This document shows, piece by piece, positions 1 to 64,000 of a stretch of 64,000 bases of DNA. The stretch is from Salegentibacter sp. 24 (GTDB lineage Bacteria > Bacteroidota > Bacteroidia > Flavobacteriales > Flavobacteriaceae), in contig NZ_SNWE01000022.1 in NCBI RefSeq assembly GCF_004362395.1, positions 1 to 64,000 on the forward strand, given 5' to 3'. The first letter of the stretch is position 1. Every line of letters begins with the position of its first letter. The translations under genes were made by a program, and so were the position numbers. Below the pieces are notes generated by a model. That model did not search any database. It saw only the letters and a list, made by a program, of their open reading frames with translations, and was not told the origin of the DNA.

Positions 1-155
1 CTCTTAAAAAAAGCTGGGACACCCTGTGCAAAACATAAACTCCAGTATTTACAAGGGGTTAGAGGTGATGAAGGAAGGAGCCGCACAAAACAGGAGCATA
101 AAAGCTTTTCGATCAACCATTTTTTTATTTTCAAGTAAAAAAGATTTTAAGTAAT

Positions 156-794
156 TTAAAATTCCAATTTTTTTAATTCCTTATAGTTTTTATTCAGTCG
201 GCGTAACAAAATTCCGTAAACAACTCGGTAAAATAACCAAATAATTCCAAGGAAGACCGCTAAGCCACCTATCATAATTCCGGAAAACATAAGCCATTGT
301 AGCGGAGTAAAACTGTACTTTTCTATATCATCAACCGCGGTGGTAGTGGCATGATAATTCATAAAAAAATAGGTATAGATAAGTGAAATTAAAGCTGTTG
401 AAATTAAAACGTAACCAATATAGTATTTTACGGTCTTTCTGGTACGTAATATGTTCTTCATTAATTTTGTGGCATTATCTGTAGAGGATATCTTTCTATA
501 ATTTTTATAGAAACAAAATATAAAGAAAAAAGTTATGGCATAATTGATTACGTAAATAATTACTGTAAATTCTTTTAAATGTATACGTTCCATTTCGGCC
601 CAATATTCGTGGTCAGCCATAAAAATATTAATGAGTGCCCAAAATAGAAATTCAAGAATACTAATTACAAAAATCCATTTTACTATGGAAGATGACCGCT
701 TCCATAGCATTTTGTAAATTTGATCATAGGAAAGTTGGGGGATGTTGCCTTCCCGCTTTTTCCAGTCTTTTTTTAATAAATCCAATCCATCCAT
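156..794 (-). CDS. four-helix integral membrane protein next to an ECF sigma factor
   Basis: This 212-residue protein has about four hydrophobic segments, near residues 37-58, 73-96, 122-145 and 166-193. The N-terminus is short, charged and Lys-rich (LLKKDWKKREG). I recognise no catalytic motif. The ATG at 794 lies 6 bases after the stop codon of the sigma-factor gene, so the two are almost certainly co-transcribed. Small membrane proteins encoded directly after an ECF sigma gene often act as its anti-sigma factor. That role is inference here, because no known anti-sigma domain is visible. The cytoplasmic N-terminus of about 35 residues would be the part available to bind the sigma factor. 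Confidence 0.8.
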   Translation of the reverse strand: MDGLDLLKKDWKKREGNIPQLSYDQIYKMLWKRSSSIVKWIFVISILEFLFWALINIFMADHEYWAEMERIHLKEFTVIIYVINYAITFFFIFCFYKNYRKISSTDNATKLMKNILRTRKTVKYYIGYVLISTALISLIYTYFFMNYHATTTAVDDIEKYSFTPLQWLMFSGIMIGGLAVFLGIIWLFYRVVYGILLRRLNKNYKELKKLEF

Positions 795-800
795 TATTCG

Positions 801-1295
801 CTAAGGATTTAAAATGTTTTTTAATTTCGTTTTTACTCTGTTCATCTTCACTCGTGCATTAACCTCGCTTATACCGAGGGTTTCGGAAATATCTCTATAA
901 TTTTTATCTTCGAGATATAGAAAAACAAGTGCCTTTTCAATATCATTTAATTCCTGAATTGCAGCATACATCACTTTTAACTGCTGCTCGGTTTCATTGT
1001 CATATTCTTCGGCTTTGATCTTGAAATCTACCGTATCAAAATCCTGAGTTGGTATACTTCTTTTATTCTTTCTGTATAAAGTAATCGCGGTATTTAGGGC
1101 CACCCGGTACATCCAGGTACTAAATTTTGCTTCACCTCTGAATTTAGGATAAGCTTTCCATAACTGAATAGTGATTTCCTGAAACAGATCGTTGTGTGCA
1201 TCCTGATTATTGGTATAGATACGGCAAATTTTATGTGCAATGTTCTGGTGCTTTTCCAGATTTGTTACAAACTGATGTTCTAATTCCTTATTCAC
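801..1295 (-). CDS. ECF-type RNA polymerase sigma factor (sigma-70 family)
   Basis: The 164-residue protein has the two-domain ECF layout. Region 2 (about residues 20-85) carries the FQEITIQLWKAYPKFRG and FSTWMYRVALNTAI blocks. Region 4 (about 110-160) carries the helix-turn-helix NYRDISETLGISEVNARVKM. It would direct RNA polymerase to a small regulon. The start codon is GTG at 1295; no ATG lies upstream in frame close by. It is the first gene of a two-gene unit with the membrane protein that follows 6 bases after its stop. It is divergent from the NDH-2 type dehydrogenase gene, with 213 bases between them. Confidence 0.93.
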   Translation of the reverse strand: MNKELEHQFVTNLEKHQNIAHKICRIYTNNQDAHNDLFQEITIQLWKAYPKFRGEAKFSTWMYRVALNTAITLYRKNKRSIPTQDFDTVDFKIKAEEYDNETEQQLKVMYAAIQELNDIEKALVFLYLEDKNYRDISETLGISEVNARVKMNRVKTKLKNILNP

Positions 1296-1402
1296 AATAG
1301 TTGGTTAGCTCTTATATGTAGTGCAAGTGCCTGCAATGTTACAAAAAAGTATAAAGTATAGTTAATGATGCCTTATTTTTTCAGGCAAAGCAGGAGAAAA
1401 CT

Positions 1403-1410
1403 TAAATTTG
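1403..1410 (+). promoter_or_regulatory. possible -7 element TAAATTTG upstream of the dehydrogenase
   Basis: TAAATTTG fits the Bacteroidota -7 consensus TAnnTTTG. No TTTG is present at the usual 19-21 bases upstream, and the leader to the start at 1509 would be about 90 bases, so this is a weak call. Confidence 0.25.
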
Positions 1411-1508
1411 AGTGATTCCCTCTATAAAGGAAATTGAAGAAATAGGATATTACTTTAGTCTTATAGGGAAGTATTTTAAATCTCACTTAGTGAGTAAAAA
1501 CAAGCTTT

Positions 1509-2816
1509 ATGAATATTCCAAGAACAAATTTACCCAGGGTTGTTATTATTGGTGGCGGCTTTGCGGGAATGGCAATGGTCCGTAAATTAATAGGTGAAGA
1601 GGTACAAACCGTGATCTTAGATCGACACAATTATCATACTTTTCAGCCTTTGCTCTATCAGGTTTCCACCTCGGGTTTAGAACCGGATTCTATTGCCTAC
1701 CCTATGCGAAAAATCACTAGAAATAGTAAGAAATGTATTTTTCGAATGGCGGAAGTAAAGTCTATCAATACCGAAAAAAGTTATATTGAAACCACCATTG
1801 GAGATTTAATCTACGATTATTTGGTTATTGCAACGGGATCTAAAACCAATTTTTTTGGAAACAAAAGTATAGAGAAGAATGGGATGTGGATGAAAACGGT
1901 TCCACAGGCATTGAATATTCGGAGTTTGATTTTGGAAAATTTAGAACAGGCGGTAATTACTGATGATCCGGAACTAAGAAAAGCATTGCTCAATTTCGTG
2001 CTGGTAGGTGCGGGCCCAACCGGAGTGGAACTTAGTGGTGCCATTGCCGAATTGAAGAACCATATTGTGCCAAATGATTATCCAGATATTAATCCCAATG
2101 AGATGAATATTCATCTTCTGGAAGGCCTGGATAGGGTTCTGCCACCGATGAGTGAGAAATCCTCAAGAAAGGCCCACGCATTTCTGGAGGAATTAGGGGT
2201 AAAAGTTCATCTCAATACTATGGTAAAAGAATATGACGGGCATTTGGTAACTACCAATACCGATCTTTCACTAAAGACCGAAACCTTCATTTGGGCTGCC
2301 GGGGTAACCGGTGCACCCGTAAAAGGACTCAGTGCTACGGCATTAGTAGAAAAAGCTAATAGATATGAGGTGAATGCTTTCAATCAAATAACCGGTTATG
2401 ATAATATTTTCGCAATTGGTGATATCGCATTAATGCAGACCGAAGCTTTTCCAAAAGGACATCCAATGGTTGCTCAACCGGCAATCCAGCAGGGAAAACA
2501 TTTGGCCAAAAATATTATGAATATCCTGGAAGATAAAAGACTGGAACCTTTTCAGTATAAAGATAAAGGTACTATGGCCACAGTAGGACGAAACCGCGCT
2601 GTTGTGGATTTGGAACAAGGCTCTTTTAGTGGTTTTTTTGCATGGTTTATCTGGATGTTCGTACATCTTTGGTTCCTTATTGGGTTTAGAAACCGTCTGG
2701 TAACCTTCTTTAACTGGCTCTATAACTACTGGAATTATGATAAAGCCGCCAGGTTAATCATAAGACCATTTAAAGGTTATGAAAATCAAATGAAAGTTGA
2801 CAAAGAGGAGATATAG
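1509..2816 (+). CDS. ndh: NDH-2-like NAD(P)/FAD-dependent oxidoreductase
   Basis: The 435-residue length is typical of type II NADH dehydrogenases, which pass electrons from NADH to quinone at the inner face of the cytoplasmic membrane without pumping protons. The FAD dinucleotide fold is at residues 11-20 (VVIIGGGFAG). The NADH-binding fold is at about 163-180 (VLVGAGPTGVELSGAIAE). The second FAD contact is near FAIGDIALM. The C-terminus contains an amphipathic and aromatic stretch (FFAWFIWMFVHLWFLIGF) that matches the membrane-anchoring part of this family. It is monocistronic, with a bidirectional hairpin terminator after the stop. The symbol rests on family resemblance only. Confidence 0.9.
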   Translation: MNIPRTNLPRVVIIGGGFAGMAMVRKLIGEEVQTVILDRHNYHTFQPLLYQVSTSGLEPDSIAYPMRKITRNSKKCIFRMAEVKSINTEKSYIETTIGDLIYDYLVIATGSKTNFFGNKSIEKNGMWMKTVPQALNIRSLILENLEQAVITDDPELRKALLNFVLVGAGPTGVELSGAIAELKNHIVPNDYPDINPNEMNIHLLEGLDRVLPPMSEKSSRKAHAFLEELGVKVHLNTMVKEYDGHLVTTNTDLSLKTETFIWAAGVTGAPVKGLSATALVEKANRYEVNAFNQITGYDNIFAIGDIALMQTEAFPKGHPMVAQPAIQQGKHLAKNIMNILEDKRLEPFQYKDKGTMATVGRNRAVVDLEQGSFSGFFAWFIWMFVHLWFLIGFRNRLVTFFNWLYNYWNYDKAARLIIRPFKGYENQMKVDKEEI

Positions 2817-2847
2817 GAAAAATAAAAGGTCCAATTAAACTTAAATT

Positions 2848-2884
2848 AAAAGCAGTTAAGAGATTTATATCTTTAACTGCTTTT
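2848..2884. terminator. bidirectional rho-independent terminator
   Basis: Arms AAAAGCAGTTAA (2848-2859) and TTAACTGCTTTT (2873-2884) pair perfectly, and the loop extends the stem with AGAT/ATCT. Each strand ends in a T-run. It sits between the convergent dehydrogenase and hemerythrin genes. Confidence 0.85.
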
Positions 2885-2964
2885 TGGCAGTCATCTGCGA
2901 TTTTGTTTAAATAATTCCCAGAAGAGTAACACCACTTAAGGATGTTAAGTTTAGCATTGTAAAA

Positions 2965-3399
2965 TTACCTCATTTTCTTTATTTCCTTATTATAATCTTC
3001 CGCCAGACTTGTTTTTTGTTTATCGGTTAAGACTTTGCCGGCCATTTGAAAGACTTCCTGTTCTTCTTCATCTAAATGATGAATTACCTTATGTTCTAAT
3101 TCTTTGGCAATTTTCAGCCAGTTTGAAGCATCCATTTCCGTGTCTTCCAACTCCTCAATGAGTTCATCCATCTCGTGATGTTCTGCTACACTGTGCCGGG
3201 CTTTTTCTTGGGTTAGATCCTTCTTCATTATTGGAATATAAAAATGTCTTTCTTCGGCATCCGCATGAATCTTTAACTCATGTTTTAACTGTTCAAAGAT
3301 CTTTTTTCTTTCCTGGGTATCACCATGGGTTTCCACTAGTTTGGCTACCAGGTGGCGCTGTATTTCGTGTTCCTGGCGTAATGCTTCAAAAATATTCAT
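2965..3399 (-). CDS. hemerythrin-like HHE-domain protein
   Basis: This is a 144-residue all-helical protein with the histidine and acidic pattern of the hemerythrin HHE fold: EHE at residues 10-12, HADAEERHF starting at residue 45, SVAEHHEMDEL in the middle and HHLDEEEQEVF near the C-terminus. These side chains form a non-haem di-iron site. Family members bind oxygen or sense oxygen, NO or redox state, and some help repair iron-sulfur proteins. No other domain is present. It is monocistronic and divergent from the LytS-type kinase. The exact role is not shown by the sequence. Confidence 0.88.
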   Translation of the reverse strand: MNIFEALRQEHEIQRHLVAKLVETHGDTQERKKIFEQLKHELKIHADAEERHFYIPIMKKDLTQEKARHSVAEHHEMDELIEELEDTEMDASNWLKIAKELEHKVIHHLDEEEQEVFQMAGKVLTDKQKTSLAEDYNKEIKKMR

Positions 3400-3588
3400 A
3401 ATTTAGGTATTGGTTAAGTATCGAAATTATTGATTTATATGTTAAGGAAAATTTAAACCCTGGTTTTTCCAATAGTTTAAATCGGTTCTAAAGAAAGGAA
3501 CGATTCAGTTGGGAATTTCTACAGTTCAGAAATTTTAATTAGAATAACAAAGTACTTTCCTGCATCTTAGCTTTTTAAATGAAATAAA

Positions 3589-4914
3589 ATGAATTTCTTA
3601 CTGAAAATATTAAAAATAAGTCTTTCTATTACTGCACTGATCATTGGTCTTGAGATCCTTTTCGAGGGGTTACAGTTTGAAGAATTTCTGAAATTTGAAA
3701 CCTGGCTTATTTATTTTTTCTACAGTTTTATCCTTACCCTTATAAACGGTAGCTATTTCTGGTGGTTTGGAGCAAAAATAAGGTGGGAAAACGCTAATTT
3801 AAGAAAGGTGCTTTTAGGTGCTTTTGGTTCTGTTGTACTAACATTAATCGGTTACTTCTTCTGTCGTTTGCTACATTATGTAGTATACGAAGCTATGCCA
3901 TTTCAGGAATTCATAGCCAGGGAAAAGATGGTCTTCTATCTTTTTCCCTTGCTTTTTACCACTATTATTTCCCTATTTTTTCATCTGATTTATTTCTATA
4001 AAGCACTACAGGAAAAGAAAGTAAAAGAACAAAAGATAATCGCTGGCACGGCCTCAGCTAAATTCGACGCGCTAAAAAATCAACTAGACCCCCATTTTTT
4101 ATTCAATAGTTTGAATGTTCTAAGTGCTTTAATCGAAGAAAGCCCTGAAAAGGCACAAAAATTTACTAGCGCGCTCTCTAAGGTTTATCGATATGTCCTG
4201 GAACAGAAGAACAAAGAACTGGTTGATCTTGAGGAGGAATTAAAATTCGCTAAAACTTATATGGATTTGCTAAAAATGCGTTTCGAAGACGCTATTGTAT
4301 TTAATTTACCTTCGGTATTAAAGAATCCAGGATCCAAAATAGTGCCGCTTTCACTTCAGCTATTATTAGAAAATACTATAAAACACAATAAAGTGAATTC
4401 TGAAAACCCTTTAGAGATCAGTATTGTGGAAGAGGACAGAAAACTGGTTGTGAAAAATAATCTTCAGCCAAAGGGAATTCTCAGAAGGGGAAGTGGGGTT
4501 GGACTTTCTAATATTAAACAGCGCTATTTTTTGCTGACCGACAGGATGGTAGAGATCGATAATGCGAACAATATATTTAGTGTTAAACTGCCGCTATTAA
4601 CTAAAATTGTAACCATGGAAAAACAGGAACCAGTATATGTGCAACAGGAAGCTTACTTACGAGCAAGGAAACAGGTTAAGGCAGAGCGAGAATTCTATGG
4701 GAATTTAACTTCATATTTAATAGTTATTCCTGTATTAGGATTATTTAATTATCTGAGCTATAGTGAATTTATGTGGGTGGTGTTCCCGGCCATAGGGTGG
4801 GGAATAGGCGTATTTTTTCACGGACTATCAGTTTTCAATCATAACCTTTTACTCGGCAAAAACTGGGAAGAACGAAAGATAAAGGAATTAATGCAAAAAG
4901 ATAAAAACAACTAA
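3589..4914 (+). CDS. LytS-type sensor histidine kinase with C-terminal 2TM domain
   Basis: The 441-residue protein has about four N-terminal membrane segments (4-25, 39-60, 75-95, 113-137). The LytS/YehU-type His_kinase domain follows, with phospho-acceptor His169 in DPHFLFNSLN, and then a HATPase domain with an N-box around Asn262 (LLLENTIKHN) and a G-box at 301-308 (GSGVGLSN). Residues about 354-432 form a second module, a 2TM domain ending in WEERKIKELM. The same module is encoded alone by the next gene, two bases away. The kinase, the lone 2TM protein and the LytTR regulator form one operon. The fused C-terminal 2TM module is not part of the usual kinase layout. Confidence 0.92.
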   Translation: MNFLLKILKISLSITALIIGLEILFEGLQFEEFLKFETWLIYFFYSFILTLINGSYFWWFGAKIRWENANLRKVLLGAFGSVVLTLIGYFFCRLLHYVVYEAMPFQEFIAREKMVFYLFPLLFTTIISLFFHLIYFYKALQEKKVKEQKIIAGTASAKFDALKNQLDPHFLFNSLNVLSALIEESPEKAQKFTSALSKVYRYVLEQKNKELVDLEEELKFAKTYMDLLKMRFEDAIVFNLPSVLKNPGSKIVPLSLQLLLENTIKHNKVNSENPLEISIVEEDRKLVVKNNLQPKGILRRGSGVGLSNIKQRYFLLTDRMVEIDNANNIFSVKLPLLTKIVTMEKQEPVYVQQEAYLRARKQVKAEREFYGNLTSYLIVIPVLGLFNYLSYSEFMWVVFPAIGWGIGVFFHGLSVFNHNLLLGKNWEERKIKELMQKDKNN

Positions 4915-4916
4915 TT

Positions 4917-5210
4917 ATGGAAACTTCAGAGGACAAGTATTTAAAAGCCCGGGAGCGGGTTAAAGAATTAAGAGAGTTCTACAATCATTTATTCTCCTAT
5001 ATTTTGGTAAATTTATTCCTGGCAGGAATAAATTACTATACCAATCAGTGGGCTTATCCCTGGTTCTTATGGGTTGTCGGGGGATGGGGAATCGGTCTGG
5101 CCTTTGATGCTTTAAAAGCCTTTAGGTTAAACCCTATGTTCGATAAGCGATGGGAAGAACGAAAGATCCAGGAGTATATGGAAAAAGAAGATAAACAGCG
5201 TTGGGAATAA
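4917..5210 (+). CDS. small 2TM-domain membrane protein
   Basis: This is a 97-residue protein with two membrane helices (about 24-45 and 49-70). It has the family's flanks: a charged start (YLKARERVKELREFYNH) and the C-terminal WEERKIQEYME block. It closely resembles the C-terminal 80 residues of the kinase just upstream, so it probably arose by duplication of that module or its fusion partner. It lies two bases after the kinase, and its TAA stop overlaps the ATG of the response regulator (5208-5212, TAATG), which implies translational coupling. Its function is unknown. A role in modulating the kinase at the membrane is inference from the operon. Confidence 0.85.
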   Translation: METSEDKYLKARERVKELREFYNHLFSYILVNLFLAGINYYTNQWAYPWFLWVVGGWGIGLAFDALKAFRLNPMFDKRWEERKIQEYMEKEDKQRWE

Positions 5211-5968
5211 TGGAAATAATAATTGTTGAAGATGAAAAACCGGCTGCCCGGCGTTTGCAAAGAATGCTTACAAAACTGAATTTAGAGGCAAATACATTGC
5301 TGCATTCGGTAAGTCAGGGGATTAGCTGGTTTAGGGAGAATCCTGAACCCGATCTTGTCTTTCTTGATATTCAACTCAGTGATGGTATTTCTTTTGAGAT
5401 TTTTGAAGAAGTGAAAATTAACAGTGCGATTATTTTCACCACCGCTTACGATGAATATGCGCTCAAGGCTTTTAAATTGAATAGTGTTGACTATTTGCTA
5501 AAACCCATAGACGAAGATGACCTGGAAAATGCCGTAAAGAAGTTCCAGGAAAATTACCGGAACAATTCCCCACAAATAGATATCAATACTTTTAGAAAAA
5601 TTCTTGAAACCGGTAGCAAACCAGCTTATAAAACCCGTTTTAGTATACAGGTCGGGCAGCATATAAAGATCGTTTCCACAAACGAAGTTTGTTGTTTTTA
5701 TTCAGAAAATAAAGCCACCTACCTTACGACTACTTTCGGGAGAAATTATCTACTGGACATTTCATTAGAGAATTTAGAAAAAGAGATAAATCCTGGAAAC
5801 TTCTTCAGAATCAACAGAAAATCTATAGTAAATATTGATTTTATAGAAGATATTATTAGCTATACCAATAACCGATTAGAAGTTAAATTAAATCCTTCTT
5901 CTGAGTTTCAACTTGTGGTCAGTCGCGAAAGAGTTAAGGATTTCAAGAAGTGGATTTCAGAAGCTTAA
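5210..5968 (+). CDS. LytTR-family response regulator
   Basis: A receiver domain (residues 1-120) has the acidic pair EDE near residue 7, phospho-acceptor Asp53 in LVFLDIQLSD, and the lysine in YLLKPIDEDD. A LytTR DNA-binding domain (about 145-250) includes FFRINRKSIVNIDFI. It is the partner of the LytS-type kinase two genes upstream. The ATG at 5210 overlaps the previous stop and gives a protein beginning MEIIIVEDE, a standard receiver start. A TTG at 5201 in the same frame adds only three residues and is less likely. Direct targets cannot be told from the window. Confidence 0.92.
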   Translation: MEIIIVEDEKPAARRLQRMLTKLNLEANTLLHSVSQGISWFRENPEPDLVFLDIQLSDGISFEIFEEVKINSAIIFTTAYDEYALKAFKLNSVDYLLKPIDEDDLENAVKKFQENYRNNSPQIDINTFRKILETGSKPAYKTRFSIQVGQHIKIVSTNEVCCFYSENKATYLTTTFGRNYLLDISLENLEKEINPGNFFRINRKSIVNIDFIEDIISYTNNRLEVKLNPSSEFQLVVSRERVKDFKKWISEA

Positions 5969-6146
5969 AATGTTAAAATTTAAAATAATAAAACTTTTAT
6001 GAGCATTTCTTCGTAAATATTCATGAAAGTTTGGAAATTAAAAACAGCTTTGTTTTTATTAGCCCCCGGTTTTTTGAATTTTATTTTTTTGGTTGGTTAT
6101 GTGGAGGTTTGCCCTTAGAATGTGTGGTGAACCTTCATTTTTTTAT

Positions 6147-6950
6147 TTAAGGTGCAGCGACGGTACCCAAAACATATAGTTGATCCATGCTAGGGGTTTT
6201 ACTACCTCCTTCAGGTTCTAAAGTAATTCCGAATGCTTCAGATTGGTTTGGATTTTCAAGACTGAAAATCTTATTATTGTCTGCTTCAAAATCTTCTAGT
6301 AAACCTATACTAGTTGGAGAAAGTGGTTGCATAGTAAGAGACCAAACCTGGTAGACTTTTCCGCGTGGTGGCTCCGGTAGTTCTTGAGCATCTATATAAG
6401 CAGTGTTTTCCTGTTTGTTCCAGTAAACCGACGCAAAAGCTTCAGGTGCTACTTTTTGCCCTTTTAAAGGTATTCTTTTGACGTTTTTGTCCCTTATGAC
6501 CGCAAGCAGGTCATTAGCTTTTTCTGCGTTTTGACGTGCATTTGCAATTTGTTGTTCCATTTGAGCATTTCGGGCCTTGGCAGCCATAAGCTCTTCTCTT
6601 AATTCATTGGTCCGATTAAAGAAAACAAAAAGCCCAATAAGTAATAACAGACTCGCTGCCCACCCAGAATAGGTGATCCAGTTGATTTTTCTAACCGGGG
6701 TCCTTCCAGTTTTAGTTGCTGCTCCTGAGTTACTGAGTTTTTCCTTGATAGAAGTAATTAAATGTTCCGCATTATTTGGAGCCGCAGCCGATGAAAGCGT
6801 GAACAGCGCTTTTTCGATTTCCTCAACTTCGGTTTTAACTTCAGGATATTTTTTTAGAATAAGACTCACCTGGCGACTTTCTTTTTCAGAAAGGGCACCG
6901 TAAACGTAAAGTTCCAGTATTCCGGATGATATGTACTTCTGAATATCCAT
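6147..6950 (-). CDS. anti-sigma factor, RskA-like
   Basis: The 267-residue protein has a cytoplasmic N-terminal helical domain (1-60, starting MDIQKYISSGILELYVYG), one membrane helix (about 90-111) and a coiled-coil linker (112-150). The periplasmic C-terminal domain is of the anti-sigma-K (RskA) type, with FASVYWN and YQVWSL blocks. The start overlaps the stop of the sigma-factor gene (both at 6950), the tight coupling expected for a sigma/anti-sigma pair. It would hold the sigma factor at the membrane until a periplasmic or redox signal releases it. It has no zinc-binding HxxxCxxC motif, so it is not a ZAS-type anti-sigma factor. Confidence 0.9.
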   Translation of the reverse strand: MDIQKYISSGILELYVYGALSEKESRQVSLILKKYPEVKTEVEEIEKALFTLSSAAAPNNAEHLITSIKEKLSNSGAATKTGRTPVRKINWITYSGWAASLLLLIGLFVFFNRTNELREELMAAKARNAQMEQQIANARQNAEKANDLLAVIRDKNVKRIPLKGQKVAPEAFASVYWNKQENTAYIDAQELPEPPRGKVYQVWSLTMQPLSPTSIGLLEDFEADNNKIFSLENPNQSEAFGITLEPEGGSKTPSMDQLYVLGTVAAP

Positions 6951-7480
6951 TATTTAATAACCATTGCTCTTAATTTATCTATACAAGCCCTGTTACGGGT
7001 TTTAACGGTTCCCAGGGGCATATCTAATTCTTCTGAAGTTTCTTTTTGTGTATAGCCTTTAAAAAACAGGTAATCAATTAATTTTTTACAAACAGGCTTT
7101 AAAGCCTCAATATATTTTTTAAGCCCTATAGAATCTACAGCTTCATTAAAATTTGTTTTTGCCTCTAATATATCTACGAAGTTATCGGCCTTAAGGTTTT
7201 GTTGATCGTTTTTAAAACTCTTGGATCTAATTTTATCTATAGAAGCGTTCCGCGCAATATTAAGAATCCAGGTAAAAAATCGGCCCTTATCAGAGTTATA
7301 GCTGGGAGCTTTGTCCCAAATTTTTAAAAATACGTCCTGGAGTAGTTCTTCAGCGATCTTTTCATCTCGAACTATACTATAAATAATTCCGTAGGTACTT
7401 TCAGAATACAGATGATAAATACGTTCAAAGGCACGTTCGTTACCATTTTGGAGTTCTAAAATTAAGGCGTCTTGTTGCAT
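6950..7480 (-). CDS. ECF-type sigma factor paired with RskA-like anti-sigma factor
   Basis: Region 2 has LLQDVFLKIWDKAPSY and GRFFTWILNIARNASID. Region 4 has YTQKETSEELDMPLGTVKTR. The protein resembles the SigK/SigL ECF group. I chose the ATG at 7480 (MQQDALILELQNG, 176 residues). A longer version from the ATG at 7546 would start inside the loop of the upstream terminator hairpin (7534-7560) and would add an unrelated hydrophobic stretch. The last base of its stop codon is the first base of the anti-sigma start. Confidence 0.92.
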   Translation of the reverse strand: MQQDALILELQNGNERAFERIYHLYSESTYGIIYSIVRDEKIAEELLQDVFLKIWDKAPSYNSDKGRFFTWILNIARNASIDKIRSKSFKNDQQNLKADNFVDILEAKTNFNEAVDSIGLKKYIEALKPVCKKLIDYLFFKGYTQKETSEELDMPLGTVKTRNRACIDKLRAMVIK

Positions 7481-7533
7481 AAATATTAGTGGCTTGCTCA
7501 GTAAAAGTAGATAAAACTCCCTCTTGAAAAAAA

Positions 7534-7560
7534 TAAAAAGCGGCATTATACCGCTTTTTA
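7534..7560 (-). terminator. rho-independent terminator after the superoxide dismutase gene
   Basis: Perfect 10-base arms TAAAAAGCGG (7534-7543) and CCGCTTTTTA (7551-7560) surround a 7-base loop. It lies 21 bases after the superoxide dismutase stop codon and shows that the following sigma gene is a separate transcript. Confidence 0.88.
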
Positions 7561-7581
7561 TTAAATTTTATGTGAAATGGG

Positions 7582-8172
7582 TTACATTTTTATAACACCA
7601 CATCCAACTCTTGTGCCTGCAGCTCCAGAGGGCTGAGAAGTGTAATCATCCACACCATCGTGAACGATAATGGCCTTTCCTAAAATATTTTTATTTTCAT
7701 CCTCACAACCTATACACCACTGATCGGTGGTCATAGAAATCGTTCCTACACCATCGGCACCAACTTCAAAGTTTCCAATATCGCCTTTGTGGTAACCTTC
7801 AGGATCACCCCATTTGCCATGCTTTTCGTTGGTTGGATTCCAGTGGCCTCCGGCAGAAGAACCATCTTCAGCAGAGCAATCTGCTTCCTGATGAATATGG
7901 ATAGCGTGTTTACCTTCAGCCAAACCAGTTATGGTAGCCTCCATCGTAACTTCGCCGTTTTCTTCGGTGAAAATCACTTCCCCATCTAATTGGCTTCCGC
8001 TTTTTGACTCTAAGGGAACAACAACCTTTTTTATTTCTTCTTTCTGTTCTTCCATTTCAGATTCCATTTCTGTTTCTGTAATGGTTTCAGTCTCATTTTC
8101 CTTGTTCTCGTTTTTGCAACCTATTATAAGTAATGAGGCGCAAAATACTAGTGATAAACTTATTCTTTTCAT
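7582..8172 (-). CDS. Cu/Zn superoxide dismutase family lipoprotein
   Basis: The ATG at 8172 gives a protein with a lipoprotein signal (lipobox LIIGC, Cys19), an acidic Glu-rich linker (about 20-45) and a SOD_Cu domain. The metal-site blocks are HAIHIHQEADCS, GGHWNPTNEKHG and GYHKGDIGN. The C-terminal active-site block is IIVHDGVDDY with GTRVGCGVI. It would dismutate superoxide outside the cytoplasmic membrane. The frame extends upstream to a TTG at 8235, but that version hides the signal peptide internally and is unlikely. It is monocistronic. The linker is longer and more acidic than needed for anchoring, which suits surface or outer-membrane placement. Confidence 0.92.
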   Translation of the reverse strand: MKRISLSLVFCASLLIIGCKNENKENETETITETEMESEMEEQKEEIKKVVVPLESKSGSQLDGEVIFTEENGEVTMEATITGLAEGKHAIHIHQEADCSAEDGSSAGGHWNPTNEKHGKWGDPEGYHKGDIGNFEVGADGVGTISMTTDQWCIGCEDENKNILGKAIIVHDGVDDYTSQPSGAAGTRVGCGVIKM

Positions 8173-8272
8173 AATACTTTGATCGGTTATTAGATTAAAC
8201 ACTACTAAATTAAACCTATCCCACAGGTTAGCCAAAGATTTAAGGATAGGTTAACAAACTCGGTTTTAACTT

Positions 8273-9484
8273 TTATATCAGTTTTGTTTTTATAATGGTC
8301 TCCGTGGTTAAACTTTTATGAACGGGGCAGCGATCTGCAATTTCCAGTAATCGCTGTTTTTGTTGTTCATCTAAATCTCCTATAAGTTTTATCTCTCTTT
8401 TGAAGGTGTCTATTTTTGAATCATTTTTTTCGCAATTTTCACAATCTAATTCATGTTCTCGCGCATAATATACATGGGTTTCTACATCTTCTAACGGCCA
8501 TTTTTTTCGTTTGGCATACATTTGAAGTGTCATAGAGGTACAGGCAGCTAAACCAGAAGACAAAAATTGATATGGAGTTGGGCCGTAATCCTTTCCACCG
8601 GCGCTTACTGGTTCGTCTGCCAGGAAGGTATGATTTCCTGCTTTCATACTTGTGGTAAAAGCATCCTCTTTTTCTAAGCCGGCTACAACATCTGCATTAG
8701 ATTCAGGAATTTCTATTTTGGGAATTTCTAAATAACGCGAAGCCCAGGAAGCAATAACATTTCCAGCATATGTGGCGTCAGTTTCACAAGCAAGTAAATG
8801 CTCTGCCCCGTCAAGGGAGATAAAACTCTTTGGATGTCTTGCAGCTAAATATAATTCTTCGGCATTCTTAATACTTACAATATTATCCTGTGGGGAATGC
8901 ATAATGAGAAGCGATTTTTTAAGATCTCTGAGGTAGGCTTTCAATTTATGTTTTTTAATATCTTCAAGAAATTGTTTTTTGATTTTGAAAGAGCGGCCAC
9001 CTATATTTACCTGGGCTTCTCCGTGTTTCTCAATCTCCTCTACATTATTTTCTATTAAATGCTGTACATGGGCTGTTGTAGAGGGTGCTGCGATGGTGGT
9101 AACAGCCTTAACCGATACCATTTCTTTTGCGGCGAATAATACCGCCGCGCCTCCAAGGGAGTGACCGATTAAAAGGCCTGGTGCTTTATGTTCCTGTTCT
9201 AAATAAGATGCAGCAGCCAGCAGATCCTGTATGTTTCCTGAAAAATTACTGTCTGAAAAGTCCCCCTGGCTTTCTCCTAATCCGGTAAAATCGAATCGTA
9301 AAACACCATACCCATTTTTGGCCAAGGTGCGACTGATATTTTTTGCAGCAAAGAAATTTTTATTGCAGGTAAAACAGTGCGCAAATAGCACGAAATTATG
9401 CGGGTCCTGATTAAAGGGGAGCTCCAGGTAACCTGATAGATCATCACCATTATTATTCTTAAAATTTACTTTTTCGGTTTTCAT
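8273..9484 (-). CDS. bifunctional alpha/beta hydrolase - OsmC fusion
   Basis: This 403-residue fusion joins two catalytic modules. Residues 1-255 are an alpha/beta hydrolase with nucleophile Ser109 in GHSLGG. Residues about 270-403 are an OsmC/Ohr-type domain with two conserved cysteines, Cys315 in LAACTSM and Cys386 in DRCPVHK, as in thiol-dependent hydroperoxide reductases. The architecture recurs in Bacteroidota and Proteobacteria; its substrate is not established. An additional CENC pair lies between the two catalytic cysteines. The gene is monocistronic, lies upstream of the superoxide dismutase on the same strand, and is probably part of oxidative-stress defence. Confidence 0.92.
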   Translation of the reverse strand: MKTEKVNFKNNNGDDLSGYLELPFNQDPHNFVLFAHCFTCNKNFFAAKNISRTLAKNGYGVLRFDFTGLGESQGDFSDSNFSGNIQDLLAAASYLEQEHKAPGLLIGHSLGGAAVLFAAKEMVSVKAVTTIAAPSTTAHVQHLIENNVEEIEKHGEAQVNIGGRSFKIKKQFLEDIKKHKLKAYLRDLKKSLLIMHSPQDNIVSIKNAEELYLAARHPKSFISLDGAEHLLACETDATYAGNVIASWASRYLEIPKIEIPESNADVVAGLEKEDAFTTSMKAGNHTFLADEPVSAGGKDYGPTPYQFLSSGLAACTSMTLQMYAKRKKWPLEDVETHVYYAREHELDCENCEKNDSKIDTFKREIKLIGDLDEQQKQRLLEIADRCPVHKSLTTETIIKTKLI

Positions 9485-9537
9485 AGCCCAATTTATTTTT
9501 CAATTTACAAATTGTTTGATTGATCTACAGCAAAAAA

Positions 9538-9593
9538 AAACTGATTAAAAATCTAAAACAGGTTTGATTCTGTCTATGACTTTTAATCAGTTT
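9538..9593 (-). terminator. terminator of the sugar-oxidation operon
   Basis: Perfect 13-base arms AAACTGATTAAAA (9538-9550) and TTTTAATCAGTTT (9581-9593) flank a 30-base loop that has its own ACAG/CTGT pairing. On the minus strand it runs straight into a T-tract (complement of 9532-9540). It closes the five-gene operon that ends at 9617. Confidence 0.85.
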
Positions 9594-9616
9594 GTTTATT
9601 AATTCCGGAAGTAGTA

Positions 9617-10375
9617 TTATTCCAGCTCTTTTATTTTAATGTTCCTGAACCAAACTTTATTACCGTGGTCCTGCAGGGCTATATGACCTTCCCTGTTCTT
9701 CCCAAAATCTTCCCAATCTTTAAATTTTGAATTTTCCACCAATTTACGCCATTCTTCGCCGTGAACAGGGAATTCATTGATTAAAGTTCCGTTTAGACGA
9801 ACTGAGCCTTTGTTGGTTTTATGGTTAATTCTAATCACTGTTTCATTCCACTCTCCAGCGTTTCTGGTTTTGTCTTCGCTTGGGGGCATCATATCGTATA
9901 GTGCACCAGCCTGTCTATCTTCACCATTTTTTGCATCTGGATGTAATTTATTATCCAGTATTTGAATCTCAGGACCGGTTAAGTAGGGCTCAGAGAATTC
10001 TTCACCTTCCTTAACACCCCACATAATTCCACTATTTCCGCCCTCTGAAATTTTCCATTCCAGGGAAAGTTCAAAATTTGAATAGGTGTTTTCTGTAATG
10101 AGGTTTTCAGAACCCTCACGCTCGCCTTGGGCAGGGGTGAAGGCAAGAACGCCGTCTTTTACCTGCCACTGGTCTGAAATTGAATCCGCGTTAAAGGCTT
10201 TCCAGTCCTCCAGGTTATCTCCATCTAACAGGTGTTTCCATTGATCTTCATTACTGGCTGTAGCAGTAGTATCATTGCTCATATCAGCTTGTGTTGCATC
10301 TTTTTCTTTTTTATCAGATTTACAGGCCGTGGCCATTACTGCGGCAATTACTAAAATTAAAGAGGTTTTTTTCAT
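9617..10375 (-). CDS. DUF1080 lipoprotein (3-keto-disaccharide hydrolase family)
   Basis: This 252-residue lipoprotein (MATAC, Cys18) carries one DUF1080 / PF06439 beta-sandwich domain over residues 45-250. Visible blocks are WKHLLDGDNLEDWKAF, NFELSLEWKISEGGNSGI and GHIALQDHGNKVWFRNIKI. The family is named for 3-keto-disaccharide hydrolase activity: cleaving the glycosidic bond of a sugar already oxidised at C3. It is the last gene of the operon, 10 bases after the isomerase-like gene. With a GMC dehydrogenase pair divergent from the operon, hydrolysis or elimination of 3-keto-glycosides outside the inner membrane is the most likely role. The substrate is unknown. Confidence 0.9.
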   Translation of the reverse strand: MKKTSLILVIAAVMATACKSDKKEKDATQADMSNDTTATASNEDQWKHLLDGDNLEDWKAFNADSISDQWQVKDGVLAFTPAQGEREGSENLITENTYSNFELSLEWKISEGGNSGIMWGVKEGEEFSEPYLTGPEIQILDNKLHPDAKNGEDRQAGALYDMMPPSEDKTRNAGEWNETVIRINHKTNKGSVRLNGTLINEFPVHGEEWRKLVENSKFKDWEDFGKNREGHIALQDHGNKVWFRNIKIKELE

Positions 10376-10385
10376 TTGTATATAT

Positions 10386-11441
10386 TTAATTAAGTCCTAA
10401 AATTTGTTTTAATTTTTGTTCGTCGATTTCACTACCAGCAAAATCATCAAATTTCTTTTCGGTAGCTTCAATAATATGGCTTTGAATAAATGGAGCTCCT
10501 TCACGAGCGCCCTGGTCCGGTGATTTTATGCAACATTCCCATTCAAGAACCGCCCAGACATCACAACCATATTCGGTTAATTTAGAAAATATGGTTTTAA
10601 AATCTACCTGCCCATCTCCTGGATGCCTATAGCGTCCGGCGCGGTCTATCCAATCTCCATAGCCACCAAAGGAACCTTTTTTTCCTGTAGGATTAAATTC
10701 GGCATCTTTTACATGGAACATTTTTATGAATTCATGGTAATGATCTATGTAGGAAATATAGTCTAACTGTTGCAGCACAAAATGGCTGGGATCGTACAAT
10801 AAATTTACCCGTTTATGATTATGAGTCGCCTCAAGGAAACGTTCAAAAGTAACGCCGTCGTGAAGGTCTTCTCCCGGATGAATTTCATAACAAAGATCTA
10901 CGCCCTGCTCATCAAATTCATTTAATATGGGGGTCCAGCGTTTTGCAAGTTCCTGAAACCCCATTTCTACCAGGCCTTCCGGTCTTTGGGGCCAGGGATG
11001 GGCAGTATGCCAAAGCAAAGATCCACTAAAGGTCCCGTGAACATCTAAACCAAAATGCCTGCTGGCTCGGGCTGCGCTTTTCATTTGATCAACAGCCCAT
11101 TGAGTTCTGGCTTTTGGATTGCCTTTGACCTTATCGGGTGCAAAATTATCGAACATGGTATCGTAGGCTGAATGTACCGCTACAAGCTGCCCCTGTAGAT
11201 GGGTACAAAGTTCGGTGACTTCCAGTCCGTAAGATTCTACTTTTCCTTTAATTTCCTGGCAATAATCCTTACTTTGTCCGGCTTTTTTTAAATCGATCAA
11301 AGCTGATTCCCAGGTCGGGATTTGAATTCCCTTATATCCTAAATCTGCAGCCCATTTGCAAAGGCCATCCAAACTGTTGAATGGCGCTTTATTATCCATA
11401 AATTGAGCTAAATAAACCGCAGGTCCTTTTACTGTTTTCAT
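10386..11441 (-). CDS. sugar phosphate isomerase/epimerase-like TIM barrel (cytoplasmic)
   Basis: The 351-residue protein has the xylose-isomerase-like AP-endonuclease-2 fold. Metal-site acidic and histidine residues appear in DLCYEIHPGEDLHDG, NLLYDPSHFV, MFHVKDAEFN and WAVLEWECC. There is no signal peptide, so it acts in the cytoplasm. It sits 12 bases after the Gfo/Idh/MocA gene. In this type of cluster such TIM barrels are candidates for the epimerase, isomerase or 3-keto-sugar eliminase step. The specific reaction cannot be read from sequence. Confidence 0.9.
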   Translation of the reverse strand: MKTVKGPAVYLAQFMDNKAPFNSLDGLCKWAADLGYKGIQIPTWESALIDLKKAGQSKDYCQEIKGKVESYGLEVTELCTHLQGQLVAVHSAYDTMFDNFAPDKVKGNPKARTQWAVDQMKSAARASRHFGLDVHGTFSGSLLWHTAHPWPQRPEGLVEMGFQELAKRWTPILNEFDEQGVDLCYEIHPGEDLHDGVTFERFLEATHNHKRVNLLYDPSHFVLQQLDYISYIDHYHEFIKMFHVKDAEFNPTGKKGSFGGYGDWIDRAGRYRHPGDGQVDFKTIFSKLTEYGCDVWAVLEWECCIKSPDQGAREGAPFIQSHIIEATEKKFDDFAGSEIDEQKLKQILGLN

Positions 11442-11453
11442 TTTTATTAAATT

Positions 11454-12593
11454 TTATGCTTCTAATTGCACCCAAACATTCCCTTTGGCGTGAGAATCTA
11501 CTACTTTTTCTATAAAATTCATTCCTCGTATTCCGTCTTTCATAGTAGGAAATTCTCCCGGATGATATTTTTCGCCATTAATGGCCCTGGCAACTCCTTT
11601 GTAGATATTACCCATAGAATCAAAAATACCTTCCGGGTGCCCCGGAGGTAATTTACTGCCATCTAATGCTAAAGCCGAATTATACTGGTGCCCGGGTTTT
11701 AATACTTTAATCGGTTGCCCGTCTTCTAACTTATAAAGGTAATTAGGGTTTTCCTGTTCCCATTTTAAACCCGCCTTTTTTCCGTAAATCTTAACGGCAA
11801 AATTATTTTCTTCTCCCGTAGCAATCTGGCTGGATCTTAGCACTCCCTTTACATAGTCTGAAAAACGTAACAGCACAGTACCATCTACATCCATTTTATT
11901 ATCAGAGTAAACGTAGTTTAGATCGGCTAATAGTTCTTTAACTTCCAGGCCTGAAACATACTCTATCATATCAAAGGCGTGTGTTCCAATGTCTCCAATA
12001 CAGCAGCTAATACCTCCTTTTTCTGGATCAAGACGCCAAATGCTATTTCTTTCCTCTTTATTGTGAATAATTGGGTTGATCCAACCCTGATAATACTGCA
12101 CGTCGATCTTCTGGATTTCACCAATCTCTCCCGCGGCTATCATTTCTTTCATCTGGCGAATCATGGGGTAACCGGTATAGGTGTAAGTTACCGCAAATAC
12201 AGTTTTCGATTTGTTGAGGGTATCTTCAAGGATTTTAGCTTCTTTATAAGTAGTGGTCATTGGTTTTTCACAGATCACGTGGAAACCATTTTCCAATAAT
12301 TGTTTAGCCATTGGGAAGTGAAGAAAGTTTGGCGTTAGAATAGAGACTGCCTTTATGCGTTCTTCCTCTGGTAATTTAGCTTCTTCACTAATTAAATGGT
12401 CTAAATCTTTATAAACCCGATCAGTTCCAATGCCCAATTCCTGGGCAAATTTTTTGCTTTCTTCCAATTCGGGATTAAAAACCCCACCTACGAATTCAAA
12501 TTTATCATACATCGTAGAAGCGACACGGTGCAAGATCCCGATAAGGGAATCGCCGCCACCGCCCAATACTCCTAATTTTATTTTTTTACTCAT
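11454..12593 (-). CDS. Gfo/Idh/MocA-family NAD(P)-dependent sugar oxidoreductase
   Basis: The 379-residue protein has an N-terminal Rossmann fold (KLGVLGGGGDSLIG, residues 6-19) and the family's EKP signature at 109-111 (VICEKPMTTT). The C-terminal Gfo/Idh/MocA alpha/beta domain includes CCIGDIGTHAFDMIEYV, which carries the catalytic-region Asp and His. These enzymes oxidise or reduce cyclic sugars, often at C3. In this operon it could reduce the imported 3-keto-sugar back to the parent hexose using NAD(P)H, or oxidise glycosides at C3. The start at 12593 is 23 bases after the permease stop. Confidence 0.92.
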   Translation of the reverse strand: MSKKIKLGVLGGGGDSLIGILHRVASTMYDKFEFVGGVFNPELEESKKFAQELGIGTDRVYKDLDHLISEEAKLPEEERIKAVSILTPNFLHFPMAKQLLENGFHVICEKPMTTTYKEAKILEDTLNKSKTVFAVTYTYTGYPMIRQMKEMIAAGEIGEIQKIDVQYYQGWINPIIHNKEERNSIWRLDPEKGGISCCIGDIGTHAFDMIEYVSGLEVKELLADLNYVYSDNKMDVDGTVLLRFSDYVKGVLRSSQIATGEENNFAVKIYGKKAGLKWEQENPNYLYKLEDGQPIKVLKPGHQYNSALALDGSKLPPGHPEGIFDSMGNIYKGVARAINGEKYHPGEFPTMKDGIRGMNFIEKVVDSHAKGNVWVQLEA

Positions 12594-12616
12594 ATTTTTA
12601 TAATCTTTTTGCTTGG

Positions 12617-13852
12617 TTAAATTTCAATATCTTTTTTCTCGATTTTTTCATTTTTGAAGAAAATAGCAAATAATATCATAACTACAAAGGCAAAACCTGC
12701 CGGAACTATCCAAATTTGTTCCCAGTCATGGGTGCCATCCGCGTAGAGATAAAGGTCACTAATTTTTCCTGCTACCCAGAAACCAACTAGCATTCCTACG
12801 CCATAAGTAGCCAGGGTGATTAAACCTTGTGCTGCACTTTTAATTTTTGGTCCTGCTTTAGAATCGGTATAGATCTGGCCGGATACAAAGAAAAAGTCAT
12901 AGCAAATTCCATGGAGCGCAATTCCTATTATTAGCATATAAACCAATTCGCCTGCATTCCCGTAGGCAAAAAGTAAATAACGAAGTACCCAGGCAAACAT
13001 CCCAGCCAATAACGTAATTTTAAAACCAAATTTTTTAAAAAAGAAAGGCAGTAATAAGAGAAATAAGGCTTCAGAAATTTGGCCTATAGACATCATAAAA
13101 GTGGGATCTTCCATCCCTACTTCAGAAAGAAAAGGGTTGGCGTTTTGATAATAAAAAGCCAGTGGAATACAAATCAATACTGATGAGATAAAAAACATTA
13201 AAAAGTTTCTTCCTTTAAGAAGCGCCAATGCTTCCAGTCCTAAAATATCAGACAAAGTCACTTTCTCACCTTTGCTGCTTGGAGGCGTCTTAGGTAAGGT
13301 AAAACTAAAAAATCCTAAAATTGCAGATGCAATCGCAGACATTAAAAAGGTATATTTAAGCATTCCATCTTCCCGGGCTATTTCTGCATCCCAGCCAAAT
13401 ACCAAGCTAATTACCACACCGGAAACAATCCAGCCAATAGTTCCAAAGACTCTAATACTTGAAAATTGTTTAGAAGGATCTGTCATCTGATAGAAAGAAA
13501 TCGAATTTACCAAAGCCAGGGTTGGCATATAAATAATCATATATCCCAAAACAAAGGGATAAAAAACGGTAAATTCATCTGCCTGGAACATCATATAGAG
13601 CAAAACTGCTCCTACTAAATGAAGGAATCCCAGGATGCGCTCGGCATTAAAAAAGCGATCGGCAATAAGACCAATTATAAAGGGAGCAATAATGGCTCCC
13701 CAGGATTGTGTAGAAAACGCCATCCCTGTTTGGGCACCGGTAGCGCTTAAATTGAGGCCTAAAAACGTTCCTAAAGTTACAAACCATCCACCCCAAATAA
13801 AAAACTGGAGGAACATCATGGTTGATAGTTGAAATCTGGTTAAACTTTTCAT
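12617..13852 (-). CDS. NupG-like MFS permease (nucleoside:H+ symporter family)
   Basis: The 411-residue protein has about 12 membrane helices and the Nuc_H_symport pattern: FLQFFIWGGWFVTLGTFL at the N-terminus and the loop SIRVFGTIGWIVSG near residue 130. A cytoplasmic central loop follows helix 6 (PKTPPSSKGEKV). Although the family is named for nucleosides, Bacteroidota members inside Gfo/Idh/MocA clusters probably carry sugars or 3-keto-sugars across the inner membrane. That substrate is inference from context. It lies 18 bases after the periplasmic isomerase-like gene. Confidence 0.9.
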   Translation of the reverse strand: MKSLTRFQLSTMMFLQFFIWGGWFVTLGTFLGLNLSATGAQTGMAFSTQSWGAIIAPFIIGLIADRFFNAERILGFLHLVGAVLLYMMFQADEFTVFYPFVLGYMIIYMPTLALVNSISFYQMTDPSKQFSSIRVFGTIGWIVSGVVISLVFGWDAEIAREDGMLKYTFLMSAIASAILGFFSFTLPKTPPSSKGEKVTLSDILGLEALALLKGRNFLMFFISSVLICIPLAFYYQNANPFLSEVGMEDPTFMMSIGQISEALFLLLLPFFFKKFGFKITLLAGMFAWVLRYLLFAYGNAGELVYMLIIGIALHGICYDFFFVSGQIYTDSKAGPKIKSAAQGLITLATYGVGMLVGFWVAGKISDLYLYADGTHDWEQIWIVPAGFAFVVMILFAIFFKNEKIEKKDIEI

Positions 13853-13870
13853 TATCTTTTTTAGCTTCTC

Positions 13871-14884
13871 TTAATTGTTATTACTGTTTAATTTGCTTCC
13901 AACTTCCATTAAAAGTTCTTTGGTGGCTAGGATACCTTCTTCTGCCGAGAGATCTTCACCTTCATATTCTACGCCGACATAACCTGTGTAACCAGCATCC
14001 TGGACTATTTTCAGAATCCTTTCATAATCAAGGGTGGTTTCTTCACCTTCTTCGTTGAATTTGTAAGACTTGGCGCTTACGGACTTTGCATAAGGCATCA
14101 TCTCTTTTATTCCCTGGTATTTTGGATATTCTTCAATGCATTTTGCTTCCCATCGCTCGCCGCCTTCTCGTTTTAGACAGAAATTACCAAAATCGGGTAG
14201 TGTTCCGGCATTTTCCATATTCACTCCTTCCATTACTTCTACTAAAAGTTCAGCATTTGAAGAAAGGTAACCGTGATTTTCAACCAAAACATTTACATTT
14301 TTCTTTGCAGCATATTCGCTAAGCGCTTTTAAGCCTTTTATAGCTGAATCTTTCCATACCTGGGGATCTTCACTTCCGAACAGATTTACCCTAATTGAGT
14401 GGGCTCCCAGAAAGCTGGCGGCATCTACCCATTTTTTATGATTTTCTACTGCTTTTTGACGTTCTGCTGGATCCGGGCTTGCTAATTCTCCCTCACCATC
14501 TACCATAATTAAAACATTATCGACATTAAATTTTTCACTTTTAGCTTTTAAAGTATCCAAAACTTTTTGCATTGCTTCTTCAGGGTTTTCTGCCTCGGCA
14601 ATTTGAGGAGCATAAAAAGAGCTAACATATTCAATACCTTTAAAACCCAATTCGTTTGCTTTTTCAGCGAAATCCATAGGATCCAATTCCCCAGCAAAAA
14701 TGGGTTTATTAAGTGACCATTGCGCCAAGGAAATGTCGAAAAATGGTTCAGCATTTTGTTCGGTTTGTACTTGAGTGGTTTCTATACTTTCATTTTCTGA
14801 TTTTTGATCCTTACAGGAATAAATTCCCAGGGATAAAAAAAGAATCAATAAATAGGATAAAATTTTGGTTGGTGTAATTTTCAT
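13871..14884 (-). CDS. sugar phosphate isomerase/epimerase-like lipoprotein
   Basis: The first gene of the operon encodes a 337-residue TIM-barrel protein of the xylose-isomerase-like family carrying a lipoprotein signal (LGIYSC, Cys24). Unlike the cytoplasmic paralogue at 10386-11441 it is exported. The barrel blocks include DISLAQWSLNKPIF, VNVLVENHGYLS and AGYTGYVGVEYEGED, with acidic residues typical of the metal site. An exported isomerase-like enzyme cannot be acting on phosphorylated cytoplasmic sugars. An isomerase, epimerase or eliminase step on a 3-keto-glycoside in the periplasm or at the surface is the most reasonable inference. Confidence 0.9.
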   Translation of the reverse strand: MKITPTKILSYLLILFLSLGIYSCKDQKSENESIETTQVQTEQNAEPFFDISLAQWSLNKPIFAGELDPMDFAEKANELGFKGIEYVSSFYAPQIAEAENPEEAMQKVLDTLKAKSEKFNVDNVLIMVDGEGELASPDPAERQKAVENHKKWVDAASFLGAHSIRVNLFGSEDPQVWKDSAIKGLKALSEYAAKKNVNVLVENHGYLSSNAELLVEVMEGVNMENAGTLPDFGNFCLKREGGERWEAKCIEEYPKYQGIKEMMPYAKSVSAKSYKFNEEGEETTLDYERILKIVQDAGYTGYVGVEYEGEDLSAEEGILATKELLMEVGSKLNSNNN

Positions 14885-14938
14885 GGAATGAATTTAAAAG
14901 TTACTAGGATTTGATTTTACTGATATTTTTTGGATCTT

Positions 14939-14952
14939 AAAAGTATACTTTT
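14939..14952. promoter_or_regulatory. 14-base palindrome in the divergent sugar-oxidation promoter region
   Basis: AAAAGTATACTTTT is a perfect palindrome located between the two divergent units, just downstream of the proposed minus-strand -7 element. It could be an operator for a dimeric regulator. AT-rich DNA gives such palindromes by chance, so confidence is modest. Confidence 0.35.
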
Positions 14953-14963
14953 TTTTAAAGAAG

Positions 14964-14971
14964 CAAAATTA
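14964..14971 (-). promoter_or_regulatory. -7 element TAATTTTG for the minus-strand operon
   Basis: The minus strand reads TAATTTTG, matching TAnnTTTG. Transcription would begin near 14957, about 70 bases before the start at 14884. No clear TTTG -33 element is seen. Confidence 0.4.
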
Positions 14972-14985
14972 TAACCTTAAATTTA

Positions 14986-14993
14986 TATATTTG
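14986..14993 (+). promoter_or_regulatory. -7 element TATATTTG for the GMC dehydrogenase
   Basis: TATATTTG matches the Bacteroidota -7 consensus. Transcription would begin near 15000, about 35 bases before the GTG start. A consensus -33 is not evident. Confidence 0.45.
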
Positions 14994-15034
14994 GAAGGAT
15001 TCGATGAACTAAATTATTAATAAACTACAAGACA

Positions 15035-16738
15035 GTGAGCAATTTTTATGAAAATGACACTTATGATGCTATCGTCGTAGGTACAGGAATTAGCGGTGGT
15101 TGGGCCGCAAAAGAACTCAGTGAAAAAGGATTTAAAACTCTCGTTCTTGAACGTGGACGTATGGTCAAACATATTGAAGATTATCCTACAATGAACGATG
15201 ATCCCTGGGATTATAAATTTAAAGGTCAGTTAACCCGAGAGGAAGAAAAACGACAACAGAAACAATCCCGTACGGGCTATACCACTAATAAAGCAAGTGC
15301 ACACTGGTTTGTTGATGATATTAAGCATCCGTATAATGAAGTTAAAAGGTTTGACTGGATGCGGGGTTATCACGTTGGCGGAAGGTCTATTATGTGGGGA
15401 CGTCACAGTTACCGATTGAGCAATATAGACTTCACAGCCAATAAAAATGATGGTCACGGTGTGGATTGGCCAATTAGATATAATGATATCGCCCCCTGGT
15501 ATGATTATGTTGAATCTTATATAGGAGTAAGTGGAGAAAATCTGGGCTTAAAACAGTTGCCAGATGGTAAATTTCTTCCACAAATGCCACTAAACTGTGT
15601 AGAAGATCATCTTAAAAAAAGTATGGCCGAAAATTTTGACGATGGTCGGGTATTAACTGCAGGCCGGGTTGCCCATATTACCGGTGACAAGGAATTTGAA
15701 GGCCGTTCCAATTGTCAGTATAGAAACCGTTGTATTAGAGGTTGTCCTTATGGAGGGTATTTTAGCAGTAACTCCTCGACCTTACCTGCCGCTGAGCGTA
15801 CAGGAAATATGACCTTAAGACCAAATTCTGTGGTTCACGAGGTCGTTTACGATCCAGAAACCAAATTGGCTACGGGGGTAAAGATTATAGATGCGGAAAC
15901 TAAAGAAGAAATTGAATTTAAAGCGAATGTGATTTTCCTTTGTGCATCAGCAATAGCCTCCACAAGTATTCTTATGCAATCAAAATCTGATAGATTTGAG
16001 AACGGCATGGGGAATGATAGTGGAGAATTAGGTCACAATGTAATGGATCATCATTTTCGCGCTGGAGCTTCGGCTAAGTACGATGGATTTGAAGATAAAT
16101 ATTATAAGGGACGCAAACCTAATGGAATCTATTTACCTCGATTTAGAAATATAAACGGAAACGATAAACTTAATTTCGTGCGTGGTTACGGTTACCAGGG
16201 TGGTGCTGGCCGTGGAGACTGGAGCGATACTATTGCGGAAGCTTCATACGGAAAGGAACTAAAAGAGGCTATTGTAAAACCCGGAGGCTGGACAATGGGA
16301 TTAATGGGCTTTGGTGAAACTTTGCCATATCACGAGAATAAAATGACCCTTGATTATGAAAAGACCGATCAGTGGGGCTTGCCAACTGTTACTTTTGATG
16401 CTGAGTTTAAAGAAAATGAACTTAAAATGAGAGAGGATATGGTAGAACAAGCAGTGGTTATGCTAGAAAAAGGTGGTTTTAAGGATATCGAGCCCTATGA
16501 TTATTTAGGAGCACCTGGATTAGGTATACACGAAATGGGAACTGCCAGAATGGGTAGAGATCCAAAAACCTCAGTGTTAAATGGAAATAATCAGGTACAT
16601 GCTGTTCCAAATGTATATGTTACTGATGGCTCTTTTATGACCTCTGCAGGTTGCCAGAATCCTTCGCTAACTTATATGGCCATGACTGCAAGAGCAGCAG
16701 ATCACGCTTCTAAGAATTTTAAAAAATCTAAAGCTTAA
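15035..16738 (+). CDS. GMC-family oxidoreductase, large subunit of a glucoside 3-dehydrogenase type enzyme
   Basis: The 567-residue FAD enzyme starts at GTG 15035. The FAD fold is at residues 11-25 (DAIVVGTGISGGWAA). The C-terminal GMC domain carries the catalytic pair His499 (GIHEMGTARMG) and Asn542 (GCQNPSLT). Residues 227-237 hold three cysteines (Cys227, Cys233, Cys237), a possible Fe-S site like that in bacterial FAD-glucose dehydrogenases. There is no signal peptide; export probably depends on the Tat signal of the small subunit encoded 11 bases downstream. It would oxidise a sugar or glycoside hydroxyl, plausibly at C3, and pass electrons to a cytochrome not encoded here. Confidence 0.9.
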   Translation: MSNFYENDTYDAIVVGTGISGGWAAKELSEKGFKTLVLERGRMVKHIEDYPTMNDDPWDYKFKGQLTREEEKRQQKQSRTGYTTNKASAHWFVDDIKHPYNEVKRFDWMRGYHVGGRSIMWGRHSYRLSNIDFTANKNDGHGVDWPIRYNDIAPWYDYVESYIGVSGENLGLKQLPDGKFLPQMPLNCVEDHLKKSMAENFDDGRVLTAGRVAHITGDKEFEGRSNCQYRNRCIRGCPYGGYFSSNSSTLPAAERTGNMTLRPNSVVHEVVYDPETKLATGVKIIDAETKEEIEFKANVIFLCASAIASTSILMQSKSDRFENGMGNDSGELGHNVMDHHFRAGASAKYDGFEDKYYKGRKPNGIYLPRFRNINGNDKLNFVRGYGYQGGAGRGDWSDTIAEASYGKELKEAIVKPGGWTMGLMGFGETLPYHENKMTLDYEKTDQWGLPTVTFDAEFKENELKMREDMVEQAVVMLEKGGFKDIEPYDYLGAPGLGIHEMGTARMGRDPKTSVLNGNNQVHAVPNVYVTDGSFMTSAGCQNPSLTYMAMTARAADHASKNFKKSKA

Positions 16739-16749
16739 AAATCACCGTT

Positions 16750-17394
16750 ATGAATAGAAGACAGGCATTAAGAAACATAGGACTCGGAACCGGTGCCATA
16801 ATTGTTGGACCGGCAACTTTAAACCTTTTACAAAGTTGTAAAAGTGAACCTACATATGATTGGCAGCCTACCTTTTTAAGTGCTTCCAATGGTTTTGCAT
16901 TAAAACAGATTTTGGAGGTAATCCTTCCTAAAACCGAAACTCCCGGCGCAGATGAATTGAACATTGCTGAATTTATTGATTCTTATATGGAGCAGGTAGC
17001 TCACCCCGAAAGACAGGAGAAATTCAAGCAATCTGCCGATGCATTTTCAAGAGCTTTTAAGAAGGAATTTGACAAAGAAGAAGCTGAAGGCAGCTCGGAA
17101 GAATATGAACAAATTATAGCGAAATATTTGAAAGCCACTCCTTCTGAAAGAGGTGAGATTGCAAAACGAACGACAGAAACCCAAGATCCTCAGGATCGAG
17201 ATCAAAGAATAAGTTTAGATGCTGATGCAGGTTCTCTGGCTTATCTGGAAGAAGTTCGGGATATGGGAATTTGGGCTTATAAAACAAGTGAAGAGATCGG
17301 TGAGAATGTAATGTGGTACGATCCAATTCCTGGCCAATATATACCATGTGGTCCGGTAGATGAACTCGGCGGAGGTAAAGCTATGTCGCTTTAA
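16750..17394 (+). CDS. gluconate 2-dehydrogenase subunit 3-like small subunit with Tat signal
   Basis: The 214-residue protein begins with a twin-arginine signal (NRRQALRNIG, Arg3-Arg4), a hydrophobic run to about residue 27 and a lipobox-like LLQSC (Cys30), suggesting a Tat-exported lipoprotein. The remainder matches the gluconate 2-dehydrogenase subunit 3 family, with VILPKTETPGADELNIAEFI near residue 60. Members of this family are the small partner of GMC-type dehydrogenases. They assist maturation and carry the folded large subunit through the Tat system. The cytochrome subunit often found beside such pairs is absent here. Confidence 0.9.
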   Translation: MNRRQALRNIGLGTGAIIVGPATLNLLQSCKSEPTYDWQPTFLSASNGFALKQILEVILPKTETPGADELNIAEFIDSYMEQVAHPERQEKFKQSADAFSRAFKKEFDKEEAEGSSEEYEQIIAKYLKATPSERGEIAKRTTETQDPQDRDQRISLDADAGSLAYLEEVRDMGIWAYKTSEEIGENVMWYDPIPGQYIPCGPVDELGGGKAMSL

Positions 17395-17416
17395 TACTGC
17401 AAGAAAATTTTATGTA

Positions 17417-17450
17417 AAAAGCCTCACGATTTTAATACCGTGAGGCTTTT
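17417..17450. terminator. bidirectional terminator between convergent units
   Basis: Perfect 12-base arms AAAAGCCTCACG (17417-17428) and CGTGAGGCTTTT (17439-17450) flank a 10-base loop. T-runs on both strands end the dehydrogenase operon (plus) and the FG-GAP/haloperoxidase operon (minus). Confidence 0.9.
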
Positions 17451-17483
17451 CTCTGACATACTATTGCTTTAGGATCACATAGG

Positions 17484-18386
17484 TTATTCTAATAAAGGCA
17501 GGTATATCTCAGCTTTCCATTGCTGGGGATCAGTACCTAATTGTGGGTTAGTTTGAAAAACCTCCAGGATATTCCCGGCTTCGACTTTGATATTGTTTTT
17601 TTCGGCATAATCAAGTAAATGAAACCAGGCATAATGGGAAAACATATAATTTCCGTAAAAACTGGCTTTTAAGGATTTTTTTGAAGAAATTTCTTTTATG
17701 TCAATTAGCATGTTCGTTGGATAATTTTTCCTTTTAGCGATGGGAAAGCAAAACTTAAAATCAATTTTTTTTGTGATTTTATTCCAGGATTCAATGAGTA
17801 TTCTTGGCCTTCCCTTAGTTTTTAATTTATGGTCCAGAATAAAGTTGGTAAGGATGTCTATGGTTCTCATCATCTCAAAAGCTTTTTCATCTGTTTTACC
17901 CGTTGCGCTGATGCAGGCACAAGTACTTGCAGGTGAAACAGCCTTTTCTTCAATTTTAACGGTATATAATTTGAGACTCGCAGAAAGAGCTTCTTTAAAA
18001 AATTGAATTTCATTTTTCATTTCCTTTTGTAAATCATTTTGCCCCAGCAGCAATAATAAACGATCATTAAAAGAATTTTTTGTATTTATAATCCCAACTT
18101 CTACTGTGTTAACCGAATCATTTTTGGGCGAAATATGCCATTGAAGATCATAAGTTTCTTTCCTTAATTTTACCTGCTGGATGATATTGGAAAAATTAGA
18201 ATTGATTTTCGTGTCATAGGCTTCCATCTTTTCAAAAATGGGGCTATCCAGCCTGTATGCTATTTCACCGGGAAGTGCTTTGGTTTCAAATGTAATGGTG
18301 TAATCGTATTTTTTTATGGGAAAATACCATAACAGAAAGAGAATAGGTACTCCAGTTAAAAAAATTAGCCAGTTTTTTTTCGACAT
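17484..18386 (-). CDS. membrane-anchored protein with GyrI-like effector-binding domain
   Basis: The 300-residue protein has one N-terminal membrane helix (about 7-24). A middle region (30-150) looks like the SRPBCC-like half of similar proteins. The C-terminal GyrI-like / effector-binding domain (about 160-300) has the family features GNYMFSHYAWFHLLDYAEKN and the closing WKAEIYLPLLE. This fold binds small hydrophobic or amphipathic ligands. It starts 3 bases after the stop of the haloperoxidase-like gene and is the last gene of that operon. A soluble-ligand-binding domain tethered outside the membrane would fit binding of the cluster's substrate or product. That role is inference. Confidence 0.75.
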   Translation of the reverse strand: MSKKNWLIFLTGVPILFLLWYFPIKKYDYTITFETKALPGEIAYRLDSPIFEKMEAYDTKINSNFSNIIQQVKLRKETYDLQWHISPKNDSVNTVEVGIINTKNSFNDRLLLLLGQNDLQKEMKNEIQFFKEALSASLKLYTVKIEEKAVSPASTCACISATGKTDEKAFEMMRTIDILTNFILDHKLKTKGRPRILIESWNKITKKIDFKFCFPIAKRKNYPTNMLIDIKEISSKKSLKASFYGNYMFSHYAWFHLLDYAEKNNIKVEAGNILEVFQTNPQLGTDPQQWKAEIYLPLLE

Positions 18387-18389
18387 TAA

Positions 18390-19724
18390 TTAATAGCTGA
18401 GGGGTTGCAGGTTTAGGTTTCGAACCACATGATTTCCGATATTTTTTCCCTGTACCAAACCATTCTCCACTGCAGAACGGTAATGAATTCCACCATATAA
18501 TCTGCTTACAGCGGCTTCGCTGGCTGCGTGAGAAAAAGAATTGAATGTTCTAATGGGTAAACCATATTTAACTTCCGTATCATCTTTAAAGCTAAAATTA
18601 TTGCCGAATAGTTTTGTAAGTACAATAGAAGCTGCACCAGATACCACAGAATGGCCACTGGAATATTCCGGAAAAGGTGGAGTTTGTAAAACAGGTTTCC
18701 AGTTGTCGTCTACATATTTGTTAATTAATGTTTCTGGTCTCACAAGATTACTACTGTACTTTTCTTCCCAACAACTAATAAATCCATCGGCCAGGGCAAT
18801 AGCGGTAGCAGTATAGGCATAGGAACTTTGCGAAAAGTTTAGATCAGCTTTTTTAGCTGCAATTTTACAAATGCCCATCCAATGACCACCCGGGGTGATT
18901 TTCTTGGTAGCGAACATCAGATGACCGCGTTGGGTAGAAACATAAGGGTTACAATCCCAGAATTGGGCAATTTTAACTTCTTCGGCCTTATCACCGGTTT
19001 CCTCCATCTGTTTTTTTATTTCATACACCTCCATTAATTCATTATGAAATGTGGTTCCTTCTGTAAGTGAAAATTCAGGATGAGGTGCTGGTTTAAATTG
19101 TGATGCAGAATCAAGAGTAAATGGCCTTATTTTTTCCCAATGTGGTTCGATCCCATCCATATAAGAAGGTGGTGTGGGTTGCCAGCGACCAGGATCGTCA
19201 CTATACACGGTGTATTTAGGCATAGTCCGCGTTTCTTTATAATTATCTTTATCCATCCATTTAGACAAGTGACGCGCGACCTCCAGGCCATATTTTTTTG
19301 AGGAAACAAATTCTTCCTGGTTAATTTTTTTCCAGCTAGCATAAAGGCTATCCCGGTAGGAAGTAAGCATATCTTCAGAAAAGATCAATTTCTTTCCAAT
19401 TTCCATCTGTGCAACCAGCGCTGCAACCTTAAAATTGATGTGCCTTGTAGAATCCGCTTTTGGAATTGGTTCCAGTTTTTCAAATTCAGCACTGAAATCT
19501 ACTAGCTCCTTATTTTCCTGTCTCATAATTTGATAAGCAGCAAGGTTGGAATAAGCGTATATACGACTGGCAACAGGGGGTGAAAAAATATCGTGTACCA
19601 TAATATCGGTAATCTTATCTACCGTTTGGTGATAATTTTTTGCTGAAACCTCAATAGGTTTTTGGTCTCCGCGACAGGAACTTAATAGAACCGAACAAAT
19701 AAATAGGGTGACAAAAACTCTCAT
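18390..19724 (-). CDS. vanadium-dependent haloperoxidase / PAP2-family lipoprotein
   Basis: The 444-residue lipoprotein (LLSSC, Cys17) keeps the three motifs of the vanadate/phosphate pocket: K-x6-RP (Lys322, Arg329-Pro330), SSGH at 355-358 in place of PSGH, and SRxxxGxH at 407-414 (Ser407, Arg408, His414). These residues bind vanadate in haloperoxidases or a phosphoryl group in acid phosphatases. Whether it halogenates, is a phosphatase or does something else is not decided by sequence. Many Bacteroidota members of this branch are uncharacterised. The start abuts the stop of the preceding FG-GAP gene with no gap, so the genes are one operon. Confidence 0.88.
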   Translation of the reverse strand: MRVFVTLFICSVLLSSCRGDQKPIEVSAKNYHQTVDKITDIMVHDIFSPPVASRIYAYSNLAAYQIMRQENKELVDFSAEFEKLEPIPKADSTRHINFKVAALVAQMEIGKKLIFSEDMLTSYRDSLYASWKKINQEEFVSSKKYGLEVARHLSKWMDKDNYKETRTMPKYTVYSDDPGRWQPTPPSYMDGIEPHWEKIRPFTLDSASQFKPAPHPEFSLTEGTTFHNELMEVYEIKKQMEETGDKAEEVKIAQFWDCNPYVSTQRGHLMFATKKITPGGHWMGICKIAAKKADLNFSQSSYAYTATAIALADGFISCWEEKYSSNLVRPETLINKYVDDNWKPVLQTPPFPEYSSGHSVVSGAASIVLTKLFGNNFSFKDDTEVKYGLPIRTFNSFSHAASEAAVSRLYGGIHYRSAVENGLVQGKNIGNHVVRNLNLQPLSY

Positions 19725-22700
19725 TTAATTCTTTATTTTATAAAATTCAGGTTTGCCATTATTTAGGCTTACCATAAGGTAATTAATTCCATTAAAATCG
19801 ATAATATCAAGGCTTCTTATACTTTTTTGGGTAAGATTTAGTCCAAGATCAACGCCTTTAAGGATACTACCATTGTTGGTAATGATATTCCCAGCAAGTG
19901 CATCGAACCTTCCGTGGTATGGGGTAACACCAAAATAATTCCCTGCAACTAATACTTCATCCTCATTATCCTTATTAAAATCTGCCTTTAAAAATGCTAA
20001 AATAGGAGCAACCTGCAAAGAATTTTTAAAAGGCTTAAATATAAACTTACCATCCTGATTTAACAAATATCCCGAAGCCAATGTATGCACTTCCAGTAGT
20101 TTGGCATCCTCTAAAGCCTTGGTTCCGAAAATTTCCTCTACTGATTTTCCCGCGAAATCCTTATACTCTGGAAACTTCTTTCTTAAATAGGAAAGTTGTC
20201 CTACTAATTCATCCAGACCATGAACAGTATAATATTTTTTATTTTTCGCGTAGGCTACAATGGTCTCCGTACTGCTGTTTTTATCGAAATCTGAATAATA
20301 CATTTTTAATGGAAATTCTTGCGAAGCCTGAAATTTACTGTTCAAACCCCAGTTGCCAAGTAAATAATCCATTTTTCCATCATTATTTATATCATAAGGG
20401 ATGATACTTTGCCAAAGCCCGTTCAGCTTCTTTCCCAGTAATGTCTCTGAAATATTATTTAAATTTCCGTTATTATTAATAAAGAATTTTGGAGCCATCC
20501 ATTCCCCAATTACAATAAGATCTTCCTGACCATCTGCATTAAAATCGGTCCAAACCGCATCGGTGACCATACCCACCTTATCAAGTTCGGAATTTTCCTT
20601 GATCCGGAATTTTCCATTTTCATTTAGGAGTAAGTAGGAGGAAGGGATTTTTCCAAAATCATTGGAAACTGCAGCACCTCCTACAAAAATATCCAGGTCA
20701 CCATCGCCGTCAATATCGCCTGGTTTGGCTACCGAGGTGTTTTCAAAATATTTCGGTAATGCTTTAGCATTTAATTGACCATTTTCAAAAACATACATCC
20801 TGTCTAGTAAAGCATCAGCTTGTCCAAAAAATTCACCCCCTCCCGAGCTAACAAATAGTTCATTTTTAGGAGAATTATCCAAATTTGCGATAAAGGCGGA
20901 AGTATTCTCTGTTTTTTTATCTTTCTTAAGAAGTTCTAAATCTTGCGGTTTAAAATTATTTTTTTGTTGAAAAAAGATTTCTGCAGGTTGAAATTTTGAG
21001 CCTCCAAAGTAGATATCATCCAGGTCATCAGCATTTAAATCCCCCACCGCAACTGCTGGTCCACGATCTGAAATTTGATAAGGAATCAGTTTTTGACGAT
21101 TAAAATCTGTATACCTGTTCTCCAGATGTCTGTAAGTAATTCCAGGTAAGGAATCAGTTTTTTCAAACCAAACCTCTGGGACTGGATAAAGCCTTTTATA
21201 GTTAATACTATCCCGGCTACTCTTTGGTCTTATCACTAAATGTTGATTTAATTCGAGTTCCGTATATTTTTGATAGGTATTATCCGGCCAGATGATCAGT
21301 AGGGAATCTAATTTTTTCTGTTTTGGAAAACCAAAATGAACAATCGCTTCAGAAGAAGACTGGAAACCTTTAGAGGTATAAAGCTGGCGGGTTTGCATTT
21401 TTCCGTCCTGCCAGGCAATGCTTTTGGTACCAATTCCAAAGGTATTCCCAGTATCTAACTCGAAAGATAATTTCAAATAGGCTGAAGTAGAATCCGACTG
21501 GTTTTCATAAATAAACGAGTTTTCATTGATATTGTTACTCACAATATCCAAATCGCCATCCATGTCTAAATCACCATATGCGATTCCAGTAGATATCACA
21601 GAATCTCTCTCGATCCATTTCCCTGATTGGTCCTTAAAATCGAGATTTTCTGCGCCTTTAAAAATATAATTGTGCACCTTTCCAGAAGGCATCATATCTA
21701 GGGCCTCATTATCTACCAAACGGGTATTGTTTATTTTTTTCTGAATCTGATTGCTGGAAACGTATTTAATATAATCCAAATCATTAGGGCGTTTAGGAAT
21801 ACCCGTGGCAATAAACAAATCTTGATAGCCATCCTGATTAAAATCTGCGAATAGGGGAGCCCAGCTCCAATCTGTAGCGGCTACACCACTTAAGAGACCT
21901 GCTTCCTGGAAATATTGCCCATGCTGATTTATTTGCAACATATTGCGGGTATACTGGTAATGGTATCCTAGCTGATCAGTCTTCAACTTGTCTAAATCCC
22001 TGGGATCATCACCTACAGAGGCTTTTAAAACTTTTTCATCCTGTGGGAGCATATCCAGGGTCATAATATCTATAAACCCATCGTTATTTACATCAGCGGC
22101 ATCATTGCCCATAGAGAACCTGCTTACATGACCAAATTTAGATTTTAAGCTTTCGGTAAAAGTGCCGTCTCCTTTGTTTAAGTAGTAATAATCATCTTCG
22201 TGAAAATCGTTACTGACATAAATATCGGTAAATCCATCATTGTTAAAATCGGCTGTGGCAAGGCCGAGTCCATAACCATTGGCACCTCCATAAATTCCTG
22301 CTTGCTCACTGACATCAACAAAATTACCGTTATCATTTCTTAACAGTTTATCACCACTCTCTGCAACTCGATTATTTCTTATATCTGCGGGGCCATAGGT
22401 GTTGACCGTATGCACTGCGTGATTTAGAAGGTACATATCCAAATCTCCATCGTTATCAAAATCGAAAAACGCTGCTGTGGAAGAATAATTTTGGAAGTCT
22501 AATCCGAATTCTTTAGCCTTTTCCGAAAATGTACCATCCCCATTGTTGATAAATAGTTCGTTTTTGCCATTGAGTCCGTTGATTCCCACAACGGCACATA
22601 TATAAATATCTAAAAAACCATCTGCGTTAACATCGGCCATAACTACACCGGTATTCCAATCTGATGTACCTGAAACTCCTGCATTTTCGGTGATATCTTC

Positions 22701-22991
22701 AAACCTCATGTTTCCTTTATTGAGAAAAAGTTTGTTTTCCACCTGGTTCCCCGTAAGGTAAATATCGGGTAAAGTGTCATTATTTATATCACCAACGGCA
22801 ACGCCCCCACCATTGTAGTAATACAGGTAATCTAAAATATTTAAAGCTTTGGTTTCTCTAAGTTCGTTGCTAAAATTTAATCCAGTAGTTTCGGCGGGAA
22901 GTTGTTCAAAAAGATAATCTTTCCCAGTGTTTTCTTTCTCACAGGAGAACAAAAAAAGCAATAAAAGCAGTAAACTAAAGTGCTTTTTCAT
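19725..22991 (-). CDS. large FG-GAP/VCBS repeat lipoprotein with ASPIC/UnbV domain (second copy)
   Basis: From the ATG at 22991 the protein has about 1,088 residues and begins with a lipoprotein signal (lipobox LFSC, Cys17). An ATG at 23018 in frame adds nine residues. The N-terminal half is a beta-propeller of FG-GAP/VCBS repeats with DxNxDGxxD calcium loops (for example DVNADGFLDIY and DFDNDGDLDMY). The middle holds an ASPIC/UnbV domain (GIGTKSIAW to LLIIWPDN). A second repeat block follows, with DIDGDGDLDIFVGG. It is a surface-type binding scaffold. It overlaps the end of the paralogous gene upstream by 17 bases and abuts the haloperoxidase-like gene. Confidence 0.92.
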   Translation of the reverse strand: MKKHFSLLLLLLFLFSCEKENTGKDYLFEQLPAETTGLNFSNELRETKALNILDYLYYYNGGGVAVGDINNDTLPDIYLTGNQVENKLFLNKGNMRFEDITENAGVSGTSDWNTGVVMADVNADGFLDIYICAVVGINGLNGKNELFINNGDGTFSEKAKEFGLDFQNYSSTAAFFDFDNDGDLDMYLLNHAVHTVNTYGPADIRNNRVAESGDKLLRNDNGNFVDVSEQAGIYGGANGYGLGLATADFNNDGFTDIYVSNDFHEDDYYYLNKGDGTFTESLKSKFGHVSRFSMGNDAADVNNDGFIDIMTLDMLPQDEKVLKASVGDDPRDLDKLKTDQLGYHYQYTRNMLQINQHGQYFQEAGLLSGVAATDWSWAPLFADFNQDGYQDLFIATGIPKRPNDLDYIKYVSSNQIQKKINNTRLVDNEALDMMPSGKVHNYIFKGAENLDFKDQSGKWIERDSVISTGIAYGDLDMDGDLDIVSNNINENSFIYENQSDSTSAYLKLSFELDTGNTFGIGTKSIAWQDGKMQTRQLYTSKGFQSSSEAIVHFGFPKQKKLDSLLIIWPDNTYQKYTELELNQHLVIRPKSSRDSINYKRLYPVPEVWFEKTDSLPGITYRHLENRYTDFNRQKLIPYQISDRGPAVAVGDLNADDLDDIYFGGSKFQPAEIFFQQKNNFKPQDLELLKKDKKTENTSAFIANLDNSPKNELFVSSGGGEFFGQADALLDRMYVFENGQLNAKALPKYFENTSVAKPGDIDGDGDLDIFVGGAAVSNDFGKIPSSYLLLNENGKFRIKENSELDKVGMVTDAVWTDFNADGQEDLIVIGEWMAPKFFINNNGNLNNISETLLGKKLNGLWQSIIPYDINNDGKMDYLLGNWGLNSKFQASQEFPLKMYYSDFDKNSSTETIVAYAKNKKYYTVHGLDELVGQLSYLRKKFPEYKDFAGKSVEEIFGTKALEDAKLLEVHTLASGYLLNQDGKFIFKPFKNSLQVAPILAFLKADFNKDNEDEVLVAGNYFGVTPYHGRFDALAGNIITNNGSILKGVDLGLNLTQKSIRSLDIIDFNGINYLMVSLNNGKPEFYKIKN

Positions 22992-25900
22992 CAAACTTAA
23001 AGATTTTTGGTTCCTCATTATTGATCGCGACTAGAATATATATCTCCCCATTTTTATTTCTTATTTTCCGAATATACTTTACTTCTCCTTCAACAGAAAA
23101 TCCGGTTTGTGCTGTAGGAAGAATTTCCATCGTTCCATTTTTCTCTACCTTTAAAACAAGTCCTTTACTTGCATCGAGACGAGAGAATTGCGGTTTTAAA
23201 TTAAAATCATTTCCGGCAAGTAAAAAATAATTGCTTCCATTTTTTGTAGCTAAATGAGCAATGGCATGTATACTGGAAAGTTGTGCTTCTGCCGGGAGCT
23301 CTTTAAACTTATAATTCCCATTGGAATCGCTCAAAGCAATAAGGCTTTTAAAGTTTGTTATTTCTTTTACGATGGAATTATCAATAATTTTTTTAGAAAA
23401 AAGTTCATGTATGGATTTTGTGGCATATTCTGAAAAGCGAAGATTTTGCTTTTTAATGGCTGAAATTTGCCCGGCCAGTTCCCGTCGTAAATGAATTGGC
23501 ACATCTTGACCATCTATACTTCGTGTGAAAATTTGTTCTATGGTGCCGTTATTATCAAAATCGTTAATATAAACCTTAACAGGATTATCCGCCGTAGTTT
23601 GATAAAATGAATTAGTGCCTCTATTTCCTAATATAAAATCTGGATAATCATCTTCGTTTATATTTGAAACTAATAAACTTGTCCAAGATCCAGAAATTTC
23701 ATCCAGGTTACTTTTTACTAATTCAAAGGAATTCCCGTTGTTTTGCAGAATTTTTGGGGCCATCCAATCTCCCGATAAAATCAGATCCTTTGTTTTGTCG
23801 CCACTGATCGTACTCCAGGCAGCATCAGTTACCATTCCCAGGTCGTTCAGAATATATGCTTTTGCCTGGGTAACATCTTCAAAATTTCCTTTTCCATCGT
23901 TTTCCAACAATTGATGGTTCGGATTTATGCCGAAGATCCCGGGAACACTTCTGCTACCTATAAACAAATCATTATCTCCATCACTATCAAAATCATAAGG
24001 AGCAATTACTGATGTATTATGCCCCGAATTGGGTAAGGTCGTATTGGAGATCTTGAACTGACCCCTTCCTTGATTCAGATAAATTCTATTGCGAAAGGCT
24101 TCTTTATCCAGGTTCGCCTGGTTACCAGCAGAACCAACAATTAAATCTGGATCTTGATCACCATTTACATCAGCAAAAACAGCAAAAGTATCTTCAAAAT
24201 GTGCATCCCTGTTAAAGATATCGAGCTTTTTTTCGGTGAATTTTCCTGAATTGCTTTGGAGATAAAGAACACCGGCCTGGCCTTTTGCGCCGCCTAAATA
24301 GAAATCTTCATTTCCATCCCCATTTATGTCGGCTATGGCCAATGCCGGACCTTCCTGAGATAACATTTTTGGAACTAGACCTTCATAATCATAATCGATG
24401 TAGTTGTTTTCTTTATGTGATCTAAAGTCCGCATTGTGCTCATAAAATATGGGCTGAATTTGTTTCTGTTGTGGATTATAGCTTTCGCTAGCCTGCGCCT
24501 GGTCGAATGCTAAAGTGGTATTGACCTCAGGGTTTTTAACAAGTTGGGTGGAACTATCGGGCCATATGATTCGAAGGGAATCTACTTTTTTGGCTTTTCC
24601 AAGGCCGAAAGTAAGCTTGTAATCTATAGAAGATTGGAAACCTCGGGTGGGAATTAATTCCTGAGCCATCACTTGATTTCCGAAATACAGAAGCGCTTTG
24701 CTACCGATGGCAAAAGTATTTTTTCCTTGGCCTTTAAAAGATAATTTTAAATAGTTGTGATCTAATTTTTCCGATGTTTTGTTTTTATATATAAAAACTT
24801 CTTGATTTACATTATTTACCACCAGGTCTAAATCTCCATCATTATCTAAATCGGCATAAGCCGATCCATTAGAAAAACTTGGTTCATCTAAGCCCCATTC
24901 TGTGGTTTTATTATCAAAGGTTAGATCCCCATTGTTTTTAAAGGCGTAATTTGGAATGGGATTACTTGGCATTTTATTTAAAATCGAATCAAATTCCTTT
25001 TTCTTTCCCGTAAGTACCATTTCCTGGAGTATTTCATTGGCAAAGAAATCCATAAAATCCTGGTTGGTTAGATCGTGGTAGATGCCATTGCTTACATAAA
25101 TATCTTTGAATCCATCATTATCCATATCAAAGATAAGAGCTCCCCAACTCCAATCTGTTTGTGCCACCCCACTGTGAAATGCAATCTCAGAAAACTTATT
25201 GTTTCCCCTATTGAGCTGCAGGGTGTTTTGCATAAACTGATGATAGAAATCCCTGCTTTCTTTTAACTTATAAATGTCGAATCGTTCGAAACTGGTTGTT
25301 TCCTTAAGACGTTTATCACTTTCAGGGAGCATATCGGTTACAAAAATCTCGGGCTTGGCATCGTTATTAATATCAGCCATATCAGCACCCATAGAAGAAA
25401 GGCTTAAATGTGAAAGCCGGTTCTTAATATCTTCCTTAAAAGTACCATCCCCGTTATTAATATAAAGATAATCCCGTTCGTAGAAATCGTTGGATATGTA
25501 TAGATCAGGTAACTGGTCGTTATTAACATCGCCTACGGTAACTCCTAGCCCGAAGCCTATGAGACTTCCATAGATTCCGGCTTCCTGGCTAACATCGATA
25601 AATTTTCCATTGTCGTTGCGCAATAATTTATCACCTCCACCTTTGAAAATTTCAGGCAAGTCCCAATCCTTACCCCTGAGATCCCTTTTGTTTTCAAAAC
25701 TCAGACTGGAAACCGGAATAAAACTGTTGTTAAGGATATAGGCGTCGAGATCGCCATCAATATCATAATCAAAGAAAGCAGCATGGGTGGTGAACCCATT
25801 TTCATCTAAATTATAAGCAGCGGCGTTTTGTGTAAATGTTAGATCCCCATTATTGATAAAAAGTTCATTTCTTCTATCTGCTCCTTCTATATTTCCGGCA

Positions 25901-26349
25901 TTGCTCACATAAATGTCCAAATAACCATCGTGGTTGATATCTACCAGGCTAACACCAGTACTCCAATTTTTGGTTCCTGCCGTGCCAGAACTTTTAGTGA
26001 TGTCTTCAAATTTGAAGTTTCCTTTATTGAGGTAGAGTTTATTTCTCCCTAGATTGGAAGTTAAATAAATATCGGGCAGACCATCATTATTAATGTCACC
26101 GATACCTACTCCGGCACCATTATAAAAATTCCGGTATTTAAAAATGTTGAATTTTTTAGTATTGGAAATGGTGTTTTCAAAGTCGATTCCTGTTTGATTG
26201 GAAGACATTTTGGAAAACAAGGCATTTTCATTTTGAATTTCTTCCTGAATCCTATCCTCCTTTTTGTCATTTGTACATGAGATAAATAATAACTTGAAAA
26301 GGATTAAACTGAAAACGAGTTGGTAAGGGTAGGGCTTATTGATTTTCAT
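22975..26349 (-). CDS. large FG-GAP/VCBS repeat lipoprotein with ASPIC/UnbV domain (first copy)
   Basis: From the ATG at 26349 this has about 1,124 residues and a lipoprotein signal (LLFISC, Cys25) followed by charged residues (TNDKKEDR). A more distal ATG at 26400 would bury the signal. The domain order equals its neighbour: FG-GAP/VCBS propeller with repeated GDINNDGLPDIYL-type calcium loops, ASPIC/UnbV domain (FAIGSKALLYFG to LRIIWPDS), and a second propeller. The two are diverged tandem paralogues. It is the first gene after the hairpin that follows susD and leads a four-gene operon. Confidence 0.92.
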   Translation of the reverse strand: MKINKPYPYQLVFSLILFKLLFISCTNDKKEDRIQEEIQNENALFSKMSSNQTGIDFENTISNTKKFNIFKYRNFYNGAGVGIGDINNDGLPDIYLTSNLGRNKLYLNKGNFKFEDITKSSGTAGTKNWSTGVSLVDINHDGYLDIYVSNAGNIEGADRRNELFINNGDLTFTQNAAAYNLDENGFTTHAAFFDYDIDGDLDAYILNNSFIPVSSLSFENKRDLRGKDWDLPEIFKGGGDKLLRNDNGKFIDVSQEAGIYGSLIGFGLGVTVGDVNNDQLPDLYISNDFYERDYLYINNGDGTFKEDIKNRLSHLSLSSMGADMADINNDAKPEIFVTDMLPESDKRLKETTSFERFDIYKLKESRDFYHQFMQNTLQLNRGNNKFSEIAFHSGVAQTDWSWGALIFDMDNDGFKDIYVSNGIYHDLTNQDFMDFFANEILQEMVLTGKKKEFDSILNKMPSNPIPNYAFKNNGDLTFDNKTTEWGLDEPSFSNGSAYADLDNDGDLDLVVNNVNQEVFIYKNKTSEKLDHNYLKLSFKGQGKNTFAIGSKALLYFGNQVMAQELIPTRGFQSSIDYKLTFGLGKAKKVDSLRIIWPDSSTQLVKNPEVNTTLAFDQAQASESYNPQQKQIQPIFYEHNADFRSHKENNYIDYDYEGLVPKMLSQEGPALAIADINGDGNEDFYLGGAKGQAGVLYLQSNSGKFTEKKLDIFNRDAHFEDTFAVFADVNGDQDPDLIVGSAGNQANLDKEAFRNRIYLNQGRGQFKISNTTLPNSGHNTSVIAPYDFDSDGDNDLFIGSRSVPGIFGINPNHQLLENDGKGNFEDVTQAKAYILNDLGMVTDAAWSTISGDKTKDLILSGDWMAPKILQNNGNSFELVKSNLDEISGSWTSLLVSNINEDDYPDFILGNRGTNSFYQTTADNPVKVYINDFDNNGTIEQIFTRSIDGQDVPIHLRRELAGQISAIKKQNLRFSEYATKSIHELFSKKIIDNSIVKEITNFKSLIALSDSNGNYKFKELPAEAQLSSIHAIAHLATKNGSNYFLLAGNDFNLKPQFSRLDASKGLVLKVEKNGTMEILPTAQTGFSVEGEVKYIRKIRNKNGEIYILVAINNEEPKIFKFDEKAL

Positions 26350-26430
26350 CGAGGAAAAACAGGATTTAATATTGGAATATATGCTTAGCAATTTAAGCAA
26401 AAATTAAGAAGCGTCTAAGTTTAGAAATAG

Positions 26431-26469
26431 AAAAGAGACTAAAAATACTATACATTTTTAGTCTCTTTT
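26431..26469 (-). terminator. hairpin between susD and the FG-GAP operon
   Basis: Perfect 16-base arms at 26431-26446 and 26454-26469 (AAAAGAGACTAAAAAT and its complement) flank a 7-base loop. On the minus strand the 3' arm ends in T-rich sequence. It is 18 bases past the susD stop. It may terminate susCD fully or partially, or protect the 3' end. Confidence 0.85.
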
Positions 26470-26487
26470 TTAAAATCAATTCAGTTA

Positions 26488-28077
26488 CTAATACCCTTCG
26501 TTTTGAACTAAATTAGGGTTAGAAGTTAAGGCTGTGGCTGGAATTGGGAACAATACTCTAAAAGCTTCGGTATTATCCTTAAAAGCCCAGGTTCCAGTAT
26601 AGGTACCAAATCTTATTTGATCCTGACGTCTTGTAAATTCAATATAGAGTTCTCTTCCTCGCTCATCTAAAAGATCCTGATCGGTTAAACCATCTAATGG
26701 AGTTGCGCCTCTTATTTCACGCAAATCGTTCACCAGGCCTAAAGCAGTTTCGCTTGATGTCCCTCCTCTATGAATAGCTTCTGCTTTCATTAAAAGAGCA
26801 TCTGCATATCTAAATACCACTAGGTTTGGAGGAAAGGCACCATCGGAAGGATGGTATTTTAAAACTCTTATTCCTGTTCTCTCATTATTACCCACCAAAC
26901 CAGGTAATTCCTTTGTAAAGATTAATGGGTTACCGGTTCTATCGGTCAATTCAGATCCATCCATAGCGTATTGCTGGTTTATTAGAAAACCATAACCTAT
27001 ATAGGAACCATCTTCCATTCCATCTTCATCGGCATCAAGTTCTCCTGCACTGGCGGTATTCCCTGAAAGAGGCACAAAACCTCTGCGCTCCTCCTGGCCT
27101 GATCCCGGCACATTGATTTGAGGATCTCCTTCAAAAAGATCATAAAATTCAGCTAGAGTAGAAAAACCATTCCATCCCCCGGCTGTATTGCCCGGCGTAC
27201 CCTGGTTATAATGTAATGTACTCCACATACGAGTATCAGCTCCATAATTTGTTCTAAAAATAATTTCGGTATCAGATACATCTACTGAGGGTTCAAAGAT
27301 CTCAAAGAAACCGCTTTGTAAAGCAAAACCATCTTCAGCAATTGCATCGACGTGATTTACTACTTGGGTCATATCTTCTGGTGCAGCAGTGCCAGTACCT
27401 GTGAAAATATGTTTGTTGAGGTACATTTTTGCTAGTAAGAAGTGAGCCAAAGCTTTTGAAGCCCTATCGGTATCTGCACCCGGCCCTGAGGTAGGAAGAT
27501 CTGGTAAAGCTTCCTGAAGATCAGTCAAAGCGAAGTTGAAGGCCTCTGTTCTATTCATTACACTAGGACTCACACTAGGTCCTTCATCTACTCCCCTAAA
27601 GGGTACCTGGCCGAAAAGGTCAATAATCCAGAACATACTAAAGGCTCGTAAAGTTTTAGCTTCAGCAATTTGTTGTGGCGTGGCCGAGGGGGTTTCGATA
27701 ATTTCTGTCAGTGAGTATACGCTGGAATTAAAATTATTCCAAGTGTTTAACACAAAACGGTGAGTTGCATCCCAGGTGTGCTGGTGCAAGGTTCTCCAGA
27801 CTCCATTATCACCCCAGTCCGTTCCCCTGGTGGGAACAACAAGTTCATCTGATGTAACTTCCTGCAGGGCATATAAATTTTCCTGCGTTTGTAAATGTGA
27901 TTGTATCGCGTTATATGCGTTGTCAAGTGAGCTTTCTACATTGCTTACACCGGTAAATTCTCCTGAACCGGCCTCTCTAGATACCGAATCAGTATCTTCC
28001 AGTTCCAAATCGGTACAGGCAACGATACTGAGAATTCCCAGGCTGGCTAACGTTAATCTAAAAATATTTCTTTTCAT
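26488..28077 (-). CDS. SusD/RagB-family outer-membrane lipoprotein
   Basis: The 529-residue lipoprotein (SIVAC, Cys21, then the acidic run TDLELEDTD) has the SusD/RagB layout: an N-terminal helical TPR scaffold with SVYSLTEIIETPSA and an AEAKTLRAFSMFWIIDLFGQVPF block, and the C-terminal signature YADALLMKAEAIHRGG with LVNDLREIRGA. It forms the surface lid over the SusC pore and captures the ligand before TonB-dependent import. It starts 9 bases after the susC stop. The ligand is not known. No glycoside hydrolase or sulfatase gene is adjacent, which is unusual for a polysaccharide locus. Confidence 0.93.
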   Translation of the reverse strand: MKRNIFRLTLASLGILSIVACTDLELEDTDSVSREAGSGEFTGVSNVESSLDNAYNAIQSHLQTQENLYALQEVTSDELVVPTRGTDWGDNGVWRTLHQHTWDATHRFVLNTWNNFNSSVYSLTEIIETPSATPQQIAEAKTLRAFSMFWIIDLFGQVPFRGVDEGPSVSPSVMNRTEAFNFALTDLQEALPDLPTSGPGADTDRASKALAHFLLAKMYLNKHIFTGTGTAAPEDMTQVVNHVDAIAEDGFALQSGFFEIFEPSVDVSDTEIIFRTNYGADTRMWSTLHYNQGTPGNTAGGWNGFSTLAEFYDLFEGDPQINVPGSGQEERRGFVPLSGNTASAGELDADEDGMEDGSYIGYGFLINQQYAMDGSELTDRTGNPLIFTKELPGLVGNNERTGIRVLKYHPSDGAFPPNLVVFRYADALLMKAEAIHRGGTSSETALGLVNDLREIRGATPLDGLTDQDLLDERGRELYIEFTRRQDQIRFGTYTGTWAFKDNTEAFRVLFPIPATALTSNPNLVQNEGY

Positions 28078-28086
28078 AATTCTCTT

Positions 28087-31000
28087 TTAAAATGATGCAT
28101 TTAAACCAAAGGTAATTGTGGTTGGTCGTGGATATGCAGTATAATCTATACCTGCAGAAGGAACATTATTTAAGGATTTATTGGTATTAACTTCTGGATC
28201 CAGACCAGAGTAATCTGTAATAACAAATAGATTTTGCCCTGTAACGGATAATCTTAAGGTATTAAAGAAGTTCTCTTGTTCTAGATCAAAATTATATCCA
28301 ACGGTTAAGTTCTGCATTCTAAGGAAGTCTCCTTTCTCCAAAAATCTGGTAGATACATCCGGAGCATTTAAATTTGATTCTCCGTTTCCGATAACATCCT
28401 GGATTACATTTCTACCATTTCCAATAGCACCTGCTGTAAAATAAGCATTTTCGGTGTTATTATAGATATAATGACCAAACTGGCCAGATAGAAAAGCAGA
28501 AAAATCCCAGTTCATATATTCGACGCTGGTGGTAATACCCAGGTTAGTGGTGGGTAATGCACTTTTTCCAACGAATTGCTGTACATCACCATTTGGATAT
28601 ATAGACTGGCCTTCCTCATCAAATCCAGCAAACTCTCTTAAAAAGTAGGAAAAGAGGGGCTGACCACCAACCAAACGTTGTGCAAAAGCACCTGTTAAGC
28701 CCTGGCCACTAATGGCACCAGTATCAATAACCCCGTCAAAATCTTCAACCATATTATGGTTATATGCTATGTTAAATCCGAAATTCCAGAAAAAATCATC
28801 TTTCTGAAAAATATCATAATCTACTGCGAATTCAACTCCTTTGTTAATAACATTGGCATCCAGATTTTGGAATACAAAAGGCTGGGGGGAAGGTTGGGCA
28901 GAAAATACCTGGATTAAAAGATCGGTTGTGTTCTTGTAATAAAAATCTAATGAACCACTCAATCTGTCATTCATAAAACCATAATCAATACCAATGTTAG
29001 TCTGGCTTGTTTCTTCCCATTGCAGGTCAGGATTCGCAAAAGATACCAAAGTGGTACCCGGTGCATCTATTCCCCCCCCATTGTTAATTCCAAATCCAGC
29101 CCATCGCTCTCTTTGCTCGTACTGGTTATATGGAATTTCCTGGTTACCAGTAATTCCATATCCCAGTCTTAATTTTAAAGTTGAAAAAGCTTCCGGGATA
29201 AAATCTTCATCACCCATTTGCCAGGCAAAAGCCCCTGAGGGGAAATACCCATATTTATTATTACCTCCGAAACGAGTAGAACCATCAGCTCTTAGAGTGG
29301 CGGTAAATAGATACTTCCCTGCCAGGTCGTAATTAACCCTTGTAAAGAACGATTGCAATTCATCTGTAATATCAAATGTATCACCAGCAATAGCAGCCGT
29401 AGCAATACCCCCTGGTGCGGCAATATTATCAGTTTCAATTTCAGGGAAAAGACGATTGATAAAAATTTCTTCTCCCGTGTAACCGTATTGCTGGTAAGAT
29501 CCATCTATAGCATCTTCAATAGCATCTCTTCCGGCCTGGAGTTCATCAATCATAGCATCCATATCACCAGTAGTAAAGCCGAAACCGGAAATATTTGAGC
29601 CGGAACGACTAAAATCCTGGAAGGAATAACCAATCAATGCGGAAAAGTTAGAATTTTCAAATTCTTTTTCATAATTCGCAGTAATTTCCATCAGCCTATT
29701 GGTCGCATTTATTTCATTGATACTGGCCCTACCATTTCCAGGTACACCAGCACCTACACCGGTAATATCACCTGAAAGTGCAGCGCCCCGGTAAGAATTA
29801 GACTCGTCATAACCTAAAGAGACCTTTGCGCTTAACTCGGGTAGGATCTCATAGTCAGCAGAAAAGTTTAAAAGCACCCTATCAGTTTCGGTAAGGTCCT
29901 GATTATATTTTAACAAAGCCAAAGGATTGATAAAATCTCCTCCTGGAGAAAACTCAGGATCTGCGGGATATGTTGGATTTGCAAAATATGCTGTCCCAAG
30001 TAAATCACCCTGGGCACCGGCATTGTCTGAAATCGGCGCACGTTCGTCATTTATTCTGGAGATCGTGGACTGAAGATTAAGTCTTAATTTATCTTCAAAT
30101 AGTCTGTGTGTTATATTTAGTCTTCCGGTTAGCCTTTGCATCGAAGAGTTTTCAACGATACCATTTTGATCGGTATAATTACCAGAAACCCTGTAATTAC
30201 CACTTTGGTAGGAGTTTGAATAAGACAGGTTATGGGTCTGTGATAGCACAGTACGAGTGATTTCATCCTGCCAGTCCGTGTTTCCTCCAAAATCAAGATC
30301 TTCTCTATTCCCGCCATAACTTTCTATAGCGTCTAGAAATTCTTCACGATTTAAAAGGTCATATTCATTGGCAGGGTAGGCTACCCCAATGTTGGTGCTA
30401 TAGTTTAAGCGACTTTCTGCTCCTCTACCATCTTTAGTAGTAATAATCACCACTCCATTTGCACCCCTTGATCCGTAAATAGCAGTGGCAGATGCATCTT
30501 TAAGTACACTTATACTCTCGATATCCGAAGGATTAATAAAATTTAGCGGGTTTTTCGCGGAAGATGTTCCAAAACCAACATCCGATCCTCCTGCAGAAAT
30601 TTCATCTCCAGCTAAGGGAACTCCATCAACTACAAAAAGCGGATCATTTCCACCTCTTACAGAAGTTGTCCCTCTAATTCTAATATTAACACCAGCGCCT
30701 GGTTCACCACTTGAAGAGGTTACCTGAAGACCAGCGGTCTTACCTTGAATAAGTTCTTCCGGTGAGGAAATTACCCCCTGGTTAAACTCATCAGCGGAAA
30801 CCGTTGATACGGCCCCGGTTGCATCACGTTTTTGAACGTTACCATAACCAATAACCACTACTTCACTTAAGGCAGCGGCATCTTCTTCCATAGTGACATT
30901 CAATGTTGTCCTTCCATTAAGTGGAATTTCCTGTTGGGAATAGCCTACAAAGCTAAAAACCAAAACCGCGTCAGAAGAAACATTATCTAAGGAAAAATTT

Positions 31001-31173
31001 CCATCAAAATCTGTTACGGTACCATTGGAGGTTCCTTTAACAAAAATGTTCACTCCCGGTAAGGGCATTTCCCCATCGGTTACTGTTCCTGTTACTGTTT
31101 CCTGAGCTTGAGTAAATGCAAAGCTGAAAATAGCAAATAGAAACATACCAATTTTGAGTAATCTTTGTTTCAT
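28087..31173 (-). CDS. SusC/RagA-family TonB-linked outer-membrane transporter
   Basis: The 1,028-residue protein has a signal peptide (1-23). A carboxypeptidase-D-regulatory-like N-terminal domain follows (GTVTDGEMPLPGVNIFVKG). The TonB-box region is near residue 103 (LSEVVVIGYGNVQKRDATG). A plug follows with the SusC signature block around GIRIRG-like NIRIRGTTSVRGGNDPLFV and VLKDASATAIYGSRGANGVV. The rest is a 22-strand-type barrel that ends in the aromatic terminal strand TITFGLNASF. It imports a ligand with SusD using TonB energy. The 288-base upstream region holds a LacI/PurR-like operator, so transcription is probably repressed by a LacI-family protein encoded elsewhere. Confidence 0.95.
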   Translation of the reverse strand: MKQRLLKIGMFLFAIFSFAFTQAQETVTGTVTDGEMPLPGVNIFVKGTSNGTVTDFDGNFSLDNVSSDAVLVFSFVGYSQQEIPLNGRTTLNVTMEEDAAALSEVVVIGYGNVQKRDATGAVSTVSADEFNQGVISSPEELIQGKTAGLQVTSSSGEPGAGVNIRIRGTTSVRGGNDPLFVVDGVPLAGDEISAGGSDVGFGTSSAKNPLNFINPSDIESISVLKDASATAIYGSRGANGVVIITTKDGRGAESRLNYSTNIGVAYPANEYDLLNREEFLDAIESYGGNREDLDFGGNTDWQDEITRTVLSQTHNLSYSNSYQSGNYRVSGNYTDQNGIVENSSMQRLTGRLNITHRLFEDKLRLNLQSTISRINDERAPISDNAGAQGDLLGTAYFANPTYPADPEFSPGGDFINPLALLKYNQDLTETDRVLLNFSADYEILPELSAKVSLGYDESNSYRGAALSGDITGVGAGVPGNGRASINEINATNRLMEITANYEKEFENSNFSALIGYSFQDFSRSGSNISGFGFTTGDMDAMIDELQAGRDAIEDAIDGSYQQYGYTGEEIFINRLFPEIETDNIAAPGGIATAAIAGDTFDITDELQSFFTRVNYDLAGKYLFTATLRADGSTRFGGNNKYGYFPSGAFAWQMGDEDFIPEAFSTLKLRLGYGITGNQEIPYNQYEQRERWAGFGINNGGGIDAPGTTLVSFANPDLQWEETSQTNIGIDYGFMNDRLSGSLDFYYKNTTDLLIQVFSAQPSPQPFVFQNLDANVINKGVEFAVDYDIFQKDDFFWNFGFNIAYNHNMVEDFDGVIDTGAISGQGLTGAFAQRLVGGQPLFSYFLREFAGFDEEGQSIYPNGDVQQFVGKSALPTTNLGITTSVEYMNWDFSAFLSGQFGHYIYNNTENAYFTAGAIGNGRNVIQDVIGNGESNLNAPDVSTRFLEKGDFLRMQNLTVGYNFDLEQENFFNTLRLSVTGQNLFVITDYSGLDPEVNTNKSLNNVPSAGIDYTAYPRPTTITFGLNASF

Positions 31174-31261
31174 AAATTTAATTTTACAGTTGATTAATTA
31201 AACCATTAAGTTGAAGCTCTAATTTAGTAAAAATTTATGCTAAATTTCACAAGGCTAATAG

Positions 31262-31277
31262 ACGCAAACGTTTTCGT
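31262..31277. promoter_or_regulatory. LacI/PurR-type operator upstream of susC
   Basis: ACGCAAACGTTTTCGT is palindromic except for one pair and has the central AAACGTTT of LacI-family operators. It matches the classical PurR box pattern. It lies about 90 bases before the susC start. No LacI-family gene is in the window. Confidence 0.65.
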
Positions 31278-31283
31278 ATTTTC

Positions 31284-31297
31284 TAATCGATCGATTA
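31284..31297. promoter_or_regulatory. 14-base perfect palindrome upstream of susC
   Basis: TAATCGATCGATTA is a perfect palindrome starting 7 bases from the LacI-type operator. It may be a second regulator site. The position upstream of the likely promoter would suit an activator. Confidence 0.4.
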
Positions 31298-31461
31298 TTG
31301 TTGTTAAAAATGAAGATATCTTTAACGAAATATTTTATTGAGAATTGTTCAAAGGGTAATAAATAGCTTTAAATCAGTGGATTACATTTTAAACGTAAAT
31401 TTTACATATAAATATCTCAATATTTTGAGTATTTTGTTGATAAATAATGAGTTTTATCTAT

Positions 31462-32337
31462 TTAAAGTGTCATTATTAGTAGTTTTTTAGGGGAGATTTT
31501 GACAGAAATTTCTTCTTTTTCTCCGATATATTCTCCATCAATTTGAAAAGCCACCGGTTTTTTGCAAAAAACCTGGACTTCTTTAACAGGAATGATCTCT
31601 ACAAATTCTGAATTTACGTCTGTTTCATTTCGTAAAGTTTTTAAAATTTCCAGTATGTCAAAATTCTTAAATAAGAGGATTTCAAAAACACCGTCATTGA
31701 TTTTTCCTTTGGGATTTACATTGGCTCCGGTACCGTATTTTTTAGCATTTGCAAAAGCAAGGAGGATCCCTTTTTTAGTTAAACTTCTATCTTCAAGTTT
31801 AATTTCAAATTCAAATGGGTATTTACTTTCCCAAAGTGTAGGAACTGACTGGAGCAAATAGCCAACTTTACCCCTAATATTGGAATTATGATAATTTTTG
31901 ATCAATTCGGCATTTAATCCAAGATCACCGATGTGTAAGCACAATTCGCCGTTCACATCCAAGGTGTCCATTTGAGTCATATTATGACCGAAGGCTATTT
32001 TTATTTGTTCCTTTAAATTATTGGGAATGCCTAAATTAAGAGCAAGCCCATTTGCGGAACCAGCAGATATAATTGCAATTGGAATTTCGGTTTCTTTTAA
32101 TCCTTCTGCCACTTGTTTTATGGTTCCGTCACCTCCAACAATTAGAACGCGATCAAAATTACTTTCTTCAACCAGTTTCTGAATTTTTTCCTGGTCGTTT
32201 TCTCCTGTAGTTCTGTAGGTTTTTAGTTCGGCATTAATTTTTTTAACTTCAACAGCAACCCGCTCAATAATATTTTCTTTATTACGATCTCCCGAGATGG
32301 GATTGACAATAAGTAAAACCTTTTTTATTTCTTCCAT
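31462..32337 (-). CDS. diacylglycerol/lipid kinase, YegS/BmrU family
   Basis: The 291-residue protein has the DAGK catalytic domain: IVNPISG at residues 10-16, the nucleotide-binding VGGDGT at 67-72, and SAGSANGLALNLGI around residue 97. The C-terminal beta-domain includes GVFEILLFKNFD and FQIDGEYIGEKEEI. It would phosphorylate a lipid hydroxyl such as diacylglycerol, giving phosphatidate, at the inner face of the membrane. It is divergent from an App1-type phosphatidate phosphatase gene with 68 bases between starts. The opposite reactions suggest a shared function. The exact lipid is not shown. Confidence 0.9.
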   Translation of the reverse strand: MEEIKKVLLIVNPISGDRNKENIIERVAVEVKKINAELKTYRTTGENDQEKIQKLVEESNFDRVLIVGGDGTIKQVAEGLKETEIPIAIISAGSANGLALNLGIPNNLKEQIKIAFGHNMTQMDTLDVNGELCLHIGDLGLNAELIKNYHNSNIRGKVGYLLQSVPTLWESKYPFEFEIKLEDRSLTKKGILLAFANAKKYGTGANVNPKGKINDGVFEILLFKNFDILEILKTLRNETDVNSEFVEIIPVKEVQVFCKKPVAFQIDGEYIGEKEEISVKISPKKLLIMTL

Positions 32338-32405
32338 ATAGCTTCCAAAATATGTTTAAATTTAATTCTTTTGGAATAAGAAAAATTCAATAAAAATCTA
32401 AAATT

Positions 32406-33371
32406 TTGAAATTAGACCTTAAACTTTATCGCGGTTACGTCAATGACCAGGAACTTAATGTATACGGACATTTATTTAAATCCTGGGCACCAGATAAATA
32501 CAGGATCGATAGGAGAGGGTTAAAACATGCTGTAGCTATTATTCACATGTTTCGCATCAGCCCATTAAAAAACCGTGAAATTACTCTGAAATTTAAAAAT
32601 ATAGAGGTTACAACCAAAACATTAGATGATGGTTATTTTAGATTTTCAATTCCCTTTTCAGAGGAATTAACAAGTGGCTGGCATCAGTATGAAGTAAGCT
32701 GTAGCATTAAAAAAATAGGGATGATAGAGAAAGGGGAAATTTTGAAGCCCCATCCTTCTAAATATGGAATTATTTCTGATATTGATGATACCTTTTTAAT
32801 TTCTCACAGCAATAGTGTTTTTAAAAAGTTGTATGTCATGCTTTCCAAAAACGTTAATAAGCGAAAGATTTTTGACGATGTTGTAGAGCACTACCACGAA
32901 CTGAGCAGGTCGGGACAGGATTCTGAAGAGGCTTCAAATTCCTTCTTTTATGTATCCAGTAGCGAATGGAATTTATATGAATTCATTAATGAATTCGCTA
33001 AAATTCATAAGCTGCCCAAAGCGGTAATAAAACTTAAAAAGATTAAAACAGGAATTTCAGATTTTCTATTTACCGGTAGAGGAAGCCATGATCATAAATT
33101 TGAGAAAATAAAAGATATCATTTCCTTTTATCCCAGGATTTCATATGTTCTTTTAGGGGACGATTCCCAAAAAGACCCTAATATTTATGAGCGCATATGT
33201 AAAATTTTCCCTAAGAGTTTGAAGGCGGTTTATATTCGCCAGACCGGTAGTAAAAAGAAACAAGCAGTGGAGAAAATTGTAAAAAATATAGAAAGTATGG
33301 GAGTGAGTGTCTGTTATTTTAAACATAGCCATAAGGCCATAAAACATTCCCGTAGAGAAGGGATTATATGA
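32406..33371 (+). CDS. App1-family phosphatidate phosphatase-like protein
   Basis: The 321-residue protein has an N-terminal beta-rich domain (1-115) and the App1 catalytic domain. Its HAD-type motif is DIDDT at residues 125-129 (GIISDIDDTFLISHS), with YVSSSEWNLYEF, TGRGSHDHK and the conserved LGDDSQKDP downstream. Yeast App1 is a Mg-dependent phosphatidate phosphatase. The bacterial enzymes are mostly untested. The start is TTG at 32406: a stop lies five codons upstream in frame and no ATG occurs before residue 48. It is divergent from the lipid kinase gene. Confidence 0.88.
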   Translation: MKLDLKLYRGYVNDQELNVYGHLFKSWAPDKYRIDRRGLKHAVAIIHMFRISPLKNREITLKFKNIEVTTKTLDDGYFRFSIPFSEELTSGWHQYEVSCSIKKIGMIEKGEILKPHPSKYGIISDIDDTFLISHSNSVFKKLYVMLSKNVNKRKIFDDVVEHYHELSRSGQDSEEASNSFFYVSSSEWNLYEFINEFAKIHKLPKAVIKLKKIKTGISDFLFTGRGSHDHKFEKIKDIISFYPRISYVLLGDDSQKDPNIYERICKIFPKSLKAVYIRQTGSKKKQAVEKIVKNIESMGVSVCYFKHSHKAIKHSRREGII

Positions 33372-33384
33372 AGGCGTGGGATGT

Positions 33385-33392
33385 TATATTTG
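33385..33392 (+). promoter_or_regulatory. -7 element TATATTTG upstream of tex
   Basis: TATATTTG matches TAnnTTTG. Transcription would start near 33399, about 58 bases before the TTG start of tex. Confidence 0.35.
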
Positions 33393-33456
33393 TTGAAATT
33401 CTCTATGCAGAAATTAAAGTTAAAGAAATTATTTACTTAATCTCAAATCCTACTCA

Positions 33457-35583
33457 TTGAACCTTCAGAACTATATACAATCCAGAACACAATTATCTAG
33501 AAAAAGTGTTCAAAACACAATCGCGCTGTTAGAAGCTGATGCTACAATTCCATTTATTTCCCGTTACAGAAAAGAAGCAACCGGGAATTTGGACGAAGTT
33601 GCTGTTGAAAAAATTGCGGGCTTGTTAAATGCCTTTAATGAACTCGAAAAACGAAAAGCGACTATAATTAAGGTCCTAACTGCACAGAATGATTTATCGG
33701 AGATCTTAGCGGATAAAATTGAGCAAGCCACTTCCATAACTGAAGTAGAAGATCTTTATTTACCTTATAAAAAGAAAAGAAAAACAAAAGCCGATACAGC
33801 AAGAGAGGCGGGTTTGGAGTCTCTTGCTAAAATTTTAATGGCTCAAAACACTTCAAATATTGGTCAGTCTGCAGATCAATTTCTTTCTGAAAAAGTCAAA
33901 AACAGGGAAGAGGCCTTCAAAGGTGCAGGTTATATTATTGCTGAATGGATTAATGAAAATATCTATGTTAGAAATTCGGTTAGGAGATTGTATGCACGAA
34001 AAGCAGCGCTTCATACAAAATGGGTGAAAACGGAAACCGAACACCCGGAACCTGGAAAATTTATTCAATTTAAAAAATGGCAGGAACCGCTTAAAAAAAT
34101 TCCATCACACAGATTTTTAGCCATACATCGAGCAGAAAAATTGGGAATTATCAAGATTAAAATTGAAATTGAAAAAGCGGAAGCACTGAAGCTCATTGAA
34201 AGCGCAATTATTAAAAACCCCAGTTTTTCAGGAATAGAATATTTAAGAACATCTATTGAAGATTCTTTTACCCGATTGCTAAAAAAATCATTTGCTACAG
34301 AGTTTTTAAATAAAGCCAAGGAAAAGGCTGATGAGGATGCTATTTCTGTGTTTGCTTCAAATCTTGAGCAACTCTTAATGGAGGCCCCATTGGGAAGCAA
34401 ACGTATTCTCGCTTTAGATCCTGGTTTTAAATCAGGTTGTAAATTAGTTTGTTTAGACCAGCAAGGTAATTTATTACATAACCAGGCCATATTTCCTCAT
34501 CCTCCCCAAATGAAAACTGACGCAGCCTCGGCAACAATTAAAAATTTAGTAAATGCCTATAAAATAGAATCCATAGCAATTGGTAATGGTACCGCTGCCA
34601 GGGAAACGGTGGACTTCATTAAAAATGTCTATTTACCAAAAGAGGTATCTGTCTTTATGGTAAATGAGGCAGGTGCTTCCGTATATTCTGCTTCGAAAAT
34701 AGCCCGGGAGGAATTTCCTAATTATGATGTAACTGTTCGAGGAGCTGTTTCTATTGGTAGAAGGTTAAGCGATCCGCTAGCCGAATTGGTTAAGATCGAT
34801 CCGAAATCAATAGGAGTGGGCCAGTATCAACACGAGGTAGATCAGACCAAATTGAAGGAAAAGCTGGATGTTGTAGTAATGCGATGCGTAAATAAAATAG
34901 GCGTGAACCTGAATACCTCAAGTAAGGAATTACTTTCGTATGTTTCGGGTATCGGACCTGGACTGGCGGAAAATATTTTGGCCTATAGAAAGAAAAATCA
35001 AGGTTTTAAAAGCCGAAATGAATTGCTGAAAGTTTCAAGGCTGGGAGAAAAGGCATTTGAGCAATCTGCTGGATTTTTACGAATTAGAAATGCTGAAAAT
35101 CCACTGGATAATTCTGCGGTACACCCGGAAAGTTATCTTGTAGTGGAAAAAATGGCTAAGGATCAAGGATTACTGCCTGGGGAACTGATCGGGAATAAAC
35201 AAATTCTTGAAAAAATAAAACCTGAAGATTATATTTCTGGCAATCTGGGCTTACCTAGTTTAAAAGATATTTTAGATGAATTACAAAAGCCGGGGGCAGA
35301 TCCCAGGGCAAGGAAAAAACCTTTTAGTTTCGATTCTACTGTAAAAACCATTGCTGATCTAAGTCCAGGTATGAGCCTCCCGGGTATAGTAAATAATATT
35401 ACCAATTTTGGCTGTTTTGTAGATATTGGGATCAAAGAAAGCGGACTTATACATATCTCTAAACTTGCCAATGAGTTTGTGAATGATGTAAATTCCATCG
35501 TTAAACTTAACCAGGAACTTGAAGTAACTATAGTCTCTATCGATTTAGAGCAAAGACGTATTCAACTTTCTTTAATCGATTAG
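33457..35583 (+). CDS. tex: Tex-family RNA-binding transcription accessory protein
   Basis: The 708-residue length and domain order match Tex: N-terminal helical domains (IPFISRYRKEATGNLDE near residue 33), a YqgF/RNase-H-like domain (ILALDPGFKSGCKLV), helix-hairpin-helix motifs (LLSYVSGIGPGLAENI), and a C-terminal S1 RNA-binding domain (about 630-706, GFVDIGIKESGLI-type block seen as CFVDIGIKESGLIHIS). Tex affects transcription and tolerance to stress and is widely conserved. The start is TTG at 33457. It is monocistronic and converges on the PRC-barrel gene. Confidence 0.95.
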   Translation: MNLQNYIQSRTQLSRKSVQNTIALLEADATIPFISRYRKEATGNLDEVAVEKIAGLLNAFNELEKRKATIIKVLTAQNDLSEILADKIEQATSITEVEDLYLPYKKKRKTKADTAREAGLESLAKILMAQNTSNIGQSADQFLSEKVKNREEAFKGAGYIIAEWINENIYVRNSVRRLYARKAALHTKWVKTETEHPEPGKFIQFKKWQEPLKKIPSHRFLAIHRAEKLGIIKIKIEIEKAEALKLIESAIIKNPSFSGIEYLRTSIEDSFTRLLKKSFATEFLNKAKEKADEDAISVFASNLEQLLMEAPLGSKRILALDPGFKSGCKLVCLDQQGNLLHNQAIFPHPPQMKTDAASATIKNLVNAYKIESIAIGNGTAARETVDFIKNVYLPKEVSVFMVNEAGASVYSASKIAREEFPNYDVTVRGAVSIGRRLSDPLAELVKIDPKSIGVGQYQHEVDQTKLKEKLDVVVMRCVNKIGVNLNTSSKELLSYVSGIGPGLAENILAYRKKNQGFKSRNELLKVSRLGEKAFEQSAGFLRIRNAENPLDNSAVHPESYLVVEKMAKDQGLLPGELIGNKQILEKIKPEDYISGNLGLPSLKDILDELQKPGADPRARKKPFSFDSTVKTIADLSPGMSLPGIVNNITNFGCFVDIGIKESGLIHISKLANEFVNDVNSIVKLNQELEVTIVSIDLEQRRIQLSLID

Positions 35584-35595
35584 CTATTTAAAAAA

Positions 35596-35624
35596 ACAAG
35601 GGAAACGTTTTTCGTTTCCCTTGT
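35596..35624 (-). terminator. terminator of the PRC-barrel operon
   Basis: Perfect 12-base arms ACAAGGGAAACG (35596-35607) and CGTTTCCCTTGT (35613-35624) with a five-T loop. On the minus strand the stem is followed by a run of T (complement of 35590-35596). It begins 7 bases past the PRC-barrel stop and may also slow plus-strand transcription leaving tex. Confidence 0.88.
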
Positions 35625-35630
35625 GATAAT

Positions 35631-36506
35631 TCATCTTCTTTTTCGATCATTGTTATCATCGAATTCCTTCTTGTTATAGAAGTCTTTTTCATCATTTTTT
35701 TCTGAGTCTCTTCCAGAGGTTGTGTCTTTTTTTGAGTGCGAATTTCCGAGTTCGGTATCATCGCTGTTTTCTCCCGGGATACTTTTTCTTTTGGTTTCAG
35801 TCGAATCTGGATGGTCACTGATTTTATTTCTTCCACTTTCAGAAATGGAGCCAGAGTGAGAAACATTGGTTTTTTTCAGGTCTGATCCCTGGCTCCCATG
35901 GGTTTCAGTGGCAGCGTCTTTTGTTAGTTCTTGTTGTTTGTCACTATCACTGAGGTGATCTCTTTTATATGCATTAGGCTCTTTATTGGAAACAGCCGAG
36001 GTAGTATTCCTGTGTTTTGAAGTTTGCTCGCGATTCCCGGAATTATTGTCCCGATCATAAGATGCCAATACAGCTTTTTCATAATCCCTGGTAACTATAA
36101 AGCCTTTTTTCACTCTTTTAGTCTCTGCAAAAGTTTTGTGATTAATTTTGTCAGTAAAGACAAACTTATCATCATTATTTAATTTCACAAGACCGATAGG
36201 GATGATCAGATGATCTTCACCATCTTTATTCAAAAATTCGTGGATTTCTTCCCCGGTAGAGGATTGGTATGGTTCATGCGCTGCTTCTATTATGCTGTGA
36301 TGAACTTCTACATCCAGATAAACGACGCGCTCGGTATGCTTATTTACCAGTAGATTGTCAACTTTTCCTATTACGCGTTGGTCAACATCTTTTACTTCCC
36401 AACCTCGAACATCTGGATCATCACTTGATACTTTATAATCGGATAGTTCATTTAGATAAAACAAATGTTTATCTCTATTTCTCTTATTATCATCATTAGT
36501 TGCCAT
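35631..36506 (-). CDS. PRC-barrel domain protein with hydrophilic Ser/Asp/Lys-rich tail
   Basis: The 291-residue protein has a PRC-barrel-like fold at about residues 30-150 (VRGWEVKDVDQRVIGKVDNL, VVYLDVEVHHSII). The 130-residue C-terminal tail is of very low complexity, rich in Ser, Asp, Lys, Asn, His and Thr, and is probably disordered. No signal peptide is seen. PRC-barrel proteins of this type often accompany stress genes. The tail resembles hydrophilin-like stress proteins, which is inference. It starts 14 bases after the stop of the small membrane protein upstream; the pair is an operon. Confidence 0.8.
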   Translation of the reverse strand: MATNDDNKRNRDKHLFYLNELSDYKVSSDDPDVRGWEVKDVDQRVIGKVDNLLVNKHTERVVYLDVEVHHSIIEAAHEPYQSSTGEEIHEFLNKDGEDHLIIPIGLVKLNNDDKFVFTDKINHKTFAETKRVKKGFIVTRDYEKAVLASYDRDNNSGNREQTSKHRNTTSAVSNKEPNAYKRDHLSDSDKQQELTKDAATETHGSQGSDLKKTNVSHSGSISESGRNKISDHPDSTETKRKSIPGENSDDTELGNSHSKKDTTSGRDSEKNDEKDFYNKKEFDDNNDRKRR

Positions 36507-36520
36507 AATTTTTTGTTTTT

Positions 36521-37150
36521 TTAGCTCATTTTCATTTTCTGTAATACATCACCAGCCTCTTTGTAGAAGGAATTCACTGCATTTTTTTGATCAAGAGTAG
36601 GGGTGGAGGGTTCAATATTTTGTAATGCTGTTTCCACCTGCTGAACATCCTCTGAGATATCTGAAAATTTTTCCTGCTGCATTTTGTTCATCAGACTCAC
36701 TATTTTTCTCCCCACGCTGTTAATCGTATTTGCATGGGAGAGATCTTGTGGATCCTCTTTTATCTCTGATACGTTGTTTTTTAATTCCTGTATTTCAAAC
36801 TCGGTATTAATATCAGCTTCTTCTGCCCTGTTTTCGAGGGCATTGATAAGATATATTAATGCCTGATTACTATATTGATGGTCAATTCCCATTTTTTCTT
36901 TGTCATCAATATGTGTTAAGTACTTAGAGACGCTTTCCTCTCCGGAAAGATTATCCTCTTTCCAGGTGTTGGGTTCAACTTCTTCATTATCCTCCATAGG
37001 AGTTACCACCTGTTCGGTATTATTCTCTTCTATAAGTTCATCTTCATCGTCATTGGCCATGACAAAGTATATTATTACTGCGAGAATAATTAATCCCAGG
37101 ATTACCCAAGGCCAAATAGGTTTTTTCTTTTCAATTTTAATTTCTGCCAT
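36521..37150 (-). CDS. hypothetical single-pass membrane protein with acidic linker
   Basis: The 209-residue protein has one N-terminal membrane helix (about 11-28, preceded by KIEKKKP), then an acidic linker (NDDEDELIEEN) and a helical, Glu/Asn-rich extracytoplasmic part with no recognisable domain. The topology is N-in, C-out by the positive-inside rule. It is the first gene of the pair with the PRC-barrel protein. The function is unknown. The neighbourhood (trehalose, YtxH, MscS) suggests a stress role, which is inference only. Confidence 0.75.
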   Translation of the reverse strand: MAEIKIEKKKPIWPWVILGLIILAVIIYFVMANDDEDELIEENNTEQVVTPMEDNEEVEPNTWKEDNLSGEESVSKYLTHIDDKEKMGIDHQYSNQALIYLINALENRAEEADINTEFEIQELKNNVSEIKEDPQDLSHANTINSVGRKIVSLMNKMQQEKFSDISEDVQQVETALQNIEPSTPTLDQKNAVNSFYKEAGDVLQKMKMS

Positions 37151-37250
37151 AATTTCTTTATAGTTTGGTTGATCTTTTAAAGGTAGCCAATGTCATCGCT
37201 TATAATTATTAAGGTTGCTATAAACAATTGTTAATTAGTTCACAATCAAA

Positions 37251-37277
37251 AAAGAGCATCCCAGTGGAATGCTCTTT
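37251..37277 (-). terminator. hairpin, possible terminator
   Basis: AAAGAGCAT (37251-37259) pairs with ATGCTCTTT (37269-37277), and CC/GG inside extends it. On the minus strand a short T-run follows. It is 200 bases past the M28 peptidase stop. Confidence 0.5.
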
Positions 37278-37373
37278 AGAAAAGATTATTATATAAAATG
37301 ATTTAATCGGAAGAGTGCCCTGGGCTTTGCCCGGGCATTTACACTTTTTGAAATTAAGTTGATGAAGACTTCA

Positions 37374-37397
37374 TATAAAAAGCCTTGCTTTTTTATA
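37374..37397 (-). terminator. hairpin, possible terminator of the M28 peptidase gene
   Basis: TATAAAAAGC and GCTTTTTTATA pair with a three-base loop and one extra T. It is AT-rich and closest to the M28 stop at 37476, about 80 bases downstream on the minus strand. Confidence 0.4.
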
Positions 37398-37475
37398 CCT
37401 GGATTTTTTTGAGTCTTTACACGGTTTTTCCTTGTTTGCACTTTGCATTCAGTGCAGGGGATTTCGTGAAGCTTC

Positions 37476-38825
37476 TTAGCGAAAAACTCCCGAAGGAAAA
37501 ACTACCACACTTTCATGCCCATTTTTTCCTACAGCTGCAACACCAAAAAAGTAATTGTCAATCACGATCCCATCAAGTGTAAATTCATTTATATCACCTA
37601 CAAAGCGAGAATATTTCCACTGAGGTGCGGTAGTTTCTCTCCAATAAATTTTATAACCGGCAATCTCACCTTCTACCTTATCCCATTTTAATTTTACTGA
37701 AGGTTCTACAATTCCCCCAATTTTTACATTTTCAGGAGCCGGTGGCGCCCAGGCAAGGCTAGCCATACTTATTGCGTTAACCGCAGTAAGTTTTTTTGCA
37801 TAATTGAAATTCACCCCTTCTACAACATCACCATATGCAATACCATTTTCAGTCCGAATATCCTGATGCTGACGGTTGTAATTTTCATGAGCTTCCATAA
37901 TCCTTATTCCTGCAAAGCCAAGATCATTAAATGGACGGTGATGGCCTCCACGACCAAATCGGTCTAAGCGATAAATCATCATGGGGTTCATCTCAGGCAT
38001 ATAAGTTTCTGTCATTTTGTGTACATATCGAGCGAGTTGACGTGAAATTCCATCAACTTCACCACCGTAGAATCTTCGCATAGTCCTTTCTTGCTCGGTT
38101 TCGTTAGGAGGAACTGGCTCAGAAAATATCCTAAAAGTTCGATTATCAATAACGCCATCTACACCTTCAATATTCCCAATCATATCGTTATTTAAGACAC
38201 CAATAATTTCCCAGTTATTTTTTTTAGCATACTGGGCAAGACCTTTTCCTCCAAACAAACCCTGTTCTTCACCTGAAAGGCCAACATATACGATACTACT
38301 TTCAAAATCATACTTGGATAAAACCCTTGCAGCTTCTATAGCACCGGCCATTCCGCTCGCATTATCGTTAGCTCCTGGGGCGTCGATTTTGAAATCCATG
38401 GCATCACTGGCACGTGAATCAATATCGCCACTCATAATAATGTAACGATTAGGAAATTTAGTTCCTTTTTGAATGGCTACTACATTTACAATCCAGGCAG
38501 CGTGTGGAATGCGCTCCCCATCTTCTGGGGTTACAAAATCTTTCTGATAAAAAACATCAAGGCAGCCCTCACAGTTTTCTGAAATTTCCTCAAATTCCGA
38601 TTTTATCCATCTTCGGGCAGCACCAATTCCGCGGGTATCGGAAACCGTGTCGCTAAATGTGTTCCTAGTTCCAAAACCCGCAAGTTTCCTGATATCAGCT
38701 TCTATCCTGTCCGCTGAAACACTATCGATAATTTTATAAATCCTTTGATCGGTTTGGGCACTTGTTTGTTGAAAAATTAGTCCTGAAAAAAGTAGCAGAA
38801 CAGCAGAGGTTATATTCTTGATCAT
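37476..38825 (-). CDS. secreted M28-family metallopeptidase with C-terminal FnIII domain
   Basis: The 449-residue protein has a signal peptide (1-23) and an M28 peptidase domain with APGANDNASG (bridging Asp154), SGEEQGLFG (Glu186-Glu187) and VLNNDMIGN, typical zinc ligands and catalytic Glu. The first ligand motif reads SGDIDSR (132-138) where most M28 enzymes have a histidine (SGHxDS), so Asp134 replaces it. A fibronectin-III-like domain (about 358-449) ends the protein. It would be an extracytoplasmic aminopeptidase-like enzyme. The altered ligand leaves activity open. It is monocistronic. Confidence 0.9.
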   Translation of the reverse strand: MIKNITSAVLLLFSGLIFQQTSAQTDQRIYKIIDSVSADRIEADIRKLAGFGTRNTFSDTVSDTRGIGAARRWIKSEFEEISENCEGCLDVFYQKDFVTPEDGERIPHAAWIVNVVAIQKGTKFPNRYIIMSGDIDSRASDAMDFKIDAPGANDNASGMAGAIEAARVLSKYDFESSIVYVGLSGEEQGLFGGKGLAQYAKKNNWEIIGVLNNDMIGNIEGVDGVIDNRTFRIFSEPVPPNETEQERTMRRFYGGEVDGISRQLARYVHKMTETYMPEMNPMMIYRLDRFGRGGHHRPFNDLGFAGIRIMEAHENYNRQHQDIRTENGIAYGDVVEGVNFNYAKKLTAVNAISMASLAWAPPAPENVKIGGIVEPSVKLKWDKVEGEIAGYKIYWRETTAPQWKYSRFVGDINEFTLDGIVIDNYFFGVAAVGKNGHESVVVFPSGVFR

Positions 38826-38908
38826 ATAAAATGTGGTTTAAGCCCCTAAAATACCCAAAGTTTATGGAATATCACAATTAAACACTTTCCATCAAGGGTG
38901 TAAAAAAT

Positions 38909-38936
38909 AAAATCCCGGCCAGAGGGCCGGGATTTT
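38909..38936 (-). terminator. terminator of the YtxH gene
   Basis: Perfect 12-base arms AAAATCCCGGCC (38909-38920) and GGCCGGGATTTT (38925-38936) with loop AGAG. It is 24 bases past the YtxH-like stop, with T-rich flank on the minus strand. Confidence 0.9.
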
Positions 38937-38960
38937 AAAACGTATTCTAAAATTTAGAAT

Positions 38961-39248
38961 TTAGCTTGCTTTCATATTATGAATTTCAGCTTTGGCTTCG
39001 TGTGCTTTTTCATCAACTTTAGAGCTTGAAAGGCTAGCTTTAGTTTTATTCTTTAAAGCATCAACTTTATGGCTTAGGGAATCAGAAAATTCATTGAACT
39101 TTCCTTTTGTTCCCGCTATTGCTTCGTTGCTAGAATCTGAAATCGCCTTTCTAGTATCTGCACCTTTTTTAGGAGCAAATAGTAACCCTAAGGCTGCACC
39201 AGCAGCTGCACCTGATATTAATCCTAATAACATTTTTCCTGATTTCAT
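38961..39248 (-). CDS. YtxH-domain small stress protein
   Basis: The 95-residue protein has an N-terminal glycine/alanine-rich membrane segment (about 5-24, LLGLISGAAAGAALGLLFAP) followed by the family's KKGADTRK block and a charged amphipathic coiled-coil tail. YtxH-type proteins are general-stress proteins in Bacillus and appear next to stress genes in Bacteroidota. The molecular role is unknown. It is monocistronic, bounded downstream by a strong terminator. Confidence 0.88.
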   Translation of the reverse strand: MKSGKMLLGLISGAAAGAALGLLFAPKKGADTRKAISDSSNEAIAGTKGKFNEFSDSLSHKVDALKNKTKASLSSSKVDEKAHEAKAEIHNMKAS

Positions 39249-39386
39249 AGATCTAAGTTTTAAGTTTTGGTTCGTATTATTGTTCGCTGTAAAATTAGAT
39301 CAAAAACCTCCGGTGACCATATTTTTGAAGTTAAGTTATGCATAAACTTTATTTGAAAATGTCAAGGATTTTAACAGTTTTAAAAC

Positions 39387-41600
39387 CTATGAATTTTCAG
39401 CGAATCTTTTTAAAATATCCCTAACCTTAGAGGTATCCTCAATATAGAAACGCGCACTGGTTTTTTTCATCCCAACTTTAACCGTAATGGAATCTTCAGG
39501 CAGTTCTTCAAACATATATTCATCGGTCCAGTCGTCACCAATGGCAAAAATAAAGTCGTATTCTTTACCTACTAGTTTTTTATTTGAGGCTTTTCCTTTA
39601 TTCACGCCACTGCTTTTTATCTCCAAAACCTTATTGCCTTCTAAAACGCTAAGGCCGCGATTGGAGATCAATTCCTTTAAAACATTCGAAAGCTCATTGG
39701 CTCTAATTTCGCCAAGCTCCGGATCGGCTTTTCTGTAATGCCAGGCAAGAGAGTAGTTTTTATCTTCTATAAAAGTACCAGGGGTACGATCTACGAAAGT
39801 TTCAATAACCGGTCGCACCGCGCTCATCCAATCATTATTTACGTTCTCTGAAAGTTCCCACTCGCTGTCTTTTTGGCGCATCCAAACGCCATGTTCAGCA
39901 ATAAGTTCTACCGGTATTTTTTTCCACCACGAACCCAGTGTGTCTTTATCTCGACCACTAATTAGTACAACATCGGTATTTTTGGATTGATTTAGGTGAT
40001 CCACAAGTTCTGTTAATTCCTGGTCTGGTTTCGCTTTTTCAGGTTTATCTGTGAAGTTTACAAGGGTACCGTCGTAATCTAAGAACAAAATCCTGTTCTT
40101 AGCATTTTTAAATTTCTCCATTATTTCATCTGAAACTTTAGATGAAACTCTAGTCGCTTTAAAAGCATCACGATCCTGGCTGGTGTTTTGGAGGGCTTGC
40201 ATAAAATCGCTGGCCCATTTTTCAACACTATAGCGTTTTAATCTTTTTTGCAGCGTTTTGTTCCGTTGTTGCTGTTCTTCTACCGGCATTTCTATGGCCT
40301 GAATTAAAGTTTCTGAAATTTGTTCAAAATTGTTAGGGTTGATTATTAGCGCTTCGTTCATCTCGTGTGCTGCACCGGCCATTTCGCTCAAAATAAGTAC
40401 GCCTTTTTGATCTATTCTAGTTGCTACGAACTCCTTGGCTACCAGATTCATACCATCTCTAATTGGCGTTAATAAGGCGATATCGCAACTTGTATAAAGA
40501 TCAATTAGATTTTCAAAAGGCATCGAACGATAGAAGTACCAAATAGGTGTCCAACTTACAGTAGAGAATTTTCCGTTAATTCTCCCAACGAGTTCGTCTA
40601 TTTCCCGTTTCAAGCGTTTATATTGAGGGACATTGGATCTTGAAGGGACGGCCAGCATTACTAATCTTACTTTTTCAATGAATTCAGGGTGCCTGTCAAG
40701 GAAATATTCAAAGGCACGAATTCTGTTGGCTATACCTTTAGTGTAATCTAAACGGTCTATACTTAATATAAGTTTGGCTTCTGGCGTTTCATTAGCGTGG
40801 TGGTCTAATCTTCGCTGCAATTCCGTACGTTGTTCTTCCGTGTTTTTGAAGTGATTGAGCGCGGCGTCTTCAAATTTGTTATAATCTATTCCCATGGGGA
40901 AAGAATCTACTTTTACAATTCGCTCTGGCAGTGTAATTTCATTAAAATTTACCTGGTGTCGTAAAATACGACTTACCGAACTTAAGAAATGTCTTTCATA
41001 ATCGTAGGTATGAAACCCAATTAAATCGGCACCAAGCACTCCTTTTAATACTTCATCGCGCCAGGGAAGGGTTCTAAAAACTTCGTAAGAAGGAAATGGA
41101 ATATGATTGAAGAAACCAATAATTGCTTCGGGTTGTTGTTCTCTAATCATATTAGGCACTAAAAGCAATTGATAATCGTGCACCCAGATATGATCTCCAT
41201 CCTTGTAATGCTTCAAAACCTCCTGGGCATATTTTTTATTTACGTTTTTATAGGTTTCCCAGTGATCTTTATCGGCTTCAGTGTATTCCATAAAATAATG
41301 GAAAAGTGGCCATATCGTGCGATTGCTAAATCCATAATAAAAACCCTCAATTTCTTCTTCACTTAAATTTACAGCAACACAATCCTCTTTTCGGGCTTGT
41401 TCTTTAACTTCCTCTAAAAGATTTTCCGGGATTTCTTCTTCTGTCAGTCCGCTCCAACCAATCCAGATACTGTCACCATCCTTATGGAATGATTTTAAGC
41501 CGGTTGCAAGTCCGCCAACACTTGGTGTGACCTCCAGATTGTTATTTTCTAAACTAATTTGTAGTGGTAATCGGTTGGAAATTATTATAGTCTTACTCAT
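39387..41600 (-). CDS. otsAB: fused trehalose-6-phosphate synthase / trehalose-6-phosphate phosphatase
   Basis: The 737-residue protein has a GT20 synthase (about 1-470), with SVGGLATGLKSF near the N-terminus, HDYQLLLVPNMI and RDGMNLVAKEF. A HAD-type phosphatase follows (about 495-737), with DYDGT at 508-512, SGRD near 548 and GDDWTDEYMF at 688-697. Both active sites look complete, so it would make trehalose from UDP-glucose (or another NDP-glucose) and glucose-6-phosphate through a channelled intermediate. Trehalose protects against osmotic, drying and cold stress. It is divergent from a GH15 gene across 96 bases that include a perfect inverted repeat. Confidence 0.95.
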   Translation of the reverse strand: MSKTIIISNRLPLQISLENNNLEVTPSVGGLATGLKSFHKDGDSIWIGWSGLTEEEIPENLLEEVKEQARKEDCVAVNLSEEEIEGFYYGFSNRTIWPLFHYFMEYTEADKDHWETYKNVNKKYAQEVLKHYKDGDHIWVHDYQLLLVPNMIREQQPEAIIGFFNHIPFPSYEVFRTLPWRDEVLKGVLGADLIGFHTYDYERHFLSSVSRILRHQVNFNEITLPERIVKVDSFPMGIDYNKFEDAALNHFKNTEEQRTELQRRLDHHANETPEAKLILSIDRLDYTKGIANRIRAFEYFLDRHPEFIEKVRLVMLAVPSRSNVPQYKRLKREIDELVGRINGKFSTVSWTPIWYFYRSMPFENLIDLYTSCDIALLTPIRDGMNLVAKEFVATRIDQKGVLILSEMAGAAHEMNEALIINPNNFEQISETLIQAIEMPVEEQQQRNKTLQKRLKRYSVEKWASDFMQALQNTSQDRDAFKATRVSSKVSDEIMEKFKNAKNRILFLDYDGTLVNFTDKPEKAKPDQELTELVDHLNQSKNTDVVLISGRDKDTLGSWWKKIPVELIAEHGVWMRQKDSEWELSENVNNDWMSAVRPVIETFVDRTPGTFIEDKNYSLAWHYRKADPELGEIRANELSNVLKELISNRGLSVLEGNKVLEIKSSGVNKGKASNKKLVGKEYDFIFAIGDDWTDEYMFEELPEDSITVKVGMKKTSARFYIEDTSKVRDILKRFAENS

Positions 41601-41627
41601 AATTATATGTGAATGCTGTTGTTGCGA

Positions 41628-41660
41628 AAATGATTTTTATTAAATTTCCGAAAATCATTT
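41628..41660. promoter_or_regulatory. inverted repeat in the otsAB/GH15 divergent promoter region
   Basis: AAATGATTTT (41628-41637) and AAAATCATTT (41651-41660) are exact inverted repeats with 13 bases between, centred in the 96-base divergent region. They are candidate half-sites for a regulator acting on both genes. Confidence 0.45.
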
Positions 41661-41696
41661 AACACGACAAGCCTTTTTAAAGAATTTTAAGATTAT

Positions 41697-43496
41697 ATGG
41701 AGAATTTAGATTACGGAATTATTGGGAATTGCAAAAGCGCTGCCTTAATATCAAAAACAGGTTCGCTGGAATGGTGTTGTTTACCAAACTTTGCATCGGC
41801 AGCGGTTTTTGCAAAACTTCTGGATGAAAAGCGCGGTGGAAGTTTTGAAATAATTGTCGATGATTCTTATGAAATCACCCAGCAATATCTATGGGAAACC
41901 AATATTTTAAATACCGAATTTACCGACGGTAAAAATTCTTTTCAGATCATTGACTTTATGCCACGTTATCAAAGGGATGACGGTACTTATTATGCTCCGC
42001 CAGATGTTATTAGGTTTATAAGATTGATAAGCGGGAAGCCCAAATTCAAGGTGAAATACGATCCTCGGTTAGATTTTGCCAAAGAAAAAACATATAATGA
42101 CTTTAAAGGGAATTATATAAAGAGTTTTACCAAAGAAGGAAAATACGATTCTCTTTTTCTTTACTCCAATTTGGACCTGAATGACGTATTAGAGCAGAAT
42201 GAAATTGAATTAACTGGAAATGCCTATTTTTTACTGGGTTATCATGAAAAACTTATCACTCAATCTCTAGATCGTTCTTATTTAAAATTTCAACGCACCA
42301 AGACGTACTGGATGAATTGGAGTGCGAAAACCACAAGGTACACCCATTATGAGAAGGAGATCATGCGTAGCGCCCTGGTTTTAAAATGCCTCAGTTATAA
42401 AAAATCGGGTGCTGTTTTAGCAGCAGCAACGACTTCATTACCTGAAACTATTGGAGAAGAACGTAACTGGGATTATCGTTTTTGCTGGATCCGTGATGCT
42501 TCTATGGTAATTAAAGTAATGGCAGGTCTGGGTCATATCAAATCAGCTAAGGATTTCCTTCAGTTTATCATTGATATTATTCCTGACAAGGATGAGAAAA
42601 TTCAGATTATGTACGGTATTAACGGAGAAAAAGAGCTTACCGAACATATTTTGGACCATCTATCGGGTTATAAAGGTTCTCATCCAGTAAGGACTGGAAA
42701 CGCTGCCTATATTCAAAAGCAAAACGATATCTATGGTATTTTGATGGAAGTGATCTATCAGCAATTCAACCAGTTTGAGACTTCACTGGAAAATTCAGAA
42801 GAACTTTGGACCGTGGTTCGAGGTATAGTTAAAATCGTAGAAGAAAATTGGGAAAAACCAGATAAAGGAATTTGGGAATTACGTACAGAAGACCGACATT
42901 TTGTATTTTCGAAACTGCTTTGCTGGGTAGCCATTGACCGTGCCATTAAAATTGGTGAAGTTCTGAGAATGGGCATCAATGATACCCAATGGAAATCATT
43001 ACGTGCAGAGATATACAATGATATTTATAAGAATGGCTGGAATGAAGAAGTGCAAGCCTATACGCAGTATTACGGTTCTAAAGATCTGGATGCTTCTACT
43101 TTACTGATGGAACAATATGGATTTATAGATGCTAAAGACCCTCGTTTTGTAAGTACGGTATACGCTACCGAAAGGGAATTGTGTAAAGACGGCTTGATGT
43201 ATCGATATAAAAATAAAGATGATTTTGGAGAACCAACCTCCTCTTTTACAATTTGTACTTTTTGGTTAATAGATAGTCTTTTTAAAATAGGAGAGAAGAA
43301 GAAAGCCAAACAAATGTTTGATCAGTTGCTTTCTTACAGTAATCATCTAGGTTTATTTAGTGAAGATATTGATTTTGAAACTAAAAGATTACTAGGTAAT
43401 TTCCCTCAGGCTTATTCTCATTTAGCTTTGATAGAAACCGCTGCTAATTTTAGCCTGGGAACAACCTCAGAGGAGAGCTGGCTTAGTGAATTTTAA
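41697..43496 (+). CDS. glycoside hydrolase family 15 enzyme (trehalase/glucoamylase-like)
   Basis: The 599-residue protein has an N-terminal beta-sandwich domain (1-220) and an (alpha/alpha)6-barrel with GH15 motifs: ERNWDYRFCWIRDASM (255-270), KGIWELRTEDRHF (catalytic-acid region) and FGEPTSSFTICTFW (second carboxylate). No signal peptide is seen, so it acts in the cytoplasm. GH15 includes bacterial trehalases, and its divergent pairing with the trehalose synthase fusion favours trehalose hydrolysis, which would close a turnover cycle. Glucoamylase activity is the alternative. Its stop shares TTAA with the convergent MscS stop. Confidence 0.88.
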   Translation: MENLDYGIIGNCKSAALISKTGSLEWCCLPNFASAAVFAKLLDEKRGGSFEIIVDDSYEITQQYLWETNILNTEFTDGKNSFQIIDFMPRYQRDDGTYYAPPDVIRFIRLISGKPKFKVKYDPRLDFAKEKTYNDFKGNYIKSFTKEGKYDSLFLYSNLDLNDVLEQNEIELTGNAYFLLGYHEKLITQSLDRSYLKFQRTKTYWMNWSAKTTRYTHYEKEIMRSALVLKCLSYKKSGAVLAAATTSLPETIGEERNWDYRFCWIRDASMVIKVMAGLGHIKSAKDFLQFIIDIIPDKDEKIQIMYGINGEKELTEHILDHLSGYKGSHPVRTGNAAYIQKQNDIYGILMEVIYQQFNQFETSLENSEELWTVVRGIVKIVEENWEKPDKGIWELRTEDRHFVFSKLLCWVAIDRAIKIGEVLRMGINDTQWKSLRAEIYNDIYKNGWNEEVQAYTQYYGSKDLDASTLLMEQYGFIDAKDPRFVSTVYATERELCKDGLMYRYKNKDDFGEPTSSFTICTFWLIDSLFKIGEKKKAKQMFDQLLSYSNHLGLFSEDIDFETKRLLGNFPQAYSHLALIETAANFSLGTTSEESWLSEF

Positions 43497-44548
43497 ACCT
43501 GAGCTTGCTTTTGATCTTCATTTTTGATTTGAACGCGACTTTTAGGGAGACTCTCCGGATAATTCTTCCTTAGAAAATCTATGAGTTTCTCCCTTATAAA
43601 TACACGTAAGTCAAAAGCGGTTGGAGAATCTTTGGCACTCACTAAAATCCTTATTTCCATGGATCTGTCAGTTGCATCGGTTACCTGCACTACTTTGGTT
43701 TGTTTATCCCAAAGGGGAGTAGTCTCCAGTAGTTTATCCAGTTCATCTCTTATCTTATCTACCGGTACGGTATAATCCGTATAAAGAAATACCGTCCCTA
43801 AAAGATCGGCAGAGTTTTTTGTCCAATTTTGAAAAGGAGTATCAATGAAATAGGTGCAAGGTACTACCAATCTTCTTTTGTCCCAGACTTTGATCACTAC
43901 ATAGGTTAGGGTGATTTCTTCAACCCAACCCCATTCCCCTTCCACTATAACGGCGTCCTGTAATCGAATAGGCTGGGTGAATGCAATCTGAATTCCCGCA
44001 AGTAAAGTTCCAATAGCTTTTTGTGCCGAAAACCCTATGATGATTCCAGCAATTCCCGCCGAAGTTAAGACACTAACCCCAACGGTGCGGATGCTATCGA
44101 AACTCATTAAAGCAATTCCAATGGCAAGAATTATGATGATAAAAATGACAATATTTTCCAGGATATTAAACTGCGTATAAATTTTCCTTGCCTTAAGGTT
44201 ATCAGAAGTATTTACATCATATCTTTTGAGCATTCGGTTTTTAAGAATTTTAAGGGTCAGGATAATAAGCCAGGTGGCACTTAGAATTATTCCCAGAGTA
44301 CTGATGGGTTGAAGGAGCTCATAAGTATATTGATATCTGAATAGCTTACTTAACAACGCAATCTTTAGTATTAGCCCAGCCAGAAAAATTAATAATGGGA
44401 CCCAAACCTTGTGTGCAAAATTCACAGGAAGTATATTTCTTGGGTCTTTTCCAATTTTCTTCAGAATGGTAAATGCTATAAAAAAGCATATAAGAAGTAT
44501 AATTAAAACCGTAAGAATTTTTCTGAATAACAATGGATCTGAGAACAT
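43493..44548 (-). CDS. MscS-family mechanosensitive ion channel (short type)
   Basis: The 351-residue protein has about five N-terminal membrane helices (near 11-30, 45-66, 76-101, 130-152 and the pore-lining helix around 160-185, GVSVLTSAGIAGIIIGFSAQ). The beta domain follows (DAVIVEGEWGWVEEI) and then the C-terminal alpha/beta vestibule. It opens under membrane tension to release solutes after osmotic down-shock. It begins 7 bases after the stop of the larger MscS-family gene, so the two form an operon. Its last bases overlap the GH15 stop on the other strand. Confidence 0.9.
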   Translation of the reverse strand: MFSDPLLFRKILTVLIILLICFFIAFTILKKIGKDPRNILPVNFAHKVWVPLLIFLAGLILKIALLSKLFRYQYTYELLQPISTLGIILSATWLIILTLKILKNRMLKRYDVNTSDNLKARKIYTQFNILENIVIFIIIILAIGIALMSFDSIRTVGVSVLTSAGIAGIIIGFSAQKAIGTLLAGIQIAFTQPIRLQDAVIVEGEWGWVEEITLTYVVIKVWDKRRLVVPCTYFIDTPFQNWTKNSADLLGTVFLYTDYTVPVDKIRDELDKLLETTPLWDKQTKVVQVTDATDRSMEIRILVSAKDSPTAFDLRVFIREKLIDFLRKNYPESLPKSRVQIKNEDQKQAQV

Positions 44549-44555
44549 AAGAATT

Positions 44556-46328
44556 TTATTTATCTGACGGTAGAGAATCTTTTGAATTAAAATGGGGGTC
44601 GTTTAATTCTACTCTTGAGCGGGTAAAATAAAGGCCTTCCTCCAGTTCTTTTATATAGGCCACCATTTGTTCTCTTAATTTACAATGAAGGTCCCAGGCT
44701 ATGATTCCAGTACTGGCACTACAAATAGCTCTTATTTTTAAAGATTTTTCTGTCATTTCTGTAACCTGTAAAATAGCGGGATGTTCTTCATCCCATTCTT
44801 CAGCATTTTCAAGCAGTTCTTTAAATTTTTCTCTCAATTTATCGACATCAATTCTATAATCTACATAGAGTTCAATTTCATTGATAGAGTGCGGGCTGGT
44901 AATTGAAAGATTTTCAAAGGTTTCAGAAATCACGGTTTTTAAAGGAACGATAAGCCTTCTTAGATCCCATGTCCTTACAATCATATACGTAAACCTTATA
45001 TCTTCAACATAACCCCAGCGATCTTCAATAATAACTGTATCGCCAATTCTTGCTGGTTTGGTGAGGGCAATTTGAACTCCGGCGATGATATTGCCCAAGG
45101 TACTTTGTGCCGCTATACCAATTATTATTGTAGCCAGTCCTGCAGAAGCCATCATGGAAATACCTAGTTTTTCCAGGGATTGGAATTGGGAAAGGATAAT
45201 AGAGGTACCTACTATAACCACTGTAAAGGTTAATATTCTTCTGGCAACCGAGAGATAGGTAAACAGCTGCCTGGCTTCGTGGCTATTTTCTGAAGTTACA
45301 TCGCCCACCTTATTTTCTGCAACGTAACGCATTGCAAAATCTAAAATCCGCATAAAAAACCAGGTAATTGAAGCAATAACAATGGCCAGTAATAAAGCAT
45401 AAATTGTGCTAGAGTACGCTCCGGAATAGGAAATAAGGTCGTTAAGACTTACGTAAAAAAATAAAACTCCAGAGGCCAGGGCTGCAGGCATACCCAGGCG
45501 TTTGGATAAAGCTATAATCAGTGGTTTGTTAAAGGACTTGGCAATTCTTCTAATTAAAAGGATGACAACTTTGCCGAGTAAATAAGCTACAATTAGCAAC
45601 AAGAAAGTTAAAACCGGTTTCCACAAGGGGACAGTTCCGATTTTTGCCTGGGACCAGGTGGGCATATACCGGTCTAGAAATGTTGGACCGTATACCTGAT
45701 ACAGTTCTTCTATATTTTCGACTGTATTGGAGGAAATTAACCAAAAAGCGCCGTAGTCATCATATTTCACTCTTTGTAGCCTGAAGATTATATCCCGATT
45801 TTCTATCTGAGTTTGTCCAAATACGACACTTCTCCGTGGCACTCCGGCTACCGCTTGATTGGTGCTGGTTCTAATATCGACCTGTCCATCAGGCCGGTCA
45901 GACAAAGCATCCCAGTTGATGGCTACGCGTTGATCCATCACAAAATAAAGTTTCTGTGCCAGATCGATTGCTTCTTTCTCCGTTAAATCGTCAGGCATCA
46001 GGTTAAAATTTAATGTATAAGCTGCTTTTTTAAAATCTTTATTTCTAGAACTAATCACAAAATGCTCCAGTGCAGCTTGAGGTGTTTGTAAATTAAATTT
46101 ATTCGGAGGGAATCCCAGGGGATTATTTAATCGGGTTAATTCATAATAAGCTTTATTATAGTCTTCTAAACTATTGGGTAGGTAATTGCTTTGTTTAGTA
46201 TCCGCTATTTTTCCACGGGAGGGTAATGTCTTTTTTTTATCCGCAGAATCCTGCTGGAAAGCAAAAGCAGAAATTTGCAGTAAATATATACTGAAGCTTA
46301 AAAATAGCAGGCGTAGGCGGGTTTTCAT
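44556..46328 (-). CDS. MscS-family mechanosensitive ion channel (long type with periplasmic domain)
   Basis: The 590-residue protein has a signal peptide (1-23) and a periplasmic N-terminal domain of about 200 residues (contains PQAALEHFVISSRNKDF). About five membrane segments follow, then the MscS pore helix (LGISMMASAGLATIIIGIAA) and beta domain (GDTVIIEDRWGYVEDI). The extra periplasmic domain resembles other long MscS-like proteins such as MscK/YbdG types only in general layout. It is the first gene of the two-channel operon. Confidence 0.9.
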   Translation of the reverse strand: MKTRLRLLFLSFSIYLLQISAFAFQQDSADKKKTLPSRGKIADTKQSNYLPNSLEDYNKAYYELTRLNNPLGFPPNKFNLQTPQAALEHFVISSRNKDFKKAAYTLNFNLMPDDLTEKEAIDLAQKLYFVMDQRVAINWDALSDRPDGQVDIRTSTNQAVAGVPRRSVVFGQTQIENRDIIFRLQRVKYDDYGAFWLISSNTVENIEELYQVYGPTFLDRYMPTWSQAKIGTVPLWKPVLTFLLLIVAYLLGKVVILLIRRIAKSFNKPLIIALSKRLGMPAALASGVLFFYVSLNDLISYSGAYSSTIYALLLAIVIASITWFFMRILDFAMRYVAENKVGDVTSENSHEARQLFTYLSVARRILTFTVVIVGTSIILSQFQSLEKLGISMMASAGLATIIIGIAAQSTLGNIIAGVQIALTKPARIGDTVIIEDRWGYVEDIRFTYMIVRTWDLRRLIVPLKTVISETFENLSITSPHSINEIELYVDYRIDVDKLREKFKELLENAEEWDEEHPAILQVTEMTEKSLKIRAICSASTGIIAWDLHCKLREQMVAYIKELEEGLYFTRSRVELNDPHFNSKDSLPSDK

Positions 46329-46390
46329 ACCTTAATATTAGAATCTATTTAAAATATATTAGATGGAATAACTTTAAAATTAAGCAATAA

Positions 46391-46421
46391 AAAAAGACCG
46401 TCTAAATTTGACGGCCTTTTT
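46391..46421 (-). terminator. terminator of the beta-oxidation operon
   Basis: AAAAAGACCGTC (46391-46402) and GACGGCCTTTTT (46410-46421) pair with one mismatch and a 7-base loop. It lies 22 bases past the acyl-CoA dehydrogenase stop. Confidence 0.85.
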
Positions 46422-46443
46422 AAAATAGATTTATAAAAAATTG

Positions 46444-48258
46444 TTAGAAACAATACTTATTTTCTAAAGTTAGTTTTTCAGCGATAATGTTTCTCAATGC
46501 TACAACGTTTGGCATTCTATCATATTTAGTGAAACGTTTAAGTCCCATCAGCATCATGCGTTGCTCATCACCTTCAGCAAAAGAGGCAATTCCTTCTTTA
46601 GCTTTCTGGTTAACCTTGTCTACGGCGTGGTATAAATATAATTTTGCCATTGCGATTTGCTCCTTTTGAGCATCTTCGCCAAAACGTTCAGCATTCTTTT
46701 CGGCTCTTAAAATTCCGGATTCAGCCATGTAAGCTTCGATTAGAATATCAGAAGCTGCCAAAAGCAATTGTTGATGTTCTTCCAGATCCTGACCAAATTT
46801 TTGAACGGCACTTCCGGCTACCATCAAAAAAACTTTTTTCAGTTTTTTGATCATATCTTTTTCTTCAGCGAATAATTCATTAAAATCAGGTTTGTCCATA
46901 GAAGGAATGCCGGTAAGTTCTTCTCCAACTGCCTGAGCAGGCCCTAAAAGATCTACATGGCCTTTCATTGCTTTTTTTATTAACATTCCAACAGCTAACA
47001 TTCGGTTGATTTCGTTGGTTCCTTCATAAATCCTGGCAATTCTGGCATCTCTCCAGGCAGATTCCATAGGAGTATCGGCAGAGAAGCCCATACCACCTAA
47101 GACCTGGATGCCTTCATCACTACAATTTTGAACATCTTCAGAGCAGGCAACTTTCAAAATAGAACATTCGATGGCATATTCTTCAAAAGTCTTTAATTCG
47201 GCATCTGAATGCGATTCTCCGGCTTCCAGGCGTAAATTTATGCGGTCTTCAATATTCTTCGCGGCGCGGTAACTTGCTGCTTCACCAACCCAGGCTGAGG
47301 TAGCCATCTCTGCAAGTTTCAATTTAATTGCACCAAACTTTGCAATAGGTGTTTTAAACTGAACTCTGTCATTAGCATACTTTACCGCCACATCGGTCAC
47401 TCTACGCTGGGCTTCCAAGGAAGCAGCGGCAAGTTTAATTCGACCTACATTTAGAGCATTCATCGCGATTTTAAAACCATTCCCTCTTTCTGAAAGCATA
47501 TTTTTGGCAGGCACCAGGGTATCATTAAAAAATACCTGTCGGGTAGAGGAGGCGTGTATTCCCAGTTTTTTTTCTTCTTCACCAAAGGTAATTCCATTTG
47601 GGTTTTCCTTATCGTATTCTACGATGAACCCGGTAATATTTTTATCATCCTCAATACGAGCAAAAACGATAAAAACACTCGCAAATCCCGCATTTGAAAT
47701 CCACATTTTTTGTCCGTTTATCTTGTAATTTTTACCGTCCTGGGTAAGTTCTGCTTTGGTTTTACCCGAATTAGCATCGCTTCCTGCTCCAGGTTCGGTA
47801 AGGCAATATGCGCCAAACCATTCACCAGTTGCTAACTTTGGAATATATTTTTTGCGTTGTTCCTCATTGCCATAAAGCAGAATTGGTAAAGTTCCAATTC
47901 CGGTATGCGCTCCAAAAGCCGTAGCGATAGAGCCCGTTGCTCCTGATATATAATCACAAACCAACATTGTTGAAACAAAGCCCATTCCGAGCCCTTCGTA
48001 TGCTTCCGGTACGGCGACCCCAAGAAATCCAAGTTCGCCGGCTTTGCCCATTACCTCCTCAGTTAGGGCATAATTTTTCTTTTCGAATTCTTCTTTTTTT
48101 GGCCAGATTTCACGATCTACAAATTCTTTAACCGAGTCACGCATCATTTTTTGCTCTTCAGTAAAATCTTCCGGTGTAAATATGTCTTCCGCTTTGGTTT
48201 CCTTTACCAGGAATTGCCCTCCGCGAAGTAGTTCTTTTTTATTTGCTGTTGTTTCCAT
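46444..48258 (-). CDS. fadE: acyl-CoA dehydrogenase (FadE-type, long form)
   Basis: The 604-residue protein has the standard acyl-CoA dehydrogenase core: ACAD N- and middle domains (YCLTEPGAGSDANSGKT, 151-167) and the C-terminal domain with catalytic Glu412 in RIYEGTNEIN. About 170 further residues at the C-terminus resemble the very-long-chain acyl-CoA dehydrogenase extension. It catalyses the first, FAD-dependent step of beta-oxidation. It is the last gene of the marR-fadN-fadA-fadE order, 210 bases after the thiolase stop, and is followed by a terminator. The symbol follows the Bacillus fadNAE arrangement. Confidence 0.92.
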   Translation of the reverse strand: METTANKKELLRGGQFLVKETKAEDIFTPEDFTEEQKMMRDSVKEFVDREIWPKKEEFEKKNYALTEEVMGKAGELGFLGVAVPEAYEGLGMGFVSTMLVCDYISGATGSIATAFGAHTGIGTLPILLYGNEEQRKKYIPKLATGEWFGAYCLTEPGAGSDANSGKTKAELTQDGKNYKINGQKMWISNAGFASVFIVFARIEDDKNITGFIVEYDKENPNGITFGEEEKKLGIHASSTRQVFFNDTLVPAKNMLSERGNGFKIAMNALNVGRIKLAAASLEAQRRVTDVAVKYANDRVQFKTPIAKFGAIKLKLAEMATSAWVGEAASYRAAKNIEDRINLRLEAGESHSDAELKTFEEYAIECSILKVACSEDVQNCSDEGIQVLGGMGFSADTPMESAWRDARIARIYEGTNEINRMLAVGMLIKKAMKGHVDLLGPAQAVGEELTGIPSMDKPDFNELFAEEKDMIKKLKKVFLMVAGSAVQKFGQDLEEHQQLLLAASDILIEAYMAESGILRAEKNAERFGEDAQKEQIAMAKLYLYHAVDKVNQKAKEGIASFAEGDEQRMMLMGLKRFTKYDRMPNVVALRNIIAEKLTLENKYCF

Positions 48259-48468
48259 TACCTTATGTTGTTATTTATTTTAAAATTCTCTATTACAATA
48301 GAGAGAAGGGAAAAAAGAAAATAGAACGGAGAGACCATTTCGAAAACCAATGGGCTTTTTTTTTGTTCTTCTACGCTATCCTCTAAGATTTTTAACTGCC
48401 TATTGCAAAAATTCTTATTAAGCCTCTATCTGGGGCTACTTTTAACTTATTCTTTTGCTATGCTATAG

Positions 48469-49662
48469 TTATGAGAGGAACTCATAAACTCCTGCTGCTC
48501 CCTGTCCAGTTCCAACACACATAGTAACCATTGCGTATTTATCTTTAAGTTTGCGTTTGCGCATTTCATCGAATATTTGCACTGAAAGTTTTGCTCCGGT
48601 GCAACCTAAAGGGTGGCCCATAGAAATAGCCCCCCCGTTTGGGTTTAAGGTTTCAGGGTTTAAACCGAGTTCTCTTATTACTGCCAGTGATTGTGAAGCA
48701 AAAGCTTCATTCAATTCAATAAGTTGCATATCGTCCTGTTTTAATCCTGCTTGTTTTAAAGCTTTCGGAATAGCGTGAACCGGACCTATCCCCATGATTC
48801 TAGGATCTACTCCTACCGGAGCATAACTAACCATTCTGGCGATTGGTTCAAGATTTAATTCCTTGACCATTTGCTCACTCATTACCATAACAAATGCGGC
48901 ACCATCACTTGTTTGGGAAGAATTCCCTGCAGTAACACTTCCGCCTTCAGCAAAAACAGGTCTTAGTTTTGCTAAAGCTTCTTTGGAAGTATCTGCACGC
49001 GGACCTTCATCTTTTTTGACCGTATAGGTTTTGGTTTGTTTTTTGCCATCTTTTCCTATAAAAATTTCTTCTACATCAATTGGGACAATCTGATCCTGAA
49101 ACCGATTCTCTTGTTGTGCTTTCAATGCTTTTTGATGAGAGTTAAAGGCGAATTCATCCTGATCTTCTCGTGAAACTTTGTATTTCTCAGCTACTGCTTC
49201 CGCGGTAAGTCCCATTCCCCAATAATAGTCTTCATGGCCCTCTTTAGCCGTTTTGTAATTAGGTACAGGTTTGTAACCGCCCATTGGGATATAACTCATA
49301 CTTTCCGCTCCGCCTGCAATAATACAGTCGGCCATTCCACTTTGAATTTTAGCTGAGGCAATAGCGATGGTTTCCAGTCCGGAGGCACAATAGCGATTCA
49401 CTGTCATCCCAGGAACTTTATCTGTTTTAAGCCCCATTAAGGAAATTAAACGTCCTACATTTAAGCCTTGCTCGGCTTCAGGCATTGCGTTTCCTACAAT
49501 TACATCATCGATTCTGGTTTTATCAAAATCTGGTAATTGTTCCATCATATATTCTATGGTTTCTGCGGCCAAATCATCGGGTCTTTTAAACCTGAAGACT
49601 CCACGGGAAGCTTTACCCACGGCTGTTCTATATGCTTTTACTATGTATGCTGTCTTGTTCAT
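48469..49662 (-). CDS. fadA: acetyl-CoA C-acyltransferase (3-ketoacyl-CoA thiolase)
   Basis: The 397-residue thiolase has Cys92 in NRYCASGLETI (acyl-enzyme nucleophile), His350 in MGHPLGCTG and Cys382 in MCVGTGQGAAG (proton transfer). It cleaves 3-ketoacyl-CoA to acetyl-CoA and a shortened acyl-CoA. Together with the upstream multifunctional protein and the downstream acyl-CoA dehydrogenase it covers the whole spiral of beta-oxidation. The 202-base spacer before it has no clear hairpin. Confidence 0.95.
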   Translation of the reverse strand: MNKTAYIVKAYRTAVGKASRGVFRFKRPDDLAAETIEYMMEQLPDFDKTRIDDVIVGNAMPEAEQGLNVGRLISLMGLKTDKVPGMTVNRYCASGLETIAIASAKIQSGMADCIIAGGAESMSYIPMGGYKPVPNYKTAKEGHEDYYWGMGLTAEAVAEKYKVSREDQDEFAFNSHQKALKAQQENRFQDQIVPIDVEEIFIGKDGKKQTKTYTVKKDEGPRADTSKEALAKLRPVFAEGGSVTAGNSSQTSDGAAFVMVMSEQMVKELNLEPIARMVSYAPVGVDPRIMGIGPVHAIPKALKQAGLKQDDMQLIELNEAFASQSLAVIRELGLNPETLNPNGGAISMGHPLGCTGAKLSVQIFDEMRKRKLKDKYAMVTMCVGTGQGAAGVYEFLS

Positions 49663-49864
49663 TTTATATTGTATTTTGTATAATCTATTTTAAAATTAAT
49701 AGCAATAATGCGGTTTGTAGGTTGATAATCACAAGTGAAGTTTCGAATTTGAATACCGATTCAAAACACCCGGTAAAACCCATAACTCCTTTTTAATTTT
49801 TTTTTCGAAATATTTCATTTGGTTTTCAGATCTCTCCATACAATCCACATTTTACATCATACCA

Positions 49865-52270
49865 TTAGTTACGTAGGGGTTTCCCTTTCTTTAACATATG
49901 CTGGAGTCGTTCTAAGGTTTTTCGTTCCCCGGTCAGGGAAAGAAACGCCTCCCTTTCCAAATCCAACAGGTATTGTTCGCTTACCATTTGTGGTTCTGAA
50001 AGATCACCACCGGCCATAACATAGGCCAGTTTGTTGGCGATTTTCTTATCGTGATCACTAATGTATTTGCCGGCATTCATCTGGTCAGTTCCTACCAGGA
50101 ATGCACCTAATGCCTGTTTTCCTAAAACTTTTATGTCGGTACGCTGAATTGGTTTAGTATAGCCATTTTCAGCCATTAACAATGCGTGTTTTTTAGCAAT
50201 GGTAAGTTGAAGTTCCTGATTGACCACGACAATATCTTTACCTTTCTGAAGAATATTCAGATCATAAGCTTCATGGGCTGAGGTAGAAACCTTTGCCATT
50301 CCTATGGTCAGGAAATGCTCTCTTAACCGGTTTAATTCAACATCATCTTTTTCATAAGTGTCAGCTGCTCTCACGGTCATTTCTTTAGAGCCTCCACCAC
50401 CGGGAATTACTCCTACGCCAAATTCAACTAAACCAATATAGGTTTCGGCTGCTGCTACAACTTTATCGGCATGAAGAGAAAGTTCACATCCTCCTCCAAG
50501 AGTCATTGAGTGCGGAGCGGCTACGGTAGGGATAGAGGAGTAGCGCATACGCATCATCGTGTCCTGAAAATATTTTATTGCCATATTCAGTTCTTCATAT
50601 TCCTGCTCGACGGCCATCATAAAAATCATCCCAATATTGGCGCCTACAGAGAAATTTTTGCCGTTATTGGCAACCACTAATCCCTGGTAATCTTTTTCTG
50701 CCATATCTATGGCTTTATTGATTCCATCCAGTACGTCTCCACCAATTGCGTTCATTTTACTTCGGAATTCCACGTTAAGAATACCATCCCCAATATTTTC
50801 AACAACAACACCGCTATTGCTGAATACCTCTTTGGACTTGCGAATATTATCTAAAATGATAAATGAATCCTGTCCGGGAATTTTTGTATAATCCTTTTTT
50901 TGAAGGTCATAATAATAGGTATTCCCATCCTTTACTGTATAGAAAGAATCTATGCCATTCTCGAGCATTTCATTTACCCAGGCCGCAGGTTTTTTGTCTT
51001 CGACTTTCATCATTTCAACAGCTTTCTTTACTCCAATAGCATCCCAAATTTGGAATGGCCCATGCTCCCATCCAAATCCAGCTTTTACACCGTCATCAAT
51101 TTTATAAAGCTCATCGGAGATTTCAGGAATTCTATTTGACACATAAGCAAAAAGTGCGGAAAAATTCTTTCGATAAAATTCTCCAGCTTTGTCTTTTCCA
51201 TTAATTAGAACTTCAAAACGATCAGCTACATTATCAATGCTCTTTGTTTGCTCCAGGGTAGCAAAAGAAGCTTTTTGCTGGTCACGATATTCCATCGTTT
51301 CCAGATCCAGTGATTTAATGGTACTAGAGCCATCTTCATTTTTAATTTTTTTGTAAAAACCCTGTCCACTTTTACTACCATACCACTTGTTATCCATCAT
51401 GGTTTGAATAAAATCCGGAAGAGCGAAAAGGTCGTGCGCTTCGTCGTTTGGTACGCCCTTATGAAGACCATTAGCCACGTGAACCAAAGTATCCAGTCCC
51501 ACCACATCGACGGTACGAAAGGTAGCCGATTTTTGGCGTCCTATTACCGGGCCTGTAAGTTTATCCACTTCTTCTATGGACATATCCATATCTTTAACCA
51601 TATGAAAAAGGCTCATGATGCTGAAAATACCGATTCGGTTCCCGATAAATGCAGGAGTATCTTTAGCTACTACAGTTTTCTTTCCAAGGAATTTTTCGCC
51701 GTATTTTTGAAGGAATTCCAATACCTCTTTTTTTGTATCGGGACCCGGAATAATTTCAAATAACTTCAGATAACGCGGGGGATTAAAAAAGTGGGTTCCA
51801 CAGAAATGTTGCTTGAAATCATCACTTCTTCCTTCGTTCATTTGCTGAATAGGTATACCCGAAGTATTAGAAGTGATTAGGGTTCCCTTTTTACGGTATT
51901 TTTCAAGTTTTTCAAATACCTGTTGTTTAATATCTAAACGTTCCACAACCACCTCTATAATCCAATCAACTTCTGAAACACGAGAAATATCGTCATCCAT
52001 GTTGCCGGTGGTTATCCGGTTGGCAAAATCTTTATGATAAATAGGAGAGGGCTTTGACTTTAAAGCTGTTTGTAAGGATTCGTTTACCAGGCGGTTTCTT
52101 ACTTCTTTATCTTCTAATGTGAGACCTTTTTTCAATTCTTTTTCGTTGAGTTCCCGCGGGATGATGTCCAGCAAAAGAACTTCAACGCCAATATTGGCGA
52201 AGTGACAGGCAATACCACTTCCCATAATTCCGGAGCCGATTACCGCTACTTTATTAATTCTTCTCTTCAT
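49865..52270 (-). CDS. fadN: 3-hydroxyacyl-CoA dehydrogenase / enoyl-CoA hydratase fusion
   Basis: The 801-residue protein begins with the NAD-binding 3HCDH fold (VAVIGSGIMGSGIACHF, 8-24) and the catalytic His/Glu block GTHFFNPPRYLKLFEIIPG. A crotonase-type enoyl-CoA hydratase domain follows (about 490-720), with HSMTLGGGCELSLHAD and EFGVGVIPGGGG. The order, dehydrogenase first and hydratase last, is the Bacillus FadN layout and the opposite of E. coli FadB. It hydrates and oxidises enoyl-CoA. It is 72 bases after the MarR regulator gene and starts the enzyme part of the operon. Confidence 0.92.
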   Translation of the reverse strand: MKRRINKVAVIGSGIMGSGIACHFANIGVEVLLLDIIPRELNEKELKKGLTLEDKEVRNRLVNESLQTALKSKPSPIYHKDFANRITTGNMDDDISRVSEVDWIIEVVVERLDIKQQVFEKLEKYRKKGTLITSNTSGIPIQQMNEGRSDDFKQHFCGTHFFNPPRYLKLFEIIPGPDTKKEVLEFLQKYGEKFLGKKTVVAKDTPAFIGNRIGIFSIMSLFHMVKDMDMSIEEVDKLTGPVIGRQKSATFRTVDVVGLDTLVHVANGLHKGVPNDEAHDLFALPDFIQTMMDNKWYGSKSGQGFYKKIKNEDGSSTIKSLDLETMEYRDQQKASFATLEQTKSIDNVADRFEVLINGKDKAGEFYRKNFSALFAYVSNRIPEISDELYKIDDGVKAGFGWEHGPFQIWDAIGVKKAVEMMKVEDKKPAAWVNEMLENGIDSFYTVKDGNTYYYDLQKKDYTKIPGQDSFIILDNIRKSKEVFSNSGVVVENIGDGILNVEFRSKMNAIGGDVLDGINKAIDMAEKDYQGLVVANNGKNFSVGANIGMIFMMAVEQEYEELNMAIKYFQDTMMRMRYSSIPTVAAPHSMTLGGGCELSLHADKVVAAAETYIGLVEFGVGVIPGGGGSKEMTVRAADTYEKDDVELNRLREHFLTIGMAKVSTSAHEAYDLNILQKGKDIVVVNQELQLTIAKKHALLMAENGYTKPIQRTDIKVLGKQALGAFLVGTDQMNAGKYISDHDKKIANKLAYVMAGGDLSEPQMVSEQYLLDLEREAFLSLTGERKTLERLQHMLKKGKPLRN

Positions 52271-52342
52271 AATTTTTTTGGTTTTACTATAAGATTTTCT
52301 AATCCAAAGTCACAGTTACATAAACTGTATGATTTGATATAT

Positions 52343-52795
52343 TTATTCTAATTTTATCGCTTCTTTATATATTTTCTTTTCAGAAATAAGGTCCAGTATA
52401 GTGTTTGCTACTTCTGTAAAAGTTTTGAGATCTTCTTCAGAAACATTTTCTTTAACGGCTTCATCAAAGCGGAGTACTACTTTTTTGGAATACTCCCTCA
52501 TTTCCTGGCCGAACTTGGTGAGATAAATAAGAACACTACGTCCGTCTTTGGGGTTTTTCTTCCGAATAATAAGCCCTTTCTCTTCCATAGTTTTGAGGAT
52601 CCTGGACAAACTGGTGGCTTCCATTCCCATTTTGGGACCAAGGGAAGTAGAGGGAGTGCCATTTTCCGGATCAATACTTAAAAGGGCAAAACCAGTAGAC
52701 ATTGTACTGCCGGCCTTACCAGCTTCTTCATTATACATTTTTGAGACCGCCATCCAGGTGGCCCGTAATACATAATCAATTGTTTTTTCCTTCAT
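52343..52795 (-). CDS. MarR-family transcriptional regulator of the beta-oxidation operon
   Basis: The 150-residue protein has a winged helix-turn-helix typical of MarR: LGPKMGMEATSLSRILKTMEEKGL in the recognition region and the wing IIRKKNPKDGRSVLIYLTK. It is the first gene of the fadN-fadA-fadE operon. The 8-base inverted repeat TATTATGC/GCATAATA at 52830-52847, upstream of its own start and its -7 element, is the expected operator. So it probably represses the operon and itself and is relieved by an acyl-CoA or fatty-acid ligand. The ligand is inference from gene order. Confidence 0.92.
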   Translation of the reverse strand: MKEKTIDYVLRATWMAVSKMYNEEAGKAGSTMSTGFALLSIDPENGTPSTSLGPKMGMEATSLSRILKTMEEKGLIIRKKNPKDGRSVLIYLTKFGQEMREYSKKVVLRFDEAVKENVSEEDLKTFTEVANTILDLISEKKIYKEAIKLE

Positions 52796-52812
52796 TATTG
52801 AATGTTGATTCT

Positions 52813-52820
52813 CAAAGTTA
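52813..52820 (-). promoter_or_regulatory. -7 element TAACTTTG of the marR-fad operon
   Basis: The minus strand reads TAACTTTG, an exact TAnnTTTG match. Transcription would begin near 52806, about 12 bases before the marR start. No TTTG lies at -33; that position is covered by the operator. Confidence 0.5.
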
Positions 52821-52829
52821 AGAAAAATA

Positions 52830-52847
52830 TATTATGCACGCATAATA
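52830..52847. promoter_or_regulatory. candidate MarR operator
   Basis: TATTATGC and GCATAATA are perfect 8-base inverted half-sites separated by two bases. They sit just upstream of the marR -7 element, where bound protein would block polymerase. Confidence 0.7.
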
Positions 52848-52903
52848 AAATTGAATAAATAATTAGCTTTGGATATTCGTTGGAAAAATACCGGAGGAAA
52901 GTA

Positions 52904-52928
52904 TAAAAAAACCCTTCACAGGGAAGGG
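52904..52928 (-). terminator. terminator of the acyl-CoA ligase gene
   Basis: CCCTTC (52912-52917) and GAAGGG (52923-52928) form a short stem on the minus strand followed by a run of T (complement of 52904-52911). It lies 28 bases past the ligase stop and separates it from marR. Confidence 0.75.
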
Positions 52929-52955
52929 CTCTAACTTTAGTTTAAAAATATGAAA

Positions 52956-54737
52956 TCATGAAGGTCTGTATATTTTCTCATAAAGTTTTATGTAGCGATC
53001 TTTTATATTTCTACGTTTCAATTTCATAGTAGGAGTGAGATGACCTTCTTCAATTCCCCATACTTCCGGTGTTAGTTCTATAACTTTTATACGTTCCCAT
53101 TTTCCGAACTTTTCGTTATAGAAATCTACTTCCTCCTGAATACGATCTTTAACCTGGGGGTTTTCAGCAATAGCTTTCTCTGATCCATCGGAAAGATCAA
53201 TATTTTTGCGTTTTGCCCATTCCTGGATAAATTCAAAGTTAGGTTGTATTAAAGCAGCCGGCATTTTTTCTCCATCCCCAATTACCATAATCTGCTCTAT
53301 AAAGCGAGATTGCTTCATTGTATTTTCAAGGATCTGGGGAGCTACATATTTGCCTCCCGAAGTTTTAAACATTTCTTTTTTGCGATCAGTGATTTTGAGA
53401 AAACCATCCTTATCTAGTTCACCAATATCCCCAGTATGGAAAAAATGATCTCCATTTAATACCTCCTGGGTTTTTTGGGGTTCCTTATAATAGCCAAGCA
53501 TTACATTGGGTCCCTTTACTAATATTTCACCGTCTTCGGCTATTTTTACCTCTACATTATCTATGGGTTTGCCAACGGTTCCAATTTTGAAGTTATAATT
53601 TCGCTGGTCGTTTACTGCGATTACAGGAGAAGTTTCGGTTAAACCGTATCCTTCCATCACTGGAATATTAGCAGCTGCAAATACACGAGCCAGACGTGGT
53701 TGTAGCGCTGCAGAACCAGAAACAATCAATTCAATATTTCCGCCTAAACCTTCTTTCCATTTAGAGAAAATAAGTTTTCGGGCCAGTTTAAGACGGGTTT
53801 CGTACCACCAGCCATTTGCACCATAGGGCTCGTATTCTAAACCTAATTCTACGGCCCAGAAAAATAGTTTCTGTTTGATTCCGCCAACAGTGGAACCTTT
53901 GGCGATAATTTTATCGTAAACCTTCTCTAAAAGCCGGGGTACTGCCGTAATTACGTGGGGTTTAACTTCCTTAAGATTATCACTGATTTTCTCTATAGAT
54001 TCAGCAAAATAAATAGAAACCGAATAATACTGATACAAATAAAGGATCATTCGTTCAAAAATATGACAAACTGGTAAAAAACTAAGAGCGGTGTAAGTCC
54101 CGAATTCAAAGGGAACTCTGGGTGCGCTATTTAGCACATCACTAACTATATTTTTATGCGAAAGCATTACTCCTTTTGGTTTACCTGTAGTTCCAGAAGT
54201 ATAGATAAGAGTGGCAAGGTCATCTTCCTTAACGGTATTTTTGAGTTTTTCAACCTCATCCTGGTTTGTTTTATCTTTTCCTAAGGCTAAAACTTCCTTC
54301 CAGTTTTTACAACCCGATATTTCGTCAAAACAGTAAACTTCTTTGAGGTGGGTTCGGGTCTTTATAGCGTTCACTTTTTCTAATACTTCTGTATCGGAGA
54401 CAAAACAATAAATCGCTTCGCTATGATTAATTACATATTCGTAATCTTCTTCAGAAATTGTTGGGTAAATTGGTACGGTTTGAGCACCGGTTTGTAAAAC
54501 ACCGATATCTATAATATTCCATTCAGTTCGGTTACTGGTAGATATTATAGCGATTTTATCGCCTGGTTTTACTCCAAGCTTAAGAAGCCCTCTACTTATC
54601 ATATTTGCTTTATCCAAATATTGCTGAGTGGTTAAAGATTCCCACTTCCCATCATATTTAGTAGCCAGGGCTACTTCCAGGGGGTGATTTTCCAATTGAT
54701 AATAAGGAAAATCAAAAAGGCGTTTTATCTCGATCAT
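52956..54737 (-). CDS. long-chain fatty acid-CoA ligase (AMP-forming)
   Basis: The 593-residue ANL-superfamily enzyme has the P-loop YTSGTTGKPKG at 179-189. The motif GYGLTETSPV follows (about 344-353), then HTGDIGELDKDGFLKITDRKKEMFK around residues 430-455. It activates fatty acids to acyl-CoA, the substrate for the operon downstream. It is separated from marR by its own terminator and has its own candidate -7 element, so it is expressed independently. Length and motifs match the FadD15/FAA-like bacterial group; chain-length preference is unknown. Confidence 0.93.
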   Translation of the reverse strand: MIEIKRLFDFPYYQLENHPLEVALATKYDGKWESLTTQQYLDKANMISRGLLKLGVKPGDKIAIISTSNRTEWNIIDIGVLQTGAQTVPIYPTISEEDYEYVINHSEAIYCFVSDTEVLEKVNAIKTRTHLKEVYCFDEISGCKNWKEVLALGKDKTNQDEVEKLKNTVKEDDLATLIYTSGTTGKPKGVMLSHKNIVSDVLNSAPRVPFEFGTYTALSFLPVCHIFERMILYLYQYYSVSIYFAESIEKISDNLKEVKPHVITAVPRLLEKVYDKIIAKGSTVGGIKQKLFFWAVELGLEYEPYGANGWWYETRLKLARKLIFSKWKEGLGGNIELIVSGSAALQPRLARVFAAANIPVMEGYGLTETSPVIAVNDQRNYNFKIGTVGKPIDNVEVKIAEDGEILVKGPNVMLGYYKEPQKTQEVLNGDHFFHTGDIGELDKDGFLKITDRKKEMFKTSGGKYVAPQILENTMKQSRFIEQIMVIGDGEKMPAALIQPNFEFIQEWAKRKNIDLSDGSEKAIAENPQVKDRIQEEVDFYNEKFGKWERIKVIELTPEVWGIEEGHLTPTMKLKRRNIKDRYIKLYEKIYRPS

Positions 54738-54789
54738 GTGGTTGTGTTAAAAGATATTGTTTGCAAAATACTAAAATGCCAGCCTATAT

Positions 54790-54797
54790 CAAATCTA
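54790..54797 (-). promoter_or_regulatory. -7 element TAGATTTG for the acyl-CoA ligase
   Basis: The minus strand reads TAGATTTG, matching TAnnTTTG. The leader would be about 46 bases. Confidence 0.35.
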
Positions 54798-55025
54798 TTT
54801 AAAAACAAATAAGTAATTGGTAATATTTAAAAATTTTAAGACTGTATACTGTTTTTCCTTATTTTATGTCCATTTTGGTTTGGGAGTTACTGATAAAATT
54901 TAAAAGAGAATCTTAAAATTAGTTCTTAGGAAGACTACAGTACTAAACCTTTATTAAATTATTGGCGTGTTCGTTAAATGGATTGTAAATCCCTTTAAAT
55001 ATGCTACTTACCGCTGGTTTTTCAG

Positions 55026-55033
55026 TAAATTTG
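55026..55033 (+). promoter_or_regulatory. -7 element TAAATTTG for the DUF4136 gene
   Basis: TAAATTTG matches TAnnTTTG; the start codon is 27 bases beyond it. No TTTG -33 is evident. Confidence 0.4.
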
Positions 55034-55060
55034 AAGAACTAATTAAAAAAACAAAAAGTT

Positions 55061-55639
55061 ATGAAAGCGATTAAGACTATTTTATTTTTCTCAACTTTAA
55101 TGCTTGTATTTAGTTGCGGTCCTACGGTAAGAACTGTAAACCCGGAAGCAACCAATGTGAATAACTATGATACTTTTGCTTATTTACCAAATACCAATGC
55201 AGACCTTGATGAAAAAGAGTATAATGACGAAACTATTAATAAAGGTATAGTGGAAGCTGTAAAAAATAACCTCCAACAGGAAGGTTTTGAACTTTATAGG
55301 GATAATCCAGACCTGCTTGTATTGATAAGAACTGCTAGAGACACGGAAATTGCGACAACAACAGATCCTGTATATGCTACTTATCCATATACCACAGGAG
55401 TAACAGCTATTAATCCATACTATAATCCATACTATTATTATGGTTATAATGATGTGGTTGGATATGATTTAGATACCTATGCATATAAAGAAGGAACCCT
55501 TGTAATTAACCTTATTGATCGTCAAACGAAAAACACGGTTTGGAAAGGAGTTGCAAATAATACTATATATGATCAAACCTCTTCAGATGCTATTGAGAGA
55601 ATGATAAATGACATTTTCGAGAGCTTCCCAGAAGGCTAG
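55061..55639 (+). CDS. DUF4136-family lipoprotein
   Basis: The 192-residue lipoprotein (LVFSC, Cys19) carries a DUF4136 domain: an N-terminal FAYLPNTN-type strand after YDTFA, a helix with NKGIVEAVKNNLQQEGFE, and a C-terminal LVINLIDRQTKNTVWKGVA block. A Tyr/Asn/Pro-rich insert (YPYTTGVTAINPYYNPYYYY) lies near residues 107-127. The family is common in Bacteroidota envelopes and its function is unknown. It is monocistronic with a strong bidirectional terminator downstream. Confidence 0.9.
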   Translation: MKAIKTILFFSTLMLVFSCGPTVRTVNPEATNVNNYDTFAYLPNTNADLDEKEYNDETINKGIVEAVKNNLQQEGFELYRDNPDLLVLIRTARDTEIATTTDPVYATYPYTTGVTAINPYYNPYYYYGYNDVVGYDLDTYAYKEGTLVINLIDRQTKNTVWKGVANNTIYDQTSSDAIERMINDIFESFPEG

Positions 55640-55663
55640 AATTTAAATTATCCGATTGAAATG

Positions 55664-55695
55664 AAAAAGCCGAAGATGTAGTTCTTCGGCTTTTT
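55664..55695. terminator. bidirectional terminator
   Basis: Perfect 13-base arms AAAAAGCCGAAGA (55664-55676) and TCTTCGGCTTTTT (55683-55695) with a 6-base loop. It ends the DUF4136 gene (plus) and purL (minus), whose stop is at 55700. Confidence 0.93.
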
Positions 55696-55699
55696 TTTA

Positions 55700-58600
55700 T
55701 TACTTTCTTTCTTCAAGCCAATTCCTGGCATTTACAAAAGCCTCAAGCCAGGGGCTTACTTTATCATCTTTTCTATCTTTTGGGTAATGTGCCCAGTTCC
55801 ACGGAAATGTAGAACGTTCCAAATGCGGCATCATCACTAAATGTCTCCCGGTGTCGTCGGTTAGGATTGCAGTGTTATGATTAGAGCCATTAGGGTTGGC
55901 AGGATATTGATCATAACCGTATTCTCCTACAATGTTATAATGTTCTTTTTTATACGGGAAACTGAATTTACCTTCCCCGTGTGCAGCCCAAATCCCCAAT
56001 TTACTTCCTGAAAGACTGGAAAGCATTACAGAATTATTTTCTTTAATTTCCACGGAAGTAAAATTACATTCAAATTTATGCGAGGCGTTATGCAGCATTT
56101 TTGGTTTTTGTTCGTGGTCAGGATTTATTAATCCCAGCTCTACAAAAAGTTGGCAGCCATTACATACACCAAGAGATAAAGTATCTTCTTTTTTGAAGAA
56201 ATTATCAAGTGCGATTTTGGCTTTTTCATTATATAAAAAAGCACCGGCCCAACCTTTGGCACTCCCTAATACATCTGAGTTTGAAAATCCGCCAACCGCT
56301 GCGATAAACCTGATGTCTTCCAGGGTCTCCCTCCCTGAAATCAAATCCGTCATATGTACGTCTTTTACGTCAAATCCTGCTAAGTACATCGCGCGAGCCA
56401 TTTCACGTTCGGAATTAGAACCCTTCTCACGAATAATCGCAGCTTTTATGGGTTCACCTGACTTCTTTATTGAATCAGATGGAAAAGGAAGCTGACCGGT
56501 GAAACCAAATGGAAATTTAAATTCTAGCGGCTGATTTTTATAGTTATTAAATCGTTCAGTAGCTTTATCTACTCCACTTTGTTTTTGGTCCAATAGGTAT
56601 GAAGTTTTATACCAGGTATCACGTAATTCCGGAATATTGAAATTCAAATCTTCCGATCCATTTTTGATTTTTAGTTCGGTTCCATTGGTTACTTTACCAA
56701 TTTTGAAAAATTCAATTTTATTATCGCTAAGCACTTTCTCGGCTGTTTCATCTTTTGCCTGGAAAACAATACCGCAATTTTCATTAAATAAAAGTTTTAC
56801 GCTGTCTTTTTCATTTAATGCAGAAAGATCCAAAGTGGCGCCCAATTCGTTATCAGCAAAACACATTTCCAGTAGGGTGGTGATTAAACCGCCCGAAGCC
56901 ACATCGTGCCCGGCCAGGATTAAATCCTTTTTAATCAATCCCTGAATGTTATAAAACGCATCCGCGAATTTTTTATCGTCTTTTATTGTAGGCACTTCCT
57001 TCCCCACTTTATTAAGAATCTGAGCAAAAGAAGTACCACCAAGTTTAAATTTATCCTGTGACAAATTGATATAATAAATGTCGCCGCCATTCCTTTGTAA
57101 GACCGGCTCTACTACTTTCGTAATATCATTACAATGTCCGGCAGCCGAAATAATTACGGTTCCTGGTGATAATACGTCTTTGTCTTTATAGCGTTGCTTC
57201 ATAGAAAGCGAATCTTTTCCTGTAGGAACATTTATTCCCAGGGAAATCGCGAAATCTGAAACACCTTCAACGGCCTGGTAAAGCCTGGCATCTTCACCTT
57301 CATTATTACATGGCCACATCCAGTTTGCAGAAAGAGAAATCGACTTCAGGCCTTTTTCCAGGGGAGCCCAAATAATATTGGAAAGCGCTTCTGCTATGGA
57401 ATTCCTAGAACCGGCTACGGGATCTACCAAAGCTGAAATCGGCGAATGACCAATGGAAGTGGCCACTCCTTCTTTTCCGTTGTAATCCAATGCCATTACG
57501 CCACAATTATTCAGTGGAAGTTGTAAAGGTCCTGCGGTTTGTTGTTTGGCAACGCGACCCCCTACACAGCGGTCTACTTTATTAGTTAACCAGTCTTTAC
57601 AAGCCACAGCTTCCAATTGAAGTACTTGCCTTAAATAATCTTTTATATTTTCTGAAGAATAAACGAGCCCGTCATAAATTCGGTTTACCGAATTATCTTT
57701 CATAATGGTTTTAGGTGAACTTCCGAACATATCGGAAAGCTCCAAATCCATAGGCTTCCGACCAGATTTTGATCCTTCAAAGGTAAACCGGTGATTACCG
57801 GTAACATCACCTACCTGATAAATAGGTGAGCGTTCCCTTTCTGAAACTCTTCTAAGGATTTCATAATTCTCTCCGCCGATAACCAATCCCATTCGTTCCT
57901 GAGATTCGTTCCCGATAATTTCTTTTGCTGAAAGAGTGGGATCGCCTATGGGAAGTTTGTCTAAATCAATTTTTCCCCCGGTTTCTTCTACCAGTTCACT
58001 AAGACAATTTAAATGTCCTCCCGCCCCGTGATCGTGGATAGAAATTATAGGATTTTCTTCACTTTCTACCATTGCGCGAACCGCGTTGGAGGCTCGTTTT
58101 TGCATTTCGGGGTTAGCTCTTTGGATCGCATTTAATTCTATCCCACTTCCTAAATGGCCAGTATCTGCAGAGGAAACCGCCGCGCCTCCCATTCCAATCC
58201 GGTAATTTTCACCCCCAAGAATTACTATTTTATCGCCTTTTTTGGGAATATCTTTTTGTGACTGGCTTGCTTTTGCGTAGCCAATCCCGCCTGCAAGCAT
58301 AATTACTTTATCGTAACCTAAACTTCTTTGATGCTCTGTATGCTCAAAAGTAAGCACCGAGCCGGAAATTAAAGGTTGCCCAAATTTATTTCCAAAATCG
58401 GAAGCTCCGTTAGACGCTTTTATTAATATATCCATCGGCCTTTGGTACAACCAGTCACGTTCTTTCATTGCGTTTTCCCATTTTCGATCTTTTTCAAGTC
58501 TTGAATAGGAAGTCATATATACCGAGGTGCCAGCCAGTGGCAAAGAACCTTTTCCTCCTGCGAGCCGGTCGCGAATTTCACCCCCGCTTCCGGTAGCTGC

Positions 58601-59380
58601 ACCATTGAAAGGTTCCACAGTGGTCGGGAAATTATGGGTTTCTGCTTTTATTGAAATAACAGAATCAAACTCTCTATTTTCATAAAACTCAGGAATATCA
58701 GGAAGTTTTGGCGAAAACTGCTGCACTCGCGGCCCATTAATAAAAGCCACATTATCTTTATATGCCGATACAATTTCGTTCGGATTGATCTCTGAAGTTT
58801 TTCTGATGAGTTTGAAAAGCGAACTCTGTTTTTCTTTTCCGTCAATTATAAAAGTGCCATTAAAAATCTTATGGCGACAATGTTCGGAATTTACCTGGGA
58901 GAATCCGAAAACTTCTGAATCAGTTAGCTTTCGACCTAATTTATTAGCCAAGCCCTGTAGGTAAGCCACCTCTTCCTCATTGAGCGCTAAGCCTTCCTGT
59001 TGGTTATAAGTGGCAATATCGTCAATGTCAATAATAGGTTCGGGACTAATGTGAATATCAAAAATATCCTGGTCTAAGCCATTGTATTTCTGGGAAAGCA
59101 TCGGATCAAAATCGTGGAAATTCTTATCTATGCGTAAAAATTCTTCAATTCTTATAATAGCGTGAATGCCCATATTCTGGGTGATTTCAACGGCATTAGT
59201 GCTCCAGGGGGTGATCATTGCGGCACGAGGACCAACAAAAAAATCTGCCAGAGCAGATTTATTGATTTGTTGTGTATTTCCAAAAAGCCAGTTTAATTTT
59301 GTGATGTCTAGCGCCGTAAGATTAGTATGCGTTTCTACCGCAAAAACCTTAGTGGTTTGGTCTCCAAAGAAAAGGATCAT
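55700..59380 (-). CDS. purL: phosphoribosylformylglycinamidine synthase (large single-chain type)
   Basis: The 1,226-residue enzyme is the large PurL form, which joins the FGAM synthase and glutaminase in one chain. It converts FGAR, glutamine and ATP to FGAM in purine synthesis. Visible features are the linker ALNEEEVAYLQGLANKLGR with SEVFGFSQVNSEHCRHKIFN (about 150-195), KAETHNFPTTVEPFNGAATG and GHLGSGIELNAIQRANPEMQ. The C-terminal class I glutaminase has nucleophile Cys1073 (GVCNGCQ), His1186 and Glu1188 (MPHLERS). It is monocistronic. Confidence 0.97.
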   Translation of the reverse strand: MILFFGDQTTKVFAVETHTNLTALDITKLNWLFGNTQQINKSALADFFVGPRAAMITPWSTNAVEITQNMGIHAIIRIEEFLRIDKNFHDFDPMLSQKYNGLDQDIFDIHISPEPIIDIDDIATYNQQEGLALNEEEVAYLQGLANKLGRKLTDSEVFGFSQVNSEHCRHKIFNGTFIIDGKEKQSSLFKLIRKTSEINPNEIVSAYKDNVAFINGPRVQQFSPKLPDIPEFYENREFDSVISIKAETHNFPTTVEPFNGAATGSGGEIRDRLAGGKGSLPLAGTSVYMTSYSRLEKDRKWENAMKERDWLYQRPMDILIKASNGASDFGNKFGQPLISGSVLTFEHTEHQRSLGYDKVIMLAGGIGYAKASQSQKDIPKKGDKIVILGGENYRIGMGGAAVSSADTGHLGSGIELNAIQRANPEMQKRASNAVRAMVESEENPIISIHDHGAGGHLNCLSELVEETGGKIDLDKLPIGDPTLSAKEIIGNESQERMGLVIGGENYEILRRVSERERSPIYQVGDVTGNHRFTFEGSKSGRKPMDLELSDMFGSSPKTIMKDNSVNRIYDGLVYSSENIKDYLRQVLQLEAVACKDWLTNKVDRCVGGRVAKQQTAGPLQLPLNNCGVMALDYNGKEGVATSIGHSPISALVDPVAGSRNSIAEALSNIIWAPLEKGLKSISLSANWMWPCNNEGEDARLYQAVEGVSDFAISLGINVPTGKDSLSMKQRYKDKDVLSPGTVIISAAGHCNDITKVVEPVLQRNGGDIYYINLSQDKFKLGGTSFAQILNKVGKEVPTIKDDKKFADAFYNIQGLIKKDLILAGHDVASGGLITTLLEMCFADNELGATLDLSALNEKDSVKLLFNENCGIVFQAKDETAEKVLSDNKIEFFKIGKVTNGTELKIKNGSEDLNFNIPELRDTWYKTSYLLDQKQSGVDKATERFNNYKNQPLEFKFPFGFTGQLPFPSDSIKKSGEPIKAAIIREKGSNSEREMARAMYLAGFDVKDVHMTDLISGRETLEDIRFIAAVGGFSNSDVLGSAKGWAGAFLYNEKAKIALDNFFKKEDTLSLGVCNGCQLFVELGLINPDHEQKPKMLHNASHKFECNFTSVEIKENNSVMLSSLSGSKLGIWAAHGEGKFSFPYKKEHYNIVGEYGYDQYPANPNGSNHNTAILTDDTGRHLVMMPHLERSTFPWNWAHYPKDRKDDKVSPWLEAFVNARNWLEERK

Positions 59381-59931
59381 TCTATGTTGTTTTGTGTTGT
59401 TCGCGAAAACACAAATTTAGGTTTTTCGGCAGAATAATTTCGATAGTTGGGAAAGAAAAAACTTTAAGCTGTAATTCCCTAATTGAGTTGGTTTAGCGAA
59501 AATTTAAAATTTTCAAATATCCTTTCTGCCAATGAATAGGAAGATTGGTTAAAGATTGCCTTCTATCAAGGTTGATCTCTTGCAAAGTTAAACAGGTTAT
59601 TAAATTAGTCCAGGGTGGCTATTTAATTCCAGCTTTATAAAAGTTCAGCTCAATTCTTAGTAATAATTTCAAGTGGTATTGCGGTCTGAAGTGTTTTCAA
59701 AAAGTTCATTAATGCGAAAGATGCTTCGAGGACAAAACTTTTTGTAAGGTTAATTCTCTCATCGATTCTCCAATCTGTTTTAAGCAAATAAGCTTATCCT
59801 TTCAAATCTTAGAAGATCATCAGATGTCATCATAACAAGATGATTAAAAAGAAGCATCAATAATTTTTTTCAGGAAAATCTATGAATTTTGGCTGAAATT
59901 GATTTCAACTCAAAACCCGCCAAGATAACCT
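59381..59931. other. 551-base spacer with no gene seen
   Basis: No reading frame of convincing length or composition is present on either strand. It holds the purL promoter near its left end. A nested hairpin lies at 59698-59744: CAAAAAGTT pairs with AACTTTTTG around an inner CGAA/TTCG pair. Near 59810-59840 GATCATC/GATGAT repeats occur. It may be decayed sequence or hold an unannotated RNA. Confidence 0.5.
59412..59419 (-). promoter_or_regulatory. -7 element TAAATTTG for purL
   Basis: The minus strand reads TAAATTTG, matching TAnnTTTG, 31 bases before the purL start. No purine riboswitch or PurR box was seen between them. Confidence 0.45.
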
Positions 59932-61149
59932 TTAAGCTTTTTTCTCCACCAGAGCCATATAGAAACCGTCAAAACCGGTTTCTGAAGAAAGAATCTTTTT
60001 ATCCTTAAGCAATCTGAACTTTTTTCCTTCTTCAGTATTTTTCAGAAAGTTTTCTACTTGTTTTTCGTTCTCTGAAGGTAAAATAGAGCAGGTAGCATAC
60101 ACCATTTTTCCGCCGGGTTTAACGATACGGGAATAGGTTTCAATAATTTCAGCCTGGGTCCTTAAAAGATTGTCTATGAATTCCGGTTGCAGTTTCCATT
60201 TTGCATCTGGGTTTCTACTTAAAACACCCAGCCCACTACAAGGAGAATCTATCAAAACACGATCTGCAGTTCCGTAGAGTTTCTTGATTACTTTAGTTGA
60301 ATCTATCGCCCTGGGATCTATATTATGAGCCCCGGCGCGTTTGGCTCTTCGTTTAAGTTCTTTAAGTTTATTTCCGTAAATATCGGTAGCGATAATTTGA
60401 CCTTTGTTTTCCATTAATCCGGCAAGGTGAAGGGTTTTGCCACCCGCACCAGCACAGGTGTCAACCACACGCATTCCAGGCTCCACTTCCAGAAATTCTG
60501 CGACCAATTGAGAAGAAGCATCCTGAACTTCAAAAAAACCGTCCTTAAATGCCTGAGTTCTAAAAACATTACCACGTTCTTCCAGTTTTAAAGCATCTTT
60601 ATAACCTTTAATAGGTTCCGAATTTATTTCTTCATCCCGGAGAACTTTACGAAGATGATCCTTTGTTGTCTTAAGTGTATTGGTCCTTAGTATAACGGGT
60701 GCCTGAGTATTAAGTGCTGCTATTTCCTTTTCCCAAACTTTTTCTCCCAGTTCTTTTACACCAAGCTCATCCAACCAGTCTGGAATAGATTCACGGTATT
60801 TTCTAATTTTACTCAAACTGTCAAACTTTCCTTTGATTCTTCGGGTAGGAGTATTTTCAAATTGTGGCCAATCCGGCAAGGCAATTCCTCGTAAAGTAGC
60901 CCATACGGTAAATAAACGGAACAGATTCTCGCGATCAAAGGGCTCCTTAACTTCAGCAATTTCTGCATAAAGTCTTTTCCATCGAACAATATCGTAAACG
61001 GTTTCGGCAATAAAACTACGATCTCTTGAGCCCCAACGCTTATCGCGTTTTAAGGTTTGCTCAATGACCTTATCTGCATACTTACCATTATTAAAGATTT
61101 CATTTAAGGCATCCATGGTTGCAAAAACCAAATTCCTGTGTAACCGCAT
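59932..61149 (-). CDS. RsmB/NOP-family rRNA cytosine-C5 methyltransferase
   Basis: From the ATG at 61149 the protein has 405 residues. An N-terminal NusB-like helical region (20-150) precedes a SAM methyltransferase with DTCAGAGGKTLHLAG (SAM loop), DSPCSGLGVLSRNP (Cys304, product release) and YATCSILPSENE (Cys354, catalytic nucleophile). It would make 5-methylcytosine in rRNA or tRNA. A longer frame begins at TTG 61170, but the candidate -7 element (61168-61175) overlaps that codon, so the ATG is preferred. It is monocistronic and divergent from the BNR-repeat lipoprotein. Confidence 0.93.
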   Translation of the reverse strand: MRLHRNLVFATMDALNEIFNNGKYADKVIEQTLKRDKRWGSRDRSFIAETVYDIVRWKRLYAEIAEVKEPFDRENLFRLFTVWATLRGIALPDWPQFENTPTRRIKGKFDSLSKIRKYRESIPDWLDELGVKELGEKVWEKEIAALNTQAPVILRTNTLKTTKDHLRKVLRDEEINSEPIKGYKDALKLEERGNVFRTQAFKDGFFEVQDASSQLVAEFLEVEPGMRVVDTCAGAGGKTLHLAGLMENKGQIIATDIYGNKLKELKRRAKRAGAHNIDPRAIDSTKVIKKLYGTADRVLIDSPCSGLGVLSRNPDAKWKLQPEFIDNLLRTQAEIIETYSRIVKPGGKMVYATCSILPSENEKQVENFLKNTEEGKKFRLLKDKKILSSETGFDGFYMALVEKKA

Positions 61150-61167
61150 AACTAAATTTTGAATTTG

Positions 61168-61175
61168 CAAAGGTA
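61168..61175 (-). promoter_or_regulatory. -7 element TACCTTTG for the RNA methyltransferase
   Basis: The minus strand reads TACCTTTG, an exact TAnnTTTG match, about 18 bases before the ATG at 61149. Confidence 0.5.
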
Positions 61176-61197
61176 AGTTTTTTACTTTGGAAAAATT

Positions 61198-61205
61198 TAC
61201 CTTTG
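61198..61205 (+). promoter_or_regulatory. -7 element TACCTTTG for the BNR-repeat lipoprotein
   Basis: TACCTTTG on the plus strand mirrors the element on the minus strand 22 bases away. The start at 61237 is 31 bases beyond it. Confidence 0.5.
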
Positions 61206-61236
61206 AAGGGATTTACAAAACGATTTAGACCGACCT

Positions 61237-62301
61237 ATGAACAGACTTATGTTTTTTTGCCTGCTAATCTTATTTAGTGCTTGTAAAAATGAAAAGGAAA
61301 CTGAAGGTGATACTCAACAAAATGTTGAAATTAATTATTCTTCGGTAACAATAGAACCCATTCTGGAAAGTGATTCTCTAAGTATTCGTGCAATTGAGAT
61401 TATTGGAAATAACCTGGCCTTCGCAGCCAACAAGGCTACTTTCGGTATGTACAGTTTTAATTCTAAAACCTGGCGGACCAATACCCAGAAATATGATACA
61501 CTAGTACCAGAGTATAGAGCTGTGGCTGCTACCGACTCCGATTTCTTTATGCTAAGTGTGGGGAGTCCGGCTTTATTATATAAAACAGGAGATTCCGGAG
61601 CCATGGAATTGGTATACAAGGAAGAACACAGCGAAGTTTTTTATGATGCCATGGTATTTTGGAATAATCAGGAAGGTATCGCAATGGGGGATCCAACCCA
61701 GGATTGCATTTCTATTATTATAACTCGGGATGGTGGAAAAAACTGGAAAAAGTTGAGTTGTGATGTACTTCCAGAAATAGTAGATGGGGAAGCGGCTTTT
61801 GCCGCAAGTAATTCTAATATTGCTGTTGAAGGAGATAAAACCTGGATCTTAACTGGGGGAGTAAGATCCCGAATTTATTTCTCACCGGATAAGGGAAAAA
61901 CCTGGGAAGTATATGATACCCCTCTAATTCAGGGTAAACCAACAACGGGTGGTTACAGTATGGATTTTTATGATGAAAATTTCGGGATTATTATTGGGGG
62001 AGATTATACCCAACCTAAGGAAAATACCGGTAATAAAGCCATTACTAAAGACGGAGGCAAAAACTGGGAGCTGATCGCGCAAGGGGAGGAGCCAGGTTAT
62101 AAAAGTAGTGTAAGGTTTGTGCCCAATAGTGAAGGAGAAAAGATAATTGCTACCGGCTTCAGCGGGATTTCATATTCTAAGGACGCAGGCAAAACCTGGA
62201 AAGAAATTTCCGATGAAGGTTTTTATACCTTAAGGTTTAAAAATGACTCGGTAGCTTTTGCTGCTGGTAAAGGCCGTATTGCAAAACTCACGTTTAGATA
62301 A
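61237..62301 (+). CDS. BNR/YCF48-like beta-propeller lipoprotein
   Basis: The 354-residue lipoprotein (LFSAC, Cys16, then acidic residues) has a repeated DGGKNW / DKGKTWEV / DAGKTWKE motif, the Asp-box of BNR-type beta-propellers, with repeats spread over residues about 160-340. Similar proteins are often labelled oxidoreductase or photosystem-stability-like, but no cofactor site is visible, so a specific enzyme activity should not be assumed. It is monocistronic. The outer-membrane or surface location follows from the signal. Confidence 0.88.
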   Translation: MNRLMFFCLLILFSACKNEKETEGDTQQNVEINYSSVTIEPILESDSLSIRAIEIIGNNLAFAANKATFGMYSFNSKTWRTNTQKYDTLVPEYRAVAATDSDFFMLSVGSPALLYKTGDSGAMELVYKEEHSEVFYDAMVFWNNQEGIAMGDPTQDCISIIITRDGGKNWKKLSCDVLPEIVDGEAAFAASNSNIAVEGDKTWILTGGVRSRIYFSPDKGKTWEVYDTPLIQGKPTTGGYSMDFYDENFGIIIGGDYTQPKENTGNKAITKDGGKNWELIAQGEEPGYKSSVRFVPNSEGEKIIATGFSGISYSKDAGKTWKEISDEGFYTLRFKNDSVAFAAGKGRIAKLTFR

Positions 62302-62306
62302 AAAGA

Positions 62307-62334
62307 ATCCCGGGAAGCCTAAACTAACCGGGAT
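62307..62334 (+). terminator. weak hairpin after the BNR-repeat gene
   Basis: ATCCCGG (62307-62313) pairs with CCGGGAT (62328-62334) around a 14-base loop, 6 bases past the stop. No T-run follows, so termination is uncertain. Confidence 0.4.
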
Positions 62335-62431
62335 ACTAACTACTAACTAACCAAAAAACTAAATCTGAAACCCACTAACGGTGGTTTAATTCTTCCTGTT
62401 TCTTGTGCTCTTAGAAGCAGTCTTCTTATTT

Positions 62432-62860
62432 TTATTGGTTTTTACGAGCACGGTATTCTTTAATTAATTTTTTATGAAATTCATCTTCGAGTTTATGAAG
62501 TTTAATAATTTCCTGTGCGGTCATTATTTCCTTTAAATCATCAAAAAGCTTTTGCTTCAACAGGTAATCTTGTTTTTCTATAGCAACATATTCCTCTAGC
62601 ATATCTTTGGCATCCTCTTCACTTATACATTCTAAATTAGGAAGGTCTCTGTGCTCTCGCTTTCTTAAGTCGTGCAGACTGGATTCATAGTCATTATAAA
62701 TCGGCCAAAATTGCTGTGCTTTTTTCTTATCGAGATTTAATTCTTGAGTAAAAAATGCAGTTTTTAATTCTTTGATTTTTTCCCGATGCGATTCATTGCG
62801 ATCTTGGGCTTGCATTTGCCATAAACCCAAAAACATCAATATAATAAATAGGTTCTTCAT
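62432..62860 (-). CDS. Spy/CpxP-like periplasmic helical protein
   Basis: From the ATG at 62860 it has 142 residues (an ATG at 62872 adds four). A signal peptide ends near MQAQ. The mature part is helical and charged, with ELNLDKKKAQQFWPIYNDYE and a closing EIIKLHKLEDEFHKKLIKEY. The length and the paired LTxxQ-like helices resemble the Spy/CpxP/heavy-metal-resistor group of periplasmic chaperones and sensors, but no signature LTxxQ is exact. It is the last gene of a sigma / anti-sigma operon, so it may be a target or modulator of that envelope-stress switch. That link is inference. Confidence 0.75.
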   Translation of the reverse strand: MKNLFIILMFLGLWQMQAQDRNESHREKIKELKTAFFTQELNLDKKKAQQFWPIYNDYESSLHDLRKREHRDLPNLECISEEDAKDMLEEYVAIEKQDYLLKQKLFDDLKEIMTAQEIIKLHKLEDEFHKKLIKEYRARKNQ

Positions 62861-62861
62861 A

Positions 62862-63383
62862 TTAATCTTCATCTAACATGTAAAGGGGCTCATCAATATT
62901 CTCTTCGAGATAATTCTTCATCGTTTCAGCATCTACCTGGTTTAGATTGGTGTCATCTACAACGAAACCCTGTTCAAAAAAATACTGAGACATTTCTCCT
63001 GTTGAAAATCCCATATCATTATTATCTATATAATTTTCCATTGCAGAGAGCTCAACGGTTTTCCAACTGGTCTGTGCTTGAGGATTTATATAGAAAGTAC
63101 TGGCAAAAGCAATTACGATAGCTGCAATACTTGCGGCGTAAAAGAAAACCTCTTTGCTAAAGAGTGTTCTAATCTTTGGTTCCTTCTTGATTGCTTTCTC
63201 CAAAAACTCATCTTCCAAACCATCAAAATATCCGACAGGAACCCTAAAGCCAGTAGATTTTTTATCCTCCAGAGATTCTGAAAGTTTTACCATATCCACT
63301 AGTTCATCCTGCAATCCCTCAAAATAACTTGATGGAATTGTAAAACCTGTTTTAGGATGATATGGTAATTTTTTTTTCTTCAT
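62862..63383 (-). CDS. putative anti-sigma factor (single-pass membrane protein)
   Basis: The 173-residue protein has a cytoplasmic N-terminal part with two similar blocks, GFTIPSSYFEGLQDEL (13-28) and GFRVPVGYFDGLEDEF (45-60), one membrane helix (about 99-117) and a short acidic extracytoplasmic C-terminus. The duplicated FxxPxxYFxGL blocks are striking and recur in Bacteroidota proteins next to ECF sigma genes. It lies between the sigma gene (32 bases after its stop) and the Spy-like gene. An anti-sigma role is inferred from topology and position, not from a known domain. Confidence 0.78.
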   Translation of the reverse strand: MKKKKLPYHPKTGFTIPSSYFEGLQDELVDMVKLSESLEDKKSTGFRVPVGYFDGLEDEFLEKAIKKEPKIRTLFSKEVFFYAASIAAIVIAFASTFYINPQAQTSWKTVELSAMENYIDNNDMGFSTGEMSQYFFEQGFVVDDTNLNQVDAETMKNYLEENIDEPLYMLDED

Positions 63384-63415
63384 TTGTTTCTTTGACTATA
63401 AAAAGTACAAAAGGT

Positions 63416-63961
63416 TTAATTAGTTTTTAAGTATTCTTCAATTTTTTTGACCGCATGGTGGTAGGAGGCCTTAAGGGCTCCTTCACTGGTTTCCAGTATT
63501 TCTGAAATCTCGCGGTATTTTAAATCCTGAAAATATTTCATGTTAAATACCTGCTGTTGTTTAGAAGGGAGACTGGCGATTGCTTTTTGTAATTTTAGTT
63601 GGATTTGATCACCCTCAAAATATACATCGCTCTCTAAATTTGAGATCAGCTGGTGTTGCAGCTCCTCCGAGGTGATATGATTTCGTTTTGCTCGTTGATT
63701 TAAAAAGCTAATAGCTTCGTTGGTAGCTATACGATACATCCAGGAAAACAATTTACTTTCTCCTTTAAAATTATTGATATTCCTAAAAATTTTCATGAAA
63801 GTATTTTGAAGTACATCATGAGCATCTTCATGGTCTTTTACCATGTTTCGTATGTGCCAGTATAAACGCTCTTTATATAAAGATACCAGTTCCTTAAAAG
63901 CTTCTGTAGAAGTCTTTTTTTCCTGTAAACGTTTAATAAGAAGATTTTCGGACGTTTTCAA
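63416..63961 (-). CDS. ECF-type RNA polymerase sigma factor
   Basis: Region 2 has AHDVLQNTFMKIFRNINNF and KLFSWMYRIATNEAISFL. Region 4 has DLKYREISEILETSEGALKASYHHAVKKIEEYL. The 181-residue version starts at TTG 63961. The frame is open beyond it to the window edge without an ATG, so the true start may lie further upstream or be this TTG. It leads an operon with the putative anti-sigma factor and a Spy/CpxP-like protein, a layout suggesting an envelope-stress response. Confidence 0.88.
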   Translation of the reverse strand: MKTSENLLIKRLQEKKTSTEAFKELVSLYKERLYWHIRNMVKDHEDAHDVLQNTFMKIFRNINNFKGESKLFSWMYRIATNEAISFLNQRAKRNHITSEELQHQLISNLESDVYFEGDQIQLKLQKAIASLPSKQQQVFNMKYFQDLKYREISEILETSEGALKASYHHAVKKIEEYLKTN

Positions 63962-64000
63962 TGGGATGCTCGTCTTATTTTTTAGGTGAATCCCGTCTAA

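Follow-up and report, generated by a model that had tools for sequence, protein, structure and literature searches.

The window analysed, a 64,000-nucleotide stretch of the Salegentibacter sp. 24 contig NZ_SNWE01000022.1, carries seven intact open reading frames (ORFs) between positions 9617 and 17394. Five of these form an operon on the minus strand, with only 10 to 23 bp between genes, and in order of transcription encode an exported lipoprotein TIM barrel of 337 aa (XBAR; 13871-14884; AP_endonuc_2, 5.3e-28; lipobox-type signal), an MFS permease of the nucleoside:H+ symporter family (12617-13852; Nuc_H_symport PF03825, 3.6e-116), a cytoplasmic Gfo/Idh/MocA oxidoreductase (Gfo; 11454-12593; Pfam GFO_IDH_MocA), a cytoplasmic barrel with no visible signal (HYD; 10386-11441; AP_endonuc_2, 4.8e-38), and a DUF1080 lipoprotein (9617-10375; Pfam 3keto-disac_hyd/DUF1080, PF06439, 1.2e-46; lipobox). 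Across a divergent intergenic region of 150 bp (14885-15034), the plus strand encodes the large subunit of a GMC flavo-dehydrogenase (15035-16738; Pfam GMC_oxred_N and GMC_oxred_C) and a dehydrogenase small subunit (16750-17394; Pfam Gluconate_2-dh3, 2.4e-20) with a Tat-type signal and lipobox. The two facing units are as the preliminary description of this DNA had them, and its statement that no classical glycosidase takes part agrees with the Pfam assignments, none of the seven genes having such a domain. A simple Bacteroidota promoter pattern had no match in the window.

The distribution of the locus was explored with 80 named loci collected using HYD as the sole bait; gene orders in this set refer to recognised genes only, between which other genes may intervene, and strict gaps were counted separately. 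The full set of seven functions was present at 46 of the 80 loci and GMC was present at 53 of the 54 loci bearing XBAR, the lone exception starting at a contig end, and both counts bear out the earlier proposal that the divergent units belong to one system. In recognised-gene order, the divergent layout of small subunit and GMC against XBAR occurred at 37 of the 80 loci, while at 10 more an AraC gene separated the two, and because the same arrangement recurs across many genomes the grouping is not attributable to chance. Within a sample of 148 genomes of the Flavobacteriales, including the genome studied here (E-value limits, 1e-60 for HYD and 1e-150 for GMC), all 10 HYD-positive genomes fell among the 13 GMC-positive genomes (Fisher's test, 2.8e-13; 3.2e-12 without the genome itself), though these values are optimistic because related genomes are not independent.

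Several HYD loci have other compositions. Both GMC and XBAR were out of reach at 20 of the 80 loci, several of which lie on short contigs, and 4 of the 10 HYD-positive genomes of the order lacked an XBAR match at 1e-40. Five loci (L027, L029, L037, L039, and L056) possess GMC, Gfo, HYD, and DUF1080 with neither XBAR nor the permease nearby; XBAR occurs elsewhere in three of these five genomes and a NupG-family permease in four, and therefore the loci are not clean minimal sets and were rejected as proof of cleavage by DUF1080 only. In one record each of Rhizobium, Phyllobacterium, and Azospirillum, ABC transporters adjoin HYD and no GMC is annotated within 8 kb, so HYD serves other layouts as well. 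The same functions are encoded together in Pseudoalteromonas donghaensis, in a different gene order. Its GMC is only 31% identical, its permease is of the MFS2 type and shares 61% identity with the flavobacterial MFS2-type, and its barrel is a different one, whose N-terminus is signal-like and which bears the HNH motif known from the 8bvk-type eliminase.

HYD matches PDB 8ro4, named '2-hydroxy-3-keto-glucal hydratase', over its whole length (residues 1-350; E-value 1.2e-162; 544 bits), and is 64–66% identical to the HYD of Rhizobium and Pseudoalteromonas. Five residues (E186, H188, D217, H243, and E302) are invariant in 10 of 10 HYD sequences and presumably form the metal site. Judged by sequence, the cytoplasmic barrel is most likely a 2-hydroxy-3-keto-glucal hydratase, and the isomerase-like label initially given to it is replaced on the strength of the full-length match. 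Going by names, length, and residues, 8ro4 probably corresponds to AtHYD and 8bvk to AtOGE. With HYD as a hydratase, cleavage is most likely an elimination and the imported species probably an unsaturated keto-sugar. Oxidation at C3 and cleavage outside the cytoplasm, followed by import and cytoplasmic reduction, thus stays the natural reading of the locus, as first suggested, while the free 3-keto-sugar named there as the imported compound probably gives way to the unsaturated one.

The DUF1080 protein scores well above the PF06439 cut-off (159.6 vs 26.8 bits), matches PDB 8rr2, 8tda, and others with E-values of ~1e-37, retains the central and C-terminal motifs, and, where a downstream DUF1080 gene is present, starts ≤200 bp after HYD at 58 of 61 loci; it is a candidate periplasmic 3-keto-glycoside eliminase, despite the family name 'hydrolase'. 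The best PDB match of Gfo is 3v5n (2.9e-93), and its best NCBIfam match, levoglucosan dehydrogenase, falls far under the cut-off. The Gfo gene is upstream of HYD on the same strand at 72 of the 80 loci, ending ≤200 bp from it at 53, and the gene and this position make it a candidate 3-keto-glucose reductase. The permease is under the cut-off of the NCBIfam nucleoside permease TIGR00889 (375.8 vs 446.1 bits). In recognised-gene order, a permease occurs between XBAR and Gfo at 52 of the 54 XBAR loci (NupG-type at 37, the unrelated MFS2 at 11, both at four), starting ≤200 bp from XBAR at 37 of the 52 and after a gap of 0.2–1.5 kb at 15, and is a candidate importer of the cleavage product. Scored by a simple pattern across the 80 loci, export signals were absent from all HYD (n = 80), Gfo (n = 76), and GMC (n = 70) ORFs and present in 44 of 55 XBAR, 39 of 58 DUF1080, and 56 of 57 small-subunit ORFs (lipobox or RR signal in the last), and the predicted compartments fit a path split between periplasm and cytoplasm.

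XBAR shares 47–50% identity with 4ovx, a structure whose function is not named. Residues E202, H204, D231, E306, and E308 are invariant in all 31 aligned XBAR sequences and, in an AlphaFold model (pLDDT 92), strand 5 ends at position 202, so placing E202-N-H204 after strand 5, where it matches the Glu-x-His of 3-keto-glycoside lyases. In the C-glycoside lyases, as described for AtOGE and PuCGE, these positions hold the metal Glu and the catalytic His (PMC10628242). The position of the strand-7 metal His, as found in the 3-keto-C-glycoside lyase family, is occupied by serine (S270) in 31 of 31. Among the matches listed by Foldseek for the model, C-glycoside lyases hold ranks 2–8 after the 4ovx homologue. 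Among those listed by VIA-align, Art22, an isomerase by its title, comes second (Z 29.1, also 28.6), followed by a 3-epimerase-like barrel (26.9) and then by C-glycoside lyases (26.0 and below), with which further 3-epimerases are tied, and YcjR reaches 23.8. As VIA-align showed no preference for the lyases, the claim drawn from Foldseek alone, that XBAR is closest to them, was lowered. PDB 8bvk is absent from the best 50 matches of both lists. Profile comparison by hhalign gave no usable similarity between XBAR and a protein matching 8bvk at 7.5e-35 (probability 2.4), no reliable homology with HYD (1.6), and no reliable homology with the exported barrel of Pseudoalteromonas (44). The alignment with the latter places E202 and H204 on the two His of its HNH motif.

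XBAR is accordingly described here as a candidate periplasmic 3-keto-glycoside lyase or epimerase, based on its sequence and model, and may act as a further cleaving enzyme, where the preliminary description gave it no separate role. It is somewhat doubtful that XBAR is instead a periplasmic epimerase or isomerase of 3-keto-sugars, like YcjR, Art22, and the 3-epimerases, which might, for example, convert 3-keto-galactosides to 3-keto-glucosides and so leave the rest to a single lyase and a single reductase; such a role would be compatible with our preferred assignments for the other genes. It draws on the VIA-align scores of Art22 and the 3-epimerase-like barrel above the C-glycoside lyases, and would address the fate of 3-keto-galactose, a gap in the lactose route (PMC9007349). 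It is opposed by the Foldseek ranking and by the retention of E202-N-H204 in 31 of 31 sequences at the positions where C-glycoside lyases have their metal Glu and their catalytic His (PMC10628242).

The GMC large subunit lacks a signal of its own. Its best PDB matches are the large subunits of glucose and fructose dehydrogenases, with whose Cys-rich motif its three cysteines align (C-x5-C-x3-C), a motif that we take to hold a 3Fe-4S cluster. The N-terminus of the small subunit (MNRRQALRN...LQSCKSE) is of Tat type with an SCK lipobox. At the family level the pair belongs to the GMC 3-dehydrogenase type, and regiospecificity for C3 is predicted. A PHROGs search with the GMC protein returned nothing. 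No cytochrome or other electron acceptor was found among the ten proteins encoded at 8273-19724 or among eight further proteins of the window, so that 'complete-looking', the term first applied to the pathway, is fair for the carbon path and does not extend to the acceptor among the flanking genes scanned.

An azurin-type gene is present near the GMC pair at 25 of the 80 loci (26 ORFs; one member checked by Pfam). At 12 loci it lies tail-to-tail with the small-subunit gene (≤16 bp), and at 11 it is on the opposite strand at a distance of 0.5 to 2.3 kb; at one locus (L040) it immediately precedes GMC in the same orientation, and at one it is 4.2 kb away. Inherited neighbourhood and function are equally likely reasons for this proximity, and the gene was accordingly left out of the evidence for the pathway, though it remains a lead for the electron acceptor.

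We favour, with a probability of roughly 0.6, the reading that the locus provides for the use of glycosides by oxidation, elimination, hydration, and reduction across the periplasm and cytoplasm. Based on family and context, GMC, exported by means of the Tat signal of the small subunit, would oxidise a glycoside or disaccharide at C3 of the sugar. DUF1080, XBAR, or both, with differing anomer or aglycone preferences, would then release the aglycone by periplasmic beta-elimination to yield 2-hydroxy-3-keto-glucal, which the MFS permease would import. In the cytoplasm, HYD would add water to form 3-keto-glucose, the best-supported single step owing to the full-length similarity to a solved enzyme, and Gfo, as the neighbour of HYD, would reduce 3-keto-glucose to glucose. 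A more elaborate reading is offered tentatively, as a possibility short of even odds: two periplasmic lyases with complementary stereo- or aglycone preferences, DUF1080 and a new His-to-Ser barrel clade, would feed the glucal to a dedicated importer (NupG-type or the interchangeable MFS2) in a compartment-split eliminative pathway with hydration and reduction inside, and the set would have been assembled separately in the Bacteroidota and in a gammaproteobacterium. To our knowledge, a dedicated importer for the reactive unsaturated sugar 2-hydroxy-3-keto-glucal has not been proposed before.

A hydrolytic version of the route, in line with the preliminary description, is unlikely. DUF1080, either unaided or helped by XBAR acting as a hydratase, would complete the release of a free 3-keto-sugar in the periplasm for import by the permease and reduction by Gfo, an enzyme required under either route, and HYD would only salvage leaked glucal. 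The place of HYD inside the same tight operon and the short distance from Gfo at 53 of the 80 loci are both odd for a salvage role, and DUF1080 proteins were reportedly found in 2024 to cleave by elimination. The family name of PF06439, 3-keto-disaccharide hydrolase, speaks for hydrolysis, as do, in PMC9007349, the citation of BT2157 as a 3-ketotrehalose hydrolase and the proposal of CCNA_01705 as a 3'-ketolactose hydrolase. A path for cyclitols or other sugar acids that involves no glycosides, with an inosose dehydratase-like barrel and an inositol dehydrogenase-like Gfo, was rejected as highly improbable, as the weak NCBIfam matches that suggest it (IolE, 67.3 bits; IolG, 64.5 bits) are far under the curated cut-offs of 290 and 355, against 544 bits for HYD to the 3-keto-glucal hydratase, and the DUF1080 gene would have no evident place.

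The preferred eliminative route has relatives among known systems. In Agrobacterium tumefaciens, an operon of the GMC GlycDH, a TIM-barrel eliminase (AtOGE), AtHYD, and Gfo acts on 3-keto-phlorizin, and the authors call their evidence for the hydratase preliminary (PMC10628242). The Salegentibacter locus shares with it a HYD orthologue, a GMC with Tat subunit (at the family level), a Gfo-family gene beside HYD, and the same predicted four-step chemistry, but differs in its MFS permease and divergent two-unit layout, and in having, in place of an AtOGE-type eliminase, which is absent from the seven genes, a DUF1080 lipoprotein and an exported barrel from a different family. In LacABC, GMC and the small subunit are presumably LacC and LacA and the third component a cytochrome c; unlike that three-component enzyme, no third component was found beside the locus here. 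The GMC, small subunit, and exported DUF1080 otherwise resemble the LacABC and DUF1080 lactose route of Caulobacter and Pedobacter (PMC9007349). XBAR has the barrel fold and E-x-H position of the 3-keto-C-glycoside lyases (DgpB/C, DfgA/B, AgCarB2-C2, MtCGD, and DaCGD), but is exported, carries Ser in place of the strand-7 metal His, and is only 16–23% identical to them, and Pfam finds no small partner subunit of that type among the seven genes.

Among gut Bacteroides, the BT2156-BT2160 system presumably combines a DUF1080 protein, a TIM-barrel partner, and Gfo-type enzymes, as here, and we take the 8tda, 8rr2, and 8tcd-type structures to belong to the 3-keto-glycoside system of the 2024 papers, of which one, in Angewandte Chemie, is said to describe a conserved non-hydrolytic glucoside pathway and the other, in Nature, an alternative glycan pathway of broad specificity. 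Whereas the C3 dehydrogenases of that system are Gfo-type enzymes, a GMC flavoenzyme would oxidise here and a HYD relative is present; the NCBIfam models BT_2158 and BT_2159 score only 38.8 and 25.3 bits, with cut-offs of 750 and 650.

The chemistry is thus already known from Agrobacterium and the non-hydrolytic pathways of gut Bacteroides, and this combination of parts looks distinct. A limited literature search found no published description of the flavobacterial locus, which does not prove that none exists. In annotated records, genes of this kind go under the names 'sugar phosphate isomerase/epimerase', 'Gfo/Idh/MocA family oxidoreductase', 'MFS transporter', and 'DUF1080', and therefore the route is easily missed in carbohydrate surveys of the Bacteroidota. 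Together, the seven genes probably free sugars from glycosides with no need of a conventional glycosidase. If so, the permease would be a candidate for the transport of an unsaturated 3-keto-sugar, 4ovx would gain a testable role, and a single oxidase-lyase set would give the cell glucose from diverse small glycosides.

The seven intact genes read from the sequence between window positions 9617 and 17394 are arranged as two facing units. On the minus strand, an exported lipoprotein TIM barrel (XBAR, 13871-14884), a NupG-type permease (12617-13852), a Gfo/Idh/MocA oxidoreductase (Gfo, 11454-12593), a cytoplasmic barrel (HYD, 10386-11441) and a DUF1080 lipoprotein (9617-10375) are separated by intergenic gaps of 10 to 23 bp, while on the plus strand a GMC flavoprotein (15035-16738) is followed by its small subunit, which bears an RR signal (16750-17394). 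Each of the family names in the preliminary description was backed by Pfam. The genome assembly comprises 4.15 Mb in 61 contigs and, among the named loci fetched by HYD, the closest hydratase is from Zunongwangia mangrovi (87%), whose locus has PAP2-, GyrI- and CRTAC-type neighbour genes in common with the window, so the source is probably a member of the Flavobacteriaceae close to Zunongwangia. An alpha/beta hydrolase fused to an OsmC domain occupies 8273-9484. The Bacteroidota promoter pattern TTTG-N16-23-TANNTTTG had 0 matches in the whole window (5.7 expected from shuffles).

Against the PDB, HYD matched 8ro4, deposited as a 2-hydroxy-3-keto-glucal hydratase, over its full length (544 bits, E 1.2e-162), with a much weaker second-best match (149 bits). 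The 8ro4 entry is presumably AtHYD of Agrobacterium, whose gene, according to PMC10628242, is in the same operon as those for a GMC dehydrogenase and a TIM-barrel eliminase; the product of AtHYD would go on to a Gfo reductase, and the authors term the hydratase evidence preliminary. The 8ro4 match and the analogy to this operon point, at the level of sequence, to an eliminative route rather than hydrolysis, in which a glycoside would be oxidised, the aglycone eliminated, the product hydrated and the keto-sugar reduced.

Based on a simple signal pattern, with split ORFs counted more than once, export signals were found in 44 of 55 XBAR, 39 of 58 DUF1080 and 56 of 57 small-subunit ORFs, and in none of the HYD (0/80), Gfo (0/76) or GMC (0/70) ORFs; from its family, the GMC protein probably exits together with its Tat partner. 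Three GMC cysteines align with those of fructose and glucose dehydrogenase large subunits, presumably iron-sulphur cluster ligands, and the putative cluster fits an electron-passing dehydrogenase rather than an oxidase. None of the flanking genes scanned was recognised as an electron acceptor. In 25 of the 80 loci fetched by HYD (e.g., L027, L037, L040, L058), an azurin-type cupredoxin gene lies in the vicinity of the GMC pair. In 12 of them it is tail-to-tail with the small-subunit gene, at most 16 bp away; in L040 it immediately precedes GMC, sharing its strand; and in 12 it is farther off. This lead could indicate an electron acceptor or mere neighbourhood.

In an alignment of 31 XBAR sequences, one from the window and 30 from the 54 XBAR loci, E202, N203, H204, D231, E306 and E308 are invariant, and an AlphaFold model (pLDDT 92) places 202 at the end of strand 5, 231 after strand 6, and 270 and 306 within strands 7 and 8, respectively. 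In the Agrobacterium eliminase AtOGE, PMC10628242 assigns metal binding across strands 5 to 8 to His132, Asp163 and His189, with a weak contribution from Glu233, and catalysis to His134, with Glu at the His132 position in C-glycoside lyases. XBAR has the Glu, the catalytic His, the Asp and a further Glu, but Ser270 stands in place of the strand-7 His; the E-x-H arrangement is also present in the hydratase (E186, H188). Foldseek ranked C-glycoside lyases 2 to 8, directly after the homologue 4ovx. XBAR could instead be an epimerase, as VIA-align placed the isomerase Art22 second (Z 29.1), above the lyases (26.0 and below), with 3-epimerases in the same band as the lyases and E. coli YcjR, titled 3-keto-D-glucoside 4-epimerase, at Z 23.8, but the lyase-type Glu and catalytic His (E202, H204) are kept in 31 of 31 sequences and, because of these residues, a second lyase appears likelier than an epimerase.

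Going by the order of recognised genes, XBAR and Gfo flank a permease gene in 52 of the 54 XBAR loci: 37 have the NupG type, 11 have MFS2, which is unrelated to it, and 4 have both. The distance from XBAR to the start of the permease is at most 200 bp in 37 of the 52 and 0.2-1.5 kb in 15. Since unrelated carriers exchange at one place, a common cargo is suggested. If cleavage takes place outside and hydration inside, that cargo would be 2-hydroxy-3-keto-glucal, though import of 3-keto-glucose is possible. The earlier proposal of DUF1080 hydrolysis followed by import of a free keto-sugar is disfavoured, HYD being an 8ro4-type hydratase by sequence.

The 80 named loci were fetched by the hydratase alone, with neighbours scored using the window's proteins, and because they are the top-ranking 80 of no fewer than 594 matches, mostly from one family, conservation across them is partly shared ancestry. 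XBAR was present in 54 loci, the pair of GMC and small subunit in 55, one or more DUF1080 genes in 64, one or both MFS types in 58 and the full set of seven functions in 46. GMC accompanies XBAR in 53 of 54 XBAR loci (the exception, L055, begins at a contig end), and these counts uphold the treatment of the two divergent units as one system. Counting recognised genes only, 37 loci have the small subunit and GMC next to a divergently oriented XBAR, and 10 more show this layout with an AraC regulator interposed. Using strict gaps, the distance from the end of a Gfo gene to HYD is at most 200 bp in 53 loci, up to 2 kb in another 11 and greater in 8, and 8 have no upstream Gfo gene. Both GMC and XBAR were absent from 20 of the 80 loci, several of which lie on short contigs. 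Among 148 genomes sampled from the order (limits of E 1e-60 for HYD, 1e-150 for GMC and 1e-40 for XBAR), 10 were positive for HYD, 13 for GMC and 8 for XBAR; all 10 HYD-positive genomes had GMC and six had XBAR, a co-occurrence for which Fisher values are inflated by the relatedness of the genomes. In a single genome (G039), GMC and XBAR form the divergent pair in the absence of HYD.

Converging on the locus, at 18390-31173, are a SusC/SusD pair, two ASPIC/UnbV FG-GAP proteins and a PAP2-type protein, a neighbourhood that may be the outer-membrane uptake part of the locus. SusC/SusD or CRTAC-type relatives adjoin the HYD locus, in other gene orders, in Zunongwangia mangrovi (L023), Christiangramia sediminis (L025) and a MAG (L062), genomes picked for having such genes; of two other genomes tested, one had them elsewhere and the other had none at E 1e-60. 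In loci from Maribacter, Cellulophaga and Flagellimonas (L034, L035, L041, L046, L066), Gfo and HYD are separated by an additional, oppositely oriented GMC gene at ~8.1-9.9 kb. Elsewhere in the window's genome, a GMC paralogue (70%) faces a TIM barrel (AP_endonuc_2) with an RR signal, next to a TonB plug-domain gene (L103, G000:C30:1326-4201), constituting a second small GMC/barrel pair, and a two-DUF1080-domain protein adjoins an RR-signal Gfo/Idh/MocA protein (L104, G000:C12:92241-98111), ~0.9 kb from a GH3 glycosidase gene. Recurrent extras around the locus include two more DUF1080 subfamilies, an RR-signal barrel and an RR-signal Gfo (L051, L070, L071, L079 and others).

The chemistry and every family are already known; it is the combination of parts that differs. 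Gut Bacteroides enzymes of this chemistry were reportedly described in 2024 papers. Known kin include the Agrobacterium operon (PMC10628242) and LacABC with DUF1080 (PMC9007349). Oxidation, hydration and reduction resemble the Agrobacterium type and the DUF1080 protein the Bacteroides type, and an additional exported barrel and a permease belong to the set as well. No description of this flavobacterial combination was found in the literature searched, and it is conserved as two facing units across many Flavobacteriaceae.

Outside the Bacteroidota, HYD stands beside ABC transporters and a Gfo gene in one record each of Phyllobacterium, Azospirillum and Rhizobium, where no GMC is annotated within 8 kb. 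In a Croceicoccus record, HYD, Gfo and the GMC pair are adjacent. In a HYD tree of 44 of 86 hydratase rows, flavobacterial rows cluster with one Balneolaceae row among them, four alphaproteobacterial rows form a single clade and the Pseudoalteromonas row is long, with unsure placement. A Pseudoalteromonas donghaensis plasmid record holds Gfo, HYD, MFS, DUF1080, GMC, the small subunit and a barrel in one row, with identities to the window of 66% (HYD), 41% (DUF1080) and 31% (GMC). Its barrel, with a signal-like N-terminus, belongs to a different family from XBAR and has the HNH motif of the 8bvk-type eliminase, and its MFS is 61% identical to MFS2, the NupG substitute in other flavobacteria. 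That this set of functions has been rebuilt from other components offers good support for a single pathway.
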